In this document: positions 1 through 64,000 of the stretch, in pieces | Layout of the letters: the number at the start of each line of letters is the position of its first letter | How positions within the stretch are numbered: the first letter of the stretch is position 1 | NCBI RefSeq assembly: GCF_005576615.1 | Contig: NZ_CP040330.1 | Location: forward strand, 3,038,001-3,102,000 | From: Natrinema versiforme | Lineage (GTDB): Archaea; Halobacteriota; Halobacteria; Halobacteriales; Natrialbaceae | Length of the DNA stretch: 64,000 nt | Direction: 5' to 3' | The notes under the pieces: generated by a model | What the model was told of the DNA's origin: nothing | The model's database searches: none | The model's input: the letters and a program-made list of their open reading frames with translations, nothing else | Position numbers and translations under genes: made by a program

Positions 1-1497
1 GCCGGGGAAACGCCGCGGCTCGGACTGGGAACCTTCGAGCGGGGCGACGATTGGGACCACACCGACACGGTCGAGACGCTCGACGAGCACGCGATCGTCC
101 GCGGACCTATCGCCGAGCGGCCCGCGGCGGGCGAGTATGACGACGAACTCTACCACGCGACCGATCAGGGGATCACGTGGCGCTGGGACGCCGAGAGCGA
201 GGACTGGACGTACTTCAGCGGGCAGGGAAGCGCCGACCGGCCGGTGCCGGGAACGAGCCACTTCGAAGCGGCGACGATCGGCTCCCTCCGAACCGCGGAG
301 TCGCCCGTCTGGAACGTCGAGGCACACGGCATCGAGGGCGACGGGAAAACCGATGTCGGCGGTGCGGTCCACGACCTCCTCGAGACGGTCGCCCGGGCCG
401 GTGGCGGTATCGTGTACTTCCCGCCCGGGCGATACCGCCTCGAGCGGACGCCGCTGGTGGGCGACGATACGATCCTGCTGGGCGCGGGGCGCTCGACCGT
501 CTTCGACGGGCCGCGCCCCGAGGGCGAGGAGGGGCGGGCGCTCCTGTCCAATAGGGGCTACGACGAACCGGGGTACGGCGGCGCGTCGAACTGGGGCGTG
601 TGCAACGTCCGGATCGACGCCCCGGACGCGACCGGGATCATGCCCGCACACGCGGACACCGTTCGATTGGAGAACATCTACGGCGACGCCATCTACTACC
701 ATCACATCGACGTCGTCTCGTCGAAGAACGTCGTCGTCGACGGCTACTGGGCGACCCGCGGCGGCGACGGGGATTCGGACGCGCCGGTGCAGTTCGACAA
801 CCAGAACGCGGGAACGGGCGCGAACAGCGTGTGGGACGGGTCGGAGGATACGCTCGTCGCGGCCGACGATACGCCGACACGGAACTGCACCCTTACGAAC
901 TTCGAAATCGATCCGGCGAACGACCCCGACTACGGCGTCCACCTCCATCGCGACGGAAACGAGTCGATCACGATCGCAGACGGCTACATCACCGGCTGCG
1001 AGCATTCGGCGATCAGGGCCGACACCGGTGGACGACTCGAGGACCTGACCATCGACGGCGTCTCGTGTCGCGAAAACGCGCGGGGGATCTCGCTGGGGCG
1101 CGTCGAGAGCGGCCGGCGGCATCTGACGATCGATAACGTCACCATCAGGACCGATGACGACGATCTGGCCGCCGGATCGGGACTGTACGCGAGCGGGTTC
1201 GACGAGGCCGCGATTTCGAACGTCATCGTCGACGGCGCGTTCACGAACGCGATCCTCTTCGACGACATGGCGGACCTGAAACTGAGCCAGATCACGGCGA
1301 CCGGGCCGAAACATCAGGGGTTCCGGTTCCGCGAAAACGTCGATGCGACGCTCACCACCGCTCGAGCGGCGAACTGCGGCACCGTCGGGATCTACGCGGG
1401 CCCCGGCAGCAGCGTCGCCTACGGGGGCGTCACCTTCGATAACGTCGGGACCGAGGTCGATATCGACGGCGAGACTCGAGAGTGGGTCACATCGTGA
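1..1497 (+). CDS. Right-handed beta-helix (pectate-lyase-like) protein, 5' end outside window
   Basis: The reading frame is open from the first base of the window to the TGA at 1495-1497, so the gene starts further left and about 498 residues are visible. The central part has a pectate-lyase-3-type opening (VEAHGIEGDGKTDVGGAV, then a GGGIVYFPPGRY segment) followed by many short repeats with alternating Asn, Asp and Ile/Val, as in right-handed parallel beta-helices. This family includes secreted polysaccharide lyases and other cell-surface carbohydrate-active proteins. No catalytic residues can be assigned with confidence and the signal peptide, if any, lies outside. It belongs to the host flank, left of the integrated element. 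The internal ATG at 244 is probably not the start, because clearly protein-like sequence precedes it in frame. Confidence 0.8.
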   Translation, partial: AGETPRLGLGTFERGDDWDHTDTVETLDEHAIVRGPIAERPAAGEYDDELYHATDQGITWRWDAESEDWTYFSGQGSADRPVPGTSHFEAATIGSLRTAESPVWNVEAHGIEGDGKTDVGGAVHDLLETVARAGGGIVYFPPGRYRLERTPLVGDDTILLGAGRSTVFDGPRPEGEEGRALLSNRGYDEPGYGGASNWGVCNVRIDAPDATGIMPAHADTVRLENIYGDAIYYHHIDVVSSKNVVVDGYWATRGGDGDSDAPVQFDNQNAGTGANSVWDGSEDTLVAADDTPTRNCTLTNFEIDPANDPDYGVHLHRDGNESITIADGYITGCEHSAIRADTGGRLEDLTIDGVSCRENARGISLGRVESGRRHLTIDNVTIRTDDDDLAAGSGLYASGFDEAAISNVIVDGAFTNAILFDDMADLKLSQITATGPKHQGFRFRENVDATLTTARAANCGTVGIYAGPGSSVAYGGVTFDNVGTEVDIDGETREWVTS

Positions 1498-1562
1498 GCG
1501 ACGCGATCTCGCTCGATGATACTCCGGTTGAGACTGCCATCGCTGCTGCTAATTGACTTTCA

Positions 1563-1572
1563 CAAATACATT
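1563..1572 (+). promoter_or_regulatory. TATA-like box for the 1601 gene
   Basis: An AT-rich stretch (ACAAATACAT) in otherwise GC-rich sequence lies about 30 bases before the ATG at 1601. That is the distance expected for a leaderless haloarchaeal transcript and it supports this start over the upstream in-frame ATG at 1553. Confidence 0.4.
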
Positions 1573-1600
1573 GATAGACCAGCCGTCGAAATCGCGGTGT

Positions 1601-1978
1601 ATGCCCGAAGCAGACACCGACGAGCAGCTCGATCAGTTCTGCCGGCTCGTCGAGGAAGAGACCGGAGAAGAACCGCTCCCTGACCCGTACATCGGCGACA
1701 TCTGTTGGGTTATGATTCACCATCCGATCGAGTTCCACGGCGAGACGTTTACTGCCGAGTTCGATATCAACCTCTCTGAAGATGGCGTCACACCGCAGTG
1801 GGGTGAAATCCGAATCGACCTCCCTGACGAGGAGCGCGAGGCAATTCTAGAAGACGTCGGAAGTCGACTCGAGTACTCCGAGGGCGATGAAGCACTCTAC
1901 GAATTCTCGGCATCGGAAGATCAGATTCCAGAGCTGATGGAAGACCTCCGGAAGGTCCACGCTGAGATCTACGGGTAA
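1601..1978 (+). CDS. Small acidic protein of unknown function
   Basis: A 125-residue acidic protein (begins MPEADTDEQLDQF). I do not recognise a family. It has alternating beta-like and helical segments, no membrane span and no Cys pairs. The start at 1601 is preferred because a TATA-like element sits about 30 bases upstream; an ATG at 1553 would add 16 residues of poor-quality sequence. It stands alone on the plus strand between the beta-helix gene and the tRNA relics that mark the left side of the integrated element, and probably belongs to the host chromosome or to an older insertion. Confidence 0.65.
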   Translation: MPEADTDEQLDQFCRLVEEETGEEPLPDPYIGDICWVMIHHPIEFHGETFTAEFDINLSEDGVTPQWGEIRIDLPDEEREAILEDVGSRLEYSEGDEALYEFSASEDQIPELMEDLRKVHAEIYG

Positions 1979-2072
1979 CCAACCTCGTTCCGCAGTGAGA
2001 GGACAGCGCCCTCATTTAACGCGGACCCTGTATTTGACTCTCGCGCGATAACAGCTCAGATGCATCCGAAAA

Positions 2073-2130
2073 GCCTCGCTGTCGCTCGGCGTTTTGAGAG
2101 TGCGGGAAAGGTAGTGGGCCGGCGCGAACT
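2073..2130 (+). repeat. Att-relic direct repeat, copy 1
   Basis: A 58-bp stretch repeated at 2354-2411 with three mismatches. It contains the tRNA-Pro 3' end (GGGCCGGCGCGAA) preceded by a short stem-forming segment and the word GAGAGTGCGGGAAAGGTAGT. Tandem copies of a tRNA 3' end beside an integrase are what repeated or nested integration events leave behind. Confidence 0.7.
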
Positions 2131-2216
2131 CGAATCACGCGAGACTCGCGGTGCTCGTCTCGCTTGCTCTCGTTCGCTTCGCTCACGAGAACGCGGGTAC
2201 GGCCACCCGAAGGCCG
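2116..2216 (-). pseudogene. tRNA-Pro relic with an insertion
   Basis: Compared with the intact tRNA-Pro at 60,629-60,701, this stretch keeps the 3' acceptor strand and T-arm (about 2116-2134) and the anticodon stem-loop (about 2198-2216). They are separated by roughly 60 bp of palindromic, CTCG-rich sequence. The D-arm and 5' acceptor are missing, so it cannot be functional. It looks like the remains of an earlier attachment site. Confidence 0.55.
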
Positions 2217-2353
2217 TCGCTGAAGGAACGAATGTGGGGAAAAGTGGGCGGCGCGAATTCGAACTGGGCAAGACGGTCGCGCTCCCTTCGGTCGCGCGCT
2301 GCGACTTGCTGGCTCGAATTCGCTTGGCGAAACGACTTCCCCGCACTCGGAAC

Positions 2354-2411
2354 GCCTCGCTGTCGCTCGGCGTTCGGAGAGTGCGGGAAAGGTAGTGGGC
2401 CGGCGCGAATT
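2354..2411 (+). repeat. Att-relic direct repeat, copy 2
   Basis: Second copy of the 58-bp repeat at 2073-2130 (three mismatches). Its right part is the left attachment site of the present element. Confidence 0.7.
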
Positions 2412-2412
2412 C
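2396..2412 (+). other. Left attachment site of the 58-kb element
   Basis: The 17 bases TGGGCCGGCGCGAATTC are identical to 60629-60645, which is the 3' end (discriminator, acceptor strand and part of the T-arm) of tRNA-Pro. The integrase gene begins 167 bp to the right. The flanking bases differ on both sides, so the visible core is 17 bp. Confidence 0.75.
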
Positions 2413-2578
2413 CACCAGCGTTTCCGCAATGCGATTTCGCGGTTCGGTGCTCGCCGCCGACAAACCGCGTCGGCGGCTGCGCTCCGCTTCCACCATGTGG
2501 GCCACCCGGCAAATGGTGTAGAACCGGGACATCGGGCGCGCGCTCGCTCCGCCCCTCCCCCTCACAGCGGAGTCAACA

Positions 2579-3592
2579 ATGACTGACCCTGAGGACTTGC
2601 AACCACTCGACCCCCGAGAGGCGGTACAGATGTACAAGCAAGATCGGGAACGCGAGCTATCCGATGCGACGCTGCAATCGCACGGCTACCGGTTAGAACG
2701 GTTCCTCGAATGGTGCGGAATTGAGGATATCGACAACCTGAACAACGTCACCGGGCGTGATCTGCACCGGTTCAAACTGTTCCGTAAAGCGCAGGTGAAT
2801 GACGTAACGCTCAAGTCTCAGATGGACACACTACGCGTGTTCATCCGATTCTGTCAAAGTGTGGACGGCTGTATCGATGGATTGTCGGAGTCAATCAACT
2901 CCCCGTCGCTCGGTGATCCAGACAACCGTGGAACAGACGTACTTCCGCGAGAGAAGGCTGAGGCGATTCTCGCGTACTACGATAAGTACCGATACGGTCG
3001 TGTTGAGCACGCACTCTTCCGATTACTATGGGAGTCCGGGATGAGAATGGGCAGCGCCCGTGGGATTGACTTAGAGCACTATCATCCTCGTGAAGAGTAC
3101 GTTGAGGTGCGCCACAACCCGAATACTGACACACCGCTCAAGAATGCGGAGAACGGTGAACGCGATGTCGCTTTGTCGTCGCGGACGTGCCGACTTCTCA
3201 ACGACTACATTGAGGAGTACCGGTGGGATCGACGCGACGAGTTCGACCGGCGGCCGCTGTTCACTACGAAGCACGGGAGAGTCACGAAAAACACGATTCG
3301 GAACTGGACGTACCGGATTACGCGGCCGTGCACGTTTGGCCGGGAATGCCCGCATGACCGTACCCCGGAAGATTGTGAAGGGATGGACAACATGCGCGCG
3401 TCGAAGTGCCCGAGTTCGACGGCACCGCATTCAATCCGTCACGGTGCTATCACGGATTACCTGAATCGGGATATTGACGCGAACGTAGTGTCAGATCGCC
3501 TAAATGTAGGTATGGATACAATATCGGAGCACTACGACCACCGATCAACACAAGAGAAAATGAATATCCGACGACAACACCTGGACTTCTAA
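2579..3592 (+). CDS. Tyrosine integrase of the element
   Basis: A 337-residue tyrosine recombinase. Residues about 15-100 form the SAM-like core-binding domain and about 120-337 the catalytic domain. Visible catalytic residues are R156 (GMRMGSAR), K188, H284 and R287 (HSIR) and Tyr319 (EHYDHR). A Cys cluster (C251, C257, C266, C277) precedes the HxxR box and resembles the zinc-binding insert seen in haloarchaeal integrases. It should excise and integrate the element at the tRNA-Pro 3' end. The gene faces into the element from the distal att site, as in many tRNA-targeting archaeal elements. A relic of a related C-terminus (ending RRQHLD) is found at 10194-10298. Confidence 0.93.
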   Translation: MTDPEDLQPLDPREAVQMYKQDRERELSDATLQSHGYRLERFLEWCGIEDIDNLNNVTGRDLHRFKLFRKAQVNDVTLKSQMDTLRVFIRFCQSVDGCIDGLSESINSPSLGDPDNRGTDVLPREKAEAILAYYDKYRYGRVEHALFRLLWESGMRMGSARGIDLEHYHPREEYVEVRHNPNTDTPLKNAENGERDVALSSRTCRLLNDYIEEYRWDRRDEFDRRPLFTTKHGRVTKNTIRNWTYRITRPCTFGRECPHDRTPEDCEGMDNMRASKCPSSTAPHSIRHGAITDYLNRDIDANVVSDRLNVGMDTISEHYDHRSTQEKMNIRRQHLDF

Positions 3593-4033
3593 CGTTCACA
3601 GTCTCGACATTGGCATCGTTCGCCACCCTACTCTTCAAGGACCGAGTCGGTATTCGACGGCATTAGCTACATCAACTGTCGTTGAATAGCAATTTCCGTC
3701 GTACACCGGGTGTTCGCTGTCGCTCCAAAAATCCAGAATCAATCTAGTCTATGGGTCGTTGAACTCAGCTATTTCTACCATAGATCAAGGACGTCATACG
3801 GCGGTTCTCATGTCCCTTGTTTTTCAATCTCCATTAACTCAATAAGGGGCAAACAGATAACGGAACAGCGACCAAATTATCTGTGAAACAGAATAAATTG
3901 CGTGCTGAATATAGAGGTTGAGTCTCTCAGGATGGCCCCGTTTATTTCCCTTTCTCGTCGCTGGATTAACCGAACAATAGGAGTGCGAATGTAACGAAGA
4001 CAGTTTGTCCCTCCAACCTCGAACTGGGGATGA
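3593..4033. other. Intergenic region without a recognisable gene
   Basis: About 440 bp, more AT-rich than the flanks, between the integrase and the arsenite transporter. No start codon followed by a convincing protein, no RNA gene and no clear inverted repeats were seen. The right end must hold the promoter of the arsenic pair. Confidence 0.5.
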
Positions 4034-5035
4034 ATGGACACGAAGAACTGGCTCCAACGGCGTCAGGTCGCCGTCTATGCGGTCGCGGTCATATTGGCGA
4101 TAGGTGTCGCCGTGGGGCGTCCCGAGTCGGACTCCTTCCTTGAGGGGCTTATCGACCCCGTGCTGGCGGTTCTCCTCTATGTGACCTTTCTTGAGATCCC
4201 GTTCGTTCGACTCCGCCGTGCGTTCACCAACGGGCGATTCATGGCGGCGGCGCTCGGGATGAACTTCCTCATCGTCCCCGTCGTCGTCTGGGGACTCACC
4301 CGGTTTCTTCCCCCGGAGCCAGTCATCCTGGTAGGCGTGTTCATGGTTCTCCTGACCCCCTGCATCGACTACGTCATCACCTTCGCGGAACTCGCGGGCG
4401 GTAACTCCGAACAGATAACCGCGACGACGCCAGCCCTGATGCTCGTCCAACTCCTGCTGCTCCCGATGTATCTCTGGCTGTTCATGGGTGCGGAGGTCGC
4501 CGAGGTCATCGAAGCTGGGCCGTTCATCGAGGCGTTCCTGATAATCATCGCTCTCCCGTTGACGCTGGCGTGGCTCACGGAAGTGTGGGCGGAACGCTCT
4601 CCGAAAGGCGAGTCCTGGCAGGAAACGATGGGGTGGCTTCCCGTCCCGATGATGGGCGCAACCCTGTTCGTCGTCATCGCCTCCCAACTCCCTCGCGTAC
4701 AGGATTCACTCAGCCAGATTACAGTCGTCGTCCCGGTGTATGTTGCGTTCCTCGTCATTATGCCCGTCCTCGGGCGGGTGGCGGCTGGCGTGTTCCAGAT
4801 GGACGTGGGGGAGAGTCGCACGCTCGTGTTCACTGCTGTCACTCGGAACTCGCTGGTCGTTCTCCCGTTGGCGCTGGCACTCCCAGCCGGATACGAGCTG
4901 GCTCCTGCCGTCGTCGTGACACAGACGCTCGTCGAACTGTTGGGGATGGTCGTTCTCACACGGGTCGTTCCGGCGGGGCTTGTCCCGGAACGTCCCTCGC
5001 GGATTCCACTCTCCAACAGCGTACGAGGCGATTAA
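4034..5035 (+). CDS. acr3: ACR3-type arsenite efflux permease (BASS superfamily)
   Basis: A 333-residue protein with about ten hydrophobic spans. The FLEIPF segment near residue 52, the conserved Cys in LLTPCIDYVITFAELAGG (about 112-130) and a conserved Glu in TLVELLGM near the C-terminus match ACR3-type carriers of the bile acid:sodium symporter superfamily, which export arsenite across the cell membrane. The gene is followed 39 bp downstream by an ArsC-type reductase on the same strand, which supports the arsenic role. Other BASS transporters (bile acid, pantoate, organic ions) are the alternative. No ArsR-type repressor lies next to it. Confidence 0.8.
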   Translation: MDTKNWLQRRQVAVYAVAVILAIGVAVGRPESDSFLEGLIDPVLAVLLYVTFLEIPFVRLRRAFTNGRFMAAALGMNFLIVPVVVWGLTRFLPPEPVILVGVFMVLLTPCIDYVITFAELAGGNSEQITATTPALMLVQLLLLPMYLWLFMGAEVAEVIEAGPFIEAFLIIIALPLTLAWLTEVWAERSPKGESWQETMGWLPVPMMGATLFVVIASQLPRVQDSLSQITVVVPVYVAFLVIMPVLGRVAAGVFQMDVGESRTLVFTAVTRNSLVVLPLALALPAGYELAPAVVVTQTLVELLGMVVLTRVVPAGLVPERPSRIPLSNSVRGD

Positions 5036-5074
5036 GCACCCACACTCTTGCGGCTGGGCAAGCAACGACTACGT

Positions 5075-5494
5075 ATGAAAGTTGCGTTCGTCTGTGTCGG
5101 GAACGCTGGACGGAGCCTGATGGCGACTGCCTTCGCAGAACGTGAACGAGATGAGCGTGGGATAGACGTGGAGATTGTAACTGGAGGTGTTGATCCAGCC
5201 GATAGCGTCCACGACGAGGTTGTTGCGGTCATGCAGGAGGATGGTATCGATATTAGTGATCGGACGCCGCGAGAGATCACGCCAGCGGACATTGAACATG
5301 CGGACTATGTCGTGACGATGGGGTGTTCTGTCGATCAGTTCCGTCCGGACAAGTGGGATGGGGAGGCACGTCGATGGGAGTTAGAGGAATCGGCTGGAGA
5401 GACACTCGCGTCTTATCGAGCGGTTCGTGATGAAATCCGTGAGCGAGTTCAGGCGTTCTTCGATGAGATCGAGCAGTCGTCCCATCGCGCGTGA
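5075..5494 (+). CDS. arsC: Arsenate reductase / low-molecular-weight phosphotyrosine phosphatase family (ArsC)
   Basis: A 139-residue protein beginning MKVAFVCVGNAGRS, with the CX5R phosphate loop (C7 to R13) of the LMW-PTPase fold, and a second Cys in VVTMGCSVDQFRP, as in thioredoxin-coupled ArsC proteins that reduce arsenate to arsenite for export. It lies 39 bp after the ACR3-type permease and is surely co-transcribed. The ATG at 5075 is chosen because the P-loop begins within seven residues, as in the family. An in-frame start at 5048 would add nine residues without similarity. Confidence 0.85.
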   Translation: MKVAFVCVGNAGRSLMATAFAERERDERGIDVEIVTGGVDPADSVHDEVVAVMQEDGIDISDRTPREITPADIEHADYVVTMGCSVDQFRPDKWDGEARRWELEESAGETLASYRAVRDEIRERVQAFFDEIEQSSHRA

Positions 5495-5638
5495 TATTCT
5501 CTCCACCTGTAAGTAACATCAAGGTCGAGTAGGTAGCACGAACGAGTTTGTCGAGCGCGCGCTGTATGCAGCACAGCTTCTGAAATCCATTATTGAGTGA
5601 GGATTCAACAAGGCCTAGTCAACAGAAAGTCCCCCTAG

Positions 5639-7117
5639 TTATAGTTCAAAGATATCTTCTACTGGCTCGTCTTCTTTAGAGATAGAGAGGACGAGGTCTT
5701 CGACCAGCTCTTGGTTTGCCTGGTGGATATTCAATCCGTGTTCCTGCTCTATCCGATAGTATTCCTTGATCAAGAGAGCAAGGTATTCACGAGCGTGCTT
5801 AACGAACTGGAACTTGGCAATACGCTCGCCAGCGTCTGTTTCCTGCAGGAGATAACCTGGTAGTTTCTCCAAGTTCGCCGCGTTGATGTCTTCTACCTTT
5901 TTATCCTCATGGACGATCTTGTTCCTGGCTTCTCGGAGTACATCGAAAAAGTAGTAGACGTCAATCGGGTCGCCGACGCGGTCTCTCAGCAGGATGGCTG
6001 CACCGACCGGCATCCGAAAACTCGTCCCTCCCTTGGCTCCTTTCATCAGCAGGGATTCAAGCGCGATGTGGCAGTTCAGGATGTGGTCCTCGGTATGGCC
6101 GGGAAGGTAAGTCCGATTGTACCGTCGGATCGGGCGGTCGAACGTCTCTGAGGTCAGTAGGTCTGCTTTCTGCTCCCAGAATGCATTAGCGAACGACCGC
6201 GCCCCAATCTCGTCGAGCGAGAACCGGTGGATGTTCCTGTAATCGATATCGCAGTCAGGGTGTCTACGCACCCTTACTACCCCTTCAGCTCCCTTTCTGT
6301 ACGTGATCCAGTCGTCTCTAAGTGCAAAAATCGGTCCGAACCAGATGTTGTCTTCCTGCGGTTCCGACAGCCGGAGGCCGTTCACAACCTTTCGAGCGAT
6401 ATTTACGGAGATGTCGCCGGCTTGTTCAGCCAAGAGGTCGAGGACGTGGAGTTCTGTGGCGTCGTTGTTGATTTCGACCGTGAACCGGAGCCGGCCTTCC
6501 CATCCCAGTTTTGTGGGTTCTCCATAGAGTCCTTTGAGACTCTTGTTCTGTAGGGCAGCCATCTCTGGAGCATCTATCCTATCGAGACTGAAGTCGGAGG
6601 TAACCGTCAAGAGATATTCTTCGTCCCGGTATTCAGGGGACTGTGGGGTGAAGGTAACTGGTTCACTGTTTCCCGCAAGGCCAGGTATCGGAACGAGTAT
6701 GTCGAGAGTCAGGGAGCTGTCGAAGTGAAATCCGATTTTGTCGGTAAAAGCCTGCTCGTAGGCATCTTCGTCAAAGCTGTAGCTTCCCACGTAGTTGAAA
6801 ACAGAGTTAGTGAAGCTCCGAAACTTGTATTCATAGGCTGATTTCGTGTTGGTCCGGGTGAGGGGGACCTCATCTTTGGATTCTACTAACCATTCTGCGC
6901 AGTCCTCAAAGTGGGAGATATCATCATAGTCAACCAGATCTTCAAGGCCTTGAGCAGGGACGGGGACTTCGGCCAGATCCGTGCCACCTTCCTCGGTCGG
7001 GACGACGACTTCGTGAGTCGGACTGATGCCCTGTTCTTCGGCTGCTTTCCGAACCGTGTCTGTATAATCCCTTACCGCAGGACGTAGCTTCCCTTTCAGC
7101 TCCTCCGGCGAAACCAT
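5639..7117 (-). CDS. HEPN-domain protein (ApeA-like), putative RNase effector
   Basis: A 492-residue protein. The N-terminal two thirds are beta-rich and of no family I recognise. The C-terminal third is helical and carries the RX4-6H signature of HEPN ribonucleases at R398-H403 (REARNKIVHED), preceded by a helix (HIALESLLMKGAKGG) as in Apea-like HEPN proteins of abortive-infection systems. It is the last gene of a minus-strand set with the genes at 7192-7914 and 7917-8738. HEPN proteins of this type cut RNA when a phage or toxin signal is sensed. That role is inferred from family and setting, not proven. Confidence 0.75.
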   Translation of the reverse strand: MVSPEELKGKLRPAVRDYTDTVRKAAEEQGISPTHEVVVPTEEGGTDLAEVPVPAQGLEDLVDYDDISHFEDCAEWLVESKDEVPLTRTNTKSAYEYKFRSFTNSVFNYVGSYSFDEDAYEQAFTDKIGFHFDSSLTLDILVPIPGLAGNSEPVTFTPQSPEYRDEEYLLTVTSDFSLDRIDAPEMAALQNKSLKGLYGEPTKLGWEGRLRFTVEINNDATELHVLDLLAEQAGDISVNIARKVVNGLRLSEPQEDNIWFGPIFALRDDWITYRKGAEGVVRVRRHPDCDIDYRNIHRFSLDEIGARSFANAFWEQKADLLTSETFDRPIRRYNRTYLPGHTEDHILNCHIALESLLMKGAKGGTSFRMPVGAAILLRDRVGDPIDVYYFFDVLREARNKIVHEDKKVEDINAANLEKLPGYLLQETDAGERIAKFQFVKHAREYLALLIKEYYRIEQEHGLNIHQANQELVEDLVLSISKEDEPVEDIFEL

Positions 7118-7191
7118 TGTATCCAGGGTTGTGGCTCTCCGGGCTTCAAAACCGGGTGTAAGATAATCTCTGGCACAAGATTAGCGATGCA

Positions 7192-7914
7192 TCACAGTGC
7201 ACGTAGGTGAGATGGTTCTTCCAGTTCTAACCGGAGAGAGGGATAACAGTTGTAGTCAATACCGTTGTCGTCGAGCGTTTCCAACGCGATCTCCTCAGCG
7301 CGCTCGTTCCACTCTGGCATCTCTTTTTCTAGGAGGTCTCGCGTAACTACGACGACTACAGAGTCGGTAGGCGGGTAGCCGGTGTTGCGGTCTGCGAGCG
7401 TTTCGTCGTCGCCGCAGTCCCAGTCGGTGATTGTATCGTCAGGAAGGTTGACGACGATCAGGTCTTCTGGGTCCTCGTCTTCCTGTGGTTCGGCTTCCCG
7501 GTCGTGGACGATGTCGCCGTAGATGAATTCGAATTCATCTAGTTCGTCGTCCTCAGTGTCGTCACGTTCCTCGGAATCGGACTCTGGCTCTGAGTCTCCT
7601 TCCGTTCTCGGGTGCTCGTCCTCTTGGTCTTCCTCGTCGGACTCGGCGTCTTCTTGCGGTGCGTCGTCCGGTTTAGAATCGGCTGGAACGCCAATCACGC
7701 CACCGCCTCCGCCACCGCCGCTCTCTCGCGTCTCATCAGGATTGTCAGCGGCATCCGGGTCGGTACTCGGTGTCTCTTCGTCGTCACGCTCTGACTGGGT
7801 GGCGTCCCCGATTCCAGTCTGCTGGGTGTCATCAGCCTCTGGTTGGTTCTCTGGCAGCTCCTCGTCGTCGTCATCTCTGTACTGTTCTGGCGGACTTCCA
7901 GTTCGGTTACCCAT
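7192..7914 (-). CDS. Acidic low-complexity protein of unknown function
   Basis: A 240-residue protein. Residues 1-140 are dominated by Asp, Glu and Ser with a run of seven Gly, so this half is probably unstructured. The C-terminal 100 residues look folded (DDLIVVNLPDD-like beta strands, then VVVVVTRDLLEKEMPEW). No known family is recognised. It starts 3 bp after the stop of the 7917-8738 gene and is 74 bp ahead of the HEPN gene, so the three genes are likely one transcript. Confidence 0.7.
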   Translation of the reverse strand: MGNRTGSPPEQYRDDDDEELPENQPEADDTQQTGIGDATQSERDDEETPSTDPDAADNPDETRESGGGGGGGVIGVPADSKPDDAPQEDAESDEEDQEDEHPRTEGDSEPESDSEERDDTEDDELDEFEFIYGDIVHDREAEPQEDEDPEDLIVVNLPDDTITDWDCGDDETLADRNTGYPPTDSVVVVVTRDLLEKEMPEWNERAEEIALETLDDNGIDYNCYPSLRLELEEPSHLRAL

Positions 7915-7916
7915 AG

Positions 7917-8738
7917 TTATGTCTCCGTAGGATTGCTCGTAAGACGCGTCTCGGTGCTTTCCTGAGCGAAGTCGCCGAGTTCGGCTTGGACGCTGAACAG
8001 CGCCTTGTTTGTCTCGGCTGCCCAGTCGCTGTACTTCTGACGGCTAAATCCGACTCCACTCGCCTGGCAGTTCTCAAGCCACTGATTGACGCCAGTCGCA
8101 GCGACGACTTCTCGCGGACAGTCTCGCAGAGTGTCCTTAGCCAGCCGCCCGATGAGCAGAACCCCGGTTGGATTGACGACATCAACGAGCCGAGTGACAT
8201 CAGCGACGACCATCTGTCCAGACGGGTACTGGGTGACGTCGAACGCGCAGTACGACAGCCCAAGGTCCCTGAAGGTCTCGCGGCACCGCTCGAAGTGCCA
8301 TTCTTCCCAGCCCTTTGCGATGGGGATGATCCGTGTCGGTAGGTCGCTCCGTACCCGGACACGCTCGGTGACCTCGCGCGTCCACCGCAGGCACTTATCG
8401 ATCTCTTCAAGTTGTTCGCGCTTGGTCATCGTGTCTTCGTACACCCACCGATCACTCGGAATGTAGAACGCGGGTTTGAGTGCTTCAATGCGCTCAACCT
8501 CGTCGTCTGGCCGTCGGCCGTACAGCAGATCGTCGTCCTCAACGTTGGCGAGGATGAGCTTCTGCTGGGACGAGAGCATCGCGTCCATAGCTGCTGGACG
8601 ATTTACGAACCAGGCGGCATTGGTGAAGGTCGTAAAGAGGAACGGCGCATCATTGTGACCGCCAAAGAGCCGGCGGTGATGCTTGTCTCTCGGTTTGAAC
8701 TTCGGGATGGCTCCATGGGGTAACTCGTCGGCTGGCAT
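7917..8738 (-). CDS. Uncharacterised protein, first gene of the HEPN operon
   Basis: A 273-residue soluble protein. Alternating strands and helices (RIIPIAKGWEEWHFERC, then TGVLLIGRLAKDTL, then ATGVNQWLENC) suggest an alpha/beta barrel-like fold. I considered a tRNA-guanine-transglycosylase-type barrel, as in DNA-modifying DpdA proteins, but see no diagnostic residues and leave it unassigned. It leads the operon with the acidic protein and the HEPN protein. Its promoter lies in the 187-bp gap shared with the divergent TrmB-type gene at 8926. Confidence 0.7.
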   Translation of the reverse strand: MPADELPHGAIPKFKPRDKHHRRLFGGHNDAPFLFTTFTNAAWFVNRPAAMDAMLSSQQKLILANVEDDDLLYGRRPDDEVERIEALKPAFYIPSDRWVYEDTMTKREQLEEIDKCLRWTREVTERVRVRSDLPTRIIPIAKGWEEWHFERCRETFRDLGLSYCAFDVTQYPSGQMVVADVTRLVDVVNPTGVLLIGRLAKDTLRDCPREVVAATGVNQWLENCQASGVGFSRQKYSDWAAETNKALFSVQAELGDFAQESTETRLTSNPTET

Positions 8739-8925
8739 GAGTAATTGTGCGACTAGATGGGGGTCTCCAGCTGGAGCGACGTTTTCACCGCGTCAGTGTC
8801 TGAGAACCGATTCACGTCCGGAATAAGGGTGGCAGCAGCATTATATATCAGGATACACACTCAATCACGAGTGTTTAAGCGTATGACTAGAAACATTTAT
8901 TGAGGAAACCTCATTTGTGGTTGCT

Positions 8926-9684
8926 ATGAGTCGAGGGGAACAGTCGCTTGAGAAAGCCGATGCGCCTCTTCAGGACGTTATGGGCTGGGGGAAGAATCAC
9001 GCAGCGGCGTACCGGTGTCTAGTTGACAAAGGCCCCTTGGAAGCCGGTGAGGTCGTCGTACGAACTGATGTCCCACGCGGCCGCATCTACGACGTGCTGG
9101 AAGACTTAGTTGAGGAAGGAGTTGTTACGTTCCGTGAGCGGAATCCGCGACGATACAACGCACAGAATCCGGAAGGTCTCATCCAAGAGCGAAAAGAGGA
9201 TTTCGACGACAAGGCGAGCGAACTTATCGAAACACTGGGAAACGCTTACCAGCTCAATCTGCCGGACGAATCGGGTGACTCTGCGTGGATTCTCGGTGGT
9301 CGGTCCGGCACAGTTCGAAAGCTCCGAGAACTACTGGAAGAGGCTGAGGACAGCGTGAGAGCACTAGAACCCGATCCTCGATGGTGCGAAACGAGTGATC
9401 ATCGAGTGTTTGAGAAACTTCACAGAGAGGACGTTAAGCTGAAACCCATAATTTGGAGCGCACGTCAGGACACGTTAGAAGAGATCGCGTCGTTCAACTA
9501 CCCCGTCTGGGAGCACGATGATCTCAACAAGATGTTCTACGTGATCGATGGGAAGCACGTCGTTTTCCAAATGGGCGGCGAGACAGGGGTCGTGTTCTCG
9601 GATGCTACCATAGCAAAGGTTTTTGCCAGAGAGTTCGAAGAGACATTTAGGCACGCCGAAGAGTTCGACTTCAACGATGCATAG
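8926..9684 (+). CDS. TrmB-type transcriptional regulator
   Basis: A 252-residue protein starting MSRGEQSLEKAD. A winged helix of the TrmB type occupies about residues 15-80 (AAAYRCLVDKGPLEAGEVVVRTDVPRGRIYDVLEDLVEEGVV), followed by a coiled segment and a C-terminal alpha/beta domain of the kind that binds ligands in TrmB proteins. The ATG at 8926 fits an ACATTTATT TATA-like box about 30 bases upstream; a GTG nine bases earlier is also in frame. The next gene overlaps its stop by 8 bp, so the two are translated together, and it may autoregulate the pair. It is divergent from the HEPN operon. Confidence 0.82.
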   Translation: MSRGEQSLEKADAPLQDVMGWGKNHAAAYRCLVDKGPLEAGEVVVRTDVPRGRIYDVLEDLVEEGVVTFRERNPRRYNAQNPEGLIQERKEDFDDKASELIETLGNAYQLNLPDESGDSAWILGGRSGTVRKLRELLEEAEDSVRALEPDPRWCETSDHRVFEKLHREDVKLKPIIWSARQDTLEEIASFNYPVWEHDDLNKMFYVIDGKHVVFQMGGETGVVFSDATIAKVFAREFEETFRHAEEFDFNDA

Positions 9685-10129
9685 GAAACTGCTCCCACTC
9701 GCCCTGATGTACGCTGGCGATGGCGAGCCCATCGAGGGTCGGACACGTCTACAGAAGCTCGTTTTCCTGATGCAGAAGCGTCTAGAAGAAGCAGGGGAAG
9801 ACCCGCTTCAGTCGGACGATTATGAGTTCGTTCCGTACGACTACGGTCCGTTCTCCAAGGAACTCTACGACGATTTGGACGAGACCATAGCACGCGGTAT
9901 GGTTGAAGACCGCGAAGAAGATCTTGGTGAGGACAAGGTAAAGTACGACTACGAGATTCAAGACCAGGGCAAGCAGTGGGTCGGGGACCAGCTCTCGAAA
10001 GAAGAAGCGCAACGTATTCTCGAACTTGCCGAGGAGATTAAAGATGAGTACGGTGACGTCTATCTCTCGGATCTAATTGATGAAGTGTACTCACGGTATC
10101 CGAAATACGCTGAGAATAGCATCTACTGA
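9677..10129 (+). CDS. Panacea/SocA-like (DUF4065-type) protein
   Basis: A 150-residue protein starting MHRKLLPLALMYAGDG. The motif RTRLQKLVFLMQKR followed by YEFVPYDYGPFSKELYDDLD is typical of the Panacea domain, found in SocA-like antitoxins and adaptor proteins. It overlaps the TrmB-type gene by 8 bp, so the two form a bicistron. A toxin-antitoxin-like or signalling role is inferred from the family; no obvious toxin lies next to it. Confidence 0.75.
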   Translation: MHRKLLPLALMYAGDGEPIEGRTRLQKLVFLMQKRLEEAGEDPLQSDDYEFVPYDYGPFSKELYDDLDETIARGMVEDREEDLGEDKVKYDYEIQDQGKQWVGDQLSKEEAQRILELAEEIKDEYGDVYLSDLIDEVYSRYPKYAENSIY

Positions 10130-10193
10130 CCTGACGATCTTTAGAACAGTTGTAACCGGAGGGTCAATTCCGCGAGCGCGTAGGTAGGAGTAG

Positions 10194-10298
10194 ATGGGCA
10201 TAATCGACGAGCATTGCGACCAAAGATCCAGTCGAGTCAAAATGAACTTCCGACGGCAGCATCTAGACCTCCGACCGCCTGATTCGATTACTCCCTAG
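10194..10298 (+). pseudogene. Relic of a tyrosine integrase C-terminus
   Basis: The frame reads MGIIDEHCDQRSSRVKMNFRRQHLDL and then a stop. It matches the last residues of the element integrase (DTISEHYDHRSTQEKMNIRRQHLDF), but the catalytic Tyr is replaced by Cys and a stop codon immediately precedes it. Only the end of the gene is left. It marks a former element boundary inside the present element. Confidence 0.7.
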
Positions 10299-10368
10299 GC
10301 GGTGTACAGTCATTACTTTGGAGAAACCCAGTGAGACTATTGTGTTCCGTTGAATCACCGATATTAAG

Positions 10369-10782
10369 ATGAGCACAAGGAAATTACTGTCAAAATTCAT
10401 TCCAAGCGTCTGGCAGGGATATCGAGAACGAAGTCGTATCAAGGCAAAACATCTGAATAATCTCAATAAATTGAGGAAGAGTGAAGATCTCTATGCAGAT
10501 TTTGAAGAGAACGAGGTGTATACACTGGGACATTGGGCTGGGACCAGACATAGTCAAACCTTAGAAGAGATACGATCTGAGGGAACAGTTCAGTCGGACA
10601 TGAGTTATCGCATTCCGTCCGACCAAAGTAGAGACCGTATAGAAAATCTCACAGAAAGTACCGTCAGGCGAATTCGAGTTAAGAATGTACTCTCATTTGT
10701 CTCAATACTCCTTTTTTCATTGCTCCTTCTCGCCGTTGTATCAGGAGTTAGTACTGCAGTCGCAACCTACATCACTTGCTAG
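10369..10782 (+). CDS. Small protein with C-terminal membrane span
   Basis: A 137-residue protein with a basic N-terminus, a charged middle and one strongly hydrophobic segment near residues 108-132 (VLSFVSILLFSLLLLAVVSG), so it is probably tail-anchored. No family recognised. Its end overlaps by 4 bp the convergent AlbA_2 gene on the other strand. The codon use and AT content of this stretch differ from the GC-rich host. Confidence 0.6.
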   Translation: MSTRKLLSKFIPSVWQGYRERSRIKAKHLNNLNKLRKSEDLYADFEENEVYTLGHWAGTRHSQTLEEIRSEGTVQSDMSYRIPSDQSRDRIENLTESTVRRIRVKNVLSFVSILLFSLLLLAVVSGVSTAVATYITC

Positions 10783-11279
10783 CTGCTTGGTTCGGTGTTT
10801 TCAGGCATCAAGCGCCAGATCTGGTATGGACCAATCTGCGATTGATAGACATCTCTTCTTTTATAAAATACATAATACGTCTCTTTTTCACCTTCTTCGA
10901 GTTCCTCTTCCCAAGTAACTGCATGAGGTATGTGAGTATACTTGCTTACGTTGATTATTACAATACTCTCTCCATCATAGGAGACCTCTCGGCTACTGTA
11001 TTCTGGTACCGGTTCAGTATGTTGTTCAAGAATTTCAGCAACCTGTCTTGGCGCTTCTTCTGCATCCGACAAACCACAGATATTACCGCTACGTTCTATG
11101 CCAAGTAAAATCACCCCACCGTCATGATTTCCCAGAGCGGTACAGAACTTGGCAAATTCAATCTCATCCTCAGGAATGGAAGGAAGAAACTCAAAATACT
11201 CCGAAACTCCCTCGTCAATGATTTCTGGAAGAGTGCGCTCGTTGTAGATAAAGTCCGGCTCTGGGGATTCACCGCTCAT
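10779..11279 (-). CDS. AlbA_2 (Schlafen-type) putative nucleic-acid-binding protein
   Basis: A 166-residue protein with the AlbA_2 pattern: E-x-F-FLPSIPEDEIEFAKFCTALGNHDGGVILLGIERSGNICGL (about residues 25-75), then a strand-rich end. AlbA_2 domains occur in Schlafen-type nucleases and in several prokaryotic defence proteins. The start overlaps the stop of the 11276-12259 gene by 4 bp, so the pair is translationally coupled. No separate nuclease or helicase domain is attached, so it may act with its partner. Confidence 0.78.
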   Translation of the reverse strand: MSGESPEPDFIYNERTLPEIIDEGVSEYFEFLPSIPEDEIEFAKFCTALGNHDGGVILLGIERSGNICGLSDAEEAPRQVAEILEQHTEPVPEYSSREVSYDGESIVIINVSKYTHIPHAVTWEEELEEGEKETYYVFYKRRDVYQSQIGPYQIWRLMPENTEPSS

Positions 11280-12259
11280 TCTTCGCTCCGCTCCTCGTAA
11301 TAGGGTACGAGAGTCTCGTCAAGCGAAAACTGAACATCTACACCTCGTTCCGAAAGGTCTTCTGCCACCTCCTTAAAGAAGTCCTCGGGTGGATACTTTT
11401 CTTCAGTTGGTCTGGTTTCCCACTCACTATACAACTCTGAAACCTTGTGAACAAAGTAGATCGAAAGCAAAACTCTGATGAGGTCTTTCGCGTCTGCGAT
11501 ATCGAATTGCGACTTGATCTGAATCCGACCGCTAGTTGAGATATTGGCAGCGTACTGATAGTCACCGAGTCGGAAATCCCCTCCAATCATGGTCAGGGTT
11601 TTTCCTCGTAGTATCTTCATCAGATCGCGTAAAACTGATTCTGAAACAGTAACGTCCCTAGATTCGGTAAATCGTTGAATTTCTGCTGGAGCACCGGACT
11701 TGTTTCTTGTTTCAGCGTCAGAAAGTCGATTAATAGTTAGATCTGGATCAATGTCTTCTTGCCTATAGTGCTTGTAGAACATCCAGAGCAAAAACCGGAA
11801 ATCAAATTCAATTTGATTGATTCTAACGCCACCCCCAATCGCACGGCCGATATCCTCCTTCGCATGGTCTGTATCGGTTTTTGACCCTCTTAGGAAGAGA
11901 TAATCTGGGAAGACCCAATAAAGATCAACTTCGTTTATTGATCTGGTGGATACGTTCCGTAGCTCACCTTCGACAAGAGCTTCCTGAGTCTCATATTCTT
12001 CATACTTGTACCGAATTAAAAGTGTGTCATCACTTAGTCCACGAAGTTCTACAGGAAGAGCGTCCTCCTCATAGGCAGCTTCGCCAATTTTACAAACTTC
12101 ATACCCTGAACCGGGATGTTCTGGGCTTCCTTTTTCGAACGCAGGAAGCCTTTCTACGACAGTATCAAGATCAAGTTCATCGTCACGAATCGTTGTCCTG
12201 TAAATGCCGTTGAAGATCAGCCTGCCTTGGTAGGTGAACGGATGTTCGATACTACTCAT
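11276..12259 (-). CDS. Uncharacterised protein, paralogue A1
   Basis: A 327-residue protein beginning MSSIEHPFTYQGRLIFNGIY. It is clearly paralogous to the 342-residue protein at 13757-14785. Shared features are the opening (Y-G-RL-FNG-Y), PGSGY near residue 50, a DVYW/DLYW strand followed by a G-K/S-T segment, the ILRGK motif near residue 215, GGRI-HIKAEQDI-type strands and a PP-FF helix near the end. I know no family with this pattern. It is translationally coupled to the AlbA_2 protein and is visibly more AT-rich than the flanks. Confidence 0.75.
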   Translation of the reverse strand: MSSIEHPFTYQGRLIFNGIYRTTIRDDELDLDTVVERLPAFEKGSPEHPGSGYEVCKIGEAAYEEDALPVELRGLSDDTLLIRYKYEEYETQEALVEGELRNVSTRSINEVDLYWVFPDYLFLRGSKTDTDHAKEDIGRAIGGGVRINQIEFDFRFLLWMFYKHYRQEDIDPDLTINRLSDAETRNKSGAPAEIQRFTESRDVTVSESVLRDLMKILRGKTLTMIGGDFRLGDYQYAANISTSGRIQIKSQFDIADAKDLIRVLLSIYFVHKVSELYSEWETRPTEEKYPPEDFFKEVAEDLSERGVDVQFSLDETLVPYYEERSEE

Positions 12260-12408
12260 TCAAATCAAAAATCAGAGTCCCAGATTAATAGTGTTCGGGA
12301 GTCCTCTATGGAGATTGGACCAAACAAAGAGACATACCGCCCATAGTGAGGGGGAAGACGATTTTATCGCGTAACGCTGGTCACCAAAATTCTACGGTGT
12401 CCTACGTG

Positions 12409-13020
12409 TTACCTTGTCACCAGATCCATCGACTGAACCGGTTTCCCACCTTCCCCGTCGCGTATTTTGAGTGGGTACTCGTACGTCTGCCCGTCAACGT
12501 GCCCCTCCAGGTACACTAACAGGACAATCGAAAACCGGTACACGGACACGTCGTCTGCCCGGAGAACGTTCTCCTCGAGATTGTAATCATGCTCAGCGCA
12601 CGGAATGTCCCGTAGCTCAACGCGGACGTCGTCCGGTACATCGAATTGAATTGCGAAGGAATCCAGTCGTTCAGAGATTGTGACACCGCCCCGAAGCTCG
12701 CATTCACCGTCCCGTAGGATCGCTTCACCGCGGCTTTCAGCGACCTTATCCGGTTCTTTCTCCCCATCGACAGTTGCAATCGGTGTGAGATCGATTTGAA
12801 TCCCGAACGGACGGTAGGCAAGGTAGTACCCAGCGGCAGGGACGATGTACATCCCAGCCGCGGATACCGCGACCGGTGTCGAGCTGAGGACCGACGAGGC
12901 AATCCAGAGGACGGTGCCGAGAATCCCGCTCCCCCACGCGAGTATCGACGATTTGTACTCAGACAAGAACGGGCGGAATTCAGCGCGTAGATGGACGATA
13001 CTGAGAAAATCCCATGCCAT
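12409..13020 (-). CDS. Membrane protein with two N-terminal spans
   Basis: A 203-residue protein with two hydrophobic segments at about 25-75 (ILAWGSGILGTVLWIASSVL and VAVSAAGMYIVPAAGYYLAY), then a beta-rich, probably cytoplasmic or external domain. It lies 11 bp after the 13032-13685 gene in the same direction, in the second operon of the paralogue cluster. Not recognised; a membrane-anchored effector is one possibility. Confidence 0.65.
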   Translation of the reverse strand: MAWDFLSIVHLRAEFRPFLSEYKSSILAWGSGILGTVLWIASSVLSSTPVAVSAAGMYIVPAAGYYLAYRPFGIQIDLTPIATVDGEKEPDKVAESRGEAILRDGECELRGGVTISERLDSFAIQFDVPDDVRVELRDIPCAEHDYNLEENVLRADDVSVYRFSIVLLVYLEGHVDGQTYEYPLKIRDGEGGKPVQSMDLVTR

Positions 13021-13031
13021 AGTCGGTAGAA

Positions 13032-13685
13032 CTAGTCAGACTCCGCGATCACGTCGCGCTCAAAGAGTTGAACGAGATATTCAGTAGCCTTTGAGACGTC
13101 GCTATGGACGGACAGCGTCCCGTCAGTGTACCGGGTGAGGATTTGCTCCCCCTCGTAGGAGAACACGACTGTCGCCGCTTCAATTGGGTACTGTTCAATC
13201 TCAAGCCCGGTATCGCGGGGTTCGGACCCTAACTCTTCGAACGAGATTTCGGTGCCTTGGTCTCCGATCAGGGTGAGCTCAATGATTTTGTCGGCATTGT
13301 TCAGGAAATCCCAGAGGCGCTCACGGTGCACAGTCAACGACCGGTAAATCTTCACATCGTCCGATGAGAGGGTGTTGAGTTTCTGTATCACCGATTCAAC
13401 CGATGGCAGGTCAACTTCCGTATCCAGAATGAATAGGTTCGACTGGTCGCGGAATTCGAATTCGAGCTCAATGTCCCGGCCACCGCCCCACATAGCATCC
13501 TCAGAGTATTCAATGACACCGCTGTACGCCGACTGCCCGTCGAAGGGGTACTCGTCGCAGAGACCGCTAACCGTCCGCTCGTCTACGTCTGAAAGGCTGA
13601 ATACGTTGGTTGAGAGGTCGGACAGTTTCTGGAATCGCTGTCCGTTGCCCGGGATTCGCGTTCGACGGAGACTACTTGATCCCAT
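13032..13685 (-). CDS. Uncharacterised soluble protein
   Basis: A 217-residue acidic protein with beta-strand-rich halves (YSGVIEYSEDAMWGGGRDIELEFEF, later ATVVFSYEGEQILTRYTDGT). No family recognised. It is the middle gene of the minus-strand set 13757-14785, 13032-13685, 12409-13020, with a 71-bp gap before it and 11 bp after it. Confidence 0.6.
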   Translation of the reverse strand: MGSSSLRRTRIPGNGQRFQKLSDLSTNVFSLSDVDERTVSGLCDEYPFDGQSAYSGVIEYSEDAMWGGGRDIELEFEFRDQSNLFILDTEVDLPSVESVIQKLNTLSSDDVKIYRSLTVHRERLWDFLNNADKIIELTLIGDQGTEISFEELGSEPRDTGLEIEQYPIEAATVVFSYEGEQILTRYTDGTLSVHSDVSKATEYLVQLFERDVIAESD

Positions 13686-13756
13686 ACATTACCTCGCCCA
13701 GTTAGCCGTACGAGTGGGACGATTACGAGTACTTCGGCCCCGGCACTTTCGCACAG

Positions 13757-14785
13757 TCATTGGAACTCAGCGATTCCGGATTGCCGTTCTTTGTACTCCT
13801 CTCGGTTCCCCTTTTGACGGTACCGTCTGATCACTTCATCGACGGGGAACGTGATTTCCGCGCCTTGGCGTTCACATTCATCGTATAGGCTTTGGAAGAA
13901 TTCCACTGGCGGGTACTTGTCTTCTGAGGGGAGGGACTGCCAGTGGTCGTACACAGCGAGTAACTCCTTTAAGAAGCACACGGACAACGCCATGCGTTCC
14001 AAGTGATTCGACCCTTCAATATCCTGTTCGGCTTTGATGTGGATCCGCCCGCCGGTTTCGACTCGGGCGGCGACAAACTTCCCGTGCATCCCGAAAATCC
14101 CTTCGACGAAATCCATTTCCTTCCCGCGGAGAATCCCCATTAGAATCGTCGTAGCTTTGGCGATATCCGTCGAGTCGTCCACCCGGTTACTTCGGCCGAA
14201 GCGGTCTTCTTCTCCTTCGATACGGGCGTTGCTGAGGAGTTTCGCGGAGAGTTCATCACCGAGCTGTTCGCCGTTCTTGTACTGGGAGAGAATCCACAAC
14301 AGGAAATCTGAAGCGAACCCGATTTCCCGCGTTCTAATGTAATCACCGAGTTTTGATTCGATGAGACTCCCTGCCTGCCGTGCTTCGGTCTTGTTACCCT
14401 TGATGACCAAGTAGTTCGGGGAATCCCAGTAGACGTCCACGCTATCCGTTGTTCGCACGTTGCGGTACTCGGTTCCGTCCCCATTCTCCGATTCCACTTC
14501 GCGTTCGTTCCACTGCTCGTACCGGTACCGGATTCCGTGGATATCCTCTGACTCTGATTTAATTTGCCGGCTGATATCCGGCGAAGGAGAGACTCGTTCA
14601 GCGAAATCCAGCATGTGATAACCACTGCCAGGTTCCTCGTTAGTCCCGCGAGTGAAATCCTTAAGACCATCTTCAACGGTCGTCTCTAAGTCAAAATCCG
14701 GGTCAAGAATCTCGGTGGAATACAACCCATTGAACACTAACCGACCGTCGTAAGAATACGAACCATTAGATCGCGGGTTACTCAT
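13757..14785 (-). CDS. Uncharacterised protein, paralogue A2
   Basis: A 342-residue protein, paralogue of 11276-12259. Both have the RL-FNG-Y opening, PGSGY, the DVYW strand, a GILRGKEMDF motif and a GGRIHIKAEQDI segment. The presence of two members at the heads of two neighbouring operons with different partner genes suggests a sensor or adaptor that can drive different effectors; this is inference. Transcribed away from the P450 side with the two following genes. Confidence 0.75.
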   Translation of the reverse strand: MSNPRSNGSYSYDGRLVFNGLYSTEILDPDFDLETTVEDGLKDFTRGTNEEPGSGYHMLDFAERVSPSPDISRQIKSESEDIHGIRYRYEQWNEREVESENGDGTEYRNVRTTDSVDVYWDSPNYLVIKGNKTEARQAGSLIESKLGDYIRTREIGFASDFLLWILSQYKNGEQLGDELSAKLLSNARIEGEEDRFGRSNRVDDSTDIAKATTILMGILRGKEMDFVEGIFGMHGKFVAARVETGGRIHIKAEQDIEGSNHLERMALSVCFLKELLAVYDHWQSLPSEDKYPPVEFFQSLYDECERQGAEITFPVDEVIRRYRQKGNREEYKERQSGIAEFQ

Positions 14786-14966
14786 TGTCTGCCTTTTGTA
14801 CTGGGGATCTGTAAATAACTACTCCGCAGAATGAAAGTGTTATACCACCGAACTGAGTTGGGAGTCGCTGCATCCAGCGGGACCCAGATCCAGTCACGAC
14901 TGCGAACGTCACAGTACATCCGATCATGATCCGCCATCCCCGTGAAACGTGTTCCGTACTCAGCTA

Positions 14967-16313
14967 TTAGCTCACGTCCTTGGCTTTATCGCGTTCATGG
15001 AGTTCAATCTGGATTTGCTCTCCGGGCTTGAGGTTCGTACTGGCAATCAGGTCCGGATCCGGGTTGGACGCGAGTTCGAATGTAAACTCGCGGAGAATCG
15101 TTGCGAGAACGGTCTTCATTTCCATACGCGCGAATCGCATCCCGATGCAGTGCCGAGGGCCACCACCGAACGGGAAGTACGCGTACTCTGGGTAATCGGT
15201 GTCGCCCTCGAACCGATCCGGACGGAACGACTCGGGGTAGTCCCACCACGCTGGGTCACGGTGGACAGCCCACTGCGGCAAGACGAGGGTCGTACCCTCC
15301 GGAATGTGGTACCCCTCCAGTTCCACGTCCCTCGTCGCTTCACGGAAGAACATATACACTGGCGGGTAGAGGCGCAGTGCCTCGTTGATGACTCGTTCAG
15401 TCTGTTCGAGTTCCGAGAGGTCCTCGGCGGCCACCGCTTCACCACAGATGGTGTCGATTTCTTCTTGGAGGGCAGCTTGCTCCTCGGGGTGCTGGGCGAG
15501 ACAGAGTAACGTGTATGTCAGTCCGAGCGCCGTCGTCTCGTGTCCGGCAAAGAGGAACGTGACCATATTGTCACGGAGTTCTTCCTGTGTCAGATCGCTC
15601 GCTTCGAGGAACCCCACGAGGATTGACAGCAGATCGTCACCGCGGTTCTCGGGCGGCTGCTGACGACGCTGTTGAGCCAGTTCATCAACAAAGGTCTGGA
15701 GGTTGTCGAGTTTCCGTCTGTATCGTCGATTCGTTGGTGTGGGAAGACGGTCCGGGAGGAAGGACCAGAACCGGCTCGTATCGAACCGGGCGAGGATTGC
15801 GTCCGATGCCTCCGAGACAACCGGGTTCTCGGTCACGTCAACACCGAACAGCGTCCGGCCAAGCACGTCCATCGTCGTCTTGGTCATCCAGTGGTTCACG
15901 TCGACAACCATCCCGTCGCGCCACTGTTCAACCGTCTCTTCCGCAGTGGCACGCATTTCGGGGACGTACGTGTTCAACCTGTTCCGGTAGAAGGCTGGTT
16001 GAACCTGTGTCCGTTGGTTCTGCCACTGTTCGCCACCAGTCACGAACAGTCCTTCGCCCATTGCGTCGGCGAGGTTTCGCGTCAACACCTCGCCTTTCTC
16101 GAATGCGTCGTGATCGTCGAGGAGCACCTGCTGGACGGCGTCAGGATGGGCAACCATGCACGCGTGCGTCCCAAACACTTCGTAACTTGCGACGCGACCG
16201 TGCTCGTCGCGTAGCTCTTCGAAAAACGCGAAGATGTCTCTGCTCAGATCGACGGTGTTGCCGATAACTGGGAGTCCACGCGGACCGGGTGGGTAGGTCA
16301 CATCCGAGCTCAT
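14967..16313 (-). CDS. Cytochrome P450
   Basis: A 448-residue P450 with all signature motifs: the I-helix AGHETT at 256-261, ExxR as EALR at 311-314, and the heme-binding loop FGGGPRHCIG at 382-391 with the thiolate ligand C389. P450s use molecular oxygen and electrons from a ferredoxin partner to oxidise small hydrophobic substrates; no ferredoxin gene is next to it and the substrate is unknown. It is divergent from the Bat-type regulator at 16400, with 86 bp between the two starts, so that regulator probably controls it. The sequence is full length with no disruption. Confidence 0.95.
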   Translation of the reverse strand: MSSDVTYPPGPRGLPVIGNTVDLSRDIFAFFEELRDEHGRVASYEVFGTHACMVAHPDAVQQVLLDDHDAFEKGEVLTRNLADAMGEGLFVTGGEQWQNQRTQVQPAFYRNRLNTYVPEMRATAEETVEQWRDGMVVDVNHWMTKTTMDVLGRTLFGVDVTENPVVSEASDAILARFDTSRFWSFLPDRLPTPTNRRYRRKLDNLQTFVDELAQQRRQQPPENRGDDLLSILVGFLEASDLTQEELRDNMVTFLFAGHETTALGLTYTLLCLAQHPEEQAALQEEIDTICGEAVAAEDLSELEQTERVINEALRLYPPVYMFFREATRDVELEGYHIPEGTTLVLPQWAVHRDPAWWDYPESFRPDRFEGDTDYPEYAYFPFGGGPRHCIGMRFARMEMKTVLATILREFTFELASNPDPDLIASTNLKPGEQIQIELHERDKAKDVS

Positions 16314-16399
16314 ATGAACTCATTTTCGACACTCGGACTCCGGTGTTCTGTCGGACAGGTCCACCCCTTTTTAACATCTCTGAACGACAGTCCCTGCCA

Positions 16400-17080
16400 A
16401 TGCGATACCTCCAGTTACAGATTCGCTTCCCGCCCGAGGCGCGACACCCGATGCACCAGTTCCTCGTCGAACAAGACTCGATTCAACGAGCGTATCTCCG
16501 GCATTGGAACTTCTCGACCCCCGAGTATGTCACCACCTTGCTCCACGTCGTCGGAAACATTGAGAAGGGACGTGAGGAGTACCTCGCGGCGCTTGACGTC
16601 GTCGAAACCATCCAAGAGTACGACGTGACGCCAGTCGATGACCGCAGTTTCTATGTCTACATTCGAGAGTCTGCACATGGGTTCGCCAGTCGCCTACGTG
16701 CGCTCCTCACCGATACTGAACTGCTCATCGTTCCACCAATCGAATACGGCTCCGATGGTGAGATGCTCTTCGAGATTGCTGGCGAACAAGAGGCCCTCCA
16801 GGGGTTGGTCGCAAATCTTCCCGAGCATCTCTCTGTGTCGGTCAACCGCCTCGGGGAATACGACGCGTACAGGGAGTCACAAGTCACAGCGTTGACCGGC
16901 CGGCAAGAAGAGGTGCTTGACGTTGCACGGGACCTCGGGTACTACGAAATCCCGCGCCAAGCGAGCGTTCGAGATGTTGCTGATGAGCTGGGTTGTTCGA
17001 AAAGTACCGCCGCAGACCATCTGCGAAAAGCAGAGGCACGACTTGTGTCGCTCTACGAAGATCGTTCTACTACGAAATGA
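16400..17080 (+). CDS. Bat-type HTH_10 transcriptional regulator
   Basis: A 226-residue protein starting MRYLQLQIRFPPEARHPMHQF. The N-terminal 160 residues form the usual alpha/beta sensory part of haloarchaeal Bat-like regulators. The C-terminal HTH_10 runs about 168-220 (LTGRQEEVLDVARDLGYYEIPRQASVRDVADELGCSKSTAADHLRKAE). The start at 16400 gives the family's usual N-terminus; an upstream ATG at 16289 lies inside the divergent P450 gene. Likely regulator of the P450 across the shared 86-bp promoter region. Confidence 0.85.
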   Translation: MRYLQLQIRFPPEARHPMHQFLVEQDSIQRAYLRHWNFSTPEYVTTLLHVVGNIEKGREEYLAALDVVETIQEYDVTPVDDRSFYVYIRESAHGFASRLRALLTDTELLIVPPIEYGSDGEMLFEIAGEQEALQGLVANLPEHLSVSVNRLGEYDAYRESQVTALTGRQEEVLDVARDLGYYEIPRQASVRDVADELGCSKSTAADHLRKAEARLVSLYEDRSTTK

Positions 17081-17097
17081 TGTAGGGTAATTCGGTG

Positions 17098-17904
17098 TTA
17101 GTCGCTACCCTCGGGGGCGGGTGCCTCCTTTTCGTCGATGAAGGCGCGGACCTCAGTTGTGACGCGATCAGGGGCTTCTGTCGGCCCGCCGTGACCGACG
17201 CCTTCGAACTCGATGAACTCGCTGTCCGAGAGGGCTTCGTCAACTGCACGGATACCATCTCGAAGGTGGGGCGGGCCCTCGGTTCCGGTCAGTAGGAGTT
17301 CTGGTGCGTCGATGTCTAGCGAGTCGGGGAGGGGGTACTGTTCGATGGCGCGGTTGATCCGCGCGATGTTTTCGGTCAGAGCGATGATATCTGGCCACGG
17401 CGGCCACTCGGCGAGCCACCCGTCGAGATCATCGATGTCGCCACCGTGCATGACCTCGCGTATGTAGAACTTCATTGCCTGTCGGCGGTCCCCGTCATCG
17501 ATTCGCGCCTGCATCTGTGACGCGAGATCGGCTTGTTGTCTATACTCACCAACGAGAACGGCCGGTTCGTACGCGACGAGTTTCTCGACTGGTGCAGTTC
17601 GGGCGGTCTCGACCGCTAAGAGACCGCCGAACGAGTGCCCGAATAGAATCGGGGTTCCGTCCACTGCATCGATGACCGCACGTATATCCTCAACTCCGCG
17701 GGCAAGGCTGTACACCTCAGAGTCGCCGCTTTCCCCAACACCGCGTCGATGGGGAATGATGACGGTATAGTCTTCGGCGAACCGAGGAACCACCGGCTTC
17801 CAATACTGAGGTGCGGATCCACCGTGAAGGAGGATTAAGGGCGGTCCCTCTCCGTGTCGTTCGAACGCGATACTGGTCCCATCTGCTGACGTGACCGTCT
17901 GCAT
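17098..17904 (-). CDS. Alpha/beta hydrolase
   Basis: A 268-residue alpha/beta hydrolase with the oxyanion segment LILLHGGSAPQYW near residue 25, the nucleophile elbow GHSFGG (Ser about residue 90), and a late His in EGVGHGGPTEAP. Substrate unknown; related proteins are esterases, epoxide hydrolases or lactonases. It ends 18 bp from the convergent Bat-type regulator gene. Together with the P450 it could serve in modifying a small molecule, which is inference. Confidence 0.88.
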   Translation of the reverse strand: MQTVTSADGTSIAFERHGEGPPLILLHGGSAPQYWKPVVPRFAEDYTVIIPHRRGVGESGDSEVYSLARGVEDIRAVIDAVDGTPILFGHSFGGLLAVETARTAPVEKLVAYEPAVLVGEYRQQADLASQMQARIDDGDRRQAMKFYIREVMHGGDIDDLDGWLAEWPPWPDIIALTENIARINRAIEQYPLPDSLDIDAPELLLTGTEGPPHLRDGIRAVDEALSDSEFIEFEGVGHGGPTEAPDRVTTEVRAFIDEKEAPAPEGSD

Positions 17905-17995
17905 TGTACGTCTCTTAGTTCGGGCGGGACTGGGGAACCGCTATCTCTCAACCGTCCGGCCATTTAAGTGTGGATCTGTTCCGGTGGGTTGTGGT

Positions 17996-18682
17996 TCAAT
18001 CGGGGAGAGGCGGCCATGTTGTCGCCACCGTCTCCTCGATGAGTTGCGTCTCCGCGCGACGCAACCGCTCAGAGAGTGATGAGGCAGAGATATCCAGCTC
18101 TGTGGCGACTTCTTCCAGTGACGCTCGTCGCGGGATGTCGAAATGACCCATCTCGTACGCCGTCCGGAGCGCCTCCTGCTGATGATTGGTTAACCCATCG
18201 CCAGGCGGTTTAGACTCCCCATCACGAGTGAGACGAGACAACCTGAAATCGGCGTTCTGTTGCCAGAACGCCGAGAACTCGTTGAACGCTTCTCGGTCGG
18301 CAAACCACCCGGTCTGTCGCCAGCCGTCCGGTAATACCTCGATTCGCTCGATGATCGCGTCCGCCGTAGCGAGTGCCTCAAGGCCCGCGAGGTCGTTAAT
18401 ATGACCGCCGAGTTGTTCCTCGAAGCTGAGTGCTGGCATCACCTGATACCGACGCGTGTCACCGGCCTCTCCAACGAGCGTCCATTCACCGACGTCATAG
18501 GCGTCAGTTAGAGCGTTCGCAACCGGTTGGTGCGACCCGTCAGTCACGGTGACGAGAAACAGCGGTCGTTCCCCGTGGTTGAACTGCAGTTCGAGGAGTA
18601 TCGTCGCCTCGGGCACTGCCGTTGCTACCTCGACGAGCGGGAGCACGTCGCAGTAGATCTCGAATTCAGCGACGAGCCTCAT
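17996..18682 (-). CDS. Bat-type HTH_10 transcriptional regulator
   Basis: A 228-residue protein with the C-terminal HTH_10 at about 168-222 (LTNHQQEALRTAYEMGHFDIPRRASLEEVATELDISASSLSERLRRAE) and an N-terminal alpha/beta sensory half. Second regulator of this kind within 2 kb. It lies upstream of the hydrolase gene in the same direction with a gap of about 90 bp and may control that gene or the operon to its right. Confidence 0.85.
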   Translation of the reverse strand: MRLVAEFEIYCDVLPLVEVATAVPEATILLELQFNHGERPLFLVTVTDGSHQPVANALTDAYDVGEWTLVGEAGDTRRYQVMPALSFEEQLGGHINDLAGLEALATADAIIERIEVLPDGWRQTGWFADREAFNEFSAFWQQNADFRLSRLTRDGESKPPGDGLTNHQQEALRTAYEMGHFDIPRRASLEEVATELDISASSLSERLRRAETQLIEETVATTWPPLPD

Positions 18683-18752
18683 ACGCGATGGTAGCTGTCA
18701 ATCCTATTGGTGGCGTCGAAAGAGCTGGGTATTACAAAGTAGTCCACTGGAC

Positions 18753-19160
18753 CTACACCGTCAGGAACCCGAGTGTCGACAGCTGCCAGCAGAACGCGAG
18801 GCCCAGCAGCGCCAGTACCGTCTGGTGGATTCGTGCAGGCAGTGACCAATAGCGGTAGCGCCATGCCAGCAGAGCACCAGCAGTTGTCCCGAGTGTGAGA
18901 ACTCCGATGAGATACGGGAGGGCGAGTGCGATCTGCATCGGCAGCGGTCGCGTGAAGAGCGTGAGGTCGCCGCCGGTCTCCAAGACGAACATGAAGAGCA
19001 TGACGAATCCAATCGAGACGCTACTCAGGCCGACGCTTGCCGCGCGGGCGAGCCACGACGCGCTCGTCAGTCGGCGTTTAACCCCGTATGTGAACCCGCT
19101 TCGTTCGTCGTACTCGTGCTGCTGTTCGGTTCGTTGTTGAGAGACGTGCTGATCTGTCAT
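18753..19160 (-). CDS. Small membrane protein of the beta-lactamase operon
   Basis: A 135-residue protein starting MTDQHVSQQRTEQQ with three hydrophobic segments (about 38-58, 70-92 and 105-130). Its start codon overlaps the stop of the upstream beta-lactamase-type gene by 4 bp, which decides the start at 19160. Similar membrane tails are often fused to or encoded beside haloarchaeal serine hydrolases of this class, so it probably anchors or partners that enzyme. Confidence 0.7.
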   Translation of the reverse strand: MTDQHVSQQRTEQQHEYDERSGFTYGVKRRLTSASWLARAASVGLSSVSIGFVMLFMFVLETGGDLTLFTRPLPMQIALALPYLIGVLTLGTTAGALLAWRYRYWSLPARIHQTVLALLGLAFCWQLSTLGFLTV

Positions 19161-20857
19161 TCGGAGTCCTCCATGCCGGATCCCTCGTCGGTGCGATACT
19201 GCTTCCACTTTCGCCAAGTGCTGTGTCCGCCCCAGCCGACGAGCGAGAGACCGAAGCCCGATAGTGCCGTCCCGAGAACACCGCCGGTGATGAGTTGGCG
19301 TTCGTGGAACGGAACGGGCTGGTAGACGCCGGTCGGTTCGCTGTTCATGTTCAGTACGTTTACCTCGCCATCTGTGACCTCGAAGGCGAGGACATCGTGA
19401 CCGCCAACCTCCTCGTACACGTACGGTTCAGTTTCGACCCACTGCCTGGCGTCTCCTTCGAGAGTCGTCGTGCGCAGGCGGCCGTTGGCTGTGGGCTCGA
19501 CGGTCAGGTGTTCGAGCAGATCGACGACCTGGAGTGGCCCGCTCTGCGGGAGGTACGTGAGACTGTACTCGCCGGAAGTGGTTTCGGCGCGCTCCTGACC
19601 GCCCGGTCTCGAAGTCGGTGTCGGCGTAGTCGGAGCCTGCTGGAGTTCGTACTCCGCGACGATCTCATCAACGACTGTTTTCGGACCCTCATTCGGGTTG
19701 CTGTTGAAGGCGACGAAGATTCCGACATCGTGGTCTGGGGCGAGTAGCAGGTAGCTCGTGAAGTTGACCGTCGCGCCCGAGTGGCCAATGAGGATGGCGT
19801 CGGGGTTGCCGTACTCGTGGAACCCGTACCGCCAATTCGTGACTTCCGGGTGACGGACGTGGTGGCGGGTGTGCATCGTCTTGGCGGTGTCCGGGTCGAG
19901 GATCCGCGTGTCGCCGATTGCGCCGTCGCCGAGGTGGGCACGCATGAACGCGGCCATGTCCGTTGATGTCGCGCTCAGCGAGCCCGCAGGACGCATATTG
20001 ATGTACACGTCATCGGCTACCAAGAACGGCTCACCGTCGCGGACGTGTGGTGCAGCGAGGTCGCCAAGCTGGTCGTCCGGAACTGGCTGGGCGAATGTGC
20101 TGTGCGTCATATCGAGCGGCTCAAAGAGTTCCGACTGAACGTACTCCTCGAAAGTCGTGTCGTGGGCTTTGGCGACGACGTGGCCGGCGAGCGCTGCACC
20201 GTAGTTGGAGTATCCGACAAGCTTACCAGGCGGGCGGATGCGCGGAGGCTGCTGGTCGGTGAGTAACACCTCCAACGAGTCGAGAGCAGCTGGGTCGGCG
20301 ACAATGTCGGGATCGAGCGTGGATTCGAATCCGGCGGTGTGAGTGCCGAGATGCCGGAGCGTCACCGGATCGTCGTACGTAGCCGGAACTGTGACAGCGG
20401 AGTCGCCGAGATACGAGTTGACGTCGGTGTCGAGGTCAAGGACGCCCTGTTCGACACCCTGCATGACGGCGGTATAGGTCACGAGCTTGCCGACTGACCC
20501 GACTCTGAACACCGTCTCGTCGGCTCGAACCGGAACATCAGTATCAACGTCGGCAGCGCCGTATCCTTTTGTGAGAATAGGTGCGTCTCCCGAGACGATG
20601 GCGACAGTAGCTCCGGGAGTCATCGTCCCGATCCGTTCGGCCATCACACCATCGACGAATGCTTCGAGTTCGTCCGCGTCCGTGAACGGGCCCTCGCCTG
20701 GCTGTGAGTCGATGCTCTGAGAGTCTGTCGCGGCGCTCGTTCGACCGGCTGCAGTTCCGATAGCGACGAATCCAAGGCTGCCGAGACCGGCGAGGAACGA
20801 CCGTCTCGTGGCTCTATCCGTGCCATCGTCCGTTGTGGAGAGTCGTGGTCGTGTCAT
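19157..20857 (-). CDS. Tat-exported beta-lactamase-fold serine hydrolase
   Basis: A 566-residue protein. The N-terminus has a twin-arginine signal (ATRRSFLAGLGSLGFVAIGTAAG, about residues 17-40). The beta-lactamase/PBP-type domain follows with the SxxK nucleophile in FRVGSVGKLVTY, a YxN motif in VGYSNYGAALAG and a C-terminal HSGATVNF box. There is a hydrophobic segment near the C-terminus. Members act as esterases, peptidases or D-amino-acid hydrolases on the cell surface. The start at 20857 abuts the stop of the CPBP gene. Frame-open sequence further upstream belongs to the overlapping CPBP gene and is not protein-like. Confidence 0.88.
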   Translation of the reverse strand: MTRPRLSTTDDGTDRATRRSFLAGLGSLGFVAIGTAAGRTSAATDSQSIDSQPGEGPFTDADELEAFVDGVMAERIGTMTPGATVAIVSGDAPILTKGYGAADVDTDVPVRADETVFRVGSVGKLVTYTAVMQGVEQGVLDLDTDVNSYLGDSAVTVPATYDDPVTLRHLGTHTAGFESTLDPDIVADPAALDSLEVLLTDQQPPRIRPPGKLVGYSNYGAALAGHVVAKAHDTTFEEYVQSELFEPLDMTHSTFAQPVPDDQLGDLAAPHVRDGEPFLVADDVYINMRPAGSLSATSTDMAAFMRAHLGDGAIGDTRILDPDTAKTMHTRHHVRHPEVTNWRYGFHEYGNPDAILIGHSGATVNFTSYLLLAPDHDVGIFVAFNSNPNEGPKTVVDEIVAEYELQQAPTTPTPTSRPGGQERAETTSGEYSLTYLPQSGPLQVVDLLEHLTVEPTANGRLRTTTLEGDARQWVETEPYVYEEVGGHDVLAFEVTDGEVNVLNMNSEPTGVYQPVPFHERQLITGGVLGTALSGFGLSLVGWGGHSTWRKWKQYRTDEGSGMEDSE

Positions 20858-21804
20858 TAGTCGGAACGGCTGTGAGTGAGGTGGTTGTGTTGCTGGGCGG
20901 TACGGTCGCGGTTTTGCCAGCGTGTCCAGAGGAGCACGATGACGTATCCGGCGAGGATCGCTACGAAGAGCGGAATACCGCGAGATGCGCTCCACAGACC
21001 CGTCGCGGTGTGTTCGACTGTGAGCAAGCTCGGGACGCCGGGGGTTTCTGCGGCACCGATGCCGAAGATGTTCATGAGTGCGTAATTCACACCGAGATGC
21101 AGGCCCATCGGGAGCGCAAGCTCCTCGGTACGGAGGTACGCAACGCCGAATAGGCCACCGAGTAGCCCGGTCTTCACGACGACGAGTCCGACGTTGGCGT
21201 CCGCGACGATTGCCCCAGGAAGGTGGATTAGTGCGAACGCGAGTGTGCTTGCGACCAAGGCGACGCCGGTTGCGACGGGGCGACTGATATCGCGGGCTGT
21301 GAGCCCCTCGACCGCGTTCGTGATGAACGAGCCGCGGTAGATGAACTCCTCGTAGAGCGCGACGCCGACAAACCCGGCGAAGAAGACGAGCAGCCACCCG
21401 AGTAGTGCCGCGTCTGGGACGAGTGTCCCGCTGGTCACTCGCAGCGAACCGGTGGAGTGCGCGATGACTGTCGTCATCGCAACTATGAGGACTCCGAGTC
21501 CGGTGCCAACGACGAACTTCCGCCACCAGTCGCCGGACAAACGGTAGCCGTATTCGCGGAGTGGACGGTGGTCGAGATACCGCGAAGAGATACCGATGAC
21601 GCCCAGCATCACGAGGGTGGTCCCGCCGAATGCGACCACCATCATTTCACCGCGATTCAGGTCGAACGTGAGCGCGGCTACGCCTGCGAGGCGTAACGCG
21701 AGGAAGCCAGCAAGGACGGGGAAGAGTACGCGCCAGATGGCGCGGACGCGGCCGTGTTGCTGGCCCCAGACGAGCGACCGAAGACTGGATATTACACTAG
21801 ACAT
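20857..21804 (-). CDS. CPBP-family intramembrane metalloprotease
   Basis: A 315-residue protein with about eight membrane spans. The CPBP (Abi/Rce1) motifs are present: EEFIYRG (EExxxR) near residue 140, a His in FALIHLPG, and HLGVN (HxxxN) near residue 235. Such enzymes cleave proteins within the membrane, for example for CAAX processing or bacteriocin self-immunity. It is the first gene of an operon with the beta-lactamase-type hydrolase and the small membrane protein, with one-base and four-base overlaps. Confidence 0.88.
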   Translation of the reverse strand: MSSVISSLRSLVWGQQHGRVRAIWRVLFPVLAGFLALRLAGVAALTFDLNRGEMMVVAFGGTTLVMLGVIGISSRYLDHRPLREYGYRLSGDWWRKFVVGTGLGVLIVAMTTVIAHSTGSLRVTSGTLVPDAALLGWLLVFFAGFVGVALYEEFIYRGSFITNAVEGLTARDISRPVATGVALVASTLAFALIHLPGAIVADANVGLVVVKTGLLGGLFGVAYLRTEELALPMGLHLGVNYALMNIFGIGAAETPGVPSLLTVEHTATGLWSASRGIPLFVAILAGYVIVLLWTRWQNRDRTAQQHNHLTHSRSD

Positions 21805-21969
21805 ACGTCACCTCCGGCATGGCGGCCGAATTTTGATGTAACGTCTCGTCTTACTCGGGGTAGCGATGCGTAGGTGTGGGACGGACATGGTGGTTTTGTG
21901 GATTGTGACGTGGTGGTTGTTGAGTCGATGCGTGAGCGAGTGGTGGGTCGTGTGCGCGTTCATGGACGA

Positions 21970-22671
21970 CTACCTCGGGGTGGCGTCGATGGTGGTGACA
22001 AGACCGAAGAACGCGGTCAATGCGTTCTCGACCGGGAGCCCAGCTTGCTCGACGGTTTCCAGCGGTTCGTGATTCAGCCGGCAGCCGTTTTTCTCGTAGT
22101 GGGAATCGGCGCGCCAGTCCTGGAGCCAGGCAAGTGGCGCGGCGTCGCTGCGTCTGTGTTCGAGCAGCAGAATCTCGCCATCGGGGGTGCAGACTCGTTC
22201 CAGCTCGTGGAGCGCGGCAATCGGGTCGGGGAATGTGCACGTGGAGAATGACGAGATGACGGTGTCGAAGCTGTCGTCGGGGAAGTCGAGTGCCTGGGCG
22301 TCCATCTGATGGACAGCCCCGTCCAGTTCGAGCCTGTCGAGCTCACTGCGGGCGTGGGCGAGCATCTCGGCGCTGATGTCGATACCGACGACTTCGCTCG
22401 ACGATGGAAGGTAGCGGAAATTCCGCCCGGTGCCACAGGCGACATCCAGCACTCGGCCGTTCGCATGCTCGAACTGGCGGCGACGATACCGACCGGCAAA
22501 GAGCCGGTCGAGCCGTCGCCACCGTGCGAGTTTGTCGGCAACGTCTGCGTACGCGTCAGCGATCTCGTCGGCCGATTTCGAGCGCCTTCGTGCTGATCGC
22601 TGTTGGTTGGTATTCTCGTTGTGTGTTCGATGCTGCCGGCCTGTCGCGTCGTGGGAATTGCTCGATTGCAC
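21970..22671 (-). CDS. Class I SAM-dependent methyltransferase
   Basis: A 233-residue protein with SAM-binding motif I VLDVACGTGRN at about 73-83, the acidic end of strand 2 in VVGIDIS, and motif FDTVISSFSTCTFPDP. The N-terminal 35 residues are polar and low in complexity. It belongs to the UbiE/methyltransferase-11 group acting on small molecules; the substrate cannot be predicted. The chosen start is a GTG at 22671. An AT-rich promoter-like stretch (22715-22750) lies 45-80 bases upstream. Confidence 0.85.
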   Translation of the reverse strand: MQSSNSHDATGRQHRTHNENTNQQRSARRRSKSADEIADAYADVADKLARWRRLDRLFAGRYRRRQFEHANGRVLDVACGTGRNFRYLPSSSEVVGIDISAEMLAHARSELDRLELDGAVHQMDAQALDFPDDSFDTVISSFSTCTFPDPIAALHELERVCTPDGEILLLEHRRSDAAPLAWLQDWRADSHYEKNGCRLNHEPLETVEQAGLPVENALTAFFGLVTTIDATPR

Positions 22672-22870
22672 GTGTTGGACCTCCGTTGACCGCGATTGTG
22701 GGTCGGGCCAGCAACAGCAATAAAATTATTGAATATTTGATAATTTATTGGCTCTGCTTCAAAATCCGAGTTGAGTGGAAAACCGCGAAAACACGCCCTT
22801 AACGCCAATAATCAGAGATCGCCCCGACCAGCCCCACCGTCTGCTCAACGCCGGTTTCGTAAAAATACTG

Positions 22871-23794
22871 TCAAGAATGTCGAAACTCACCGCTTTCGCC
22901 TCGCACGCGCTCCGTCCGCACCACCGTCGCAGCCGAATCAAGATAGAGTCGAACTGCATCGTCCCCTTGACGCAATACGACTTCGTACTCCTCGGGATCA
23001 GACGCCGTCTGTTCGGACGTCCAGCGGCCTTCATAGACGTGTTCGTGAAACTCCCAAATACCGCGCGCCGTCACATCGACTCCACGATCCCAGTGGAACG
23101 CAATCGACGCCGGGTGGTAGACGACGCTGTAGGTCAACGGGCTGTTGTACTCCCGGAGACACTCCTCACAAGTACTCGTCACCACGAACGAATCAGCATC
23201 AGGCAACGGACTATCGGGCACCGCAACTACATCGGCAGACAGCTGCGCTCCGCACTCCGGGCACATCCCCCGCCGGATCTGCCTGGCATCCTCCGCACTG
23301 CGTAACTTGACGCTCCCCACGAGCGACTCGCCGTTCCGCGTTCTGACCTGTGCGGGCGTGATCGGTTGTCCCGTAACCTGTTGCTCACAGGCCGTACAGT
23401 CGATACGGAAAAACTGATGCGAGAGCTTCGCCTCCAGCGCCTCCTCACCGCAGAAGACGCACACTCCATCGACCGGTTCAGGCCCAAACGACTCCGGTTG
23501 CTCATAATTCTCCGACAGGATGAATCGAACAATGCGCTCACCAGCGTGTGAAAGCGAATACCCATCGTCGCTTTTCCGGAGATAGGCCCCTGTGAGTTCT
23601 CCGAGGTGATACGACAGTTTGGACGTGTTCTCCACATCGACGTGGTCGTAGATCTCAGAAAAGGCGAGTTCAGCAGCCCCTGACCCGATCCCTTCGAGTT
23701 CATACTGTGCAACAGCGACAGCGCGAAGAATATCAACTCGTGTGTCGTCAGCGAGAAGGCGAAAAATATCCGTAGCCGAGCGGTTCTCCGTCAT
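22871..23794 (-). CDS. ArsR-type winged-helix regulator with zinc ribbons
   Basis: A 307-residue protein. Residues 5-95 form an ArsR-type winged helix (IFRLLADDTRVDILRAVAVAQ, later LSYHLGELTGAYLRKSDDGYSLSHAG). Then come Cys pairs CVFCGEE and CTACEQQ near 112 and 133, and CPECGAQ and CEECLRE near 180 and 205, suggesting two zinc ribbons, and a beta-rich end. This domain order is common in haloarchaeal regulators of unknown target. It is separated by 199 bp from the methyltransferase gene it may control. Confidence 0.82.
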   Translation of the reverse strand: MTENRSATDIFRLLADDTRVDILRAVAVAQYELEGIGSGAAELAFSEIYDHVDVENTSKLSYHLGELTGAYLRKSDDGYSLSHAGERIVRFILSENYEQPESFGPEPVDGVCVFCGEEALEAKLSHQFFRIDCTACEQQVTGQPITPAQVRTRNGESLVGSVKLRSAEDARQIRRGMCPECGAQLSADVVAVPDSPLPDADSFVVTSTCEECLREYNSPLTYSVVYHPASIAFHWDRGVDVTARGIWEFHEHVYEGRWTSEQTASDPEEYEVVLRQGDDAVRLYLDSAATVVRTERVRGESGEFRHS

Positions 23795-24030
23795 TGTCTT
23801 TCGTATCTACTTCCAGTTCAGCGGCAATATTGAAACCCCGGTCGAATTCTTGGCTTGATTGAGTTAGTGTGGTTTGTGAGCGCTGCATCAATGACTTCGC
23901 TGCGCGACGGGTCGTCCTGGTTACGGGCGACGATCCCACTCGCTTTGGTCAAAGAAAATCTTCCATTCGTCGGGCAGCCTCAGACCGGATCGCTCCGTAA
24001 TCGCTTTGTCGTGCGAATATCACGACTTAT

Positions 24031-24566
24031 GTGATGTCAGATATCGGGCGATGGGTGGTCTGGGGTCTCCTTCCGTCAGTAATCGGCGGACTCCTCCTTA
24101 ACGCCATCGTCCCTTTTGATTCGATCAACAGTGAAGTCTTCGCAGTTGTACTGACGGACCCGATAATACGAACCGGCGCATTAATTCTCGTGCTCGTTGC
24201 TCCCGTGTACTTTGGCGTGAGATACATCATCGGGCTTGTCTCCTCCCTCGTAGATCGGCGACGAGAGATTCAGAATAGCAACTCCCCAAGCGTATTCAGC
24301 AGCACCTCTAAACCGAGTAAGCTGACGTGGTACGGTGTCGTGCGGCACTACGGCGCGGACTGGTACGTGGCGGTCGGTGAACCGCGTCGCGGGAGTGAGA
24401 AGTACGCGTACATCGAGAAAGGGCCGTGCTGTTCGAAGAGAAACGTGGCGTGAAGAACGTAGTCGAGAAGCACGTAATAGCTGCTCTCTCTACCGATGAC
24501 CCGTTAGAATACATCAAGTCGGTGGAGGGACTCGATACTGGGCAGTGGGGGAATCGACTCCCCTGA
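24031..24566 (+). pseudogene. Small two-span membrane protein, frameshifted near its end
   Basis: The frame from 24031 gives 140 residues and stops at 24453. It has two hydrophobic segments (about 8-28 and 48-72) and a folded tail (WYGVVRHYGADWYVAVGE). After 24421 the natural continuation lies in the next frame: VLFEEKRGVKNVVEKHVIAAL and on to a stop at 24564-24566, which reads like real protein. A single base missing in the GGGCCG stretch at about 24421-24426 would explain it. It could be a true mutation or a sequencing error. Function unknown. Confidence 0.6.
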
Positions 24567-24601
24567 TCAAGAAGCAGTTGACAAACGACCTAGCCTCGGG
24601 G

Positions 24602-25342
24602 CTACCCCCGTCCGCGCTCGGTCACGTACTTGTCCTGAATCGAATCATCATCGTACGTCGCCGGGCTGTCCAACCATTCAAACCCGAATTCCACCTCAAT
24701 CACCCGGAGGCAATTCTCAACAGACAACTGTTCACCGACGGTAAACTCGACTCCATACCACGAATCAGAAAGAGAAACCAGTAACGTCTTTGCACAAATC
24801 GAAGCATGATCGTGGACGGCGTAGCTCCACTCGGTGAAATACGCGAAGTTGTGAGACACGTCGTTTCTGCATTGCCGGATAAACTGCGCAAGACGCACCT
24901 CTTCATCAGACAATTCCCCGCCCTCGTACGCATCAGTAATCAACGGAGAGAGGCCGTCATCAACTCCGAGTCGGTCCTCTAACGCGTGTTGGAGGAACGA
25001 CCCGGTTCGCGTCAGGACGGACGTGACGTGGTTCTGAGACAGTAATAAGTCGATCTCGTAAAGTTCGATGATGAAGAACGCGAGATTCTCGTCTGCTTTA
25101 TCGAGAACTGCGACCAGTGCCGACGAGATTAACGCGGCTGGGTTTCTACGGCCGCGTTCCTTCACCTCGGCTCCAAGGCGTTTCTTTTGTTCTTCTTCGT
25201 CAAAGACAGTAAGGTGCTCACCGCGATTCAGCCGGTAGTCATCCGGGATGTCGAGTTCTTTCGGATCCGTTTCGTACACCCACCGGAGTTTGCCTACGTA
25301 CCCATGAATCAGGTGCCATTCTCGTGCGATGTAATTCTCCAT
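24602..25342 (-). CDS. HEPN-like protein, putative RNase
   Basis: A 246-residue mostly helical protein with the HEPN-type signature R159-N-x3-H164 (IRQCRNDVSHNFAYF). A preceding helix pair (LTRTGSFLQHALEDRLGVDDG) matches the two-helix layout of HEPN/MAE-28990-type domains. No partner gene lies directly beside it on the same strand. As a second HEPN protein in the element it adds to the defence-like character of the region; RNase activity is inferred only from the motif. Confidence 0.6.
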   Translation of the reverse strand: MENYIAREWHLIHGYVGKLRWVYETDPKELDIPDDYRLNRGEHLTVFDEEEQKKRLGAEVKERGRRNPAALISSALVAVLDKADENLAFFIIELYEIDLLLSQNHVTSVLTRTGSFLQHALEDRLGVDDGLSPLITDAYEGGELSDEEVRLAQFIRQCRNDVSHNFAYFTEWSYAVHDHASICAKTLLVSLSDSWYGVEFTVGEQLSVENCLRVIEVEFGFEWLDSPATYDDDSIQDKYVTERGRG

Positions 25343-25380
25343 TCTTTACGGGTTCTTATTCTTGGGTAAGGTTTCAACTT

Positions 25381-25542
25381 TCAGCAAGTCTCGCCGCTCG
25401 CGTGAGGTTTCGTCGGTAGGTACTGACGCACGCGACCACCTCTTCTGGCCGATGGGAGTGTGCAATCGGGACAAGACACTTTGACGACGAAATCGTCGTC
25501 CTCAATATCTGCGACGACTTCCAAAATATGTGTCTTAGGCAT
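25381..25542 (-). CDS. Very small protein with a CxxC pair
   Basis: The frame from the ATG at 25542 reads MPKTHILEVVADIEDDDFVVKVSCPDC and ends after 53 residues. The first half looks like a genuine small beta protein with one CPDC zinc knuckle. The second half is basic and poor, so the end may be disrupted. It sits between the HEPN-like gene and the Tat-exported hydrolase. Confidence 0.35.
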   Translation of the reverse strand: MPKTHILEVVADIEDDDFVVKVSCPDCTLPSARRGGRVRQYLPTKPHASGETC

Positions 25543-25583
25543 CTTAATCCGGTTAAAAAGTCGTATTCCTGATTGCTTCCGGG

Positions 25584-26771
25584 TCAATCGTCCCCGGTTC
25601 GATGTAGCAAATAAGATAACCCACTAAGCGTTATTATTGACCCTACGAACGCGGCTTCAGTCGGAACTCCAAATGCATTGAGGAGGTCTATGATATCCAC
25701 ATCCCGGTCAGGGGTCTGCGTATCCCGGTCAGGGGACTGCACATCACGGTTTGGAATATCGGCGTGTTTATTGTGGAACTCAACCACATCCCGATACATT
25801 TCGTCAGTGACAGTGTGCCCGACACCGTCGTAAAGCCTGAATTCAGCGGATGCTCCGCCACTCTCGTACACAGACTCACAGTACGGGAACCGGTCATCCT
25901 GCATGTCTTCACCGTACACGTCACGTGCGATCTCACGCTGTTCATCACTCCAAGCATCCCCCGCCGGGAGCGTGTCATTCGTGTCTTCAGCCCCCATGTA
26001 GATGTACTGATCTACTTCCCTGAACGCCTCCAAATCAAACGGTTCACCCGTGATAGATTCGAAGTCGGCTACCCCAATTTGGTAATTCAGCGTGTGACCT
26101 TTGTCTTCGGCAATGGGGAGCGTCACCATACCGTTGACACCACCCGCTGTTACCGATGTGACCATCTCCGGATGCAGCACGGTGAACCGGTTGACAAACT
26201 TCCCAGCCGCCGAGTACCCATTCATCATCACTTGGTCAGAAACCTCACCGGAGAGTCGGCCCTTCGCATCCTCGATCATTCCGATCAGCTGCAGGTCGAT
26301 CCGTTTGAGCGGACCACTGGAGATGTGCATCGTCTCTGTGTCGAGTTGATGGGTGTAGTGTCGCCAGCTTACCGGGTCTGACTCGGGTCTCGGGAATACT
26401 GGAACGAGTAACGGAACACCCAATTCGTCGCTAATTCCCCGGGGGAACCCGTTTTCTATAGCGTCCCGTGCTGCTTCTCGGTGTTCCGAGAAATCGTCAG
26501 TTGAGCTGCCAGTATTATTCGGCTCGACCAGTATTGGGCGAGGTTTCTCTGTGACTGATTGAGGCGAATACAGAAAGTACGGGTAATTGAACGGGGCATC
26601 GTCATCAGGAGATACGAGTGTCACAGGTGTCTCGGTCGCCGATGGAGATGTTGCTCGTTGTGTCCCCACAGCTCCGTGACCTGTCAGCGCCACTGCTTCC
26701 GTACCTAGCGCTCCGGTTCCGATTCCTTTCAGCACGCTGCGGCGACCCATCCTTGTAGAGGTTCCCCTCAT
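25584..26771 (-). CDS. Tat-exported alpha/beta hydrolase with membrane tail
   Basis: A 395-residue protein with a twin-arginine signal near the start (MGRRSVLKGIGTGALGTEAVAL, from residue 8), an alpha/beta-hydrolase core with the nucleophile elbow GYSAAG near residue 200, and a late His in DGVGHTV. Near residues 340-360 there is a short tandem repeat of the type PDRD(V/T)QxPDRD, and the protein ends with a hydrophobic span (FVGSIITLSGLSYLL). It is probably held at the outer face of the membrane. The substrate is unknown. Both ATG 26771 and ATG 26750 are possible starts; the second is closer to the RR motif. Confidence 0.78.
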   Translation of the reverse strand: MRGTSTRMGRRSVLKGIGTGALGTEAVALTGHGAVGTQRATSPSATETPVTLVSPDDDAPFNYPYFLYSPQSVTEKPRPILVEPNNTGSSTDDFSEHREAARDAIENGFPRGISDELGVPLLVPVFPRPESDPVSWRHYTHQLDTETMHISSGPLKRIDLQLIGMIEDAKGRLSGEVSDQVMMNGYSAAGKFVNRFTVLHPEMVTSVTAGGVNGMVTLPIAEDKGHTLNYQIGVADFESITGEPFDLEAFREVDQYIYMGAEDTNDTLPAGDAWSDEQREIARDVYGEDMQDDRFPYCESVYESGGASAEFRLYDGVGHTVTDEMYRDVVEFHNKHADIPNRDVQSPDRDTQTPDRDVDIIDLLNAFGVPTEAAFVGSIITLSGLSYLLHRTGDD

Positions 26772-26990
26772 TGCATACCTCCTGCCGGAGGTGACCGGGT
26801 CTCGTATGAGGACGACTGTGTCCCAAGGTATGTTTGGATCGCACCCTTGGCAGACAACGCAGCATAGTAACTGATCCGGTCACGCTTTCTTCTCACCGTG
26901 GTCAGTGGTTTTTCCGCCCTCTGTTTTTCCTTGAAAACCCAATTGTGAGTACCGTACCGTCCATTAGTCACATTACCTGACTTGTAATAG

Positions 26991-27004
26991 AACCATATAA
27001 ATAA
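26991..27004 (+). promoter_or_regulatory. TATA box and repeats before the 27094 regulator
   Basis: A TATA-like CCATATAAATAACT is followed by two near-identical words, GGAGTGATTTTG and CAAAGTGATTTTG (27013-27046). A phiH1-type repressor usually binds repeats at its own promoter, so these may be its operators. The rest of the 26772-27093 gap shows nothing else. Confidence 0.4.
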
Positions 27005-27093
27005 CTCTAATCGGAGTGATTTTGAACTCTTATCAAAGTGATTTTGTTTGCTTTCCGATGTGTCTTTACCCGCGTTTCAAGGCGTTCCTGCAT

Positions 27094-27366
27094 ATGGTGC
27101 GTCGAATCGAATGGTTATCTCCCGCTGACATCTATATTCTACAGTTCTTTGTTGACCACGATATCGTGCTGACACCGAAAGTTGTCGCCATCAACACGGA
27201 ATACGATCAAAGCTACGTGGGAAAGCGATGCCGCACGCTTGTTGAACGTGGGTTATTAGAACGACCGAACCGCGGTCAGTACCAAATAACCGCGATTGGG
27301 AGAGAATTTATTGAAAGCGGGTTAGACCCCGATGTGTTGGAAACGGACCGCGATGAAAGCGGGTGA
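27094..27366 (+). CDS. phiH1-repressor-like winged-helix protein
   Basis: A 90-residue protein starting MVRRIEWLSPADIYILQFF. The pattern L-P-D-ILxFF, TPKVVAINTEYDQSYVGKRCRTLVERGLLERPNRGQYQITAIGREFIESG matches the small winged-helix repressors found in haloarchaeal viruses, plasmids and chromosomes. Longer in-frame starts exist at 27058 and 27016 (GTG), but the family normally begins near this ATG. It probably regulates neighbouring element genes. Confidence 0.75.
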   Translation: MVRRIEWLSPADIYILQFFVDHDIVLTPKVVAINTEYDQSYVGKRCRTLVERGLLERPNRGQYQITAIGREFIESGLDPDVLETDRDESG

Positions 27367-27425
27367 GTCCAGCACCCCAGGATTCGTGGTACTATTTCCG
27401 CAGTCTAGAGCACTGATATCGTAAC

Positions 27426-27641
27426 TCAATCTCCGCCTTCTTTCCGGGGATCTTCTGCAAGTTCGTACAGGCCAGGATGCAATTTTCGCACGTATCCGTG
27501 TTCAACGAGACGGCCCAGTCTATTGGTCACATTCTGTCTGCTGTAACCGGCCTCTTCAGCTATGTAGGACGGTGAACAGCGGCCCTCACCTAGCATGTCG
27601 AGAATAGCATTATCAGTCGGGTTCAAGCTGATCTCAGCCAT
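27426..27641 (-). CDS. Small phiH1-type winged-helix repressor
   Basis: A 71-residue protein, MAEISLNPTDNAILDMLGEGRCSPSYIAEEAGYSRQ and on, which is nearly all winged helix (helix-turn-helix at about 22-45, wing at 50-62). It is typical of haloarchaeal mobile elements. It is convergent with the 27094 gene, with about 60 bp between the ends. Confidence 0.78.
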   Translation of the reverse strand: MAEISLNPTDNAILDMLGEGRCSPSYIAEEAGYSRQNVTNRLGRLVEHGYVRKLHPGLYELAEDPRKEGGD

Positions 27642-27746
27642 GATAGTCCCTACAGGTGACGAACGTATTATTCCAATTGACTCCTCCGGACGCAGATAGT
27701 GGTTATGTATTCATACAAAATTACTAATTTATAAGTCGGTGGCGGT

Positions 27747-28109
27747 GTGAGCGATAGATACGCACCGCTACCGTCTCTTCCTTGTACAGGAAAGGCGGCT
27801 GGCGCTGGGACGCCAACCGCGGTGCTGCCAACGGAAATTGACAGCATGCAATCCAACGCTACGCCACCAAATAATACCGACGAACAGCATCGGAGGATCG
27901 GTTACGAACGATATCCAGACAAGGGTGATAGTTTGTCTGTTGGAACTGTGAGCAGCAATGCCGAAGCTAAGCGTGAGCTCAGTGTATTCGAACAACACAG
28001 ATCCATAGGACGGGGAACTGTCCCAGATACCGCTAAAGCGGATACAAGAGGCTGTTCCAGCAAACTGGCTCGAACGTGCGACGGTCTCCGGGAGGTTGAT
28101 AATGACTGA
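27747..28109 (+). CDS. Hypothetical protein, coupled to the next gene
   Basis: A 120-residue reading frame from a GTG at 27747, or 87 residues from the ATG at 27846. A clear TATA-like box (TTTATAAG at about 27728) lies ahead, and the stop overlaps the next start in an ATGACTGA arrangement with a GGAGGT ribosome site, which suggests real coupling. The protein itself is low in hydrophobic residues and matches nothing I know. Confidence 0.4.
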   Translation: MSDRYAPLPSLPCTGKAAGAGTPTAVLPTEIDSMQSNATPPNNTDEQHRRIGYERYPDKGDSLSVGTVSSNAEAKRELSVFEQHRSIGRGTVPDTAKADTRGCSSKLARTCDGLREVDND

Positions 28110-28380
28110 CGAATCGTCAACTGTGCCGGCTGCAGACCTCGTTGAGGTCGATTTTGACAGTGGTGGAGGCCGTACTTCAATCCAAGCTGACGGAGAAGCA
28201 CTGATGATTGACGGCTACTATCAACCTCGAATACTCCTTAGAATCGGTAGCGGACCCAGCTGTATTCGAATTACCCTCTCCCCCGAGGACTCCAGGGGGT
28301 TGCGAGACGATCTAAATGAGGCGTTGGAAGACGCGCGTACAGCGGTCCAAGAGCAATTAGGAGAGGAGGGTGGATACTAA
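28102..28380 (+). CDS. Hypothetical small acidic protein
   Basis: A 92-residue protein starting MTDESSTVPAADLVEV with strand-like central sequence (ALMIDGYYQPRILLRIGSG) and a helical end (GLRDDLNEALEDARTAVQEQL). A GGAGGT ribosome binding site five bases before the ATG supports the start. No family recognised; it may be a partner of the upstream coupled gene. Confidence 0.55.
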   Translation: MTDESSTVPAADLVEVDFDSGGGRTSIQADGEALMIDGYYQPRILLRIGSGPSCIRITLSPEDSRGLRDDLNEALEDARTAVQEQLGEEGGY

Positions 28381-28565
28381 TCCAGCGGCACTTCTACTGA
28401 TAACACTATAAATCGTCTAAGCCACCACAACGCATCTCGAATCACCAGCCGTCCAAGAACTGCAAAAAGCCCACCACCGGATCACGTACGTTGAGTACGC
28501 CTCCCACCCCGGCAGCGGTCGGTGACAGTCAGGCCGTCAAAATCGCCGGACAGAAAACGCGTACG

Positions 28566-28592
28566 CCCAGGTTCGAATCCTAGCGTGGGCAG
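28566..28592 (+). pseudogene. tRNA 3'-end-like fragment
   Basis: The sequence has a T-arm (CCAGG stem, TTCGAAT loop, CCTAG stem with one mismatch) followed by a seven-base acceptor strand CGTGGGC and a discriminator A. A matching 5' half cannot be folded from the bases upstream. It is either a decayed tRNA or an old attachment-site remnant of a different tRNA-targeting element. Confidence 0.35.
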
Positions 28593-28709
28593 TCACGTAT
28601 CTGCTTACAGACGTTTACCATTGACAGCCATTTGTACCGGCCTCTGTCATTCCGTGTCGACACGGTCGCACACGTTTTGCCGTGGATACCCGTTTCTATA
28701 CTGATTCAA

Positions 28710-28750
28710 GTACCTGAGGACGTACGTAGGTATGTACGCAAGTACGTACA
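28710..28750 (+). repeat. GTAC-rich palindromic array, copy 1
   Basis: Contains GTACCTGAGGACGTACGT and further GTAC words. The same 16-base theme (GTAC, then xTGAGx, then ACGTAC) recurs at 38947-38980, 49347-49386 and 50251-50296, always between genes of the element, so it may be a protein-binding site. Confidence 0.55.
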
Positions 28751-29000
28751 TATGGCCATTATTAAGCCCGCCAACTCAGTAAAACTCATTCTACCTTTTC
28801 AGGCCCTGATATGGCGATAAATCCGTATTTACATTCGACACCAGGTGTGTATTCTGCCCCAGACCGAAGATGAAGACTTGCTTTCCGTGACTTCGTGTCG
28901 ACAGCGACAGCCGAGAAGGGAGCGATCACTACCGGCGTCAGTTCAGCTATCAGGATTCTCACGTAGGTCGATGCCTGCAAAACGCTAACTAAACGGGTGA

Positions 29001-29534
29001 CTACGGTCGCTCTTCGAGTGAAACATCCCACCCCTCGTGTTCATCATCGTCCATATAGGCAAAGTGATTCTGAGCCTGCTCGTAGGTATCCATCCCGCGA
29101 AATTGGAAGAAGGGTGCATCACAGGCAGGGCAGGTCTCAGCGTCGGAGACCCGACTAGATGATCCTCCAGTTGTCTGCTGACCCATTGTGGTGCTCATAG
29201 CCCGGGAAACGTAGTCTGTATCTCCGGGTTCGAATTGCTGTTCAATCTGCGTCAGTAACGCTAGCGTCCAGTCCCTGGCGTCACCATGGGTTGTGATCTC
29301 TCCTGGGCCATCGAAGAAGTCCTCAACCACGCCGACCACATCAGCTACCCACCGAAGACTAATACTATAGCTGTATTCTGCGTCCAGTTCTGGGTCAATC
29401 TCCCCCGCGTCCATCGCAATCACGCTAACCTCGACGTCTAAGTACTGGTGGCGGTAGGTGTAGGTCGGGTTCGGATCCTCCGAGACACGGTACCGTTCCC
29501 AATCCCCCGGAAGGTCCTCGATAAGCTCCGTCAT
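29001..29534 (-). CDS. Hypothetical protein with a zinc-finger-like end
   Basis: A 177-residue acidic protein. The first 110 residues alternate strands and helices (YRHQYLDVEVSVIAMDAG, TLALLTQIEQQFEPG). The C-terminal part has CPACDAPFFQF, a single CxxC knuckle. No family recognised. It starts 160 bp from the divergent PLD-SNF2 helicase gene at 29694, so both promoters lie in that gap. Confidence 0.6.
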   Translation of the reverse strand: MTELIEDLPGDWERYRVSEDPNPTYTYRHQYLDVEVSVIAMDAGEIDPELDAEYSYSISLRWVADVVGVVEDFFDGPGEITTHGDARDWTLALLTQIEQQFEPGDTDYVSRAMSTTMGQQTTGGSSSRVSDAETCPACDAPFFQFRGMDTYEQAQNHFAYMDDDEHEGWDVSLEERP

Positions 29535-29693
29535 ATTCTATTCTCTGAAAAGTCAGTAGACTCACTTAGCAACACCGCTCTATGCCCTGCAGAGTTCGTC
29601 CTGCCCTAAGATCACCCCCGAGTAGAATACAGGACTTGACGTCAAGGTATAGCTAAACACTAAGTTAGCGTGTTGGGTACATTCGATAACAAG

Positions 29694-32600
29694 ATGCTTT
29701 CTCTCCCTCCGCTCGTCGATAACGCTAATCGGACGGTCGAGGACGTCTACAAGAAAATCATTCCACAAATCGAAGAAGCACGCATCGCCACCGGCTACTT
29801 CTACCTCTCTGGCTTCGACTTGTACCGCGAAGACCTCGAACAACTCGCTGACCCAGACGAACTTGGTCACGCCCCAATCCGCATCCTGATGGGGCGGCAA
29901 ACAAACCGTAGCACCGCAGATGAGATTGGGGAAGGACAAAGTCTACGCGACGAACTCAGAGATGAGGTCGAAGAGAGTATTGAGGAACTCAACAACGCAC
30001 AGCTAGACCGACTGGATCGGCTGCGAGACTTCATAGCCGAAGACAAGGTTAGCGTCCGTGTGCGAAACCCAGAAAACGGCTATTTCCACGCCAAAGGAGC
30101 ATCATTCCGAGCACCAAACGACAATGACGACTGGGAAACTGACAACGATACAGATACACGTCCGTGTGCGACAATCGTTGGATCCTCAAACTTCACCGCG
30201 AGTGGGCACCGGAACAACATCGAACTGAATCTCACAAGCCAAGACCGGCCTGATGCAGAGGCATTCGAAGACTGGTACGATAACCAGTGGGCGAATGCTG
30301 AGGACTTCAGCGAAGAGATCATCCGGATCATCGAGAACAGTGAGAAGTACCAAGACTGGCAGGACCAACAAGAAGATGAGTCGGATGATGAAGACACGCC
30401 TGATGGTCTAGGGACGTACATCGAACCGTTCGAGTTGTACAAACTCCTTGCGTACGACGAACTAAGCGGGAACGTCAACATCCGCGACAGCCCGCTGTAC
30501 TACTTCCAGACACTCGGATACGAAAGTGCGAAGGAGAAACTCTCCAGGTTCAACGGCTGCATCATCTCCGACTCAGTCGGGCTCGGCAAATCCTTCATCG
30601 GTGGTGAACTCCTCCACGACTACCGCCAACGTGGAGATCACTGTCTCCTCATCGTACCTGCGAACCTCACCGAACAGTGGGAAGACCTCCTCCAAGACGA
30701 CACCGACGAAGACGGGAACCCATACTTCGGGCTCGAAATCGATGGAACACACTTGGACGTGATGAGCATCAGTAAGTTCCAGAACCTCACGTATGATGAG
30801 GTTCAGAACCTCAAAGACGCATTCGACGTCGTCTTGATCGACGAAGCTCATCGCTTCCGGAATCACGGGAAATGGCGGCCGAACCCGGACGACGAAGACG
30901 ACTACAAAGGGACTCGCCGACACGCGAACCTGCGGCAGCTCCGTGGGAAGACGATGATCATGCTGACGGCGACACCGATCAACAATTCTGCGACCGACTT
31001 GGAGAACCTCATCAGCCTATTCACCAGCCCCGAGGAACTGCGGAACAAGGCCTCGCTGGACTTCGACGCCTTCGAGGAATACATTGAGTTGTCAGAGACG
31101 CGGAAGCAGATCGCTGCGGGGAAGGAGGAAGCCACCGAAGAGGAGCAGCGGAAAATCACCGAACAGCTCCAGCGGCATTCGGAGGAGATCTCGAAGATCC
31201 TGAATGAGGTGATGGTGCTCCGGACACGGAAGCACGTCAAAGACCAAATTCAAGATGAGGAGGACTTTGAGATGAGTTTCAAGCCGCCAAAACTCAGCAA
31301 GGAGCAGTACTCGCTCCCGGCGGCATACCAGCCAGTATACGGGATGCTGCCAGACGTTATGGACGCGCTCCACCTTCCGAACATTACGGTGAAGAACCCG
31401 AAAGCTGGGGGGACGCTGAAGGCGCTGTATAAGCTGAATCTACTCAAGCGGTTAGAGTCTTCGACGTATGCGTTTGTGCAGTCCATCGAGACGCTGCACC
31501 GGAGTGAACGGCAACTTCTCGGCCTTCTCGATGGCCTTCCAGAAGACGAGAAGATCAATGTATTGCGTGCTGCTCAAGACGAGGAAGAATCGGAGACGCT
31601 CGATGACTTTGTAGAAGGAGATGATGCCGCAGAGGATCTTGAACAGACGCTAGAAGAGTTCGGGTTCGATGCGACTGCAGTTCGTGCCGACGAAGATTCC
31701 GAGAGTGATAGTCCGGATGAATTGGCGGATGCGACAATTGGAGAGGTGAAGACGTACATCCGGGAGGATCTGACGCTGCTAGCGTACTTCCTGTCGCAGT
31801 TCATCGGCGATATTGCTCAGGACTCTGGCGATGTGAGCGACCAGGCCGTGTCTACACGGCAGTGGCTTCACGATCATAATGCCGGTGTCCTCCCAGACGT
31901 TCCCGAAGAGGAGTTGAATCCGATTCTCTACCCGCGAAGTGACCTGAGTGACGTTGATGAGGCGACGCGGGAGTTCTACGAGGCGGTGTTCTCGTTACGA
32001 GAGTTCCGTGACCCGAAGGTTGAGCGGCTCGCGGATGTCCTGAATGGGTATGATGACGAGAAGGTTCTTGTCTTCACTCAGTACCGTGCTACGGCGGACT
32101 ACGTCCATCGAACACTTCTCAACGATCCAAACTCGCCCCTCACAGAAGCGAATAGTGCCGTCGTCAAAGGCGGTGACGAAAACAAGCAAGACGTTATCCA
32201 GCGGTTCGCACCGGAAGCCTCAGGGTACCAGCAAACGCTGGCTGAATCCGGGGAATCAGAACTGCAGTATGTTATAGCAACTGACACATTATCGGAAGGA
32301 GTCAATCTTCAGGACGTCTCAGTCCAGGTGTCATTCGACCTCCCGTGGAATCCCATGCGTATCGTTCAGCGGGTGGGCCGGATCGACCGGATCGGGAGTA
32401 CCGAGGAGAAGTACGTTCACAACTTCTACCCGGATGGAGACATCGAGGCGGCGATTAAGTTGCTGAAGCGGTTACAGGCGAAGATCAACGACATCGCACT
32501 AATCGTTGGGAAAGAAAACAACATCTTGGATCCGAATGAGGATCAGATTCTGGAGAAGACTGGTGTGGAGACAGAGAAGACGATTGGCGAGTTGCAGGTG

Positions 32601-33506
32601 GACGAGATTGAAGACTCGCTTCAGAAATCAAGAGAGATCGAGGACGTGAACGAGCTTGATGACACGAGTAAGAATCCACTCCTTCGAAATGCAGGGAGTA
32701 ACGAACACGCTGCGTACGAGCGGTTCCTGCTCAAGAAGGAGTTGAACGAGGAATTCGGGCTCTCGGAAGACGACTTCGAATACGCCGCAGACTACTTTGA
32801 AGAATCTCCCGAGGAACGCGAACGCTTGTACACGAATATCACCGACCATGATTCCGGTCCACGTCCGGGTGTGTTCGGGCTTGCGCACCTCTGGTTCGAT
32901 GATGACGACCACGAATCTCCACTGGGCCGTGTTCGGCGGGCCTTCTACTACAAGCCGTTCAATAACGAAGTCAAGGAACGTCCTGTCGGCACTCTCAAAA
33001 TCGACCCAGAGGTGAGCGGAGAACCGATTACAGGGAATGCCGACAACGTGTTATCCAATCGGGAGGCGATTCAAGAGGTGCTTGACGACCGGCTGGAAGC
33101 GATTCGGAGTAGTCAGACTGAGCAGATATTCAAGGATGGGGCAAAGTTCTCGAAGGAGCAGGAAACAATTTTAGACTTTATTGATCGGCACCTACAACCT
33201 CACCACGGTGAGAAACCTGCTCCTGTAGACGAACACGATACGCTTGAAGAATGGGCTGAAGTCCTACTGGAGCGCTTACAGGACGTGAAGTTGGCCAATA
33301 CTGATGAAGATCGTATCCTTCGGGAGACCTTCCGGCATAACGAGCAGTATGATTCGTTCCCAGATTGGCCGCCGGTGGAGTTCTTAGAAGAGCTAGAAGC
33401 GTTCCTGGAAGAGAACGTGGAAGAATCGTCAGAGTACCAAGCGAAACTCGTAGGCGAAAGCGACGTTCAGGCTCGACTGATGTGCTGGGGCGTTGTAGGC
33501 CACTAA
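29694..33506 (+). CDS. PLD-nuclease/SNF2 helicase of a restriction-like system
   Basis: An intact 1,270-residue protein. An N-terminal phospholipase-D-like nuclease domain (about 1-200) shows HxK as H132-A-K134 and GSSNFT at 163-168. A SNF2-type helicase follows with Walker A DSVGLGKS at 293-300 and DEAH at 383-386, then LTATP, TDTLSEGVNLQ near 863 and QRVGRIDRIG near 900. The ATG at 29694 is preferred to a GTG at 29670. Helicases of this size pair with Eco57I-class methylases in DISARM class 1 (DrmD/DrmMI) and in NgoAVII-type restriction (PLD plus helicase), so it is the likely restriction subunit of the split methylase found 14 kb to the right. No DrmA, DrmB or DrmC is present. It abuts, tail to tail with no gap, a homologous methylase C-terminal cassette. 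Confidence 0.88.
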   Translation: MLSLPPLVDNANRTVEDVYKKIIPQIEEARIATGYFYLSGFDLYREDLEQLADPDELGHAPIRILMGRQTNRSTADEIGEGQSLRDELRDEVEESIEELNNAQLDRLDRLRDFIAEDKVSVRVRNPENGYFHAKGASFRAPNDNDDWETDNDTDTRPCATIVGSSNFTASGHRNNIELNLTSQDRPDAEAFEDWYDNQWANAEDFSEEIIRIIENSEKYQDWQDQQEDESDDEDTPDGLGTYIEPFELYKLLAYDELSGNVNIRDSPLYYFQTLGYESAKEKLSRFNGCIISDSVGLGKSFIGGELLHDYRQRGDHCLLIVPANLTEQWEDLLQDDTDEDGNPYFGLEIDGTHLDVMSISKFQNLTYDEVQNLKDAFDVVLIDEAHRFRNHGKWRPNPDDEDDYKGTRRHANLRQLRGKTMIMLTATPINNSATDLENLISLFTSPEELRNKASLDFDAFEEYIELSETRKQIAAGKEEATEEEQRKITEQLQRHSEEISKILNEVMVLRTRKHVKDQIQDEEDFEMSFKPPKLSKEQYSLPAAYQPVYGMLPDVMDALHLPNITVKNPKAGGTLKALYKLNLLKRLESSTYAFVQSIETLHRSERQLLGLLDGLPEDEKINVLRAAQDEEESETLDDFVEGDDAAEDLEQTLEEFGFDATAVRADEDSESDSPDELADATIGEVKTYIREDLTLLAYFLSQFIGDIAQDSGDVSDQAVSTRQWLHDHNAGVLPDVPEEELNPILYPRSDLSDVDEATREFYEAVFSLREFRDPKVERLADVLNGYDDEKVLVFTQYRATADYVHRTLLNDPNSPLTEANSAVVKGGDENKQDVIQRFAPEASGYQQTLAESGESELQYVIATDTLSEGVNLQDVSVQVSFDLPWNPMRIVQRVGRIDRIGSTEEKYVHNFYPDGDIEAAIKLLKRLQAKINDIALIVGKENNILDPNEDQILEKTGVETEKTIGELQVDEIEDSLQKSREIEDVNELDDTSKNPLLRNAGSNEHAAYERFLLKKELNEEFGLSEDDFEYAADYFEESPEERERLYTNITDHDSGPRPGVFGLAHLWFDDDDHESPLGRVRRAFYYKPFNNEVKERPVGTLKIDPEVSGEPITGNADNVLSNREAIQEVLDDRLEAIRSSQTEQIFKDGAKFSKEQETILDFIDRHLQPHHGEKPAPVDEHDTLEEWAEVLLERLQDVKLANTDEDRILRETFRHNEQYDSFPDWPPVEFLEELEAFLEENVEESSEYQAKLVGESDVQARLMCWGVVGH

Positions 33507-35649
33507 TTACGGGAGAGGGCCTTTCTCTGCCAGTTTTTCGTATTTTTTCTTGACCTGGTCAAAGTACTCTTCCGTCATCAGTTGTGGATTCGAAACTCGA
33601 TAGAAATCGTTCAGAATGAACTCCATATCATCGTGTTCGAGGTCGTAGGCGTGGAACGCCGCAGCATTGAGTTCCACGCGAGCACGTTTTCGAGCTTCCT
33701 TACCGGTTATCGGTTCAAGTCCGCCAAGACGCTCGCGCATCTCTTCAAACCGATCGCCATAACAGTTGAGTCTTGCAGCCCGCACAGAAATATACTCGAA
33801 CCAGTCGTCACCTTCGGTTAGCCGAGGCATCTGGGACTCATTAAATTTATACGTAACAACAGTCGTGTCGATCTTGGTCCGCATGATAAAGTCGAATGGG
33901 ATGCTGTTCAGTAGACCAATAGCTACAAACAGCTCCTGGTCAGTGAACGCCCTATCATAGGCTCCATGGAGCGGGAATTCTTCGAGATCCTCCTCAGTAG
34001 GAGCAATCTCGTAAGGACGAACCGTGATTAGTTTGTCATGACAAATGACGTCCTTGGGTATTACGGATGCAATCATCGTCCGCTCATTCGTTGAGTTTGT
34101 TATGTTCCGGAAGACTATCCGGTATTCCGATGAATCAAGCAAGATATCATCCATAGACAAAGGTTCACCTCGATGCTGCTCCAGCAGGTCGTTCACGAAT
34201 TGTTTTTGAGATTTGCTCGTTTGCTCACCACCAAACTCTGTATAGATCGCCTTTTTGAGATTCCCGCTATTGAATGCCCGTTCACGAGCACGGTGTTTGG
34301 CGCTTTTCTCGGGCGTATTGTCTTCTTCCACGCTCCAGTATTCAGCTGGTTCCACCGACCCGGTCATCTCACCATTATAGACGAACTGGTGGACGTTCCG
34401 ACCCCCGTAGACCGGGTACTCGCCTTCCTCAAAGAACCGGTCGGCATCACGTGCACTATGAATCTCTCGATGTGGATGGATGCGCCAGGTACCCTCAACA
34501 TCGTCTTGGATTGACGGATGGTCCAGCAGCTTCGTGAGGACGTCCGCCTCCTGCTGACTCGATACGAACGGGAAGATACGGGCTTCAGGTGAGTACTCTT
34601 CGAGAATCTTCCGGGGAATCTCCGCTGTCTCTTGTTCGAGGTTCTTGAGAATGGATAGGTCGTGCTGCTCAAAGACGCCCTTCAGGCTTTCTGTATACCC
34701 CCCCGTGTTTGAATGTCACCACGGCGAAGTTGTATCGGTCGTCAATCCCGTCGAAAATTCCCTTATTCTCGAATCCGACTAGTGAAGTAATCGTAGATTC
34801 ATTGAGCATCTTCATCCGCATGTCCTTCGAGAATGATCCGTTGAAGATAACTCCGGGAAGTACTTGGGCGACATATCCATCCGCCTTGACGAGGTCGAAG
34901 ACTCGCTCAACGAACAGCCCGGCAAGATTATTCTCGTTCGGGTCTTTCCGGCCGGCCACCTTGGGTGTCTGGAGTTGGTATTTCGGGCCGTCGGTGAAGT
35001 ATCGCATCTGTACTTCGATGTCTTCCTGGTACTCTTCCCACCGCTGAGTTATTTCGTCATCCTCTAATAATTCATTCTGGATTTTATCTTTCTCAGAGGG
35101 ACGCCGTGTTCGGAATTGTTCGTCGTATTTTGGGAAGAAGTCGTCCCGACTCGGTCGTAGCTGATCCCATGGTGGGTTCCCGATTACCACATCGAACCCT
35201 TCTTCGGAGAAGACGTCGGCGAACTCTAACGGCCAGTGGAGCGGTTCCCACTCTCGAATTTCATCCACGGTAATCTCGTTCTGGCCTGCGTCTTGGAACT
35301 CCCTCTGAAGAATCTGGTCGAACTTCTCACGGTGTTCTTCAATCCGTTCTTCCGCTTCCTGACGCCATTTACGCGCCTTTTCGCTGCTCTCAGTCTCTTT
35401 ATGCTTCTGGATTGCTTTTCGGACGTCCTCAAATCGAGCTTTCTGCTCCCAGGAATCAAGGGCGCTATCGCCATTATCGTCCCTCTCGATTTCGATCTTT
35501 GCCTGGCCGATAAGACTGTTTCCTTGACGAATGTTGAAGTCGATATTCGGTAAGGGTTCGACCTCATTTGGCTCGTCTTCGATATCCGCGACCATCGAGA
35601 GCCACAACCGAAGTTTACAGATCTCAGCTTCCAGGCAGGCCCCTCTCAA
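33507..35649 (-). pseudogene. Second C-terminal cassette (C1) of the Eco57I-class methyltransferase, frameshifted
   Basis: It aligns over its whole length with the intact C-terminal half at 44999-47146, from EICKLRLWLSMVADIEDE through VVIGNPPWDQ to the shared end (RVSNPQLMTEEYF). The frame breaks in a run of seven G (34698-34704 on the plus strand as C7). Six G would rejoin the upstream HGG to the downstream YTESLKGVFEQHD. Upstream of 35625 the similarity stops abruptly and the frame runs into unrelated Cys-rich sequence (NPACAQPKCALRGACLEA) ending at a TGA, so the N-terminal half and motif I are missing. It is convergent with, and directly abuts, the helicase gene. It may be a dead copy, or a silent specificity cassette with a slippery tract. 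Confidence 0.8.
35584..35625 (-). repeat. 42-bp direct repeat at start of C1 cassette
   Basis: Identical over 42 bases to 47081-47122 in the same orientation. It encodes EICKLRLWLSMVAD in both cassettes. In the second copy its end coincides exactly with the end of the 27-bp inverted repeat at the switch point. Recombination between the copies would remove 11.5 kb and join cassette C1 to the switch site. Confidence 0.85.
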
Positions 35650-35944
35650 CGCGCACTTCGGCTGTGCGCATGCTGGGTTTCTGAGCGGGTTACAATGATA
35701 GTTCGGGTTTCCGACTAGTTTTCACGAGAAGCGGTGCTTAGCTCTATGTCTGCCGCGTCGACAGGCCATTGGAAACGGTCAGCGACCTCGGAGTGAGTCA
35801 ACTTGAGCGAACTTGCCACAGCAAACGCCTGTGACGTCCCTCAATCGGGTCTCACTCACGCACCCACCGCGCGGTTTCGATGACGGTGGGCATTCGGCGT
35901 GTTCGGAACCGGATATTAAGAGGATACGAGTCTTATTCCCTGTC

Positions 35945-36052
35945 ATGACGCGAAACGTGCGGACGGTCGTCGCGCCGCGGCAACTCGGGGTCTTGTTTGT
36001 GGGTGTCCTCATGATCGTGGTCGGAATCGCCGGTCTCACCGGAGTGATCTAA
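35945..36052 (+). CDS. Micro-membrane protein, paralogue 1
   Basis: A 35-residue protein, MTRNVRTVVAPRQLGVLFVG and on, with a single membrane span. It resembles the 36-residue product at 49404-49514 (MTVKNVTSVVGPRQAVLLLV), position by position, which makes it a real gene. A TATA-like ATATTAAG lies about 30 bases before the ATG, fitting a leaderless transcript. It is followed 2 bp later by the 36055 gene. Function unknown; similar small spans occur in haloarchaeal plasmids and viruses. Confidence 0.6.
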   Translation: MTRNVRTVVAPRQLGVLFVGVLMIVVGIAGLTGVI

Positions 36053-36054
36053 CT

Positions 36055-36285
36055 ATGCACCATCGTGTAATCCGGCTTACTGAGACAGGTGGGAAGTGGG
36101 AAGCACGCAACGTGGACATCGGTATCTCCGCGGTTGGATCGACACGTAGTGGGGCACTTGAAGAGTTGGACGACGTGGTGGATGCAGCGACTGGTGACAG
36201 TGGGCACGAACCGTCGGACGGGGAGCCTCGAGCGGTCGAGATTAACCCGGACGAGAACCGACGGCGACGCGAACGGAACCGGTGA
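36055..36285 (+). CDS. Small HicB-like protein
   Basis: A 76-residue protein, MHHRVIRLTETGGKWEARNVDIGISAVGSTRSGALEELDDVV, with the strand-strand-helix pattern (W-A-N-DIGISAVG-T---AL-ELDDVV) of HicB-type half-RNase-H folds. It is in one transcript with the micro-membrane protein. No HicA partner is adjacent, so a toxin-antitoxin role is not supported by the neighbourhood. Confidence 0.55.
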   Translation: MHHRVIRLTETGGKWEARNVDIGISAVGSTRSGALEELDDVVDAATGDSGHEPSDGEPRAVEINPDENRRRRERNR

Positions 36286-36330
36286 GAAGGTCACTCGGTC
36301 GTCTACCTCCGGAGTCCCATTTTCTGTGTG

Positions 36331-36861
36331 CTATCCGAAGATGCCCATTGCGAGAAGGATTTGGACTAGAGCAAACACAATCAGAATGACCGACGTGCCG
36401 ATCATAGCAAGCTGCATTCGCTTCGGACGCCGGATCGAGGCGTTGTAATCAGATTCGTCCCAGACGCTGAAACTGTATGCTGGGTCAGCTGCCCGTTCCC
36501 TGCCAGTTTTGAGTTGCCACCGGTCGGAATCGTTCTTCCCGGACGCTCCGGAAGTTGCGATTCCAAGTACACCGTGCCCCTCGTACGCGAGAACTTTCCC
36601 GCCCACAGTCACTGTCGTCTCCTCACCATGGTCTAACGGGCCGAATTCGACCTCTCCAGTGTGGACGATTTGCATCGGGTTTGTTTCGATAGTCCAACGG
36701 AACGCGCTGTCTTCGGAGAATTCGTATTTCGCGTCGTTATTCCGCAGGTGAACGTCGAATTCGGGTTCGTCGCTCGTGAAGTAGACCGGGTCGGGTTCTT
36801 CAACAGGCTCGACGTGTATCTCTAGGCCGTCAAATACGGTGATCGTCTGTGTTGCCGGCAT
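36331..36861 (-). CDS. Membrane-anchored beta-sandwich protein
   Basis: A 176-residue protein with an Ig-like strand pattern in the first 120 residues (FRWTIETNPMQIVHTGEVEFG, TTVTVGGKVLAYEGHGVLGI) and one C-terminal span (LAMIGTSVILIVFALVQILLAMG). Not recognised. It follows the 36866-37501 gene with only 4 bp between, probably one transcript. Confidence 0.6.
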   Translation of the reverse strand: MPATQTITVFDGLEIHVEPVEEPDPVYFTSDEPEFDVHLRNNDAKYEFSEDSAFRWTIETNPMQIVHTGEVEFGPLDHGEETTVTVGGKVLAYEGHGVLGIATSGASGKNDSDRWQLKTGRERAADPAYSFSVWDESDYNASIRRPKRMQLAMIGTSVILIVFALVQILLAMGIFG

Positions 36862-36865
36862 CCTA

Positions 36866-37501
36866 TCACAACCCGAGTACCGATGTGGCTCCGTGTGTCA
36901 ATCCAAGCACCGCCATTTGGGTGGCGACATCACTACTGATTTCGTTTGCCTTAGAGAGTATTTGTCTAAGCCGCGGCTCATCTTGCTCCCCTTCGACTTC
37001 AGCTCTGAACTCCCCGAGTAGCTCTTGCAACTCTTCTTTCTCTTCAGTTGCTCGTGGGAGGGTCTGAATCATATTCTGAATCGATTCGACCGTGACGTCT
37101 TGGTGGACTTCCTGGGTGGTTTCCTGCCGGGAATCGACAGAAACCATAACCATACGATTTGGTGACCGACTCCCAGTTTCTAATTCGGGAAGCTCGAACC
37201 CGATTGCATTCGCCATTTTTTCGCACCGGGACCGAATTTCGTGGAGAGCTTCGTCACGGCGGCGTGGTGGTGCGTATGCGTCCATCCCGGCCATTTTCCC
37301 AGACGTACCTTCCGTGTAAGCTTCGACAGGATCGGTACTCGTTACAATCGGGTTATCCGGGAACTCTTCTTTGAGTTGAGAGAGTGTTTCGTTGAATTCG
37401 TCAGCAAGAGGTTCGATAGCATCTGATTGTTCGTTGTCTATTGCCTCTGTACTGCGTTCGTATAAGCGCCCGAGTTCACTGATCCAGAATTCTGTATTCA
37501 T
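36866..37501 (-). CDS. Hypothetical helical protein
   Basis: A 211-residue protein, mostly helical with coiled-coil-like stretches (DEFNETLSQLKEEFPDN; ATEEKEELQELLGEFRAEVEGEQDE) and a weakly hydrophobic end. No family recognised. First gene of a pair with the membrane-anchored protein at 36331. Confidence 0.6.
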   Translation of the reverse strand: MNTEFWISELGRLYERSTEAIDNEQSDAIEPLADEFNETLSQLKEEFPDNPIVTSTDPVEAYTEGTSGKMAGMDAYAPPRRRDEALHEIRSRCEKMANAIGFELPELETGSRSPNRMVMVSVDSRQETTQEVHQDVTVESIQNMIQTLPRATEEKEELQELLGEFRAEVEGEQDEPRLRQILSKANEISSDVATQMAVLGLTHGATSVLGL

Positions 37502-37626
37502 GGGTTTTGCGAAGAGTGCTGTCGGGTTATATATACTCCGTGTCCTGAAACAGGATCCGATACTTAGTAGGCATTCTCAATTTGGATTCCAGCGGTTTTC
37601 ATCGTCCGGGGAGTACGAAACGCTGA

Positions 37627-38370
37627 TTAGCTGTCTTGTGAGTTCACTTCGCTAAGCGCCGTAGCAACCCGGTCGTCGTCACTCTCACCATCCAAGTACC
37701 ATCGCTTCCGTCCAGGGTCCTTGTGGATGTTTGTGAGTCCTTGCCGGCTGATCGAGAGTGATTTTGCAACGGAACGGTACGATCCTCCATCCTCTAATCG
37801 TTCGATTGCGTCCACGAGTTCGAAGTAACTGTCCTCCCCGTCGTCGGGCTCGACAACGGGCTGTAAGTACCCGTCGTCGTCGCGCCGGAACCCGGCCGGG
37901 ACATTCCCGACCCACTTACCCTGGTCTTTCGCTCGCTTCACGCCGGCTTTCACGCGCCGAATCAGTTGTCGTCGTTCATGCTGATACACCATTCCGACGA
38001 TATCAGCGACGAAGCGTCCGGTTCCGTCGGGTTTGACCTTTCCGACGGCTCCGTCGGTAATGTGAATCGTGACACCGTGTTCTTCGCACGCGTCGAAGAA
38101 TTCCAGTAGCGTGGCACCGCGGCGACTAATCCGGGAGATCTCCCACACGATCACATGGTCGAACTCGTCGTTTCGGATACCGTCGAGTAGGTCATTGAAT
38201 TGTTCGCGCTCATCGTTCGACCCGGACTCGATGTCTACGTACTGTTCGATACGGTCGCAGGGTAGATTCTGCTTATCGATGTACTGGTTGATTGAGTCCC
38301 GCTGGTGCTGGTCGTTTTGCCGCTCGGTGGACGGCCGAATGTACGTCCCGACCCGCTCCGATTTCTCCAT
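37627..38370 (-). CDS. Serine recombinase (resolvase/invertase family)
   Basis: A 247-residue small serine recombinase. The catalytic Ser is S14 in YIRPSTERQ, with R12. The conserved EISRISRRG at about 78-86 and the E-helix (RRQLIRRVKAGVKRAKDQGKWVG) follow. A Hin-type helix-turn-helix is at the C-terminus (SYRSVAKSLSISRQGLTNIHKD). All catalytic residues appear intact. It could resolve replicon dimers or invert DNA; it is a second candidate, besides the tyrosine recombinase at 44281, for operating the methylase switch 9 kb away. Confidence 0.88.
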   Translation of the reverse strand: MEKSERVGTYIRPSTERQNDQHQRDSINQYIDKQNLPCDRIEQYVDIESGSNDEREQFNDLLDGIRNDEFDHVIVWEISRISRRGATLLEFFDACEEHGVTIHITDGAVGKVKPDGTGRFVADIVGMVYQHERRQLIRRVKAGVKRAKDQGKWVGNVPAGFRRDDDGYLQPVVEPDDGEDSYFELVDAIERLEDGGSYRSVAKSLSISRQGLTNIHKDPGRKRWYLDGESDDDRVATALSEVNSQDS

Positions 38371-38541
38371 ATCTAACTTGCTGGCCTCGGCCCATTTAAA
38401 GAACAGATGCTGGTTACAGGCTGCAAACAGACACTTCTCTGGTTGCGGGGGTCACGGGGGGTGTCCAGAACTATCGCTCGACTCTGACTGCGCCGGTGAC
38501 CACCCCACCTGTCGAATGTAAATACGCCGTGAACGCGCGTT

Positions 38542-38871
38542 TCACGCCGTCGCTTGCTTCTTTCGCTCGACGTGGTCCCAGTACTCTCGCCACTCGACCG
38601 GTACGACGTCGCGTCCGTAGTACCCTTCGTGAGCGAGCTTCAGCGCTTGCTTCGCGTCGTCGCGGGTGCACCGGTCGAACGTCATGTCTTCGACGACGTG
38701 TTCGCGTGCCCATTCCGTGCTCAGCGTCCCGCGTTCGATTGATTGGCGGAAGTGGAACCAGAACGCGAGTTGTCCGTCCGCGGGGAGTCTCGGCTCCGGA
38801 TCTAAACGATCAGGAACGAGCGGGAGTGTCGAGACCCCTGCGAGCAAGCGGAGATAAGTGCGTCGGAGCAT
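38542..38871 (-). CDS. Small hypothetical protein with possible signal peptide
   Basis: A 109-residue protein with a basic then hydrophobic start (MLRRTYLRLLAGVSTLPLVP) that could be a signal or anchor, followed by a helical acidic part (RQSIERGTLSTEWAREHVVEDMTFDRCTRDD). Not recognised. A GTAC array lies about 75 bp before its start and may regulate it. Confidence 0.5.
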   Translation of the reverse strand: MLRRTYLRLLAGVSTLPLVPDRLDPEPRLPADGQLAFWFHFRQSIERGTLSTEWAREHVVEDMTFDRCTRDDAKQALKLAHEGYYGRDVVPVEWREYWDHVERKKQATA

Positions 38872-39304
38872 GCGTCGACACGGACTCAGAGGCTCTTCAA
38901 CCTACTCCCGACCGGGTGTAAGTGCATACAGACGTTCATTGTTTCTCGTGTACGTACTCGGGTACGTGCCTGTGTACACGACTTCATATCCGGAGATTTA
39001 CAAGCGCGGCCGTGAGTCCGTGTCGACGGGGCCACCCCGTTCCGGGGTGACTCCGTGACAAGTAGTAGTGGTCGCGGTTTGGTCCCGGTCGTGGGGGTCG
39101 GGGCCGCACACGCTCTCGCTAGAGTTCGGTATAGCGGTATGTGGTTTGCTGTTAGTTGTTGACGAAGTAAACACGCAAGGGAGCGATATGGTCGTGCTCA
39201 CAGTTCGCCCTCCCTGTTGACCGTCAGTCCGGTCTCCCGGCTCACGCGTCACGAATCAGGGTCGAAGCGTCTCCGTTCCGCAAGAAACAGCGTCGCGTCC
39301 GCCG
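38872..39304. other. Intergenic region with a hairpin
   Basis: About 430 bp without a convincing gene. Besides the GTAC array at 38947-38980 it holds a strong hairpin (GGCCACCCCGTTCCGGGGTG, about 39029-39048), possibly a terminator or structural site. Nothing else stands out. Confidence 0.45.
38947..38980 (-). repeat. GTAC-rich palindromic array, copy 2
   Basis: Read on the minus strand it contains ACGTACCCGAGTACGTAC, matching the theme at 28710, 49347 and 50251. It lies upstream of the minus-strand gene 38542-38871. Confidence 0.55.
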
Positions 39305-39787
39305 TCACGCTGGGGCCACGTCCCGGACATCGACACCGCGCTCGGTGATATTCTGCGTCGGGTCGTCCGGGTCGAGTCGCTTCAGGTGTACCGAGTGGTG
39401 TGGACCCCATTCGGCGCGCCATTCGTGCCCGTCATACTTGACACGGTCGCCTGATTCAACATCCGATTGCTGGATTATCCTCCTCACTTTCTCGTGGTAG
39501 TCGTCTCCCATCGTGCGCTTGTGGTCAGTGCAATAGTCGTCGTCGGGTGCCGACACCCAGTTCGGGCAGTTGTGTTCGCCGCATTCACGCTGCACGCGCG
39601 CTTGGAACTCTGAGCTACCGTACTTTTCGTAGACAGTCCTCGGTAATTGGTCTTCAATTCTCAAATTGGGGTTTCCGGGTTGGGTGCATGGGAGAGGCAG
39701 TCTACCCAACTCCACCACGTCGTCGTAGGGATGAGGGACCAAGTCGTCATTGTTGTCACCGGCAACTCCCGCAGGAAGGAACGGCAC
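39305..39787 (-). CDS. Hypothetical protein with Cys-rich middle
   Basis: A 160-residue frame. The middle part (QRECGEHNCPNWVSAPDDDYCTDHKR) has Cys and His spaced like a small treble-clef or HNH-like zinc site. The end resembles a small SH3-like barrel (GDRVKYDGHEWRAEWGPHHSVHLKRLD). The first 40 residues may not belong, because a coding segment LRIEDQLPRTV at 39633-39667 recurs inverted at 40458-40492. Not recognised. Confidence 0.5.
   Translation of the reverse strand: MPFLPAGVAGDNNDDLVPHPYDDVVELGRLPLPCTQPGNPNLRIEDQLPRTVYEKYGSSEFQARVQRECGEHNCPNWVSAPDDDYCTDHKRTMGDDYHEKVRRIIQQSDVESGDRVKYDGHEWRAEWGPHHSVHLKRLDPDDPTQNITERGVDVRDVAPA
39633..39667 (+). repeat. Inverted coding repeat, left copy
   Basis: 35 bp matching the reverse complement of 40458-40492 at 30 positions. 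On the minus strand it encodes LRIEDQLPRTV; the other copy encodes LRIDAQLPRTV on the plus strand. The pair flanks the winged-helix gene at 39994-40377. Confidence 0.6.
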
Positions 39788-39993
39788 GACCGACGGGGGT
39801 CCCCGAACGGCGGCCAGGCGACCACCGAAAGAATGGCCGAGTGACCCCGCGGGGCACGGAGCTGTGCGGTACGTGGTGGTGCGTTGAGAAGTCGTCCGAC
39901 CGGGTTATTATCCCAACGCGGTCGGGATTCCCGCATCTTCAGGTGAGGGCACCGGTTGGGTCAACCGCCCAACAGATTGTCCCTATTGGGTAT

Positions 39994-40377
39994 TTACTCA
40001 TCCTCTAGCTCGGCTTCTAACTCGGCAATCTCGGCGTCAACCTCGTCTTCGTCCACGTCTTCCGTTGGAGTTCCTACGTATTCTTTGTCTTCGAATATTC
40101 GCTCCAGTTGGTCGAGGCTGGCGACGTACCGGCGAAGGTCTTCACGGTGTTCGAGCGCGTGGTAGTGGCTGTCCCGAGTTTTCCCGATGAAGCCGTCCTT
40201 GTAGAGCCGAGTGAGCGTTGTGGTGACGGTGCCATGGGGGAGTTCGAGGTGGTCTTCGAGTTCTTTGGGTTTGAAGCCGAGTTCGATGTTGTCGTAGAGG
40301 AATGCGATTATGTCGGATTTGGCTGTCCCGGGCGTGAGTTCGACGTCGGGTTCGTGAGTGTCAAGGTGGACAGGCAT
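39994..40377 (-). CDS. Winged-helix regulator (MarR-like)
   Basis: A 127-residue protein with a winged helix at about 20-80 (IIAFLYDNIELGFKPKELEDHLELPHGTVTTTLTRLYKDGFIGKTRDSHYHAL) and an acidic coiled-coil end (DEDEVDAEIAELEAELED). Probable transcription regulator of the element. It lies between two inverted 35-bp coding repeats. Confidence 0.75.
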   Translation of the reverse strand: MPVHLDTHEPDVELTPGTAKSDIIAFLYDNIELGFKPKELEDHLELPHGTVTTTLTRLYKDGFIGKTRDSHYHALEHREDLRRYVASLDQLERIFEDKEYVGTPTEDVDEDEVDAEIAELEAELEDE

Positions 40378-40457
40378 GGTTGTGTCTCAATGTAGCTCTT
40401 TGTGTCTCATAGTAATTTCGGTGAGGTTCGGGGTCGGCCACATTGGGTAACACGTTG

Positions 40458-40492
40458 AAATTGAGAATAGATGCCCAATTACCGAGAACTGT
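40458..40492 (-). repeat. Inverted coding repeat, right copy
   Basis: Partner of 39633-39667 (30 of 35 positions identical after reverse complementing). The 790 bp between them contain the winged-helix gene. This side is only a coding fragment, LRIDAQLPRTVDV, with no intact gene around it. Confidence 0.6.
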
Positions 40493-40613
40493 AGATGTCT
40501 TGCTCGTTCATGGTGGTGTTCACCGGCACATGGCCGGTGAGAGTCCCGAGCGGGAGTCGAACCGTGCTGAAGGCCACCGGGCCGGGACCAGCTTCGAACG
40601 TCACTTCTGGTGG

Positions 40614-41294
40614 TTACTCGTCTTTGCTGCTGACGAGAATCCACACAGGTTGGTTGTGATCCATTCCGAGTTCGTTCACCGCGAACCGCTCGTGCGCGAG
40701 TCGGACTGCCTGCTGCGCGTGGTCGGCGTATTCGACGGTGTGCTCACCGGATTCGAGTGCGAGACCGATTTCATCGAAGATCCCCTCCCACGTGACGTCC
40801 GTGTACGCGGCGCAGGCGTGATCGTTCTCGAAGTAGTTCTCGTAGTCAGTGGCCGCGTCGATGTCGTGGATTATTTTTTCGTTGACGGAGTCGTCAACCG
40901 CTTCGAGGAGTTCGTTCACGTCGTCCTCACTCACCCCACCTGCCGCGCCGGAGACGTACTTTGTTGGGATTGGGTGACTGTACTCGTTGTCAATGCTGTC
41001 GTCGGTGCGGTCGGTGTCGTGCTCGATGACGACAGGGTCCGAGTTCGTCCAGTCGGCATCGGGGGCGTACTTGTCTGCGAGTCGAAGCATGAGTCCGCGG
41101 ACGTTCGTGTCCGGGTACTCGCGTTCCAGCTCGTTGAGTTCGTGCCCGCCGGTGTCCTTGGCGACCAGCGCTTGGTCGTCGTCCCGGATGACGATGTATT
41201 CGTCGTGGTTGTGGTACCATGCAGGGAGTTCTTTGTCGTTCTGCAGGTCGTGTATGAGTACGTTCGCGTCGTCTACGGTGGTTGAGTGCGTCAT
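40614..41294 (-). CDS. Hypothetical acidic protein
   Basis: A 226-residue very acidic soluble protein, MTHSTTVDDANVLIHDLQND. It has regularly spaced helices (DDVNELLEAVDDSVNEKIIHDID; ADHAQQAVRLAHERFAVNELG). Not recognised. It stands alone on the minus strand; the 41295-41340 stretch upstream is AT-rich and probably holds its promoter. Confidence 0.6.
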   Translation of the reverse strand: MTHSTTVDDANVLIHDLQNDKELPAWYHNHDEYIVIRDDDQALVAKDTGGHELNELEREYPDTNVRGLMLRLADKYAPDADWTNSDPVVIEHDTDRTDDSIDNEYSHPIPTKYVSGAAGGVSEDDVNELLEAVDDSVNEKIIHDIDAATDYENYFENDHACAAYTDVTWEGIFDEIGLALESGEHTVEYADHAQQAVRLAHERFAVNELGMDHNQPVWILVSSKDE

Positions 41295-41731
41295 TACAAC
41301 CCTACCTTTGAGATTGACATATTTAAAACTCAGTTAGAATAATTACTTATCCAAATATACGATTTTCGTGGCTTCACGGCACAGGTAGAAGCCCGGTCGG
41401 AGCGGCGAGAGGCGGCCTCTCCTCGGCGTTCCGGGGGAGAGCTCAGAAAATTACTCGACGGAGAATACAACGAATCCTCGCCGCCGGAAATCAAGATCAG
41501 AATCACTATCACATCCATGGGTCGAGTGAGCCGTCCCGCCGACGAGTGAGCAGGGGGAGCCCGGCAGCCGGCGACTGAGGCAAGCCCGGTCCGCACCGGG
41601 CGGTCAAGCAATCACTCTCACTCTCCCACCACTCACTCTTATCATAATTCTTATTCGGAGGGTAAATCCCTCAGGGTATCTCAGGGTACATCTTGGTACA
41701 TCTACGGATGAGATCGACCCTCAGAAAGTAC

Positions 41732-41953
41732 GTGGATAACCTCAGAAACCGGGCTTATCTCCCGAAATCAAGGGCGCTCAGGGTGTGAAACCCGGGAAAG
41801 AGGGTCTGAAACACCCAACAATCTGATATAAAAAGTTATCCACACACTTTCCCACGCACCCGTCAATGTAAATTCTCAACGAATATTTTCAGAAAACGAT
41901 TTTTCCACGCACATTCCCACACCCCGGAATCACTTTTCTACGCACTTATCCAC
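41732..41953. other. Iteron-like repeats, candidate origin or operator region
   Basis: The word TTATCCAC occurs at 41836-41843 and 41946-41953, its complement at 41732-41739, and TTTTCCAC at 41901-41908. Most are followed by CACGCAC or TTCCCAC words, giving a repeated block of about 20-25 bp. Shorter CTCAGGGTA and CTCAGAAA words recur just upstream. The whole 41295-41995 gap (700 bp) has no gene and is AT-rich. It could be a replication origin or a regulatory region of the 41996 gene. Confidence 0.45.
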
Positions 41954-41995
41954 AACACTACTCCGCGACGAGACCATACAATCAACCGGAGGGAC

Positions 41996-42832
41996 ATGAC
42001 CAGTGACACGACCGAAGATCGGGACGATGACGACGATATCGAACTCCCAGACGGACAGTTAGACCTCACCACCGCAGTAAGCGACGCTGCCACAAACCGT
42101 CCAATGATCGCCGTTTACTGCTGTGAACCCAGCAACGACGACATCAGAGACACGACCCGGACGCTCCTCACCCACGCGCGAGATGCACTCGGATACGACC
42201 TCAACGACGAGCGCGTCGAGAACCTCACGGCTGGTCGTGAGCATCACACGAATGGGGTGGGATACCCGCGGAGCAACGACCAAGACGGCGCAGTCGCCAC
42301 GTACGACATCGAGAACGAGTATCCGGACGGCATTGAGTACCTCCTCACCGTGGCCGAACAGCGTGAGGTGACCGGTGTCGTTACCCAATCACTCAGTGAG
42401 TTCGGCGGACCTGACTCCGCAACACGAACAGTAGGGCGCCTGCTGGACGAGGGGGCGACAGTGCACCTCATTGACGACGACCTCAAAGTCACACCGGGCG
42501 ACGACCGTGCGCGTCGATGGATTGCTGCCGCGGGCCGCGCCGCTCGCAACGATGACGAGGGTGACGGGAACGAACTCGTCGCTGAAGCTATCACCGCTGA
42601 CGGCTGGACCGGCCGCCCACCGCTCGGATTCACCGTCTCCGAGTCCGGGCAGCTCCGGCGAAACGATCAGTGGGAAGAAATCCGCAGTATAGTTAAAACG
42701 CACGACGACGGACTCATTACCGAGTACCGCGCCAGTCAACTACTCGACTGCAGCCGCGACGCGATCAGGAACGCGGCGACGAAGTACCGCGACCTATATC
42801 GTCTTGACGAACCCGACATCAATGGCAAGTAG
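41996..42832 (+). CDS. Degenerate serine-recombinase-like protein
   Basis: A 278-residue protein. An N-terminal acidic tail is followed by a resolvase-like domain: IAVYCCEPSNDD at about 37-48 occupies the place of Y-x-R-x-S-T in active enzymes, and VTQSLSEFGGPDSATRTVGRLLDEGATVHLIDD at about 128-160 the place of the xxSRxxR helix. The catalytic Arg residues are replaced, so it is probably inactive as a recombinase. The C-terminus (PPLGFTVSESGQL, then a helix-turn-helix near 245) keeps the recombinase DNA-binding layout. Next to the iteron-like region it may be an initiator, partition or regulatory protein. Confidence 0.6.
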   Translation: MTSDTTEDRDDDDDIELPDGQLDLTTAVSDAATNRPMIAVYCCEPSNDDIRDTTRTLLTHARDALGYDLNDERVENLTAGREHHTNGVGYPRSNDQDGAVATYDIENEYPDGIEYLLTVAEQREVTGVVTQSLSEFGGPDSATRTVGRLLDEGATVHLIDDDLKVTPGDDRARRWIAAAGRAARNDDEGDGNELVAEAITADGWTGRPPLGFTVSESGQLRRNDQWEEIRSIVKTHDDGLITEYRASQLLDCSRDAIRNAATKYRDLYRLDEPDINGK

Positions 42833-42850
42833 AAGCGTTCTTCTCCCGTT

Positions 42851-43297
42851 TCAATCTTCAACCCGCACCTCCACGCGGTGGGGGGTCATAGCTTCGAATT
42901 CACTGAGTCCGTCACACCGCCCGCGTTCGATTACGAACGTTTCGTCTCGAATGCACTCCCGAATCAACGCCCAGTATTCTCGCCAGAACGCGGGTTCCTC
43001 GGGTGGGTACTCGTCCTGATAGTGCACGACGTTATGCGGGTCAGCCTTCCATTCGCTGCCGACCAGGTCGAGCGGGTCGATCACGCCGACGCCTGCGTCC
43101 GGCAGGTCCGTGTCGACACGCGCCTCCGCTGTCTCGACTGTGCCGTACGGTTCCGTGACAACGAGCACGACGTGATCGTCACCCCAGACGGTTCGCCGCC
43201 ACGCGTTTTTGAACGAGTCGTAGGGCACGATGACAGTCTCGACGGTGCTGACCGATGTCGTGCGGTACGCGTCGAGTGAGCGTTGGGAGAGTGCCAT
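42851..43297 (-). CDS. Hypothetical protein
   Basis: A 148-residue protein, MALSQRSLDAYRTTSVSTVETVIVPYDSF, alpha/beta in character, no motifs recognised. It is convergent with the recombinase-like gene, with 18 bp between the two ends. Confidence 0.55.
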   Translation of the reverse strand: MALSQRSLDAYRTTSVSTVETVIVPYDSFKNAWRRTVWGDDHVVLVVTEPYGTVETAEARVDTDLPDAGVGVIDPLDLVGSEWKADPHNVVHYQDEYPPEEPAFWREYWALIRECIRDETFVIERGRCDGLSEFEAMTPHRVEVRVED

Positions 43298-43506
43298 GGT
43301 TTGTACGTAATCCAGTGAGTGCAGTGGAAACGGAGGGGGTTACGTAACGAGGTACACGTCCCCAACCTGTTCCACTCCGGGTGTGGCTGGTCATGAGGGT
43401 TTGTGGCCGGGCGGCGGCGCAACCGATTTCAAGACGGTGATTCTCTGCCGAATCGGCCTGTGAGTCTTACCTATGCTCCTGTTCTGCCGTTCGCCACAAT
43501 AAAAGA

Positions 43507-43519
43507 TTAGGTGAACTAA
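43507..43519 (+). promoter_or_regulatory. Operator TTAGGTGAACTAA, copy 1
   Basis: A 13-bp near-palindrome (TTAG, five bases, CTAA). Its exact reverse complement is at 43582-43594. The two flank a TATA-like CATAAAAATAG at about 43553-43563, just before the repressor gene at 43627, so they are likely its operators. Confidence 0.65.
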
Positions 43520-43581
43520 CCTCCAATCCAAACTACTGCCGGCTCTCGACACCCATAAAAATAGATGACTTTGAAAAGCAA

Positions 43582-43594
43582 TTAGTTCACCTAA
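43582..43594 (-). promoter_or_regulatory. Operator TTAGGTGAACTAA, copy 2
   Basis: Exact inverted copy of 43507-43519, lying between the TATA-like box and the repressor start, a good place for autorepression. Confidence 0.65.
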
Positions 43595-43626
43595 GAAATA
43601 AGGAAGAGTGGGCCAGATTCAGTGCA

Positions 43627-43875
43627 ATGTCCGAAAAGCAGGGATACCGTCCGCGCACTGTGGACGAGGAAATTCTGAACCTCATGCTCGACGGCCGCGA
43701 AGATGGCCAGCCGTGGGGATTCATTACGCCTGGTATGGTCGCTGACGCACTGGATTTCTCAAGCGAGTACGCCGTCAATCGCTTATCGATGCTTAACGCC
43801 GCTGGACTTGTCGAGAAACCAGTGAAGGGAGTATACGTAATCACCGACGATGGGGTTACCACTATTGAAGAGTAA
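43627..43875 (+). CDS. phiH1-repressor-like winged-helix protein
   Basis: An 82-residue winged-helix protein. The pattern EEILNLMLDGREDGQPWGFITPGMVADALDFSSEYAVNRLSMLNAAGLVEKPVKGVYVITDDG is shared with the 52203-52442 product (LLDGRNEGRPWG, then LSAAGLV). Two exact operator-like palindromes flank its promoter, so it is probably autorepressed. It stands 405 bp before the tyrosine recombinase gene of the methylase switch and might control it. Confidence 0.8.
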   Translation: MSEKQGYRPRTVDEEILNLMLDGREDGQPWGFITPGMVADALDFSSEYAVNRLSMLNAAGLVEKPVKGVYVITDDGVTTIEE

Positions 43876-44280
43876 TCGCTATTTGCTCCCAGAATCGTCA
43901 ACAGCCACTCTGATCTCCTGAGCGATTACTCTGATTTAGACGATCTGTGAGCGTTCTTCAACATAGGTCGAACTCAGACTTGGTGTCTACTTCTCTGTTG
44001 AATCCGCAGAATGCGTCGGGATTGAGTCACTCTGTACTCGGTTCAGGCCCGCTTCCGAGAGAGTTCAGAGATGGAATCTTGGCAAAGAGCGAGAGGATCG
44101 AGATCACTAGGTGGATCGATCCAATTCATCGACGACGAAGAGAGAGATAACCGCACCTTCAGGGATCGTGATCCCTGTGCCGTCATCGGATTCAACGGAG
44201 CAGAACGAACCAAAACTAGTTCTTGAAATGAATTCTGTCTGCTGGTCTTCTAAGCGCGTTCAGGAATCTTTCCTTAATAT
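43876..44280. other. Gap before the recombinase gene
   Basis: About 405 bp, AT-rich, without a convincing protein. It must carry the recombinase promoter (a TTAATAT stretch ends right at the ATG 44281). A missing N-terminal part of the recombinase might have been lost here, but no in-frame similarity is visible. Confidence 0.4.
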
Positions 44281-44949
44281 ATGGCTCCGGCACGACAAAA
44301 GTCACTCAGTGAGCGAGAGTTTGAATTGCTGTTGGAAGGAGCAGGACGAATTGAGAACCCCACTCAGCGACTCGAATCGAGGGCAGCAATTCTAATCGGA
44401 GGACGTCTCGGGCTGAGGCCAGGTGAGACAACCCATCTGAGTTCATCATGGGTTGATCAAGAGCGACAGATGATTCGCATCCCCGAACACCACACATGTA
44501 CTAAAGGCCAAGATGGGAACCTTTGCGGCTATTGCCGTCAGGCAATCGAACAACGCGTACGACATAACCCCGATAGTGAATTTGGAGACTTTGCCGATTT
44601 GTATTGGCTTCCGAAAACAGAAGCAGCGGCTCGACAGATACCATTCCAATTTTCCTACCGGGTCCGGGTAGCAATCGATCTCCTAATCACGGAGCACGGC
44701 GGTTGGCCATACTCTTTCTCAACCTTACAACGGAGATTGAATGCTGCTCTTGATTTGGCTCCACAGCTTTCCAGAAACGCAACGTCTCTACATGGCCTTC
44801 GAGCGACGGCCGCCTCCTACCACGCTAGCAGAGGATTGGACTTAGCAGCACTCCGAGCAATGTTCGGTTGGGAAGACATCGATACAGCTCGCCAATACCT
44901 CAACGTAGATGGGGCGATGACTCGTCGTGCGTTGAACGATATCCATTAA
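44281..44949 (+). CDS. Compact tyrosine recombinase beside the switch
   Basis: A 222-residue protein that is almost entirely catalytic domain. Visible are R46 (LGLRPGETTHL), K112 (LPKTEAAARQIPF), H171 and R174 (HGLRATAASYH), W197 (FGWEDID) and the nucleophile Y206 (ARQYLNVDG). A Cys group (C73, C82, C85) lies between the first Arg and the Lys. The N-terminal core-binding domain of usual integrases is missing. It ends 50 bp before the stop of the methylase C-terminal half on the other strand. This placement and the intact active site make it the best candidate for the invertase acting on the 27-bp repeats. Confidence 0.85.
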   Translation: MAPARQKSLSEREFELLLEGAGRIENPTQRLESRAAILIGGRLGLRPGETTHLSSSWVDQERQMIRIPEHHTCTKGQDGNLCGYCRQAIEQRVRHNPDSEFGDFADLYWLPKTEAAARQIPFQFSYRVRVAIDLLITEHGGWPYSFSTLQRRLNAALDLAPQLSRNATSLHGLRATAASYHASRGLDLAALRAMFGWEDIDTARQYLNVDGAMTRRALNDIH

Positions 44950-44998
44950 CGGAAGTTGGTTAGTTACCTCTAGTGAACTATGTATAGAACATACGACT

Positions 44999-47146
44999 CT
45001 ATGGCTTCGGGCCTTCTTCCCCAAGCATCCCGTATTTCTCAAGTACTGTGGCGAAGTAGTCCTCAGTCATAACTCGGGGGTTTGAGACCCTGTGGAAATC
45101 TTTGAGGACAAACTGAGCTTCCTTATGTTCTAAACCGTAAGCATGGAATGCTGCAGCGTCAATCTCGGCTTGGATTTCGCGCCTTGCTTCTTCAGTCGTT
45201 GCGGGATCAATTCCTCCTAGACGGTCGCGCATTTCGTCGAATTCATCACCGTAGCAACTCAGTTTAGCCGCCCGTTCTGAAATATAGTGGAACCAGTCAT
45301 CGTCCTCAGAAAGATCAGGCATCTGTGATTCTTTGAACTTATACATGACAATACCGGTGTCTACCTTAGTTCTAAGCAGGTAATCGAGCGGTATCGAGTT
45401 GAGAAGCCCGAGCTTAGCGAACAATTCCTCGTCAGAGAACATCCGGGTATAGAAGTTATGAAGTGGCCTTTCAGAGAGTCCTTCCTCGTAGGGCTGGATC
45501 AGGTAACTAGGGATAGTCAGCAACGTGTTGTGACAGACGATTCCTTTCGGCAGTACCGAGGCGATGAGTGTACGCTCATTAGTGGAATTCGAAATTCGTC
45601 GAATAGCGATTCGGTACTCAGTGGAATCTAGAAGTACGTCATTCTCGGTGAGTGGTTCCCCACGGTGTTGCTCCAGTAGCTCATTGACGAACCCTTTCTG
45701 GGAGCCCGTACCATCAAACGCTTCATAAATGGCCGCCTTAAGATCACGAACAGTTTTCTCCCGCATGCGTTGTTTGGCACTTCGCTCTGGGTCGTTTTGT
45801 TCTTCGACACTCCAGAATTCGGGTTCCTGCACGTCTGTTATGAAGTCCGGAGTATAGGAATATTGGTAAATATTCTTACCACCGTAGACAGGGTAGTCGG
45901 CTTCTGACTTATCCACGAAACGATCTGCATCACTTGTGCGACGGAGTCCCTGATACGGCTCCATGTATCCGGTTGGTGCATCTTTTGGAGCGATAGGTGG
46001 GTTATCGATAATCGATTCAAGGACACTGAGTTTTTGCTCCGATTCAATATACGGGAAGATCCCCGCTTCTGGGGAATACGATTCGAGTACCTTCCGTGGG
46101 ATCCGGACTGCTTTTTCATTGAAGTTCTCGAAGATGGAGAGATTCCCTGATTCATATTTCCCAGAGACATATTCTGTCGAACCACTGTTCTGGAACACTA
46201 CTACGCCGAACTTGTAGCGATCATCAACCTGCTTGAAAATCCCGTGGTTCTCGAAGATTGTCAGTACTTCGAGAGTAGTGTTATTCAACAGGTGGGTTCG
46301 TAGATCTTTACCTGATGCCCCGTTGAAAACCGCGCCAGGAAGAATTTGAGCGACGCGAGAAGAGTCACCCGCAAGCTGGAATACCCGCTCGAAAAAGAGA
46401 GATGAAAGGTCATTCGTGCTGGGATTGACCCGGCCATCAATCACAGGACGCTGGAGGTCGTATGCGGGCGTGTTCTTGAAGTACTCTGCACGGAGTTCCA
46501 TTTCATTCTGGTATTCCTGCCACCCTTCAGCGATATCATCATCTGCTAGGAGCTCCTCTTGGACTTGATCTTTGTCATCTGGTAGTCGTGTCCGAAATGC
46601 CTCATCGTGTTTGGAGAAATAGTCGTCACGAAGCGGCTTGATACGGTCCCATGGAGGGTTTCCGATGACAACATCGAATCCGCCGTCTTCGTACACGGGG
46701 GCGAATTCCAATACCCAGTGAAATGGGCTGAATTCCTTTAATTCCTCTATATCAACATCTTCCAGCCCCGCAGCGTGGAATTGATCTAACACTTTCTCAT
46801 TCAATTCCTGGCTATGAGAATCAACTAGCGATTCAGCAAGCTGGCGCGCATTTTGCGCCTCAGCAGTACTGGTGGCCTTTTGATGGCGTTTGATTGCGTT
46901 GATTACATCCTCATATAACTCCTGTACGCCAGTCCCGACGCCGCCTCCCCAATTGGTGAGGGACGCATCCCCGTCGTCAGTTACTTCTACTAAATTGGTG
47001 AACCCGACAAGGGAATTCCCTTGTCGGATGTTGAAATCGATATTCGGCAGCGGCTCAACCTCCTGTGGTTCGTCTTCAAGATCCGCGACCATCGAGAGCC
47101 ACAACCGAAGTTTACAGATCTCGACCGCCCCCTGGTCAATGTCCAC
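44999..47146 (-). CDS. C-terminal half (C2) of invertible Eco57I-class adenine methyltransferase
   Basis: An intact 715-residue frame, opening with GTG as V/M-DIDQGAVEICKLRLWLSMVADLEDE. It holds the catalytic GNPPWDR motif (NPPW at 163-166) of N6-adenine methyltransferases and a long C-terminal target-recognition region. Motif I is missing here and lies in the N-terminal half on the opposite strand at 47312. The first nine codons are the 27-bp repeat also found in that half, in the same frame. No promoter or ribosome site is evident at 47146, so the half is probably silent in this orientation. After inversion of 47150-48769 it would be fused in frame to give 1,202 residues. Confidence 0.88.
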   Translation of the reverse strand: MDIDQGAVEICKLRLWLSMVADLEDEPQEVEPLPNIDFNIRQGNSLVGFTNLVEVTDDGDASLTNWGGGVGTGVQELYEDVINAIKRHQKATSTAEAQNARQLAESLVDSHSQELNEKVLDQFHAAGLEDVDIEELKEFSPFHWVLEFAPVYEDGGFDVVIGNPPWDRIKPLRDDYFSKHDEAFRTRLPDDKDQVQEELLADDDIAEGWQEYQNEMELRAEYFKNTPAYDLQRPVIDGRVNPSTNDLSSLFFERVFQLAGDSSRVAQILPGAVFNGASGKDLRTHLLNNTTLEVLTIFENHGIFKQVDDRYKFGVVVFQNSGSTEYVSGKYESGNLSIFENFNEKAVRIPRKVLESYSPEAGIFPYIESEQKLSVLESIIDNPPIAPKDAPTGYMEPYQGLRRTSDADRFVDKSEADYPVYGGKNIYQYSYTPDFITDVQEPEFWSVEEQNDPERSAKQRMREKTVRDLKAAIYEAFDGTGSQKGFVNELLEQHRGEPLTENDVLLDSTEYRIAIRRISNSTNERTLIASVLPKGIVCHNTLLTIPSYLIQPYEEGLSERPLHNFYTRMFSDEELFAKLGLLNSIPLDYLLRTKVDTGIVMYKFKESQMPDLSEDDDWFHYISERAAKLSCYGDEFDEMRDRLGGIDPATTEEARREIQAEIDAAAFHAYGLEHKEAQFVLKDFHRVSNPRVMTEDYFATVLEKYGMLGEEGPKP
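47081..47122 (-). repeat. 42-bp direct repeat at start of C2 cassette
   Basis: Identical to 35584-35625 and adjoining the 27-bp inverted repeat at base 47123 without a gap. See the C1 entry. Confidence 0.85.
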
Positions 47147-47149
47147 CCC
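47123..47149 (-). repeat. 27-bp inverted repeat, C2 side (switch site)
   Basis: Perfect reverse complement of 48770-48796; the flanking bases differ on both sides. It encodes GVDIDQGAV in frame with C2. The core GGACATTGACC is an imperfect dyad, as expected of a recombinase site. Confidence 0.9.
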
Positions 47150-47311
47150 CAGTAGCCGTGACTTCCCTCACAGAAATACCAAGAGACTACTGGCAGAGTG
47201 GACTTACTTCAGGACATTACGAATATATACTCTGCACAGTGGTAATCAATTCAGAGTGAATAGTCGATAGAGTGACCACCACTTATGGCAAAAGAGGGGA
47301 TTGCATAGAGT

Positions 47312-48856
47312 ATGACTCTCCAGCAGATCACTGCGAATGATATCGCAGGCTGGGACTCTCTCCAAGATATCGCTAACTCGTTCGAGAAACGCGGGTTAAA
47401 GCCGCGTCCGAACCTTGGAGATGACAGCCAACTCGTTCTTCAGCTCGGTGACGACGAATTTGTCGTACTCGTCAACGCAGGCCCGGGTGAATCAGCTACG
47501 GACTTCAAGCCCGACAATCGTTCCCGGCATACGAACCTCGTCGCTACGAACGACTTCGAGGAGTTTACCTTCCTAACACGGATTCGCAGTTGGGAAGGCC
47601 AGCAGCACGGCCGGATCAAGCACCAGAAAATCTCGTTCAGCAAAGACCAGTTCACGCGGGACAGCGGGGAGAAGAATACCGTGCTGAAGAAGCTCAATTC
47701 GATTGAGTACGGTTCTTCTGCCGCGATTTACGACACGCTGTACGACACACAGCAGGTGGTAAAAGAGTTCTACGAAGAGTTCGAGGATCTCCGCACCGAT
47801 CTCGTTCAAGAGGTGTCCGGTGTTCCGGATGACCGTGGTGACGCTAAGCAACGCTACGTGCAGGTCATCCTTGACCGGATGATCTTCCTGTACTTCATCC
47901 AGGAGAAGCGTCTGTTGGATCGCAATCCGAACTACCTGCACGAACAGCCTAGTGACGTCGTAGATGATGGTGATGACCGGTACGAGAACTTCTACCGGCC
48001 ACTGTTCTTCGAATACCTCGCAGAAGACAAGCAGAACCCCAACTTCGGCAGTCTCCCCTACCTGAATGGGGGGTTGTTCGCCAAGAACCCTGTTGAGGAA
48101 GAATTCCCAGACGCGAAACTCGGTGAATCCGCTGAAGAGACGAACCAGCTCTTCGATGACATCTTGGACTTCCTATCTGGATGGAACTGGAACGTAGACG
48201 AGCGTCTTGACATCGTTGACCCGAAGAACCTCTCACCCGCCATTCTCGGCCACATCTTTGAGCAGACTGTCAACCAGAAGGAGATGGGCGCGTACTACAC
48301 GCCTGAAGAGATCACCGGCTTCATGTCCCGCCGGACGATCCACCCGTATCTGCTTGACCAACTCAACGACGCTGTCGATGCCGAATACGACGAAATTGAC
48401 GATGTGTTCGGTTTCCCTAGTGTAGAAGCCAGCAGTGCGGGAGAAGCGGTCGCGGATGGCGGAACGATGACACGGCAAATGCCCGCTGAGAACGTGAAGA
48501 CGAAGCATATCGAAGCGCTGTACCATGATATCCTGAAAGAGGCGCACATCCTCGATCCTGCGGTCGGTAGTGGTGCGTTCTTACTTGCTGCACAGGATGT
48601 GCTCGTGGACATTTACATGCAGTGCATCGAGTACTTCCAGCAGCTCGAACAGGAAGGGAAGGGTTGGGAGTTGGACTCTCGTACCCGCGACGAACTGGAG
48701 GAGATTAATGAAGGGCAGGGTGGGGCGTCACTGTACGCGAAGCGCACGGTGATTCTGAATAATCTGTACGGGGTGGACATTGACCAGGGGGCGGTCAGCC
48801 CCCTCTCATTGCGGCTCCCGTTCGGGAGCATCCGCGGGTTGACGCGGACCGGCTAA
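47312..48856 (+). CDS. N-terminal half of invertible Eco57I-class adenine methyltransferase
   Basis: A 514-residue frame. Residues 1-486 are true methyltransferase sequence: an N-terminal domain (LVLQLGDDEFVVLVNAGPGE), a helical region with RYVQVILDRMIFLYFIQEK, LGHIFEQTVNQKEMGAYYTPEEI, and SAM motif I DPAVGSG at 415-421. At GVDIDQGAV the frame enters the 27-bp repeat and then 19 unrelated residues (SPLSLRLPFG and on) to a stop, so the catalytic NPPW motif is absent. A TATA-like ATATATAC at about 47223 and a GAGGGG ribosome site sit inside the invertible segment, so gene and promoter would flip together. In the flipped state the start would map to 48607 and the gene would read through 44999. 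Confidence 0.88.
   Translation: MTLQQITANDIAGWDSLQDIANSFEKRGLKPRPNLGDDSQLVLQLGDDEFVVLVNAGPGESATDFKPDNRSRHTNLVATNDFEEFTFLTRIRSWEGQQHGRIKHQKISFSKDQFTRDSGEKNTVLKKLNSIEYGSSAAIYDTLYDTQQVVKEFYEEFEDLRTDLVQEVSGVPDDRGDAKQRYVQVILDRMIFLYFIQEKRLLDRNPNYLHEQPSDVVDDGDDRYENFYRPLFFEYLAEDKQNPNFGSLPYLNGGLFAKNPVEEEFPDAKLGESAEETNQLFDDILDFLSGWNWNVDERLDIVDPKNLSPAILGHIFEQTVNQKEMGAYYTPEEITGFMSRRTIHPYLLDQLNDAVDAEYDEIDDVFGFPSVEASSAGEAVADGGTMTRQMPAENVKTKHIEALYHDILKEAHILDPAVGSGAFLLAAQDVLVDIYMQCIEYFQQLEQEGKGWELDSRTRDELEEINEGQGGASLYAKRTVILNNLYGVDIDQGAVSPLSLRLPFGSIRGLTRTG
48770..48796 (+). repeat. 27-bp inverted repeat, N side (switch site)
   Basis: Exact inverted copy of 47123-47149, in frame within the N-terminal half (GVDIDQGAV). 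The 1,620 bp between the copies contain the promoter and first 486 codons of the methyltransferase. Confidence 0.9.
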
Positions 48857-48942
48857 ACATCTATCGACAGCACAGTCACACGCTCCCTACGCGTCAAACC
48901 CGTACCGGGTTGCTCCCGAAACCACTCAACGGCAACCCGATT

Positions 48943-49089
48943 ATGGACATCGAACTCACCTGCACCGAATGCGAATCGACAATCAAACACACCGACGATG
49001 GTGACCGTGAGACAAACCACACAGCGACATGCGGATCATGCGGTGCGACGTTCGCGGTCACTGTCACACCGCTCACAGCACCACAATGA
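48943..49089 (+). CDS. Small zinc-ribbon protein
   Basis: A 48-residue protein, MDIELTCTECESTIKHTDDG, with two CxxC knuckles (C7/C10 and C30/C33) forming a zinc ribbon. Its stop overlaps the next start (ATGA), so it is coupled to the HalOD1 gene. Such ribbons are common beside regulators in haloarchaeal elements. Confidence 0.7.
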   Translation: MDIELTCTECESTIKHTDDGDRETNHTATCGSCGATFAVTVTPLTAPQ

Positions 49090-49301
49090 CCCCCGAGATC
49101 GTACACGACATTCTCGACTCGGTCACCGACACGACCTGCCGCGACGCAGACGAACTCCCGCCACTGCACGACGCCGTGGACGTCGAGGCGCTCGACAAGC
49201 TCGTAAACGACGTCGAAAAGATCGAATTCGAGTACGCCGGGCACACAGTCGTTGTCACGGAGGGAGACACGCACGTCAGTCTCGACGACCGGAGTTGCTG
49301 A
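49086..49301 (+). CDS. HalOD1-domain protein
   Basis: A 71-residue protein, MTPEIVHDILDSVTDTTCRDADELPPLHDAVDVEALDKLV, then EFEYAGHTVVVTEGD. The PPLHDAVDxxALDKL followed by F-YAGH-VVV pattern is the haloarchaeal output domain HalOD1, thought to act in regulation. Coupled by ATGA overlap to the zinc-ribbon gene. Confidence 0.8.
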   Translation: MTPEIVHDILDSVTDTTCRDADELPPLHDAVDVEALDKLVNDVEKIEFEYAGHTVVVTEGDTHVSLDDRSC

Positions 49302-49346
49302 CCGACGCTCGTACGCTCGTGCGTGTCTTCGTTCTCACTTACTCGC

Positions 49347-49386
49347 GTACCTGGGTACGTACGTGCTCGTGTACATGAGCACGTAC
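49347..49386 (+). repeat. GTAC-rich palindromic array, copy 3
   Basis: Contains GTACCTGGGTACGTAC and GTGTACATGAGCACGTAC. It lies between the ends of the HalOD1 gene and the micro-membrane gene. Confidence 0.6.
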
Positions 49387-49403
49387 ATCTGCCCGGACCC
49401 CGG

Positions 49404-49514
49404 TCAGAACCCGCCTACGTACCCGATGACACCGATCACGATCATTCCAATACCCACGAGGAGAAGAACGGCTTGCCGTGGTCCGACGACGCTCGTGACG
49501 TTCTTCACGGTCAT
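49404..49514 (-). CDS. Micro-membrane protein, paralogue 2
   Basis: A 36-residue protein, MTVKNVTSVVGPRQAVLLLV and on, single span. It matches the product at 35945-36052 along its length (NV-(T/R)-VV-PRQ, then a hydrophobic run with G-MIVIG). Conservation between two loci argues that both are genes. Function unknown. Confidence 0.6.
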   Translation of the reverse strand: MTVKNVTSVVGPRQAVLLLVGIGMIVIGVIGYVGGF

Positions 49515-49856
49515 GTCACGAGTTTAGACCCGAATCCTCTTAATAATCACTTACGAACACGTTGAGTGCCCACCGTCGTCGAAACCGCGTGGTGGGCGCG
49601 TGACGAGACCGACCCCGAAACGAGGGACAGCACGGGTAAGGTGCAACGGTCCCGTCACGCGGCACTCCGGTCACCCGGAGCACTCCGAGATTACTGACCG
49701 TTCCCCAAAGGCCTGTCGACACGACCAACCCCGCGTATCTTCGCACCCCCGAACAACAGGGTTCGGGAGTCCAAACCCGGCAGTACGCATCACCGAACTA
49801 CAGTAATGCCAGTGGAAATACCTATGAACGCCCGGGCAATGTTTCTCTGTAGTAGT
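49515..49856. other. Intergenic region
   Basis: About 340 bp. A short inverted segment (CACTCCGGTCACCCGGAGCACTCCG, written in parts: CTCCGG at about 49666 and CCGGAG at about 49675) may form a hairpin. No gene is seen. Confidence 0.35.
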
Positions 49857-50189
49857 ATGGAGCACGTGGGTGATCGGGGAGAGAAGAAGGAACTCCGGAA
49901 GGAGCACCCCAGCGGGTGGCTCTACCTCACGCAGCACGACGCGATCCCGATCCTTGTAGACGCGTTGCTCGATCTTCCACCGAACCGCGAGTTCAACAAA
50001 ACCGAACTCGCAGAACACGCTGGCGTCACGCGACAGACCGTCGGCATCTACACTGACATCCTCCTTGAGGTCGAACTCATCGAGGAGATCCCGGACACGT
50101 CTCCGCGTCGATACCGGGTCGCAGACAGCGACGTCGTCCGCGAACTCTTCAAGTTGAACAGCGCGCTCAACAGCGTCGGCGACAAGTAG
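49857..50189 (+). CDS. Winged-helix regulator
   Basis: A 110-residue protein starting MEHVGDRGEKKELRKEHP. The winged helix lies at about 25-85 (PILVDALLDLPPNREFNKTELAEHAGVTRQTVGIYTDILLEVELIEEIP), followed by a short helical tail. Probable element regulator. The ATG at 49857 gives the family's usual N-terminus; longer in-frame starts exist. Confidence 0.75.
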   Translation: MEHVGDRGEKKELRKEHPSGWLYLTQHDAIPILVDALLDLPPNREFNKTELAEHAGVTRQTVGIYTDILLEVELIEEIPDTSPRRYRVADSDVVRELFKLNSALNSVGDK

Positions 50190-50250
50190 CAACAGTCCGC
50201 GAGGAACAGGAGGAGTCGATAAGGGCTGAAATCCATCTGGGTTCGTTCTC

Positions 50251-50296
50251 GTGTACATGAGCACGTACGCACTCACGTACCTGAGTACGTACACGA
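50251..50296 (+). repeat. GTAC-rich palindromic array, copy 4
   Basis: Contains GTGTACATGAGCACGTAC (18 bases identical to part of the 49347 array) and GTACCTGAGTACGTAC. It lies just upstream of the promoter of the 50355 gene. Confidence 0.6.
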
Positions 50297-50310
50297 CCAC
50301 CGACCCGCGT

Positions 50311-50327
50311 ATCTGTCGCTTAAACCA
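50311..50327 (+). promoter_or_regulatory. Twin promoter element, copy 1
   Basis: TATCTGTCGCTTAAACC ends 27 bases before the ATG at 50355. The same word with one change ends 28 bases before the ATG at 50909. TTAAA is at TATA-box distance for a leaderless transcript. Confidence 0.6.
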
Positions 50328-50354
50328 CGCATAGGCGTACGACCGGACGCACTC

Positions 50355-50858
50355 ATGGACAGCACCGAACTCGACTCTCTCGACCGCATCGAACTCGGTC
50401 ACCGTATCAACACCGCAGAATCCAAAATAATGGCGCGCGCCTACCATACCGGCCGCGACGGGTTCGAACCCGTAATCGTACATGGTGACCGGCGGACCAA
50501 CTGGGGAGCGTTCATCAACGGCGACGAACTCAGCATCCCAGGAGGCACACTCACCCCGTCAACCGACAGTACAAACGACTGTAGGTTAGCAGACGTGGTG
50601 AAACCTACGACGATTCGGAGAGTCGTGGACAAGCTCGTGACTCGGGACGGGCTCACACGCGACGAAGCCCGCGCAGGGATGCTGTACGACGCGTTCGATT
50701 CGTCCGCGGGCGAAGTTGCTGACCGGGTCGGGATCAACGAGGACAACGTCGAATCGGTCGTCACGACAGCAAATGCGAAACTCTCTGGTGAGGTGTCACT
50801 GAAGGGGTCGGAGCAACTCGTGTCCACGGTCTCTGTTGACCCGGCGGACGCACGCTAA
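50355..50858 (+). CDS. Hypothetical protein with HTH-like end
   Basis: A 167-residue protein, MDSTELDSLDRIELGHRINTAESK. The C-terminal part (RDEARAGMLYDAFDSSAGEVADRVGINEDNVESVV) looks like a helix-turn-helix. Not recognised. Shares its promoter word with the 50909 gene, so the two are probably co-regulated. Confidence 0.6.
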   Translation: MDSTELDSLDRIELGHRINTAESKIMARAYHTGRDGFEPVIVHGDRRTNWGAFINGDELSIPGGTLTPSTDSTNDCRLADVVKPTTIRRVVDKLVTRDGLTRDEARAGMLYDAFDSSAGEVADRVGINEDNVESVVTTANAKLSGEVSLKGSEQLVSTVSVDPADAR

Positions 50859-50863
50859 CCCGG

Positions 50864-50880
50864 TATCTGTCTCTTAAACC
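50864..50880 (+). promoter_or_regulatory. Twin promoter element, copy 2
   Basis: TATCTGTCTCTTAAACC, one base different from the copy at 50311, with the same spacing to the start codon (ATG 50909). Confidence 0.6.
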
Positions 50881-50908
50881 GAACGTGCCGGTACGTCCGC
50901 GTGTAGTC

Positions 50909-51187
50909 ATGGAACTGGAAGATCACCGCGAACACGAACTCGTCAAGGACCGACTCTTACTGACAGCGGGCGTCGGAGCGCTCGTCGGCGCGTCACTCGC
51001 GTCGCTCGTCACGTACCTGGTGCTCACCGCACCGACCGGCACAGCCGTCACGACCGGCCCCGCGGTCCCGGACGTGCCCGCCGAAGTGTGGGCCCCGGTT
51101 GCCGCGTTCGCCGGTCTCGCATGGGCGTGTTACGGGTACGTGCAGGTGCGCGGCGAGTGGCGGGATCTCGGGGTTCTCGACTCGTGA
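50909..51187 (+). CDS. Small two-span membrane protein
   Basis: A 92-residue protein starting MELEDHREHELVKDRLLLTA with two hydrophobic segments (about 18-40 and 60-78). The start is fixed by the promoter word 28 bases upstream. Its stop overlaps by 4 bp the GTG of the following frame. Not recognised. Confidence 0.6.
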   Translation: MELEDHREHELVKDRLLLTAGVGALVGASLASLVTYLVLTAPTGTAVTTGPAVPDVPAEVWAPVAAFAGLAWACYGYVQVRGEWRDLGVLDS

Positions 51188-51436
51188 CCACGGGCAAGCA
51201 ACTCCCCAACGACGCGGTCGGAGACGTCGTCTCGCTCGAAATCGGCCCGCTGCACGGTGAAGTGAAAATCCACTCGTACGAACCCGAGTGGACCACAGTC
51301 ATAACCCAACCGCGTACACGTCCGCGCCAGCTCCCGCACGTCAAACCGCAAAGAGGGAATCGTCGGGACTGTCGAGTTCACCGTAACGGAAGGGGAGTGG
51401 CGGGAACTGAACCGCTCGGTGCGAACGGAGAATTGA
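51184..51436 (+). pseudogene. Small protein gene with a likely frameshift
   Basis: From the GTG at 51184 a protein-like stretch (MTTGKQLPNDAVGDVVSLEI, then HGEVKIHSYEPEWTTVIT) runs to about 51306. The natural continuation (NRVHVRASS, then EGIVGTVEFTVTEGEWRELNRSV) lies in the next frame and ends with TGA at 51434-51436. One indel in the CCCAACCG stretch would join them. Real decay or sequence error cannot be told apart here. Confidence 0.45.
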
Positions 51437-51500
51437 CCGTGCTTGACAGGCTCCGTACGGCCGTGCAGGCGGTTCCGGGCGGCGCGTATGAATCGCTCGC

Positions 51501-51701
51501 GTGCGTGCGGCGCGTACGAAGTGGCGGCACTGGCGGCTCGTGAGAGCCTACATGCGCGTCGCACACGAACGACGAGGGAACGGCCGCACGTCGGTGCGCG
51601 GCGGGTTCGTCAACCACCTAATTGCGCTCGACCAGCTGCAGCAAGACGGACTCCTCACCATTGAGGACGGCGACGTCGAATGGCAGTGGCCGGACGAGTG
51701 A
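51501..51701 (+). CDS. Hypothetical small basic protein
   Basis: A 66-residue frame from a GTG at 51501. The second half (GGFVNHLIALDQLQQDGLLTIEDGDVEWQWPDE) is convincing; the basic first half less so, and the true start is uncertain. No family recognised. Confidence 0.4.
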   Translation: MRAARTKWRHWRLVRAYMRVAHERRGNGRTSVRGGFVNHLIALDQLQQDGLLTIEDGDVEWQWPDE

Positions 51702-51740
51702 ATCGGTACTCCCTTCTCCCAGTATTCCGACTCTCCAGGC

Positions 51741-51968
51741 GTGACGTTCGACTCCGGTGACCGCGTCCGGATCGACATCCCCGACGAGACGGACGTTGAC
51801 CATGACCTGCACGGTGAGCACGGCCGCGTCGTCGAAGTGATCAGTGACGACGGAAGCACAGTGACCGGCCGCGACGCTGACAACGACTTGTACCGCGTCG
51901 CGTTGGACGGCGGGCGGACGGTGGACGTTCGGGCGCGGGACGTGCGACCACCACTCGACGACGCGTGA
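51741..51968 (+). CDS. Small SH3-barrel-like protein
   Basis: A 75-residue protein, MTFDSGDRVRIDIPDETDVDHD, then HGRVVEVISDDGS and YRVALDGGRTVDVRARDVRPP. The spacing GDRVRI, HGRVVEV, YRVALDGG resembles KOW/SH3-type small barrels of haloarchaea. Start is a GTG. Nucleic-acid binding is possible but not shown. Confidence 0.65.
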   Translation: MTFDSGDRVRIDIPDETDVDHDLHGEHGRVVEVISDDGSTVTGRDADNDLYRVALDGGRTVDVRARDVRPPLDDA

Positions 51969-52042
51969 GCGACCGGATTCTCTGTCACTGACCGGGGTGG
52001 GCGGCTGTTCTCAACGGTATCGACACCAGCGCGTGTCCTATC

Positions 52043-52167
52043 ACTACTTTCTCCAAGTAGTAATGCGGGGAAACCCGGGGGTGGGTGGATGGGGGTGGGG
52101 AGGGGGATGTTTAAGAGAGGGGGTGCCCCCTCCCCCCATTACCATACCCCCGTGTAACCCCGCATTA
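52043..52167. other. Structured G-rich region, candidate origin
   Basis: Nested elements: a hairpin ACTACTT/AAGTAGT (52043-52049 and 52055-52061); a perfect 10-bp inverted repeat TAATGCGGGG (52061-52070) with CCCCGCATTA (52158-52167); a G-quadruplex-type run at 52077-52106 with tracts of 5, 3, 5, 4 and 5 G separated by one to five bases; and a GGGGG/CCCCC hairpin near 52119-52131. The whole 51969-52202 gap has no gene. It stands about 2.5 kb before the replication operon. Confidence 0.5.
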
Positions 52168-52202
52168 TACAGAGGAGAATCAACCCGCACCGAATGTGAC
52201 CG

Positions 52203-52442
52203 TCACTCAGACTCCCCGGCACGTTCGATTCCGTCGTCAGTGATTTCGTGCAACCCACCCCCGATGTTTGTGACTAACCCGGCCGCTGACAGCATTTGTA
52301 ACCGGTTCTGGACGTATTGGCGGCTATAGTCGAGTTCTTCAGAGAGATTCTTCGGGAGATTACGTCCCCATGGGCGTCCCTCGTTCCGTCCATCGAGTAG
52401 TGCGGTGAGGATGCTCTGGTCGGCGTCGTTGAGCTCGTGCAT
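52203..52442 (-). CDS. phiH1-repressor-like winged-helix protein
   Basis: A 79-residue winged-helix protein, MHELNDADQSILTALLDGRNEGRPWG, then DYSRQYVQNRLQMLSAAGLV and GLHEITDDGIERAG. Close relative of the 43627 product. The ATG at 52442 is used because it gives the family's length. Two repeated words 50 bp upstream (52491-52519) are likely operators. Confidence 0.8.
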   Translation of the reverse strand: MHELNDADQSILTALLDGRNEGRPWGRNLPKNLSEELDYSRQYVQNRLQMLSAAGLVTNIGGGLHEITDDGIERAGESE

Positions 52443-52490
52443 GTCTGTGTGTGAGTCGTTGTCGACACAACTTGACGTACACGGTTGACC

Positions 52491-52519
52491 GTGCAAACAC
52501 TGTTCGCGTGCAAACAGTG
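52491..52519. promoter_or_regulatory. Tandem operator-like repeats
   Basis: GTGCAAACACTG (52491-52502) and GTGCAAACAGTG (52508-52519), spaced 17 bp start to start, upstream of the minus-strand repressor gene that begins at 52442. A GTTGTCGACACAAC near-palindrome lies at about 52458-52471. Confidence 0.5.
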
Positions 52520-52520
52520 G

Positions 52521-53201
52521 TTACTCTCGGTCTTGTTCAACGGCTGTTTCCAGCTGGAAGAGCGGCTGCACGTCGCTTTCAGCGTACTCGCGGACGGCGT
52601 CGATTTCCTCCGATGTGGCTTCACCGCTGAGGATTTTCAACCCGAGCTCCGGCATGTCTGCGCCGGTAATCACGTCGCCGTTCAGCGTGGTTTCGACGGT
52701 GTCGATATCGTGGTACTGCAGCGCGGATTCCAGTTTGACGTTGTACCCGGCTTGCCGTTTCACCTGGATAAAGAGATCGTGGTGATCGACGGCGTCGAGA
52801 ACGAGCTGCAGGTCGTCGTACGTGGTGTAGTGCCCGCGGCACTCTCGCGTGGTGACGCGGGCGCGGTGCCGGATCACGGGAAGGTCGTAATAGTCGCCGT
52901 TGAACGTTACGAGGCGGGCGGGCCGGCGGTCCCGGATCCATTCGATCACGTCATCAATCAACTTGCGTTCGTCGCACAGCGTAGATCCGGGACGTATCAG
53001 AACGTCAGTCTCGACCGTTCCGTCCGGGTCCCGGTACCCGACCGGGACAGCGAACAAGCACCAGTGAGTCGGGTCAGAGAATTCGATGTCCGGCTGCGGA
53101 ACGAGGTTAATCGTCTCAATGTCGAATGCGACCGCTCCGGTGAGGTCCGAGCGGCCACGGAAGCGCGGCGTCGGGTGCGTGGACGTGCGTTGTTGACTCA
53201 T
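52521..53201 (-). CDS. DEDD-type 3'-5' exonuclease (PolB-exonuclease-like)
   Basis: A 226-residue protein with the RNase-H-like exonuclease motifs: Exo I FDIET (D27, E29), Exo II FNGDYYDLPVI (D106 as the likely metal ligand) and Exo III YAESD (Y206, D210), the DEDDy type. There is no polymerase domain. Such proteins probably proofread or trim DNA ends in replication of plasmids and viruses. It faces away from the replication operon but lies within the same replicon part. Confidence 0.85.
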   Translation of the reverse strand: MSQQRTSTHPTPRFRGRSDLTGAVAFDIETINLVPQPDIEFSDPTHWCLFAVPVGYRDPDGTVETDVLIRPGSTLCDERKLIDDVIEWIRDRRPARLVTFNGDYYDLPVIRHRARVTTRECRGHYTTYDDLQLVLDAVDHHDLFIQVKRQAGYNVKLESALQYHDIDTVETTLNGDVITGADMPELGLKILSGEATSEEIDAVREYAESDVQPLFQLETAVEQDRE

Positions 53202-53332
53202 AGTTGTTGCTAACTCAAATATACTACTTAAAAGACAGCCAAACGGAGTGAAAGTAGAAATGCAGAATTCGGGTGGCAGAAGGCACTATACCCAAGAATT
53301 TAAGTGAGTTAACGACTAATAGTAAGATAAGA

Positions 53333-53725
53333 ATGAGCACGGCAACAATCCAAGAGTACCGTGACCGACTTGACCCGGTAAACTACCTGCCTAACCGGGA
53401 GGACGCGGTGGATGCGGGCGTCTCACCGGCAGCGTGGCGGTTCGCACGGGCAGTGCTTGACGTGATCGACGCGGGGCAGTACCGTCGAGCTGCGATTGCC
53501 GCGTCAGCGGTGTACGTCGCTGACGTCGCTGCGACCGGTGAGGATCGTGTGTCTCAAACGTCGCTGGCGGAGTTATTCGGGTGCAGTGACAACGGGGTGC
53601 GTCGGCATATGCAGCTGGTCGCTCAGACCGCGACCAGTAAGCTTGACGTGTCGGGGTTCGACGTGGACGAGTCCGTGATTCGGCACGTTGCTCGGACCGG
53701 GCGTGTCACGGGTCTATCCCTATAA
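53333..53725 (+). CDS. TFB-like single cyclin-repeat protein
   Basis: A 130-residue protein starting MSTATIQEYRDRLDPVNYLP. The segment RRAAIAASAVYVADVAATGEDRVSQTSLAELFGCSDNGVRRHMQLV matches the last helices of the second cyclin repeat of archaeal TFB. The zinc ribbon and first repeat are absent. It may compete with host TFB or act as a DNA-binding regulator; this is inferred. Start at 53333 rather than the upstream 53273. Confidence 0.6.
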   Translation: MSTATIQEYRDRLDPVNYLPNREDAVDAGVSPAAWRFARAVLDVIDAGQYRRAAIAASAVYVADVAATGEDRVSQTSLAELFGCSDNGVRRHMQLVAQTATSKLDVSGFDVDESVIRHVARTGRVTGLSL

Positions 53726-54401
53726 TCTCCCGGGCACGGTTGAGTCGGTCCAGCCGTTCCTTCTCGTCGTCACTGTACGTGTCTCGGACGTGCTGGGTTA
53801 GTTCAACAGGGTCAGTGACGTTCTCCTCAGTAATGAGTTCGTGGACGAGTTCCCCGCGGTCCGTGATTCGATAGGCTTCGATTCCCCCGACTCGTTCAGC
53901 GAATCCGTGCCAATACATGCGGTACAAGATTTCTCCAGTGTATTCAGGGCGAATGCCTTGTTTTTCGTAATCGTACGGGAGTTCATCGGGAGAGTCACCG
54001 ATTTCACTTGGGACAACGACATCTTGCTCGTTGAGTGCTATGAACCCGTATTTCTCTTCGGTGTCTACCCATACGATATCGGGGAGAAACTCATTTTCTG
54101 GTTGGTGTTCCCAAGAGGAGAGTGTTGCTTCATGGAAGGTGTCGTGGTGGTCGCGGACGTACTGGTCGGCGTGCCAAGCGGCGACAAGTCCGCGTTCCGT
54201 AATTTCGAAGATGCTGGTGTTGTCGGTGACGGCGTACTGTAGGTAGCCTAAATCGCGGAGAAACCGGAGTCGCGTGCCCATATAGTCCTTTTCGCGGTCG
54301 AGTTTGTGAGCAATGGTACGTGGGTTGTGGCGGCGGCCGGTGGCGAGGATGTTGAGGATTTTCAGATCGGTCGGTGTTGTGAGCTTGTTTCGGTCGGACA
54401 T
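53706..54401 (-). CDS. Two-domain phiH1-type winged-helix regulator
   Basis: A 231-residue protein. An N-terminal winged helix (TDLKILNILATGRRHNPRTIAHKLDREKDYMGTRLRFLRDLGYLQYA) is followed by a second region with a similar helix pattern near 160-195 (IRPEYTGEILYRMYWHGFAERVGGIEAYRITDRG). It overlaps the end of the TFB-like gene by 20 bp, tail to tail. Likely regulator of the replication operon on its other side. Confidence 0.75.
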   Translation of the reverse strand: MSDRNKLTTPTDLKILNILATGRRHNPRTIAHKLDREKDYMGTRLRFLRDLGYLQYAVTDNTSIFEITERGLVAAWHADQYVRDHHDTFHEATLSSWEHQPENEFLPDIVWVDTEEKYGFIALNEQDVVVPSEIGDSPDELPYDYEKQGIRPEYTGEILYRMYWHGFAERVGGIEAYRITDRGELVHELITEENVTDPVELTQHVRDTYSDDEKERLDRLNRAREIIGIDP

Positions 54402-54734
54402 GGTGGCGGGGTTCTCCCTGTAGTGTTATAATTCACAGTGGTTCTGGCGTCTCGGGTGGTATCGCTCCGTGATTCAGTCTGTATTGGAGCGCACCGAGGA
54501 TTTATAAGATCCGGGTTGTTATGGTTGAGTACGCAACTCACCGACCGAGACTCACCGCTCGGACTTACGTCTCACTCTGAGTCTGATTTTGAGAAACGGT
54601 CGGGAGAGGCGGCCTAGTAAGCAAACCCACTCCCGACACATGCAACTACGAACGCCACACCCTAAAAAAGACCGCTCAGGGGAACAGCACGCACACTACA
54701 GCCGTCACGGCCGCTACTATGCGGGTGGAGGTCG
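54402..54734. promoter_or_regulatory. Control region of the replication operon
   Basis: A TATA-like TTTATAAG lies at 54501-54508. Several ACTCACC/GAGTC words and an 8-bp inverted repeat GTCGGGAG (54599-54606) with CTCCCGAC (54630-54637) follow. A GGAGGTC ribosome site immediately precedes the ATG at 54735. A long leader is therefore likely, with the inverted repeat as a possible control site. Confidence 0.45.
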
Positions 54735-55973
54735 ATGACCGGCGAGTACGACGAAGAAACTGTCGAGAAATACCTCACCGCAGCACGCAGCACCGACAAC
54801 GACCGCGTGGACGTGCAAGTTGAGGCGCTCCTCAACCGACTCGTTGAGCGCGTGAAGGCTGTCGACAAGAAGTGGAAGTGGTTAGACGAAGTCGGTAACG
54901 TCAAAGAGGCTCTCGCCCGGTTCGCAGAGGAAACCGGGGATCCTGGGGCCGTTATTGAACACGTAGACGAATACGGGAATGACTACGCGAATGACACCGG
55001 GCAGAAAGTCAGCACCGGCACGATCACCGGTGATATGCTGGATAAGGTCCGTGAATTGGACCGTGAAACGCGTGCAGAGTCCGGTGAAGAGTTCGAAATA
55101 GACGGTGATGGGATCGGGTTCGACCGGTACCTGGAAGAGCACCTCGTCCGAGTCGTGCAACTACGGAACACCGACCACGTGTCCAACGTAACGACGCGGT
55201 TCGAATTCGACGATGGGACGGAAATTGAGTGCGGTGAAGATCACTTGTACTGGGAGCCGTTCTTCCGAGCGGTTGCCCCGCATACGCAGATCGATTCGGG
55301 TGTGATGCGGGAATTCGCGTCACAACAAGCGACGACGCGAATCCCCGACGACGCGGGGGATGTGACCGACACCAACTCGCATGCGTACAGCCTGTACTGC
55401 AAGTTGTCGCTCGGCCCGGAAGAACGGCCGTGGTCAAAGAACACTGACCTGTGGGACAAGGCAATCAAGGATCTGATCAAAGAATACGGAACAGAAACCG
55501 TATCGACAGGTCCGCGCACGGAAGCCTGGGAGAATCTGCAGGGCAAAATCGGGGCAGCGCGCGCTACGGCGAATCTCGACGATGCAGTCGAGCACGCTGA
55601 AGTGTACGTAGACGAAGATCTGGACGAAGTGTGGGTGCCGACGAGTATGGCCGCGACGGTCGTTGAGGATGTTGAAATTGACCGGCAGGACCTGCAGATG
55701 GAACTCGCAAAGCGGGGTGTGGATAGCGATCACCTCAGCGGTGACAAGCTCGGATTCAAGGTCACGCGGAACGGGTCGTTCCAGCGGTTCTGGCGGTTCG
55801 ACGCAACGCACGAAGCGACTCCGGAGCCGCGTGAGGTTGTCGACACGATCAGCACCGGTGGCGCGTCGAACATCGGCGGGTCGTCCGGTACGGCAGCGGC
55901 TGACGGCGGGACGTACGGCCGCGACCCGACAGGCGACGAAGACAGTGACGAGAACCGGGGTGACGGCGAATGA
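54735..55973 (+). CDS. Replication-operon protein 1, unknown function
   Basis: A 412-residue acidic protein. It has a helical N-terminus (NRLVERVKAVDKKWKWLDEVGNVKEAL), a central part with beta strands (TTRFEFDDGTEIECGEDHLYWEPFFRAVAP) and a low-complexity end rich in Gly, Asp and Ser. No family recognised. It overlaps the helicase start by ATGA, so it is the first gene of a coupled four-gene operon and probably a replication accessory factor. Confidence 0.7.
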   Translation: MTGEYDEETVEKYLTAARSTDNDRVDVQVEALLNRLVERVKAVDKKWKWLDEVGNVKEALARFAEETGDPGAVIEHVDEYGNDYANDTGQKVSTGTITGDMLDKVRELDRETRAESGEEFEIDGDGIGFDRYLEEHLVRVVQLRNTDHVSNVTTRFEFDDGTEIECGEDHLYWEPFFRAVAPHTQIDSGVMREFASQQATTRIPDDAGDVTDTNSHAYSLYCKLSLGPEERPWSKNTDLWDKAIKDLIKEYGTETVSTGPRTEAWENLQGKIGAARATANLDDAVEHAEVYVDEDLDEVWVPTSMAATVVEDVEIDRQDLQMELAKRGVDSDHLSGDKLGFKVTRNGSFQRFWRFDATHEATPEPREVVDTISTGGASNIGGSSGTAAADGGTYGRDPTGDEDSDENRGDGE

Positions 55974-57973
55974 CCGGGCGCGAGAAGAACGGCGACGGCG
56001 ACGCGATCCCGGGGTGGCTCCGCGAGAACCTCCCGAAGAAACTGGACGGTATGGAACTCGTCGGGACGGACGTCGCCGGAGTAACGGACTCCGCGCGACT
56101 GTACGGCCCGCCGGGAGCCGGGAAAACCACGCAAATAACGGTGCGGACGGCCGTCGTCGCGGACGCGCTCGATCTGCACCCGAGTGATATAACGGTGTGT
56201 ACGTTCCGGACGTCGCAGGCTGACAAGGTCCGTGAACGCGGTGTTGACTGGGATGCGTTCCCGGAAGGTGACGCGGACACGTACGAGTACTGGGCGACGA
56301 CGCACGCTGTCGCAGCACGTGCGACCGGGTTCCACGACCAATTCGACGGTGAGTCCGACGACCTGGAAGGAATGGCGAATGAGAAGCAGAAACGCCGATT
56401 TTGCGACGAGTACGACGTCACGTTCCAGGTCCCGAAGCCGTGGTACTCGACGGCGTGGGACGTGTTCCATAACCTGTACACGTACGCGAAGCAGAACATG
56501 CTGGACGTCGGGTCGTCACGGTTCCTTGACGGTGACCGGTGGGACCGCCGGCCACTTGAACAGGACATGCGTGCGTGGCGGAAGCTCGACGCGTTCCACG
56601 ATGAATGGGAGAGTGGAACGTCGTTCCACGCGGTCGCTGAGGCGTGGGAGACGTGGAAACACCGACACAACGTGTACGATTTCTTCGAACAGCTGGAGGC
56701 AGCGCTCGCGGCTGACGCACCGCTCCCACTGATGGAACTCCTCGTGATCGACGAGTACCACGACGCGTACCCGCTCATGGCGACGCTGTCGGAGAAGTGG
56801 ATTCGGAACGCGGAAATCGCACTCGTCGCCGGTGACCCCGACCAGTGCATCAACTCGTTCAACGGCGCGGACCCGCGAATCTTCGAGCGACTGCACGAGC
56901 GTGTCGACAAGGACATGCCCGTGATTCACCTCCCGAAGAGTCACCGGTGTCCCACGGAGCACTACCAGGCGGCGGCGCGGATGCTCCGCGAAGAGCGTAA
57001 CGTGCCGGCGCTGGACACGGACGGGCGCGGGCTGATCAACCGGTTCCGCCCGACGCCGATTGACTACGACGACCGTGCCGGTGAATGGGATTTGCCGAAC
57101 CCTGACGAACCCGGCACGCCGGTGTGGTTGTGGTGTGAACACGGGCCGGGTGTCATGTTCCTCGCACGGACGCAACGGCAGTTAGACGGCGTCGGCGCGG
57201 CGCTCGACCGGCACGGGATCGTGTACGAATCGCAGACCGACGTGGCCGGTGACTGGGAGAAACGTCTCCGTCTCATGCGTGCACTCGACCGGGTCGCTGA
57301 CGTGCGGCCGGCGACGCAAGCGAGCGTCTTGGACGGTGACCAGTACGACGACTCCGGCCGGCAGCACGAGCGTATCGGGCGGAAACGGTTCACGCCGGAC
57401 GAGGCGTTCGCGCTGGTTGAGCACTCGGACGCGCGGGCGCTCGACGGCCAGGGTGAACTCCTCTCGCTAATCGGGACCGCACGCCTGCAGAACAACAGCG
57501 TACACGTCGATGAGTTCGCACAGCATGTGAAGGACTCGTGGTGGGGGCGGTACGCAAACGGCCGCGAGTCGATTGACGAGCTAACGTACCTCAATGACGA
57601 CGAGAAGACGGCGATGAAAATGGCGTGGACGCGGTACGAGGACCGCAAATTCACGATTGACGTCGCTGACGATACGCGACTCCTCACGATTCATGCCGCG
57701 AAGGGCGCGGAGCAAGACGACGTGGTGCTGTACGACGGGACCACGAAGCGAATCCAGGATCAGTGCGACGAGCACGACGACGAGCGGGAGAACGAAGCCC
57801 GGACCTGGTACGTCTCACTCACCCGCGCGTCGGAACGGCTGCACATCGTTCGTGACGGGCACGAATGGACGCGACAACACCTGCCGGACGACCTGGAACC
57901 CGCGGCGGCGGCCGCGGCGAAACGCGCGGCAGACCGTGACGCTGACGGCAGCACGGGAGGTGAGCAAGCATGA
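55970..57973 (+). CDS. UvrD/Rep-type superfamily 1 DNA helicase
   Basis: A 667-residue helicase with SF1A motifs in order: Walker A GPPGAGKTT (46-54), motif Ia-like TVCTFRTSQADKVRERG, motif II VIDEYHDAYPL with DEYH, motif III AGDPDQCINSFNGAD, motif IV KSHRCP, motif V TIHAAKGAEQDDVVLYDG and motif VI YVSLTRASERLHIV. It unwinds DNA 3' to 5' using ATP. ATGA overlaps couple it to the genes on both sides. It is expected to work with the downstream primase-polymerase in replicating the element. Confidence 0.92.
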   Translation: MTGREKNGDGDAIPGWLRENLPKKLDGMELVGTDVAGVTDSARLYGPPGAGKTTQITVRTAVVADALDLHPSDITVCTFRTSQADKVRERGVDWDAFPEGDADTYEYWATTHAVAARATGFHDQFDGESDDLEGMANEKQKRRFCDEYDVTFQVPKPWYSTAWDVFHNLYTYAKQNMLDVGSSRFLDGDRWDRRPLEQDMRAWRKLDAFHDEWESGTSFHAVAEAWETWKHRHNVYDFFEQLEAALAADAPLPLMELLVIDEYHDAYPLMATLSEKWIRNAEIALVAGDPDQCINSFNGADPRIFERLHERVDKDMPVIHLPKSHRCPTEHYQAAARMLREERNVPALDTDGRGLINRFRPTPIDYDDRAGEWDLPNPDEPGTPVWLWCEHGPGVMFLARTQRQLDGVGAALDRHGIVYESQTDVAGDWEKRLRLMRALDRVADVRPATQASVLDGDQYDDSGRQHERIGRKRFTPDEAFALVEHSDARALDGQGELLSLIGTARLQNNSVHVDEFAQHVKDSWWGRYANGRESIDELTYLNDDEKTAMKMAWTRYEDRKFTIDVADDTRLLTIHAAKGAEQDDVVLYDGTTKRIQDQCDEHDDERENEARTWYVSLTRASERLHIVRDGHEWTRQHLPDDLEPAAAAAAKRAADRDADGSTGGEQA

Positions 57974-59724
57974 CCACGAACACTGACGACGAGACGCCGG
58001 ACTGGGCGGCAGAAATGAGCGACCGTGAACCGGTCGAAGCGGAGGTACTCGACGACGTCACTGGCGAGTGGCGCGACGAAACGTTACTCAACCGTGCCCG
58101 TCACGTGTTCCGCGACGTGTACCTGGAAGCGCGTGACCGCGCGGACGCTGACCGGGCGTACGTCCTGCATGACGTGCTTGACGCGGTGTGCAGGGACCGC
58201 GGGTTCAACGGGCTCACTCGGGAACTCCGCGGGGATGCGGAGTGGCTCGTGTGGACACCGGGAAGCCGCGACGCCCCGCTGTACGCGTACACGCCGGACT
58301 TGGCCGGTGACACGACCGCGGAGCGGGAACGGTTCGCGGAGCTTCTCGACACGGTCGGTGTCGGCACGGAACGGTTCATCGACGTGCACGACGGGCAGAA
58401 AGGGTCGTTCGACACAGGGAACGCCCGCGAGTACGACGACCCGTCGATTACCGGGAACTACGGTGTGAAAGGCGGGCAAGGTGGCAGCGACACCGACCGG
58501 TGGTTAGTGGACATTGACGTTGACGACTACGACGACGCTACGCAGAACGAGTTCGTTGACGGGCTCCGCGGTAACACGCTGTCCGTTGCGTCCGCTCACA
58601 CGGAGACGGAACGACCCGGGCATCTGTACGTTGTTGTGACTGGTGACCCGCGAGACGTGGTGCGTGACGTGCTCGGACGCGACGTGCGGAACCCGGTCGC
58701 GTCGTTCGGTGAAATCCGGATTGACGACCAGTACTGTGTCGGGCCCGGATCGGAAATCGTATGCGGGTGCAAGAAATGCACCAGCGAGAACGCTGATTCG
58801 AACGGATACGGGCGATACGAGTTCGCGTCGGCAGTCCCCCCGGTCGTGTGGTCGAAGGACGACTTCCGCGCGTTCCTCCGCTCGGACGTGAAGATCCGCG
58901 CGGCAGCTGACCAGACCACCGACGACAACGACGACGGTACCGGCGGTACGGTCGATACGAGTGACACGGACGAGATTGTGGACTTCGCAGAGAGCGTGGA
59001 CGACACGGTCTCTGACGCGCTGAACTACGGAGTCCCGAACGACCGGTCGGCAGCGGACTCGTTCATAGCGTGGGCGCTCGGTCCGTGGTTGAACTTCGAC
59101 ACGGACGCGGTCGAGTCCGAACTCGATGACCATGGAACAAGCAAGTGGCAGGACCGCGGAGACAGTTACAAGAGGTCCGTGCTGACTGGCGTCGATGCCC
59201 GGGAAGACAAGATGAACACTGACGGCTATGACGGTGACGTGCCGCACTGGGCGGTCGTCAAGTACGCGGTCGAGACAGGGATCGTTGACGAGGACGACCT
59301 GGTTGAGAAGAATAGCGACGACAGGGCCGGGTCGTACGACGCGCTCCCATCGAAACTGCACTACGAAGCGACGCTGGAAGCGATTGAAGAACTCGGCGTT
59401 AACCACGGGTGGGAGTGGGACGAAGAGCGTGCCGACACGGACCGCGAGTATTACGCCGTCGTGGAAGAGTACGCACCGGACGGTACGGACGTGTTCGTTG
59501 ACGACGCGGCGTTCCTAGTCGCGTGCATCCTTGCCCGGGAGGATGACGCGGTGTCGGGCGATGCTGACGTGCCGAACCGCGCGCTCACTCCGATTGTCGG
59601 TCCGGTGGACGAGGCCAGCGACGACACTGTGGAACTCGGGCGAGAAGTGTTCCACGAGTTAACCGAGTCTGAGGCGCGTGAACGCTTCTACAGTGCCGGG
59701 AATTCCGGAGGTGAGACCGCATGA
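57970..59724 (+). CDS. Archaeo-eukaryotic primase-polymerase (prim-pol) type protein
   Basis: A 584-residue protein. Residues about 150-320 resemble the prim-pol fold: a DxD metal site in WLVDIDVDDYDD (D181, D183), H218 in ERPGHLYVVVTGDP, and GEIRIDDQYCVGPGS (about 247-261), which matches the nucleotide-binding strand seen as VGPxS in this family. A Cys group (C265, C267, C270) follows. The C-terminal half is acidic and may be a separate helical domain (FIAWALGPWLNFDTDAVESELDDHG). It likely starts DNA synthesis for the element. ATGA overlaps on both sides. Confidence 0.78.
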   Translation: MTTNTDDETPDWAAEMSDREPVEAEVLDDVTGEWRDETLLNRARHVFRDVYLEARDRADADRAYVLHDVLDAVCRDRGFNGLTRELRGDAEWLVWTPGSRDAPLYAYTPDLAGDTTAERERFAELLDTVGVGTERFIDVHDGQKGSFDTGNAREYDDPSITGNYGVKGGQGGSDTDRWLVDIDVDDYDDATQNEFVDGLRGNTLSVASAHTETERPGHLYVVVTGDPRDVVRDVLGRDVRNPVASFGEIRIDDQYCVGPGSEIVCGCKKCTSENADSNGYGRYEFASAVPPVVWSKDDFRAFLRSDVKIRAAADQTTDDNDDGTGGTVDTSDTDEIVDFAESVDDTVSDALNYGVPNDRSAADSFIAWALGPWLNFDTDAVESELDDHGTSKWQDRGDSYKRSVLTGVDAREDKMNTDGYDGDVPHWAVVKYAVETGIVDEDDLVEKNSDDRAGSYDALPSKLHYEATLEAIEELGVNHGWEWDEERADTDREYYAVVEEYAPDGTDVFVDDAAFLVACILAREDDAVSGDADVPNRALTPIVGPVDEASDDTVELGREVFHELTESEARERFYSAGNSGGETA

Positions 59725-60446
59725 CCGACTCGTCAACAGCGTGGGTCATGGCCAACTGGCCACGAATCAGCGGGCTCCCCGCTCCGGATTCTGACGAGTG
59801 GATGCTTCGGGATACGCCGCTCACTCGGTCAACGCTCGAATGCCTCAAGAGTAATTCGCTGGTTGAACTCGTGGAACGGGACCAATCGCGGCCGGCGACG
59901 CGGACAGCGCGCTCGACGCAACAGGCAACGTACCGCACGAAGCATTATGATAGCGTGTTCGACAAGATAGACGAGTTTACCGACCTGTCCCGAGAAACCG
60001 CTGAAACGTTCGCTGTGCGCCCGTCAGCGGACGTGTACATCGTGGAACTGTTCGCCTGGCTGGGTGCGACGGTTGCTGACGATATCCAGCGAGTTGAGGA
60101 CGAGTACGACCTGGACGTGCAACTGGTGGGAGTCGGTATCGAAGACCCGGGAGAGTACCCGGGCGAGTTCATCGAAGTGGATACGGAGACGCTGAGTGAC
60201 GCGTCGTCGCCGGTGCTCCGCGCGGTCCCAGACGTGCCGGACGTGTTGGTGATGCACTCGCGGATCACATACGGTGACGTTCGTTCGGCGGTACTTGACC
60301 GAACGGACCCGAGCGAGCACCTCGTGAATCCGGACGACGGGATGCTTGAACCGGTGATCCGGAATCTCCTCGTGGACGAAGAGGTCACATTCGACGCAGA
60401 CGGGAAAGATGGGTGCAGGCAAGCGACGCTAGAAGAGCTATTCTGA
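59721..60446 (+). CDS. Replication-operon protein 4, unknown function
   Basis: A 241-residue protein, MTDSSTAWVMANWPRISGLP. A winged-helix-like start (TPLTRSTLECLKSNSLVELVERD) precedes an alpha/beta part (VQLVGVGIEDPGEYPGEFIEVDTETLS; VPDVLVMHSRITYGDVRSAVLD). Not recognised. Last gene of the coupled operon; the element ends about 180 bp later at the tRNA-Pro. Confidence 0.65.
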   Translation: MTDSSTAWVMANWPRISGLPAPDSDEWMLRDTPLTRSTLECLKSNSLVELVERDQSRPATRTARSTQQATYRTKHYDSVFDKIDEFTDLSRETAETFAVRPSADVYIVELFAWLGATVADDIQRVEDEYDLDVQLVGVGIEDPGEYPGEFIEVDTETLSDASSPVLRAVPDVPDVLVMHSRITYGDVRSAVLDRTDPSEHLVNPDDGMLEPVIRNLLVDEEVTFDADGKDGCRQATLEELF

Positions 60447-60628
60447 CGCTTCCCGAACCAGGGGTTTATGTTTACTTCCACCCCGGTAGCTCGGATTGTA
60501 ATCGCATGACGGCCCGGACGTCCACTATGAGTCATAGTGAACTCTCCCCCTCCGGAACCGCTAGCGACTGCCGGGACCCGGAGCTATAATGCGATTTTGC
60601 CCGACTCCCAAAAGGCTGTGAGGTATGA

Positions 60629-60645
60629 TGGGCCGGCGCGAATTC
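60629..60645 (-). other. Right attachment site, within tRNA-Pro
   Basis: Identical 17 bases to 2396-2412. Because it is the 3' end of the tRNA gene, the inserted element leaves the tRNA intact. Confidence 0.75.
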
Positions 60646-60701
60646 GAATCGCGGTTACGGCCACCCGAAGGCCGAAGGATACCAAGCTACCCCACCGGCC
60701 C
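60629..60701 (-). tRNA. tRNA-Pro (anticodon CGG)
   Basis: A 73-base cloverleaf on the minus strand. The acceptor GGGCCGG/CCGGCCC pairs fully, with discriminator A. The anticodon stem CGGCC/GGCCG encloses the loop TTCGGGT with CGG at 34-36. The T-stem CGCGA/TCGCG has loop TTCGAAT. D-loop GG is present, there is no intron and CCA is not encoded. It decodes CCG proline codons and is the integration target of the element. Confidence 0.93.
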
Positions 60702-60802
60702 GCATTCGGAAGGTGCGCGTCCGGCGGTTTAACGCTTGCGAAAGGGATCATTTGACCGTCGGAGGCGAGTCGATTTCTCGAGCGAGCGCCCGGGAATTGA
60801 CC

Positions 60803-61405
60803 TCAAAACCGGTCGTAGCCGTCCGTGTCCAGAAAGTGGTGTGCGACGGTGATCGCCTGATCCGCGTGCAGCAGTTCGGGGCCGAGCCGGAGCCGCTGAT
60901 CGGCGTAGTCCTCGAGCAACGCCGCTTCCGCGTCGGTGAAGTCGTGATGGTCGGAGAGTACGAAGATCCCGTTCTCGAGCGCGTCCGCGCCCACGTCGAC
61001 GACCGCCTCGCCGTCCTCGTGAAGTTGGACGATCGGGCCGTCGTCGGCGATTTCCTCGAGCGTGCCCTCGAAGCCGCGCCGGTACAGTTCGATGCCGGGG
61101 CTGGGTTCGGCGGGCAGCGCGCCGATGGCCTCGTCGCGGTGCTCGAGGGCCTTGCGGACCAGCGCGGCGGTGCTTCGCTCGTCGGGGTTGAGCCGCTGGA
61201 GGTCGCGCCCGTCGAAGGTGATCGTGAGTTCGTCCTGTGCGATCAGATGGACGCGGACGTCCTCGCGGATGCCGTGGGAGGTGACGAAGGCGGCGGTGAT
61301 CGACCGACAGAGGGCGTCGAGGCGACCGGCACCGCCCGCGAGGTCGTCGAGCGAGAAATCGGGCTCCGTGGGAACGTCATGACCGATGAGTACGAACTGG
61401 CGCAT
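60803..61405 (-). CDS. trmY: tRNA (pseudouridine(54)-N1)-methyltransferase TrmY
   Basis: A 200-residue SPOUT-type methyltransferase starting MRQFVLIGHDVPTEPDFSLDDLAGGAGRLD. This opening, ITAAFVTSHGIREDVRVHL and FVLSDHHDFTDAEAALLED near the end are characteristic of TrmY, which methylates pseudouridine 54 in the T-loop of archaeal tRNAs. The ATG at 61405 fits the family start; the longer frame upstream is Gly/Pro-rich and not conserved. It is host DNA right of the element, about 100 bp beyond the tRNA-Pro. Confidence 0.9.
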   Translation of the reverse strand: MRQFVLIGHDVPTEPDFSLDDLAGGAGRLDALCRSITAAFVTSHGIREDVRVHLIAQDELTITFDGRDLQRLNPDERSTAALVRKALEHRDEAIGALPAEPSPGIELYRRGFEGTLEEIADDGPIVQLHEDGEAVVDVGADALENGIFVLSDHHDFTDAEAALLEDYADQRLRLGPELLHADQAITVAHHFLDTDGYDRF

Positions 61406-61474
61406 ACCGGAGGATGGCGGGCCGGCGGGATAGCCGCCACGGTTCGGCGGTCCCGGCGTCATCGCGACGGGCGG

Positions 61475-62032
61475 TCAGGATCGCGTCTCGAATCGCCGCG
61501 CGAGCGGGTCGAAGACGAGTTCGAGACCCGGCATGTCGTCGCGGTACCAGACGATGACGGCGACGGCGAAGAGCCCGAACTGGACCCACTCGTAGGAGCC
61601 CAGCGCGTAGTAGTGGAGGAACGCGTCGAGGATGCCGGCGACGGGCTCTTCGGGCGGCTGCTCGAGGACCGGCCAGAGGAGGTAGGCGGCGTGTGCGAAC
61701 TCCCCCGAGAGGGCTGCCGGCGGGATGTCCGCGAGGAGGTGCGAGCAGTAGCCGACGAGGAAGGCGACGCCGACCGCGCGGTGCTCGAGTCGGTCGGCGA
61801 CGAGGAAGACCGTCGGGACGAGGAGGGCGACGACGAACAGCGAGTGGGCGAGCGTTCGCCCGCCGGGTAAGATCCCGAAATTCCACGCGAGAGGTTTATC
61901 GATCAGGTCCGGCGTCTGCGAGCCGACCGCGAGCGCGATCGCGGGGATCGCGCGCGGCGGCCGACCGAACCGGCGGTGCGCAACGGCGGTGTACAACAGG
62001 TAGGCGACGGCGAGGTGTCCCCAGGGCCACAT
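61475..62032 (-). CDS. Membrane-bound metal-dependent hydrolase (YdjM/DUF457-like)
   Basis: A 185-residue membrane protein starting MWPWGHLAVAYLLYTAVAHR. Conserved polar residues in membrane context, namely H in WGHLAVAY, D in GSQTPDLIDKPLAW, H in LAHSLFVV and H/D in GYCSHLLADIPP, match the YdjM-like membrane metal-dependent hydrolases. Function unknown in archaea. Host flank gene, 69 bp before trmY in the same direction. Confidence 0.8.
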   Translation of the reverse strand: MWPWGHLAVAYLLYTAVAHRRFGRPPRAIPAIALAVGSQTPDLIDKPLAWNFGILPGGRTLAHSLFVVALLVPTVFLVADRLEHRAVGVAFLVGYCSHLLADIPPAALSGEFAHAAYLLWPVLEQPPEEPVAGILDAFLHYYALGSYEWVQFGLFAVAVIVWYRDDMPGLELVFDPLARRFETRS

Positions 62033-62141
62033 TCCTGCGGCCGTACACCGGAGACGGGCATAGTCGCTTCGACTCGGCATCCCGGACACACTGCATAGGC
62101 ATGGCCAACCGTTTCCTCCGTCTCCCGTATCCAGTGACTAT

Positions 62142-62327
62142 ATGGCGAAATCAGAGTCCTCGCAGTCCGGCGGCAAACAGCAGTTGCTCGCGACCCTCGA
62201 GGGGCGCTCCTGCCAACACTGTGCCGACGGCGAACTCGTCCGGGACACGTACAAGGACAACAGAGCGATCGTCTGCGACAGTTGCGGCACGCCGCGAGTA
62301 CAGGTCTGGTCGTCCCCGCTCGACTGA
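62142..62327 (+). CDS. HVO_A0556-type zinc-finger protein
   Basis: A 61-residue protein, MAKSESSQSGGKQQLLATLE, then CQHCADGELVRDTYKDNRAI and CDSCGTPRVQVW. Two CxxC pairs give a single zinc ribbon, and the layout is that of the small HVO_A0556 family of haloarchaea. Alone on the plus strand; role unknown, probably nucleic-acid binding or regulation. Confidence 0.8.
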   Translation: MAKSESSQSGGKQQLLATLEGRSCQHCADGELVRDTYKDNRAIVCDSCGTPRVQVWSSPLD

Positions 62328-62478
62328 TTTTCCGACGTCTCGAGTGCGGAGCCGACGCAAAAGCGGTCCGCCGTCCAGATTTTATTCGTGTGCAACCCGA
62401 CCCGTTCTCGCTCGAGACGCGTGGCCGACTCGAGTCAGGGAGAGCCACGTCTCGCGGCGGGAAACGGGGAGCCGACTC

Positions 62479-62667
62479 TCACTGCGACCGCGACCCCGAG
62501 TAGTCGTGGCCGATGACGAGGGCGAGCGCGTGGACCGCGAGCAGTGCGACGAACAGCGAGAGGCGGCTCATCGAGTCGATCCCGGCGACGATGACCGGGA
62601 GATACACAATGGGCAGCAGGGTGCCGAGCCAGAAGCCGGCAGCGGTGACTGAACTGCTCAGGTGCAT
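62479..62667 (-). CDS. Small two-span membrane protein
   Basis: A 62-residue protein, MHLSSSVTAAGFWLGTLLPI and on, with two hydrophobic spans (about 8-30 and 36-54) and a polar tail. Common small membrane protein type in haloarchaea, function unknown. It starts 8 bp after the stop of the 62676 gene, so the pair is one transcript. Confidence 0.65.
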   Translation of the reverse strand: MHLSSSVTAAGFWLGTLLPIVYLPVIVAGIDSMSRLSLFVALLAVHALALVIGHDYSGSRSQ

Positions 62668-62675
62668 TCTCAGGG

Positions 62676-62867
62676 CTATCGCATCGATTCGAGGGCGACG
62701 AACGAATCGTCGTAGGCCGAGATCCAGGCGGTCCGCAGTTCGTCCTCGCTGGCCTCGTGGGGGAAGATCGCACACTCGTCGGGAGCGTCGTCGTTTTCGA
62801 CCGTGACGTGATCGAGTTCGGTCGTCGGTTCCTTGCTGTCTGGGGCGTGAAAGTCGGCGTCGGTCAT
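62676..62867 (-). CDS. Small acidic haloarchaeal protein
   Basis: A 63-residue protein, MTDADFHAPDSKEPTTELDH, then ELRTAWISAYDDSFVALESMR. The ending W-(I/V)-SAYD-SFV-L--MR is a pattern I know from short conserved haloarchaeal proteins of unknown function. Paired with the membrane protein at 62479. Confidence 0.65.
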   Translation of the reverse strand: MTDADFHAPDSKEPTTELDHVTVENDDAPDECAIFPHEASEDELRTAWISAYDDSFVALESMR

Positions 62868-63150
62868 GGGGTATCGGGCGACGGGTACTCGCGCCGACCG
62901 ATGCTACCGGATTCAATACTATTGTTATCGAGTTGCTAATCCGCCGGAGACGGACGATAGCGTCCGATTCCGTTCCGATTCAGACGATTCAATCGCCCGA
63001 AAAAGAACTCGACGAGTCCTGACGTGTACGAGGAAGCTATGGAACGCAGCCGCGAAAACGGCGGTTCGCTCGAGGCCGTAACGACTCGTTTCGAACGGTT
63101 CCGGCGCGTCATTCCGACCGCAAACGACCGGTCGAATCCCGGGCGATCGC

Positions 63151-64000
63151 CTAGATCGACGGCCGGGTTCCGAGCGTGAGGGTTCTGGTGATCTCCCGAC
63201 CGTCCCGTCGGAGCCCCACCGAGAGCGTCTCACCGGGACTTGTCTCGAGGGCCAGATACGTCGAGAGGGCGTGGCGATCGGGGATCGGCTCGCCGTTTAG
63301 CTCGAGGATAACGTCGCCACCGACGGGGATTCGCTCGCCGCGTCGCTGGACGGTTCGCGTCGACGGCCGGAGGACGCCGTCGGCGGCCGAGCCGTCCGCG
63401 ACGCTGACGACGAGGACGCCGGTCGCCGTCTCGAGGTCGTTGGCATCGGCGACGAGTCGGTCGACGGTCCGCGGTCCGATGCCCACGTAGGAGTGCTCGT
63501 ACGAGCCGGTCTCGATGAGCGACGGGATGACGCGCTCGGCCACCGCCGCCGAGATCGCGAAGGCGACGTTGTCGCCGCCGCCGGTGTTGACCACCCCGAC
63601 GACGTTCCCGTCGAGGTCGACGAGCGGGCCGCCGCTGTTACCGGGGTTGACGGCCGCGTCGGTCTGGACGACGTTGGGGAACGGGAACGGCCGATCGTCG
63701 ACGGAGAGCGTGCGGTCGACGCCGCTGACGATCCCCGTCGTCATCGATCCCTCGAACCCGAAGGGGTTGCCCATCGCGGCTACCTGTTGGCCGACGACGG
63801 GCCGTTGCTCGGTCAGGGACAGCGGCGTCGCCGATTCGGGGACGTGATTGACCTCGAGGACGGCCAGATCGCTGTAGTAGTCGCGACCGACGAGTCTGGT
63901 GTCGGTCCAGTCGCCGGTGATGTACTGGAGGTCGGCCGCCTCGCCGTTGCTGATGACGTGGTCGTTGGTGACGACGTGGCGGTCGTCGTAGACAAATCCT
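63151..64000 (-). CDS. HtrA/DegP-like trypsin-fold protease with PDZ domain, 5' end outside window
   Basis: The frame is open to the window edge, leaving 282 visible residues. The catalytic triad is present: His in VVTNDHVIS, Asp in DYYSDLAVLEV and Ser in GNSGGPLVD. A PDZ domain follows (YVGIGPRTVDRLV, GDVILELNGEPIPD). HtrA proteins degrade or refold damaged exported proteins outside the membrane. The signal peptide or anchor would lie outside. The ATG at 63774 is internal and not the start. Confidence 0.92.
   Translation of the reverse strand, partial: GFVYDDRHVVTNDHVISNGEAADLQYITGDWTDTRLVGRDYYSDLAVLEVNHVPESATPLSLTEQRPVVGQQVAAMGNPFGFEGSMTTGIVSGVDRTLSVDDRPFPFPNVVQTDAAVNPGNSGGPLVDLDGNVVGVVNTGGGDNVAFAISAAVAERVIPSLIETGSYEHSYVGIGPRTVDRLVADANDLETATGVLVVSVADGSAADGVLRPSTRTVQRRGERIPVGGDVILELNGEPIPDRHALSTYLALETSPGETLSVGLRRDGREITRTLTLGTRPSI

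What the first reader, a model, noticed from the sequence alone, without database searches (positions are those of the whole stretch)
44281..44949. Compact tyrosine recombinase as dedicated invertase
The protein has the full R-K-HxxR-W-Y set but no core-binding domain and an added Cys group. It lies 50 bp from the methylase C half and is apparently not linked to an att site of the main element. This fits a specialised invertase like those that flip tail-fibre genes in haloarchaeal viruses. A serine recombinase at 37627 is the alternative.
Basis: inference. Interest (0 to 1): 0.75.

Follow-up and report, generated by a model that had tools for sequence, protein, structure and literature searches.

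The report
Recombinase flips archaeal methylase gene
A small DNA-flipping enzyme in salt-loving archaea sits beside a DNA-methylase gene cut in two, and in related species it appears to flip the front half of that gene between two alternative back halves, which would let cells switch how they mark and defend their DNA.

Summary
ORF 44281-44949 is a 222-aa tyrosine recombinase consisting only of a catalytic domain, ending 49 nt from the methylase C half. In relatives the intact locus is recombinase, C half 1, [repeat, N half with its upstream region, repeat], C half 2, then a PLD-SNF2 helicase. The N half flips between two C halves, so the switch probably changes specificity rather than only on/off. 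All 17 non-window loci with a recombinase at least 70% identical (391-genome survey) have the C half 38-68 nt away. N halves occur in both orientations (9 and 5). One plasmid record holds both orientations of an otherwise 99.95-99.985% identical 46-kb stretch. Thirty-three loci with the same methylase but no recombinase have neither repeat nor second C half. The window copy is damaged: its second C half is frameshifted and displaced to 33507-35628, leaving at most an on/off switch, now off. Inversion would restore a 1,202-aa ORF. More distant recombinases (under 56%) never adjoin this methylase. The Cys group is family-wide. The serine recombinase is not conserved with the system. Causation by the recombinase is inferred, not shown.

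The parts
44281..44949 (+). Compact tyrosine recombinase (222 aa), proposed dedicated invertase
   Evidence: C half within 150 bp in 17 of 17 homologous loci at 70% identity or more
44999..47149 (-). Methylase C half 1 (proximal to the recombinase; ORF from GTG 47146; carries the NPPW motif)
   Evidence: Pfam Eco57I E 4e-23; N half and C half are parts of one ORF in relatives
47123..47149 (.). Left arm of the 27-nt perfect inverted repeat, encodes GVDIDQGAV on the - strand
47150..48769 (.). Predicted invertible segment: upstream region and N half
   Evidence: in silico inversion gives a 1,202-aa ORF 48607-44999 on the - strand
47312..48856 (+). Methylase N half (homologous to codon 495 at 48796; then 19 unrelated codons and a stop); carries DPAVGSGAF
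48770..48796 (.). Right arm of the 27-nt perfect inverted repeat
33507..35628 (-). Second C half, displaced and broken (two ORFs in different frames, first codons lost); its first 42 nt equal those of C half 1
29670..33506 (+). PLD-SNF2 helicase, conserved partner gene convergent to C half 2
   Evidence: PLDc_2, SNF2-rel_dom, Helicase_C; found in 18 of 22 recombinase-bearing loci and 29 of 33 recombinase-free loci given

Best explanation
The gene encodes a dedicated tyrosine recombinase that inverts a segment of about 1.5-1.6 kb carrying the start and front half of an Eco57I-class adenine methylase. The repeats lie inside the coding sequence, so each orientation joins the N half in frame to one of two C halves on opposite strands, giving two alternative methylases. 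By inference the divergent middle of the C half holds the target-recognition part, so the switch changes target specificity. The N half has the DPAVGSGAF motif and the C half the NPPW motif, so an unjoined half should be inactive. A PLD-SNF2 helicase next door is the likely restriction arm. In the window the second C half has been displaced and frameshifted, so the switch would only give on (after inversion) or off (the present state). Shown: anatomy, in-frame junctions, both orientations in nature, strict co-occurrence. Inferred: that this recombinase does the cutting, that specificity changes, and that the system is antiviral.
For: Two-C-half architecture with inverted repeats of 25-80 nt in 14 non-window loci where all parts are on one contig (12, 2). 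N half joined to the recombinase-proximal C half in 9 and to the distal one in 5. Halorussus vallis plasmid NZ_CP100003.1: bases 1-46183 repeat as 121286-167465 at 99.95-99.985% identity, with the N-half segment inverted between the copies (locus level). Recombinase-free controls: 0 of 33 have a repeat of 18 nt or more or a second opposite C half. The label changes at least twice on the N-half tree. C half 38-68 nt from the recombinase in 17 of 17 loci at 70% or more. In silico inversion restores a 1,202-aa ORF. Several contigs from other genomes end within a few bases of the inner repeat boundary.
Against: No inversion was measured. Exceptions: recombinases of 71% (L155) and 75% (L157) sit away from this methylase. 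L064, L065, L066 and L160 (64-67%) have the C half beside the recombinase, but with a different N half, no repeat and no second C half. Loci of one clade are near copies, so the counts overstate independence. The two crossover regions (clade A at codon 487, clade B at codon 436) differ, and no palindromic recombinase site is evident. The duplicated plasmid record may be an assembly product, though either reading needs both orientations. No methylation data.
Confidence: 0.82

Rival explanations
1. The inversion is driven by general homologous recombination between the duplicated C-half starts; the recombinase is a linked integrase of the mobile element.
For: Several loci have imperfect homology well beyond the perfect arms, e.g. 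about 2-kb inverted alignments at 93% around the segment. Many relatives under 56% identity lie in virus or plasmid contexts without repeats.
Against: The window arm is only 27 nt. 0 of 33 recombinase-free loci have the arrangement. Inner boundaries are constant within each clade. C-half-linked sequence differences outside the arm stay with their C half in either orientation, which points to a local crossover.
Confidence: 0.1
2. The serine recombinase at 37627-38370 is the invertase.
For: It has a resolvase domain (Pfam E 3.2e-30), lies in the same window, and matches an invertase-type model weakly.
Against: Similar genes occur in only 1 of 22 recombinase-bearing loci (26% identity) and 3 of 33 recombinase-free loci given, while the tyrosine recombinase always accompanies the intact arrangement.
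Confidence: 0.02
3. The window copy is a dead relic: the recombinase or its sites no longer work, and the N half is stuck in the off orientation.
For: The second C half is frameshifted and displaced; only the present orientation is seen in this assembly.
Against: Recombinase, both 27-nt arms, N half, C half 1 and helicase are all intact, and inversion would still give a full ORF.
Confidence: 0.3

Closest known systems
Int1 of haloarchaeal viruses phiCh1, phiH1, ChaoS9 (tail-fibre switching)
   Same: Same recombinase family, 38-40% identical over 79-91%; switches C-terminal parts of a coding gene; phiH1 and phiCh1 records annotate an invertible segment; passages of PMC6471424 read.
   Different: Int1 lies inside its invertible segment, here the gene lies outside; target is a cellular defence methylase; separate clade.
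PsrA and hsdS inversions of Streptococcus pneumoniae (type I RM)
   Same: A locus-encoded tyrosine recombinase inverts between short inverted repeats inside specificity genes (passages of PMC4948785).
   Different: Separate specificity subunit of a type I system in a bacterium; here one polypeptide carries methylase and recognition, and the constant N half with its start is the part that flips.
BREX PglX of Lactobacillus rhamnosus
   Same: A full-length PglX (1198 aa) and a partial PglX (743 aa) with a site-specific integrase at the locus; phase variation cited (passages of PMC7513527).
   Different: The window methylase does not reach the NCBIfam BREX PglX cut-offs (41 of 500 and 22.6 of 900 bits for the N half); the conserved partner is a PLD-SNF2 helicase; in L. 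rhamnosus the integrase lies between the two PglX forms.
Type IIG (Eco57I-class) enzymes and DISARM methylase DrmMI
   Same: Full-length relative L046 scores best against REase_MTase_IIG (3.2e-67) and DrmMI (4.9e-35) models.
   Different: No nuclease domain was found by sequence in the N half (no convincing PDB match); partner gene is a PLD-SNF2 helicase.

Membership tests
Tyrosine recombinase / phage integrase family | Catalytic R, K, H, R, H/W, Y set and fold | tested here: met
Tyrosine recombinase / phage integrase family | N-terminal core-binding domain (usual, not universal) | tested here: not met
   Whole chain maps on catalytic domains only; first helix starts at residue 11
Invertible (phase-variable) methylase locus | Inverted repeats flanking a segment whose inversion joins alternative coding parts | tested here: met
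Invertible (phase-variable) methylase locus | Both orientations exist in nature | tested here: met
   In relatives: 9 and 5 of 14 loci and both in one plasmid record; in the window genome only one seen
Invertible (phase-variable) methylase locus | Inversion depends on the linked recombinase | not testable with these tools
   Co-occurrence only
BREX | PglX methylase together with PglZ and BrxC | tested here: not met
   PglX cut-offs not reached; no PglZ or BrxC hit among the 20 window proteins given to PADLOC; the remaining window ORFs were not scanned
DISARM class 1 | DrmD helicase, DrmMI methylase, DrmA, DrmB, DrmC | tested here: inconclusive
   Helicase and methylase resemble DrmD and DrmMI weakly (DrmD cut-off 610 not reached at 139.5 bits); the helicase also matches a DrmA model at 2e-17, far below its HKD+Snf2 match; no DrmB or DrmC among the listed rows for 20 proteins given
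Type IIG restriction-methylase | Nuclease and methylase in one chain | tested here: inconclusive
   Methylase part met; no nuclease domain recognised in the N half; N half not modelled

The most novel reading that the evidence does not exclude
A compact archaeal recombinase plus a spare methylase C half form a portable add-on that has turned a fixed one-chain methylase and PLD-helicase defence system into a two-state, specificity-switching one at least twice, with crossover at two different places in the gene; it would be the first such switch reported in archaea.
Probability: 0.5. Interest if true: 0.75.

Novelty: new variant of a known kind. Interest (0 to 1): 0.62.

Why it matters
If true, archaeal populations hold two epigenetic and defence states by flipping the constant front half of a single-chain methylase. 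The loci here give a ready system (plasmid-borne in several species, both states sequenced) to test whether specificity switching protects against viruses adapted to one methylation pattern. They also link tail-fibre switching in haloviruses and defence switching in their hosts through one recombinase family.

Tried and rejected
Serine recombinase as invertase: rejected on conservation. Cys group as invertase mark: rejected, invariant in all 48 members aligned. BREX label: rejected on score cut-offs. N half against PDB: only a weak BrxX methylase-motif match at E 0.35 and weak Rop matches, no nuclease. C half against PDB: no match. N-half profile in viral contigs: no relative. A shared YATTGA eight bases in from the inner repeat boundary in both clades is a lead for the crossover core only; the exact repeats of the viral Int1 segments did not show it. 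The cause of the displacement of the second C half in the window was not settled. Literature: no report of an inversion-switched archaeal methylase was seen in search listings 10, 26, 27, 33, 67, 68, 72, 73, 90, 91 or in the passages read of PMC10609329 and PMC8371274; only that open library was searched.

Rows dropped: 16 of the 63 recombinase references that one search printed were left out of alignment A1, near copies in the main; one search counts all 60 non-viral loci. The regions fetched were the stronger matches, chosen by hand; its weaker and partial matches were not fetched. One search covered 391 genomes drawn from a larger class.

Full report
The gene. ORF 44281-44949 (+) encodes 222 aa with a Phage_integrase match (E 1.1e-10). 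In 48 relatives R46, K112, R174, W197, Y206 and three cysteines (73, 82, 85) are invariant and H171 is at least 90% conserved. The model (mean pLDDT 86.6, pTM 0.83) aligns along its length to catalytic domains only, e.g. XerA 100-282 at Z 17.2, HP1 integrase 168-328 at Z 15.8. So the protein is a bare catalytic domain. The cysteines are common to the family, including relatives with no inversion context.

The locus. The 27-nt arms 47123-47149 and 48770-48796 are perfect, unique in the window and absent from 100 shuffles. Both encode GVDIDQGAV in frame. Inverting the segment in silico yields one 1,202-aa ORF that ends at the C half's own stop, 49 nt from the recombinase stop. In the present orientation the N half runs past the repeat into 19 unrelated codons and stops, so no full methylase is encoded: the state is off. 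N half and C half carry DPAVGSGAF and NPPWD respectively (translations; their roles as methylase motifs I and IV are recalled).

Survey. P0001 was searched in 391 genomes of the class; 115 have a match. I fetched 60 regions around the stronger matches and tested each for the methylase halves and repeats. The C half lies within 150 bp of the recombinase in 17 of 17 loci at 70% identity or more, 3 of 4 at 64-69%, 1 of 6 at 56-63% and 0 of 33 below. Of eight new loci at 70% or more, six have the C half; L155 and L157 do not. L064, L065, L066 and L160 (64-67%) have the C half beside the recombinase but a different N half, no repeat and no second C half.

Architecture. Where all parts lie on one contig the order is recombinase, C half 1 (convergent), arm, N half, arm, C half 2 (opposite strand). 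This was seen in 12 loci (L046, L048-L054, L056, L058-L060) and 2 (L146, L156, whose N halves carry frame breaks). L057 has a broken N half. The N half is joined to the recombinase-proximal C half in 9 of the 14 and to the distal one in 5. The two C halves of a locus are about 51-58% identical in the seven loci compared, highest in the first 60 columns. L046 and L048 share a 99% identical distal C half but their proximal ones are only 55% identical, so C halves are exchanged as cassettes.

Inversion in nature. L058 and L059 lie on one contig and are 100% identical over 12,678 and 5,740 bases but differ in the orientation of the N-half segment. In the matching record NZ_CP100003.1, bases 1-46183 recur as 121286-167465 at 99.95-99.985% identity, which looks like an untrimmed circular assembly; if so, both orientations were present in one culture. 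If it is a true duplication, the inversion is newer than nearly every other change. Several contigs of other genomes end within a few bases of the inner repeat boundary (L150, L151, L061, L140), as expected if both orientations were in the reads, though repeats alone might cause this.

Control. The N half was searched in the same 391 genomes. Regions were fetched for 33 loci of the same methylase family without the recombinase. None of the 33 has an inverted repeat of 18 nt or more spanning over 300 nt, and none has a second C half on the opposite strand; three (L134-L136) have tandem methylases. Two of the 33 are cut by contig ends (L109, L132). On an N-half tree the recombinase-bearing loci need 3 changes of label, at least 2 forced by well-supported branches.

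Crossover site. In the window's clade the repeat begins at codon 487 of the N half (GGGGTRGAYATTGA...), in the other clade at codon 436 (ATGCAATGYATTGAG...), and each inner boundary is constant within its clade, give or take one base. In the second clade the differences outside the arm stay linked to their C half in either orientation, which places the crossover inside the arm. Both share YATTGA eight bases in; this is a lead, not a finding.

Partner gene. The PLD-SNF2 helicase (PLDc_2, SNF2-rel_dom, Helicase_C) accompanies the methylase in 18 of 22 recombinase-bearing loci given (three of the four misses are cut loci whose other ends do have it) and in 29 of 33 recombinase-free loci. It best matches a PADLOC HKD+Snf2 model (2.5e-74). 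So methylase plus helicase is the core system, and the recombinase with a spare C half looks like an add-on. That the system restricts foreign DNA is inferred from the domains.

The window copy. The second C half lies at 33507-35628 on the - strand beside the helicase, 9 kb from the recombinase, in two frames. It has lost the repeat but keeps the next 42 nt, identical to C half 1, so the original repeat was longer. The block between and beyond carries a serine recombinase and short similar stretches at 35848-36024 and 49432-49610 in inverted orientation; how the displacement arose is unsettled.

Kin. The nearest described relatives are Int1 of phiH1, ChaoS9 and phiCh1 (38-40% identity), which switch tail-fibre genes (passages of PMC6471424) from inside the invertible segment. 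The inverton recombinases and the viral Int1 fall in different, strongly supported parts of the tree. Other relatives of 63-71% sit in further methylase-bearing or defence-like loci: L063 between HmaB-like methylases, L068 beside a DrmMI-like methylase, L155 beside HNH and DUF499 genes.

Verdict. A dedicated invertase of a methylase switch is the best reading (0.82). The kind is known in bacteria; the combination here (archaea, one-chain methylase, flipping of the constant half between two C halves, bare catalytic-domain recombinase outside the segment) is a new variant as far as the ten searches of the open library show.

Noticed in passing
window 54735-60446: Four overlapping same-strand ORFs; the second (55970-57973) matches UvrD-type GajB models (5.5e-29), the others matched nothing: a possible further defence operon.
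   Followed up: partly
window 35848-36024 and 49432-49610: Two 74% similar stretches in inverted orientation near the two ends of the displaced block, and CCCCTCTCA-like sequence at both junctions; perhaps element ends.
   Followed up: partly
L177/L178 (NZ_CP100003.1): Complete-labelled plasmid record whose first 46 kb repeat at its end, probably an untrimmed circle of about 121 kb.
   Followed up: yes
L063:6840-13273: A 66% identical recombinase sits between two direct HmaB-like methylase genes (71% identical), with a third partial copy downstream.
   Followed up: partly
L157:9692-10871: A 75% identical recombinase flanked by a perfect 93-nt inverted repeat with no methylase near.
   Followed up: no
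L079, L080, L081: Recombinases of about 40% identity lie inside inverted repeats of 34-88 nt; possible further invertible segments.
   Followed up: no
L057:3946-6491: N half destroyed by a 1,115-nt palindromic duplication at the invertible segment.
   Followed up: no

Follow-up and report, generated by a model that had tools for sequence, protein, structure and literature searches.

We identified, in a 64,000-nt window of the Natrinema versiforme genome (contig NZ_CP040330.1, positions 3,038,001 to 3,102,000), a locus that we read, with a probability of roughly 0.83, as a two-gene defence-like modification system with a site-specific inversion switch between two specificity halves, A and B, rearranged in the window. 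The locus is one Eco57I/PglX-like N6-adenine methyltransferase split by an invertible segment and non-productive as drawn. In the proposed mechanism, a tyrosine recombinase would recombine two inverted site copies inside the methyltransferase reading frame and thereby flip the segment carrying the promoter and the N half. Depending on the orientation, relatives, and presumably the ancestor, join one N half to either of two C halves; methylation specificity would thus alternate, presumably together with the specificity of the whole system. In the window, a later rearrangement of ~13.2 kb would have taken the recombinase, C half A, and the N half off from C half B, and the switch would now give a full-length A enzyme when flipped and a non-functional N half as drawn. 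Support for the proposed switching comes from comparison with related genomes and from the plasmid record of one relative, in which both orientations are present.

A methyltransferase split by an invertible segment

Two perfectly complementary 27-bp arms (47123-47149, minus strand, and 48770-48796, plus strand) form an inverted repeat with a spacer of 1,620 nt. The arm sequence has 2 copies in the whole 4.67-Mb genome, both at this locus, and such a pair is expected by chance in 64 kb at ~1e-7 (64000^2/2 x 4^-27). The left arm, the predicted recombination site opening C half A, codes for GVDIDQGAV in frame, and the right arm is the predicted site closing the N half. Between them, the invertible segment (47150-48769) holds the N half and its presumed promoter/leader (47150-47311, plus strand), which moves with the N half, resembles the leader of Natrialba taiwanensis, and is probably active as a promoter. 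The N half (47312-48856, plus strand) comprises 495 aa with motif I (DPAVGSG) and ends, as drawn, in 19 out-of-context residues (SPLSLRLPFGSIRGLTRTG). C half A (44999-47149, minus strand) encodes motif IV (NPPW) and a recognition domain, matches Pfam Eco57I (E = 2.7e-24), and gains its N half only once the segment is flipped.

In silico inversion of the segment gave a single frame of 1,202 aa followed by a stop, exact across the fusion. Over its whole length, this virtual protein aligned with 28 full-length relatives (1188-1217 aa); identity is high across the N half, is 0.94 at the crossover, and lies at 0.4-0.65 across the C half. The initial annotation had described the repeat and its in-frame peptide, both motifs, the 19 nonsense residues, and the continuous gene after flipping, and had named end-to-end alignment with full-length methylases as a check, all of which the present analysis bears out; the halves that it called convergent are, however, divergent, lying back to back. 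Its extent for the feature, 47123-48796, holds for the repeat and the segment but falls short of the feature as a whole, which reaches the recombinase (44281-44949), C half B (33507-35628), and a helicase (29670-33506). The recombinase, the two-C-half design, and the displaced C half B had no place in that annotation.

Profile searches with the methylase returned Type IIG and DrmMI matches, and the methylase and the recognition domain lie in a single chain, as in Type IIG enzymes. Matches of its structure model, which is of moderate confidence (pLDDT 64.5), include CamA, M.BseCI, TaqI, MmeI, and DrdV, and the model has a PglX-like fold (Foldseek 8q56, 7.9e-10, and 8c45, 5.8e-9; Z 12.2 over 395 residues of 8c45_B). 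The N-terminal 150 residues, in which a nuclease domain was sought, gave a low-confidence model without a confident match.

Recombinase and paired C halves in relatives

Adjoining C half A, we identified a gene for a tyrosine recombinase of 222 aa that consists of the catalytic domain only (44281-44949, plus strand), the candidate invertase. Residues R46, K112, H171, R174, W197, and Y206 (R-K-HxxR-H/W-Y) were invariant across 17 homologues, and the model of the protein matched the catalytic domains of XerA (the best structural match, Z 19.0), lambda Int, and Cre. In an order-wide search, all 10 two-C-half loci that are unbroken had a homologue of the recombinase, as against 0 of 22 loci with a single C half (Fisher p=1.6e-8, the loci not being phylogenetically independent). 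This recombinase probably performs the flipping. Next to its distant homologues (L093-L108, 34-43% identity), no relative of the methylase was found.

The promoter-bearing N half is flanked in relatives by two divergent C halves, each with motif IV and a recognition domain and with 50-60% identity within a pair, so that inversion would exchange specificity halves. Intact relatives have an open frame in either orientation with two full C halves, and the swapped halves probably change the methylated motif. The N half was joined to the recombinase-side C half at 11 loci and to the helicase-side C half at 6. Both orientations occur within 1 record, the Halorussus vallis plasmid NZ_CP100003, in which bases 1-46183 repeat 121286-167465, touching both ends of the record. 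These copies are arranged alike except that 1,515 bp, bounded exactly by the sites, are inverted in one relative to the other; this is the counterpart of the segment in the window, and its flanks of 17,508 and 6,885 bp are identical. The redundancy may reflect either an untrimmed circular overlap or a genuine tandem duplication, and one copy is inverted either way. The arms match within each genome and vary among genomes, with a permutation p=0.00035 for one lineage; five distinct arm alleles occur in lineage A, and for each of them the left arm equals the right. Draft contigs of relatives frequently terminate at or near the site. A pattern scan of IMG/VR viral contigs found no relative of the N half.

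Displaced C half B and the present state of the switch

C half B (33507-35628, minus strand), the alternative specificity half, lies in the same window 11.5 kb from the rest of the switch, and its homology starts right after the 27-bp site sequence. Its frame breaks at a G7 run on the coding strand (34698-34704, minus strand), where a sequencing error is possible. Convergent with C half B is the conserved partner of the methyltransferase, a PLD-SNF2 helicase/nuclease-like protein of 1278 aa (29670-33506, plus strand) with profile matches to C3a139 (2.5e-74), DrmD (1.2e-31), and BrxH (1.3e-21). The pair probably has a role in defence. A 177-aa protein whose family is unassigned (29001-29534, minus strand) adjoins the helicase here and at relatives L034 and L037.

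When the stretch 35626-48796 was inverted in silico, the N half and C half B were joined in frame with no base missing. This seamless breakpoint points, in the one assembly available, to a rearrangement of ~13.2 kb that would have parted the block of recombinase, C half A, and N half from C half B. At each join, CCCCTCTCA precedes a hairpin, the two joins being in direct orientation, and one of them is 2 kb from a gene resembling serine invertases (37627-38370). Either an inversion or an insertion may have caused the rearrangement. Querying 125 genomes of this family with the DNA flanking the switch on each side turned up no uninterrupted empty site; the returns were confined to short matches and a gene for an unrelated regulator. 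Since C half B is detached and frameshifted, the window locus would be at most ON(A)/OFF, and it is drawn OFF.

That switching ended after the large rearrangement, leaving a dead relic locked OFF, is unlikely, though it deserves weight: C half B carries a frameshift, the orientation as drawn is non-productive, and the right arm measures just 27 bp, against exact identity of ~34-80 bp at other loci of the same lineage (A). Against it stand the full identity of the arms and the intact frames of the N half, C half A, recombinase, and helicase, with low pN/pS (N half 0.06 and helicase 0.08, both against L034; C half A 0.15 against L057), a pattern by which these 4 genes or gene parts are judged to be under purifying selection. 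We infer that the inversion still occurs in this strain.

The initial annotation had seen in the locus an ON/OFF phase switch. A single split methyltransferase, invertible and drawn non-productive, remains of this claim, but relatives swap two C halves. A segment evolved purely for turning one methyltransferase on and off is improbable; the window as it stands reaches C half A alone, and in Halobaculum roseum the second C half is likewise broken, by a transposase, yet intact relatives keep their frame open both ways, and the window itself still holds C half B. With this half displaced and frameshifted, ON/OFF would be a derived state, left over from an A/B switch that was damaged; as the ancestral function it is contradicted by the two-C-half relatives.

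General homologous recombination between gene segments, acting without a dedicated recombinase, is highly improbable as the cause of the inversion. The arms do sit in coding sequence that is homologous, and at some loci imperfect inverted homology extends over 159-214 nt, but the inner limit of arm identity is sharp and its position is shared, to the base, by the loci of a lineage, exact identity goes down to 27 bp, and recombinase presence follows the two-C-half architecture. Moreover, 2 lineages, A and B, have the crossover at different gene positions, yet YATTGA is common to both at the same offset. Least probable is a misassembly, whether at the 27-bp repeat or at the 13.2-kb rearrangement, conceivable from a single assembly in which small inverted repeats are phased arbitrarily if both orientations coexist and the G7 frameshift may be a sequencing error, but opposed by a repeat short enough for any read to span, the exact reading frame at both junctions, and the same architecture in relatives from independent projects.

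Relation to known inversion systems

Inversion-driven switching of methylation specificity is established in bacteria, and inversion of Type I hsdS specificity genes occurs in Streptococcus, Bacteroides, and Mycoplasma. The locus described here is a new archaeal variant of the bacterial hsdS and BREX pglX inversion kind, with in-frame inverted repeats and an adjacent recombinase, and in relatives with alternative halves on both sides and both orientations. It shares with hsdS inversion the inverted repeats within a recognition-protein gene, the alternative partial genes, the adjacent site-specific recombinase, and the predicted change in DNA specificity; unlike hsdS, where a separate S subunit is altered, the methylase polypeptide itself, including its catalytic domain, is cut and rejoined. 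FimB and FimE are tyrosine recombinases of ~200 aa, with the catalytic domain only, that flip a short promoter segment between short inverted repeats. The recombinase here is likened to them by its size and its lack of a core-binding domain alone; its best structural match is archaeal XerA, and the segment holds half a coding sequence. Literature on duplicated hsdS genes is cited in PMC10609329.

BREX pglX inversion (PMC7513527) likewise involves a PglX-like adenine methylase, a second partial C-terminal copy, and an adjoining integrase, and the predicted methylase model matches PglX/BrxX structures (8c45, 8q56, 8zek, and 9ewz). Unlike BREX, the present locus is archaeal, its partner is a single PLD-SNF2 helicase, its recombinase is a minimal protein of 222 aa, and its crossover lies between motif I and motif IV. 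Scores of 41 and 25 bits, where the NCBIfam BREX PglX model has a cut-off of 500, speak against direct membership in BREX, which we rejected on this ground; neither pglZ nor brxC was found in the annotated neighbourhoods examined or among the scanned subset of window ORFs. The helicase partner resembles the C3a139 'HKD+Snf2' candidate defence family, DrmD, and BrxHI/II (PADLOC). However, the core partners of DISARM and BREX are absent among the genes examined; for DISARM, drmA and drmB were found neither in the scanned ORFs nor among annotated neighbours, with cross-matches to DrmD and DrmMI only.

Among archaea, DNA inversion yielding protein variants is described for the halovirus phiCh1, whose structural genes are invertible (Roessler 2004, Klein 2012, as cited in PMC8371274); there the products are viral structural proteins, whereas here the product is a cellular DNA methylase. 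The word methyltransferase is absent from that review of archaeal tyrosine recombinases, and two surveys of archaeal or haloarchaeal restriction-modification and one of archaeal defence contained no text on inversion or phase variation. We found no archaeal cellular example of such an inversion in the searchable literature.

Close homologues of the recombinase are flanked by duplicated DUF1156 methylases in Haloarcula vallismortis and, in Halospeciosus flavus, by duplicated HNH nucleases adjoining a DUF499/DUF1156 system. Together with the two target positions in the methylase (lineages A and B), these suggest, as a tentative reading that may well not hold, that haloarchaea have time and again recruited members of a single family of small recombinases for diversifying modification and defence genes, with reversible switching of methylation specificity as the outcome. 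If so, archaeal populations would carry mixed methylomes. The anatomy is minimal, made up of a single N half, a pair of C halves, one recombinase, and one helicase, and it thereby makes mixed methylomes, and restriction that follows the swapped half, directly testable in existing strains by long reads.

Split methyltransferase frame and its crossover site

We identified a perfect 27-bp inverted repeat, with arms at 47123-47149 and 48770-48796 lying 1,620 nt apart, within the reading frame of a split Eco57I/PglX-like N6-adenine methyltransferase; no third copy was found in the 4.67-Mb genome. As drawn, the N half, carrying motif I (DPAVGSG), runs into 19 meaningless residues, and the recombinase-side C half (C half A, 44999-47149, minus strand), which contains NPPW and matches Pfam Eco57I (2.7e-24), lacks an independent start except for a GTG within the repeat. 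Inverting the segment between the arms in silico gave one frame of 1,202 aa. The repeat, the motif content of the halves, and the continuous gene predicted by the initial annotation were all recovered, whereas the halves it had called convergently broken are divergent on the map. It had also suggested comparing the virtual fusion with full-length relatives, and across its full length the fusion aligned with 28 relatives, which measure 1188-1217 aa. Along this alignment, conservation was high in the N half, peaked at 0.94 at the crossover, and was low (0.4-0.65) in the C half. In the structural model (pLDDT 64.5), the C half could be aligned with the catalytic and recognition regions of CamA, M.BseCI, TaqI, and PglX/BrxX. 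Because motif I falls on one side of the crossover and motif IV on the other, neither half alone would be expected to form an active methylase.

The tyrosine recombinase gene at 44281-44949 matched Phage_integrase (1.1e-10), and R46, K112, H171, R174, W197, and Y206 were invariant across 17 homologues. Over all 222 residues, its model (pLDDT 80.3) matched catalytic domains from XerA (Z 19.0), lambda Int, and Cre. The usual N-terminal core-binding domain is absent; FimB and FimE are of similar size.

Two-armed loci among relatives

Searching 293 genomes from the order recovered full-length relatives with N half identity of up to 94%, and 18-kb stretches around each N half were cut out and mapped. 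One class of loci comprised single-copy genes of approximately 1,200 aa without a recombinase, and the other had divergent C halves on both sides of the N half, pointing away from it; in this class a gene for the 222-aa tyrosine recombinase flanks one C half on its outer side. All 10 unbroken two-C-half loci and none of the 22 single loci carried the recombinase, these loci being phylogenetically non-independent. At every N-half locus examined, except at a contig end and where divergence was large, we identified a PLD-SNF2 helicase (approximately 1,278 aa) whose gene converges with the native C half. In the window it occupies 29670-33506 (Helicase_C, 6.6e-17; PLDc_2, 4.2e-9; PADLOC C3a139 "HKD+Snf2," 2.5e-74), family matches that point to a putative defense role.

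Both orientations occur among relatives, with the recombinase-side C half joined to the N half in 11 distinct complete relatives and the helicase-side C half in 6. The strongest case is Halorussus vallis plasmid unnamed3 (NZ_CP100003.1; genome and contig handle G102:C4), in which the first 46,183 bases repeat the last 46,180, reaching both record ends, at 99.95-99.99% identity. The sole rearrangement between the copies is an exact 1,515-bp inversion between the sites, with zero mismatches, flanked by 17,508 and 6,885 bp of identical sequence. This terminal redundancy of approximately 46 kb, in a record labeled complete, is probably an untrimmed circular overlap. The switch region occurs twice in NZ_CP100403.1 (Halorussus aquaticus), with 99.8% identity between the copies across 18 kb, and this doubling may be the same effect. 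Several draft contigs (L070, L072-L074, L080-L083, and L085) terminate at or near the site, which fits mixed, unresolved orientation only circumstantially.

Two crossover positions were distinguished. In lineage A (the window, L035 from Natrialba taiwanensis, L036, L136, and L139), the GGG of GVDID marks an abrupt start of exact arm-to-arm identity; the corresponding start in lineage B (L042-L048, L076-L079, L137, L138, and L141) is 153 bp nearer the beginning of the gene, at ATGCAATGYATTGAG. YATTGA lies 8 bp from the inner edge in equal codon phase in both lineages and is a suggestive, unproven candidate for a common core. Arms were more alike within than between genomes (permutation p=0.00035, lineage B), as expected if the segment is still flipping or converting.

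State of the probable switch in the window

The minus strand carries a second, helicase-side C half (C half B) at 33507-35628, immediately next to the helicase, and the homology of this half begins exactly at the end of the 27-bp site. Inverting 35626-48796 in silico joined the N half to C half B in frame with no base missing, and the two thus appear to be former neighbors, parted by a 13.2-kb rearrangement. At both rearrangement joins (35626-35690 and 48797-48840), CCCCTCTCA is followed by hairpin-forming sequence in equal orientation, and a DNA invertase-type serine recombinase (37627-38370; PHROG_125, E 1.8e-35) lies 2 kb from one breakpoint. The right part of the window also holds a tRNA-Pro gene (60629-60701), located past a UvrD/GajB-like helicase (55970-57973) and small genes resembling those of viruses or plasmids; this tRNA gene could mark a site where an element integrated.

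C half B carries one frameshift, at the G7 run 34698-34704. Its decay has a counterpart in Halobaculum roseum (L138), where a transposase interrupts the C half on the helicase side. Both C halves of the lineage A switch on plasmid phalar01 of halophilic archaeon DL31 (L136) are wrecked by ISH3 and IS66 transposases. The frames of the N half, C half A, recombinase, and helicase are intact, with pN/pS of 0.06-0.15 in close comparisons. With C half B parted and frameshifted and the other parts intact, the local switch could, judging from these frames, still yield the A enzyme or nothing. The initial annotation's split, invertible methyltransferase stands, but its plain ON/OFF switch is unlikely to be the original design, since relatives place the N half between two C halves. 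We assign a probability of about 0.83 to an inversion switch of ancestral A/B character, and it is reasonably likely that the switch still flips in this strain.

Related recombinases and described systems

Recombinase homologues were also identified in other settings. In Haloarcula vallismortis (L089:7239-13672), two DUF1156 methylases in tandem (902 and 930 aa), which are 71% identical to each other, flank a 66% identical homologue, an arrangement suggesting that the family also serves other modification systems. In Halospeciosus flavus (L086:8847-15795), a 71% identical homologue is bracketed by two HNH endonucleases, paralogues of 316 and 315 aa that adjoin DUF499 and DUF1156 genes. A homologue in Halostagnicola sp. 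A56 (L088:9692-10871) itself lies between the arms of a perfect 93-bp inverted repeat, and no relative of the window methylase was found in its vicinity.

An archaeal tyrosine recombinase review treats inversion and cites work on phase variation in halovirus phiCh1, with zero occurrences of "methyltransferase" (PMC8371274), and inversion or phase variation is absent from an archaeal RM survey, a Halobacteria RM paper, and an archaeal defense survey. Our literature search covered non-subscription papers, and the priority of an archaeal methylase inversion switch is accordingly uncertain. Among described arrangements, the closest is the BREX locus of Lactobacillus rhamnosus, in which an integrase separates full and partial PglX (PMC7513527).
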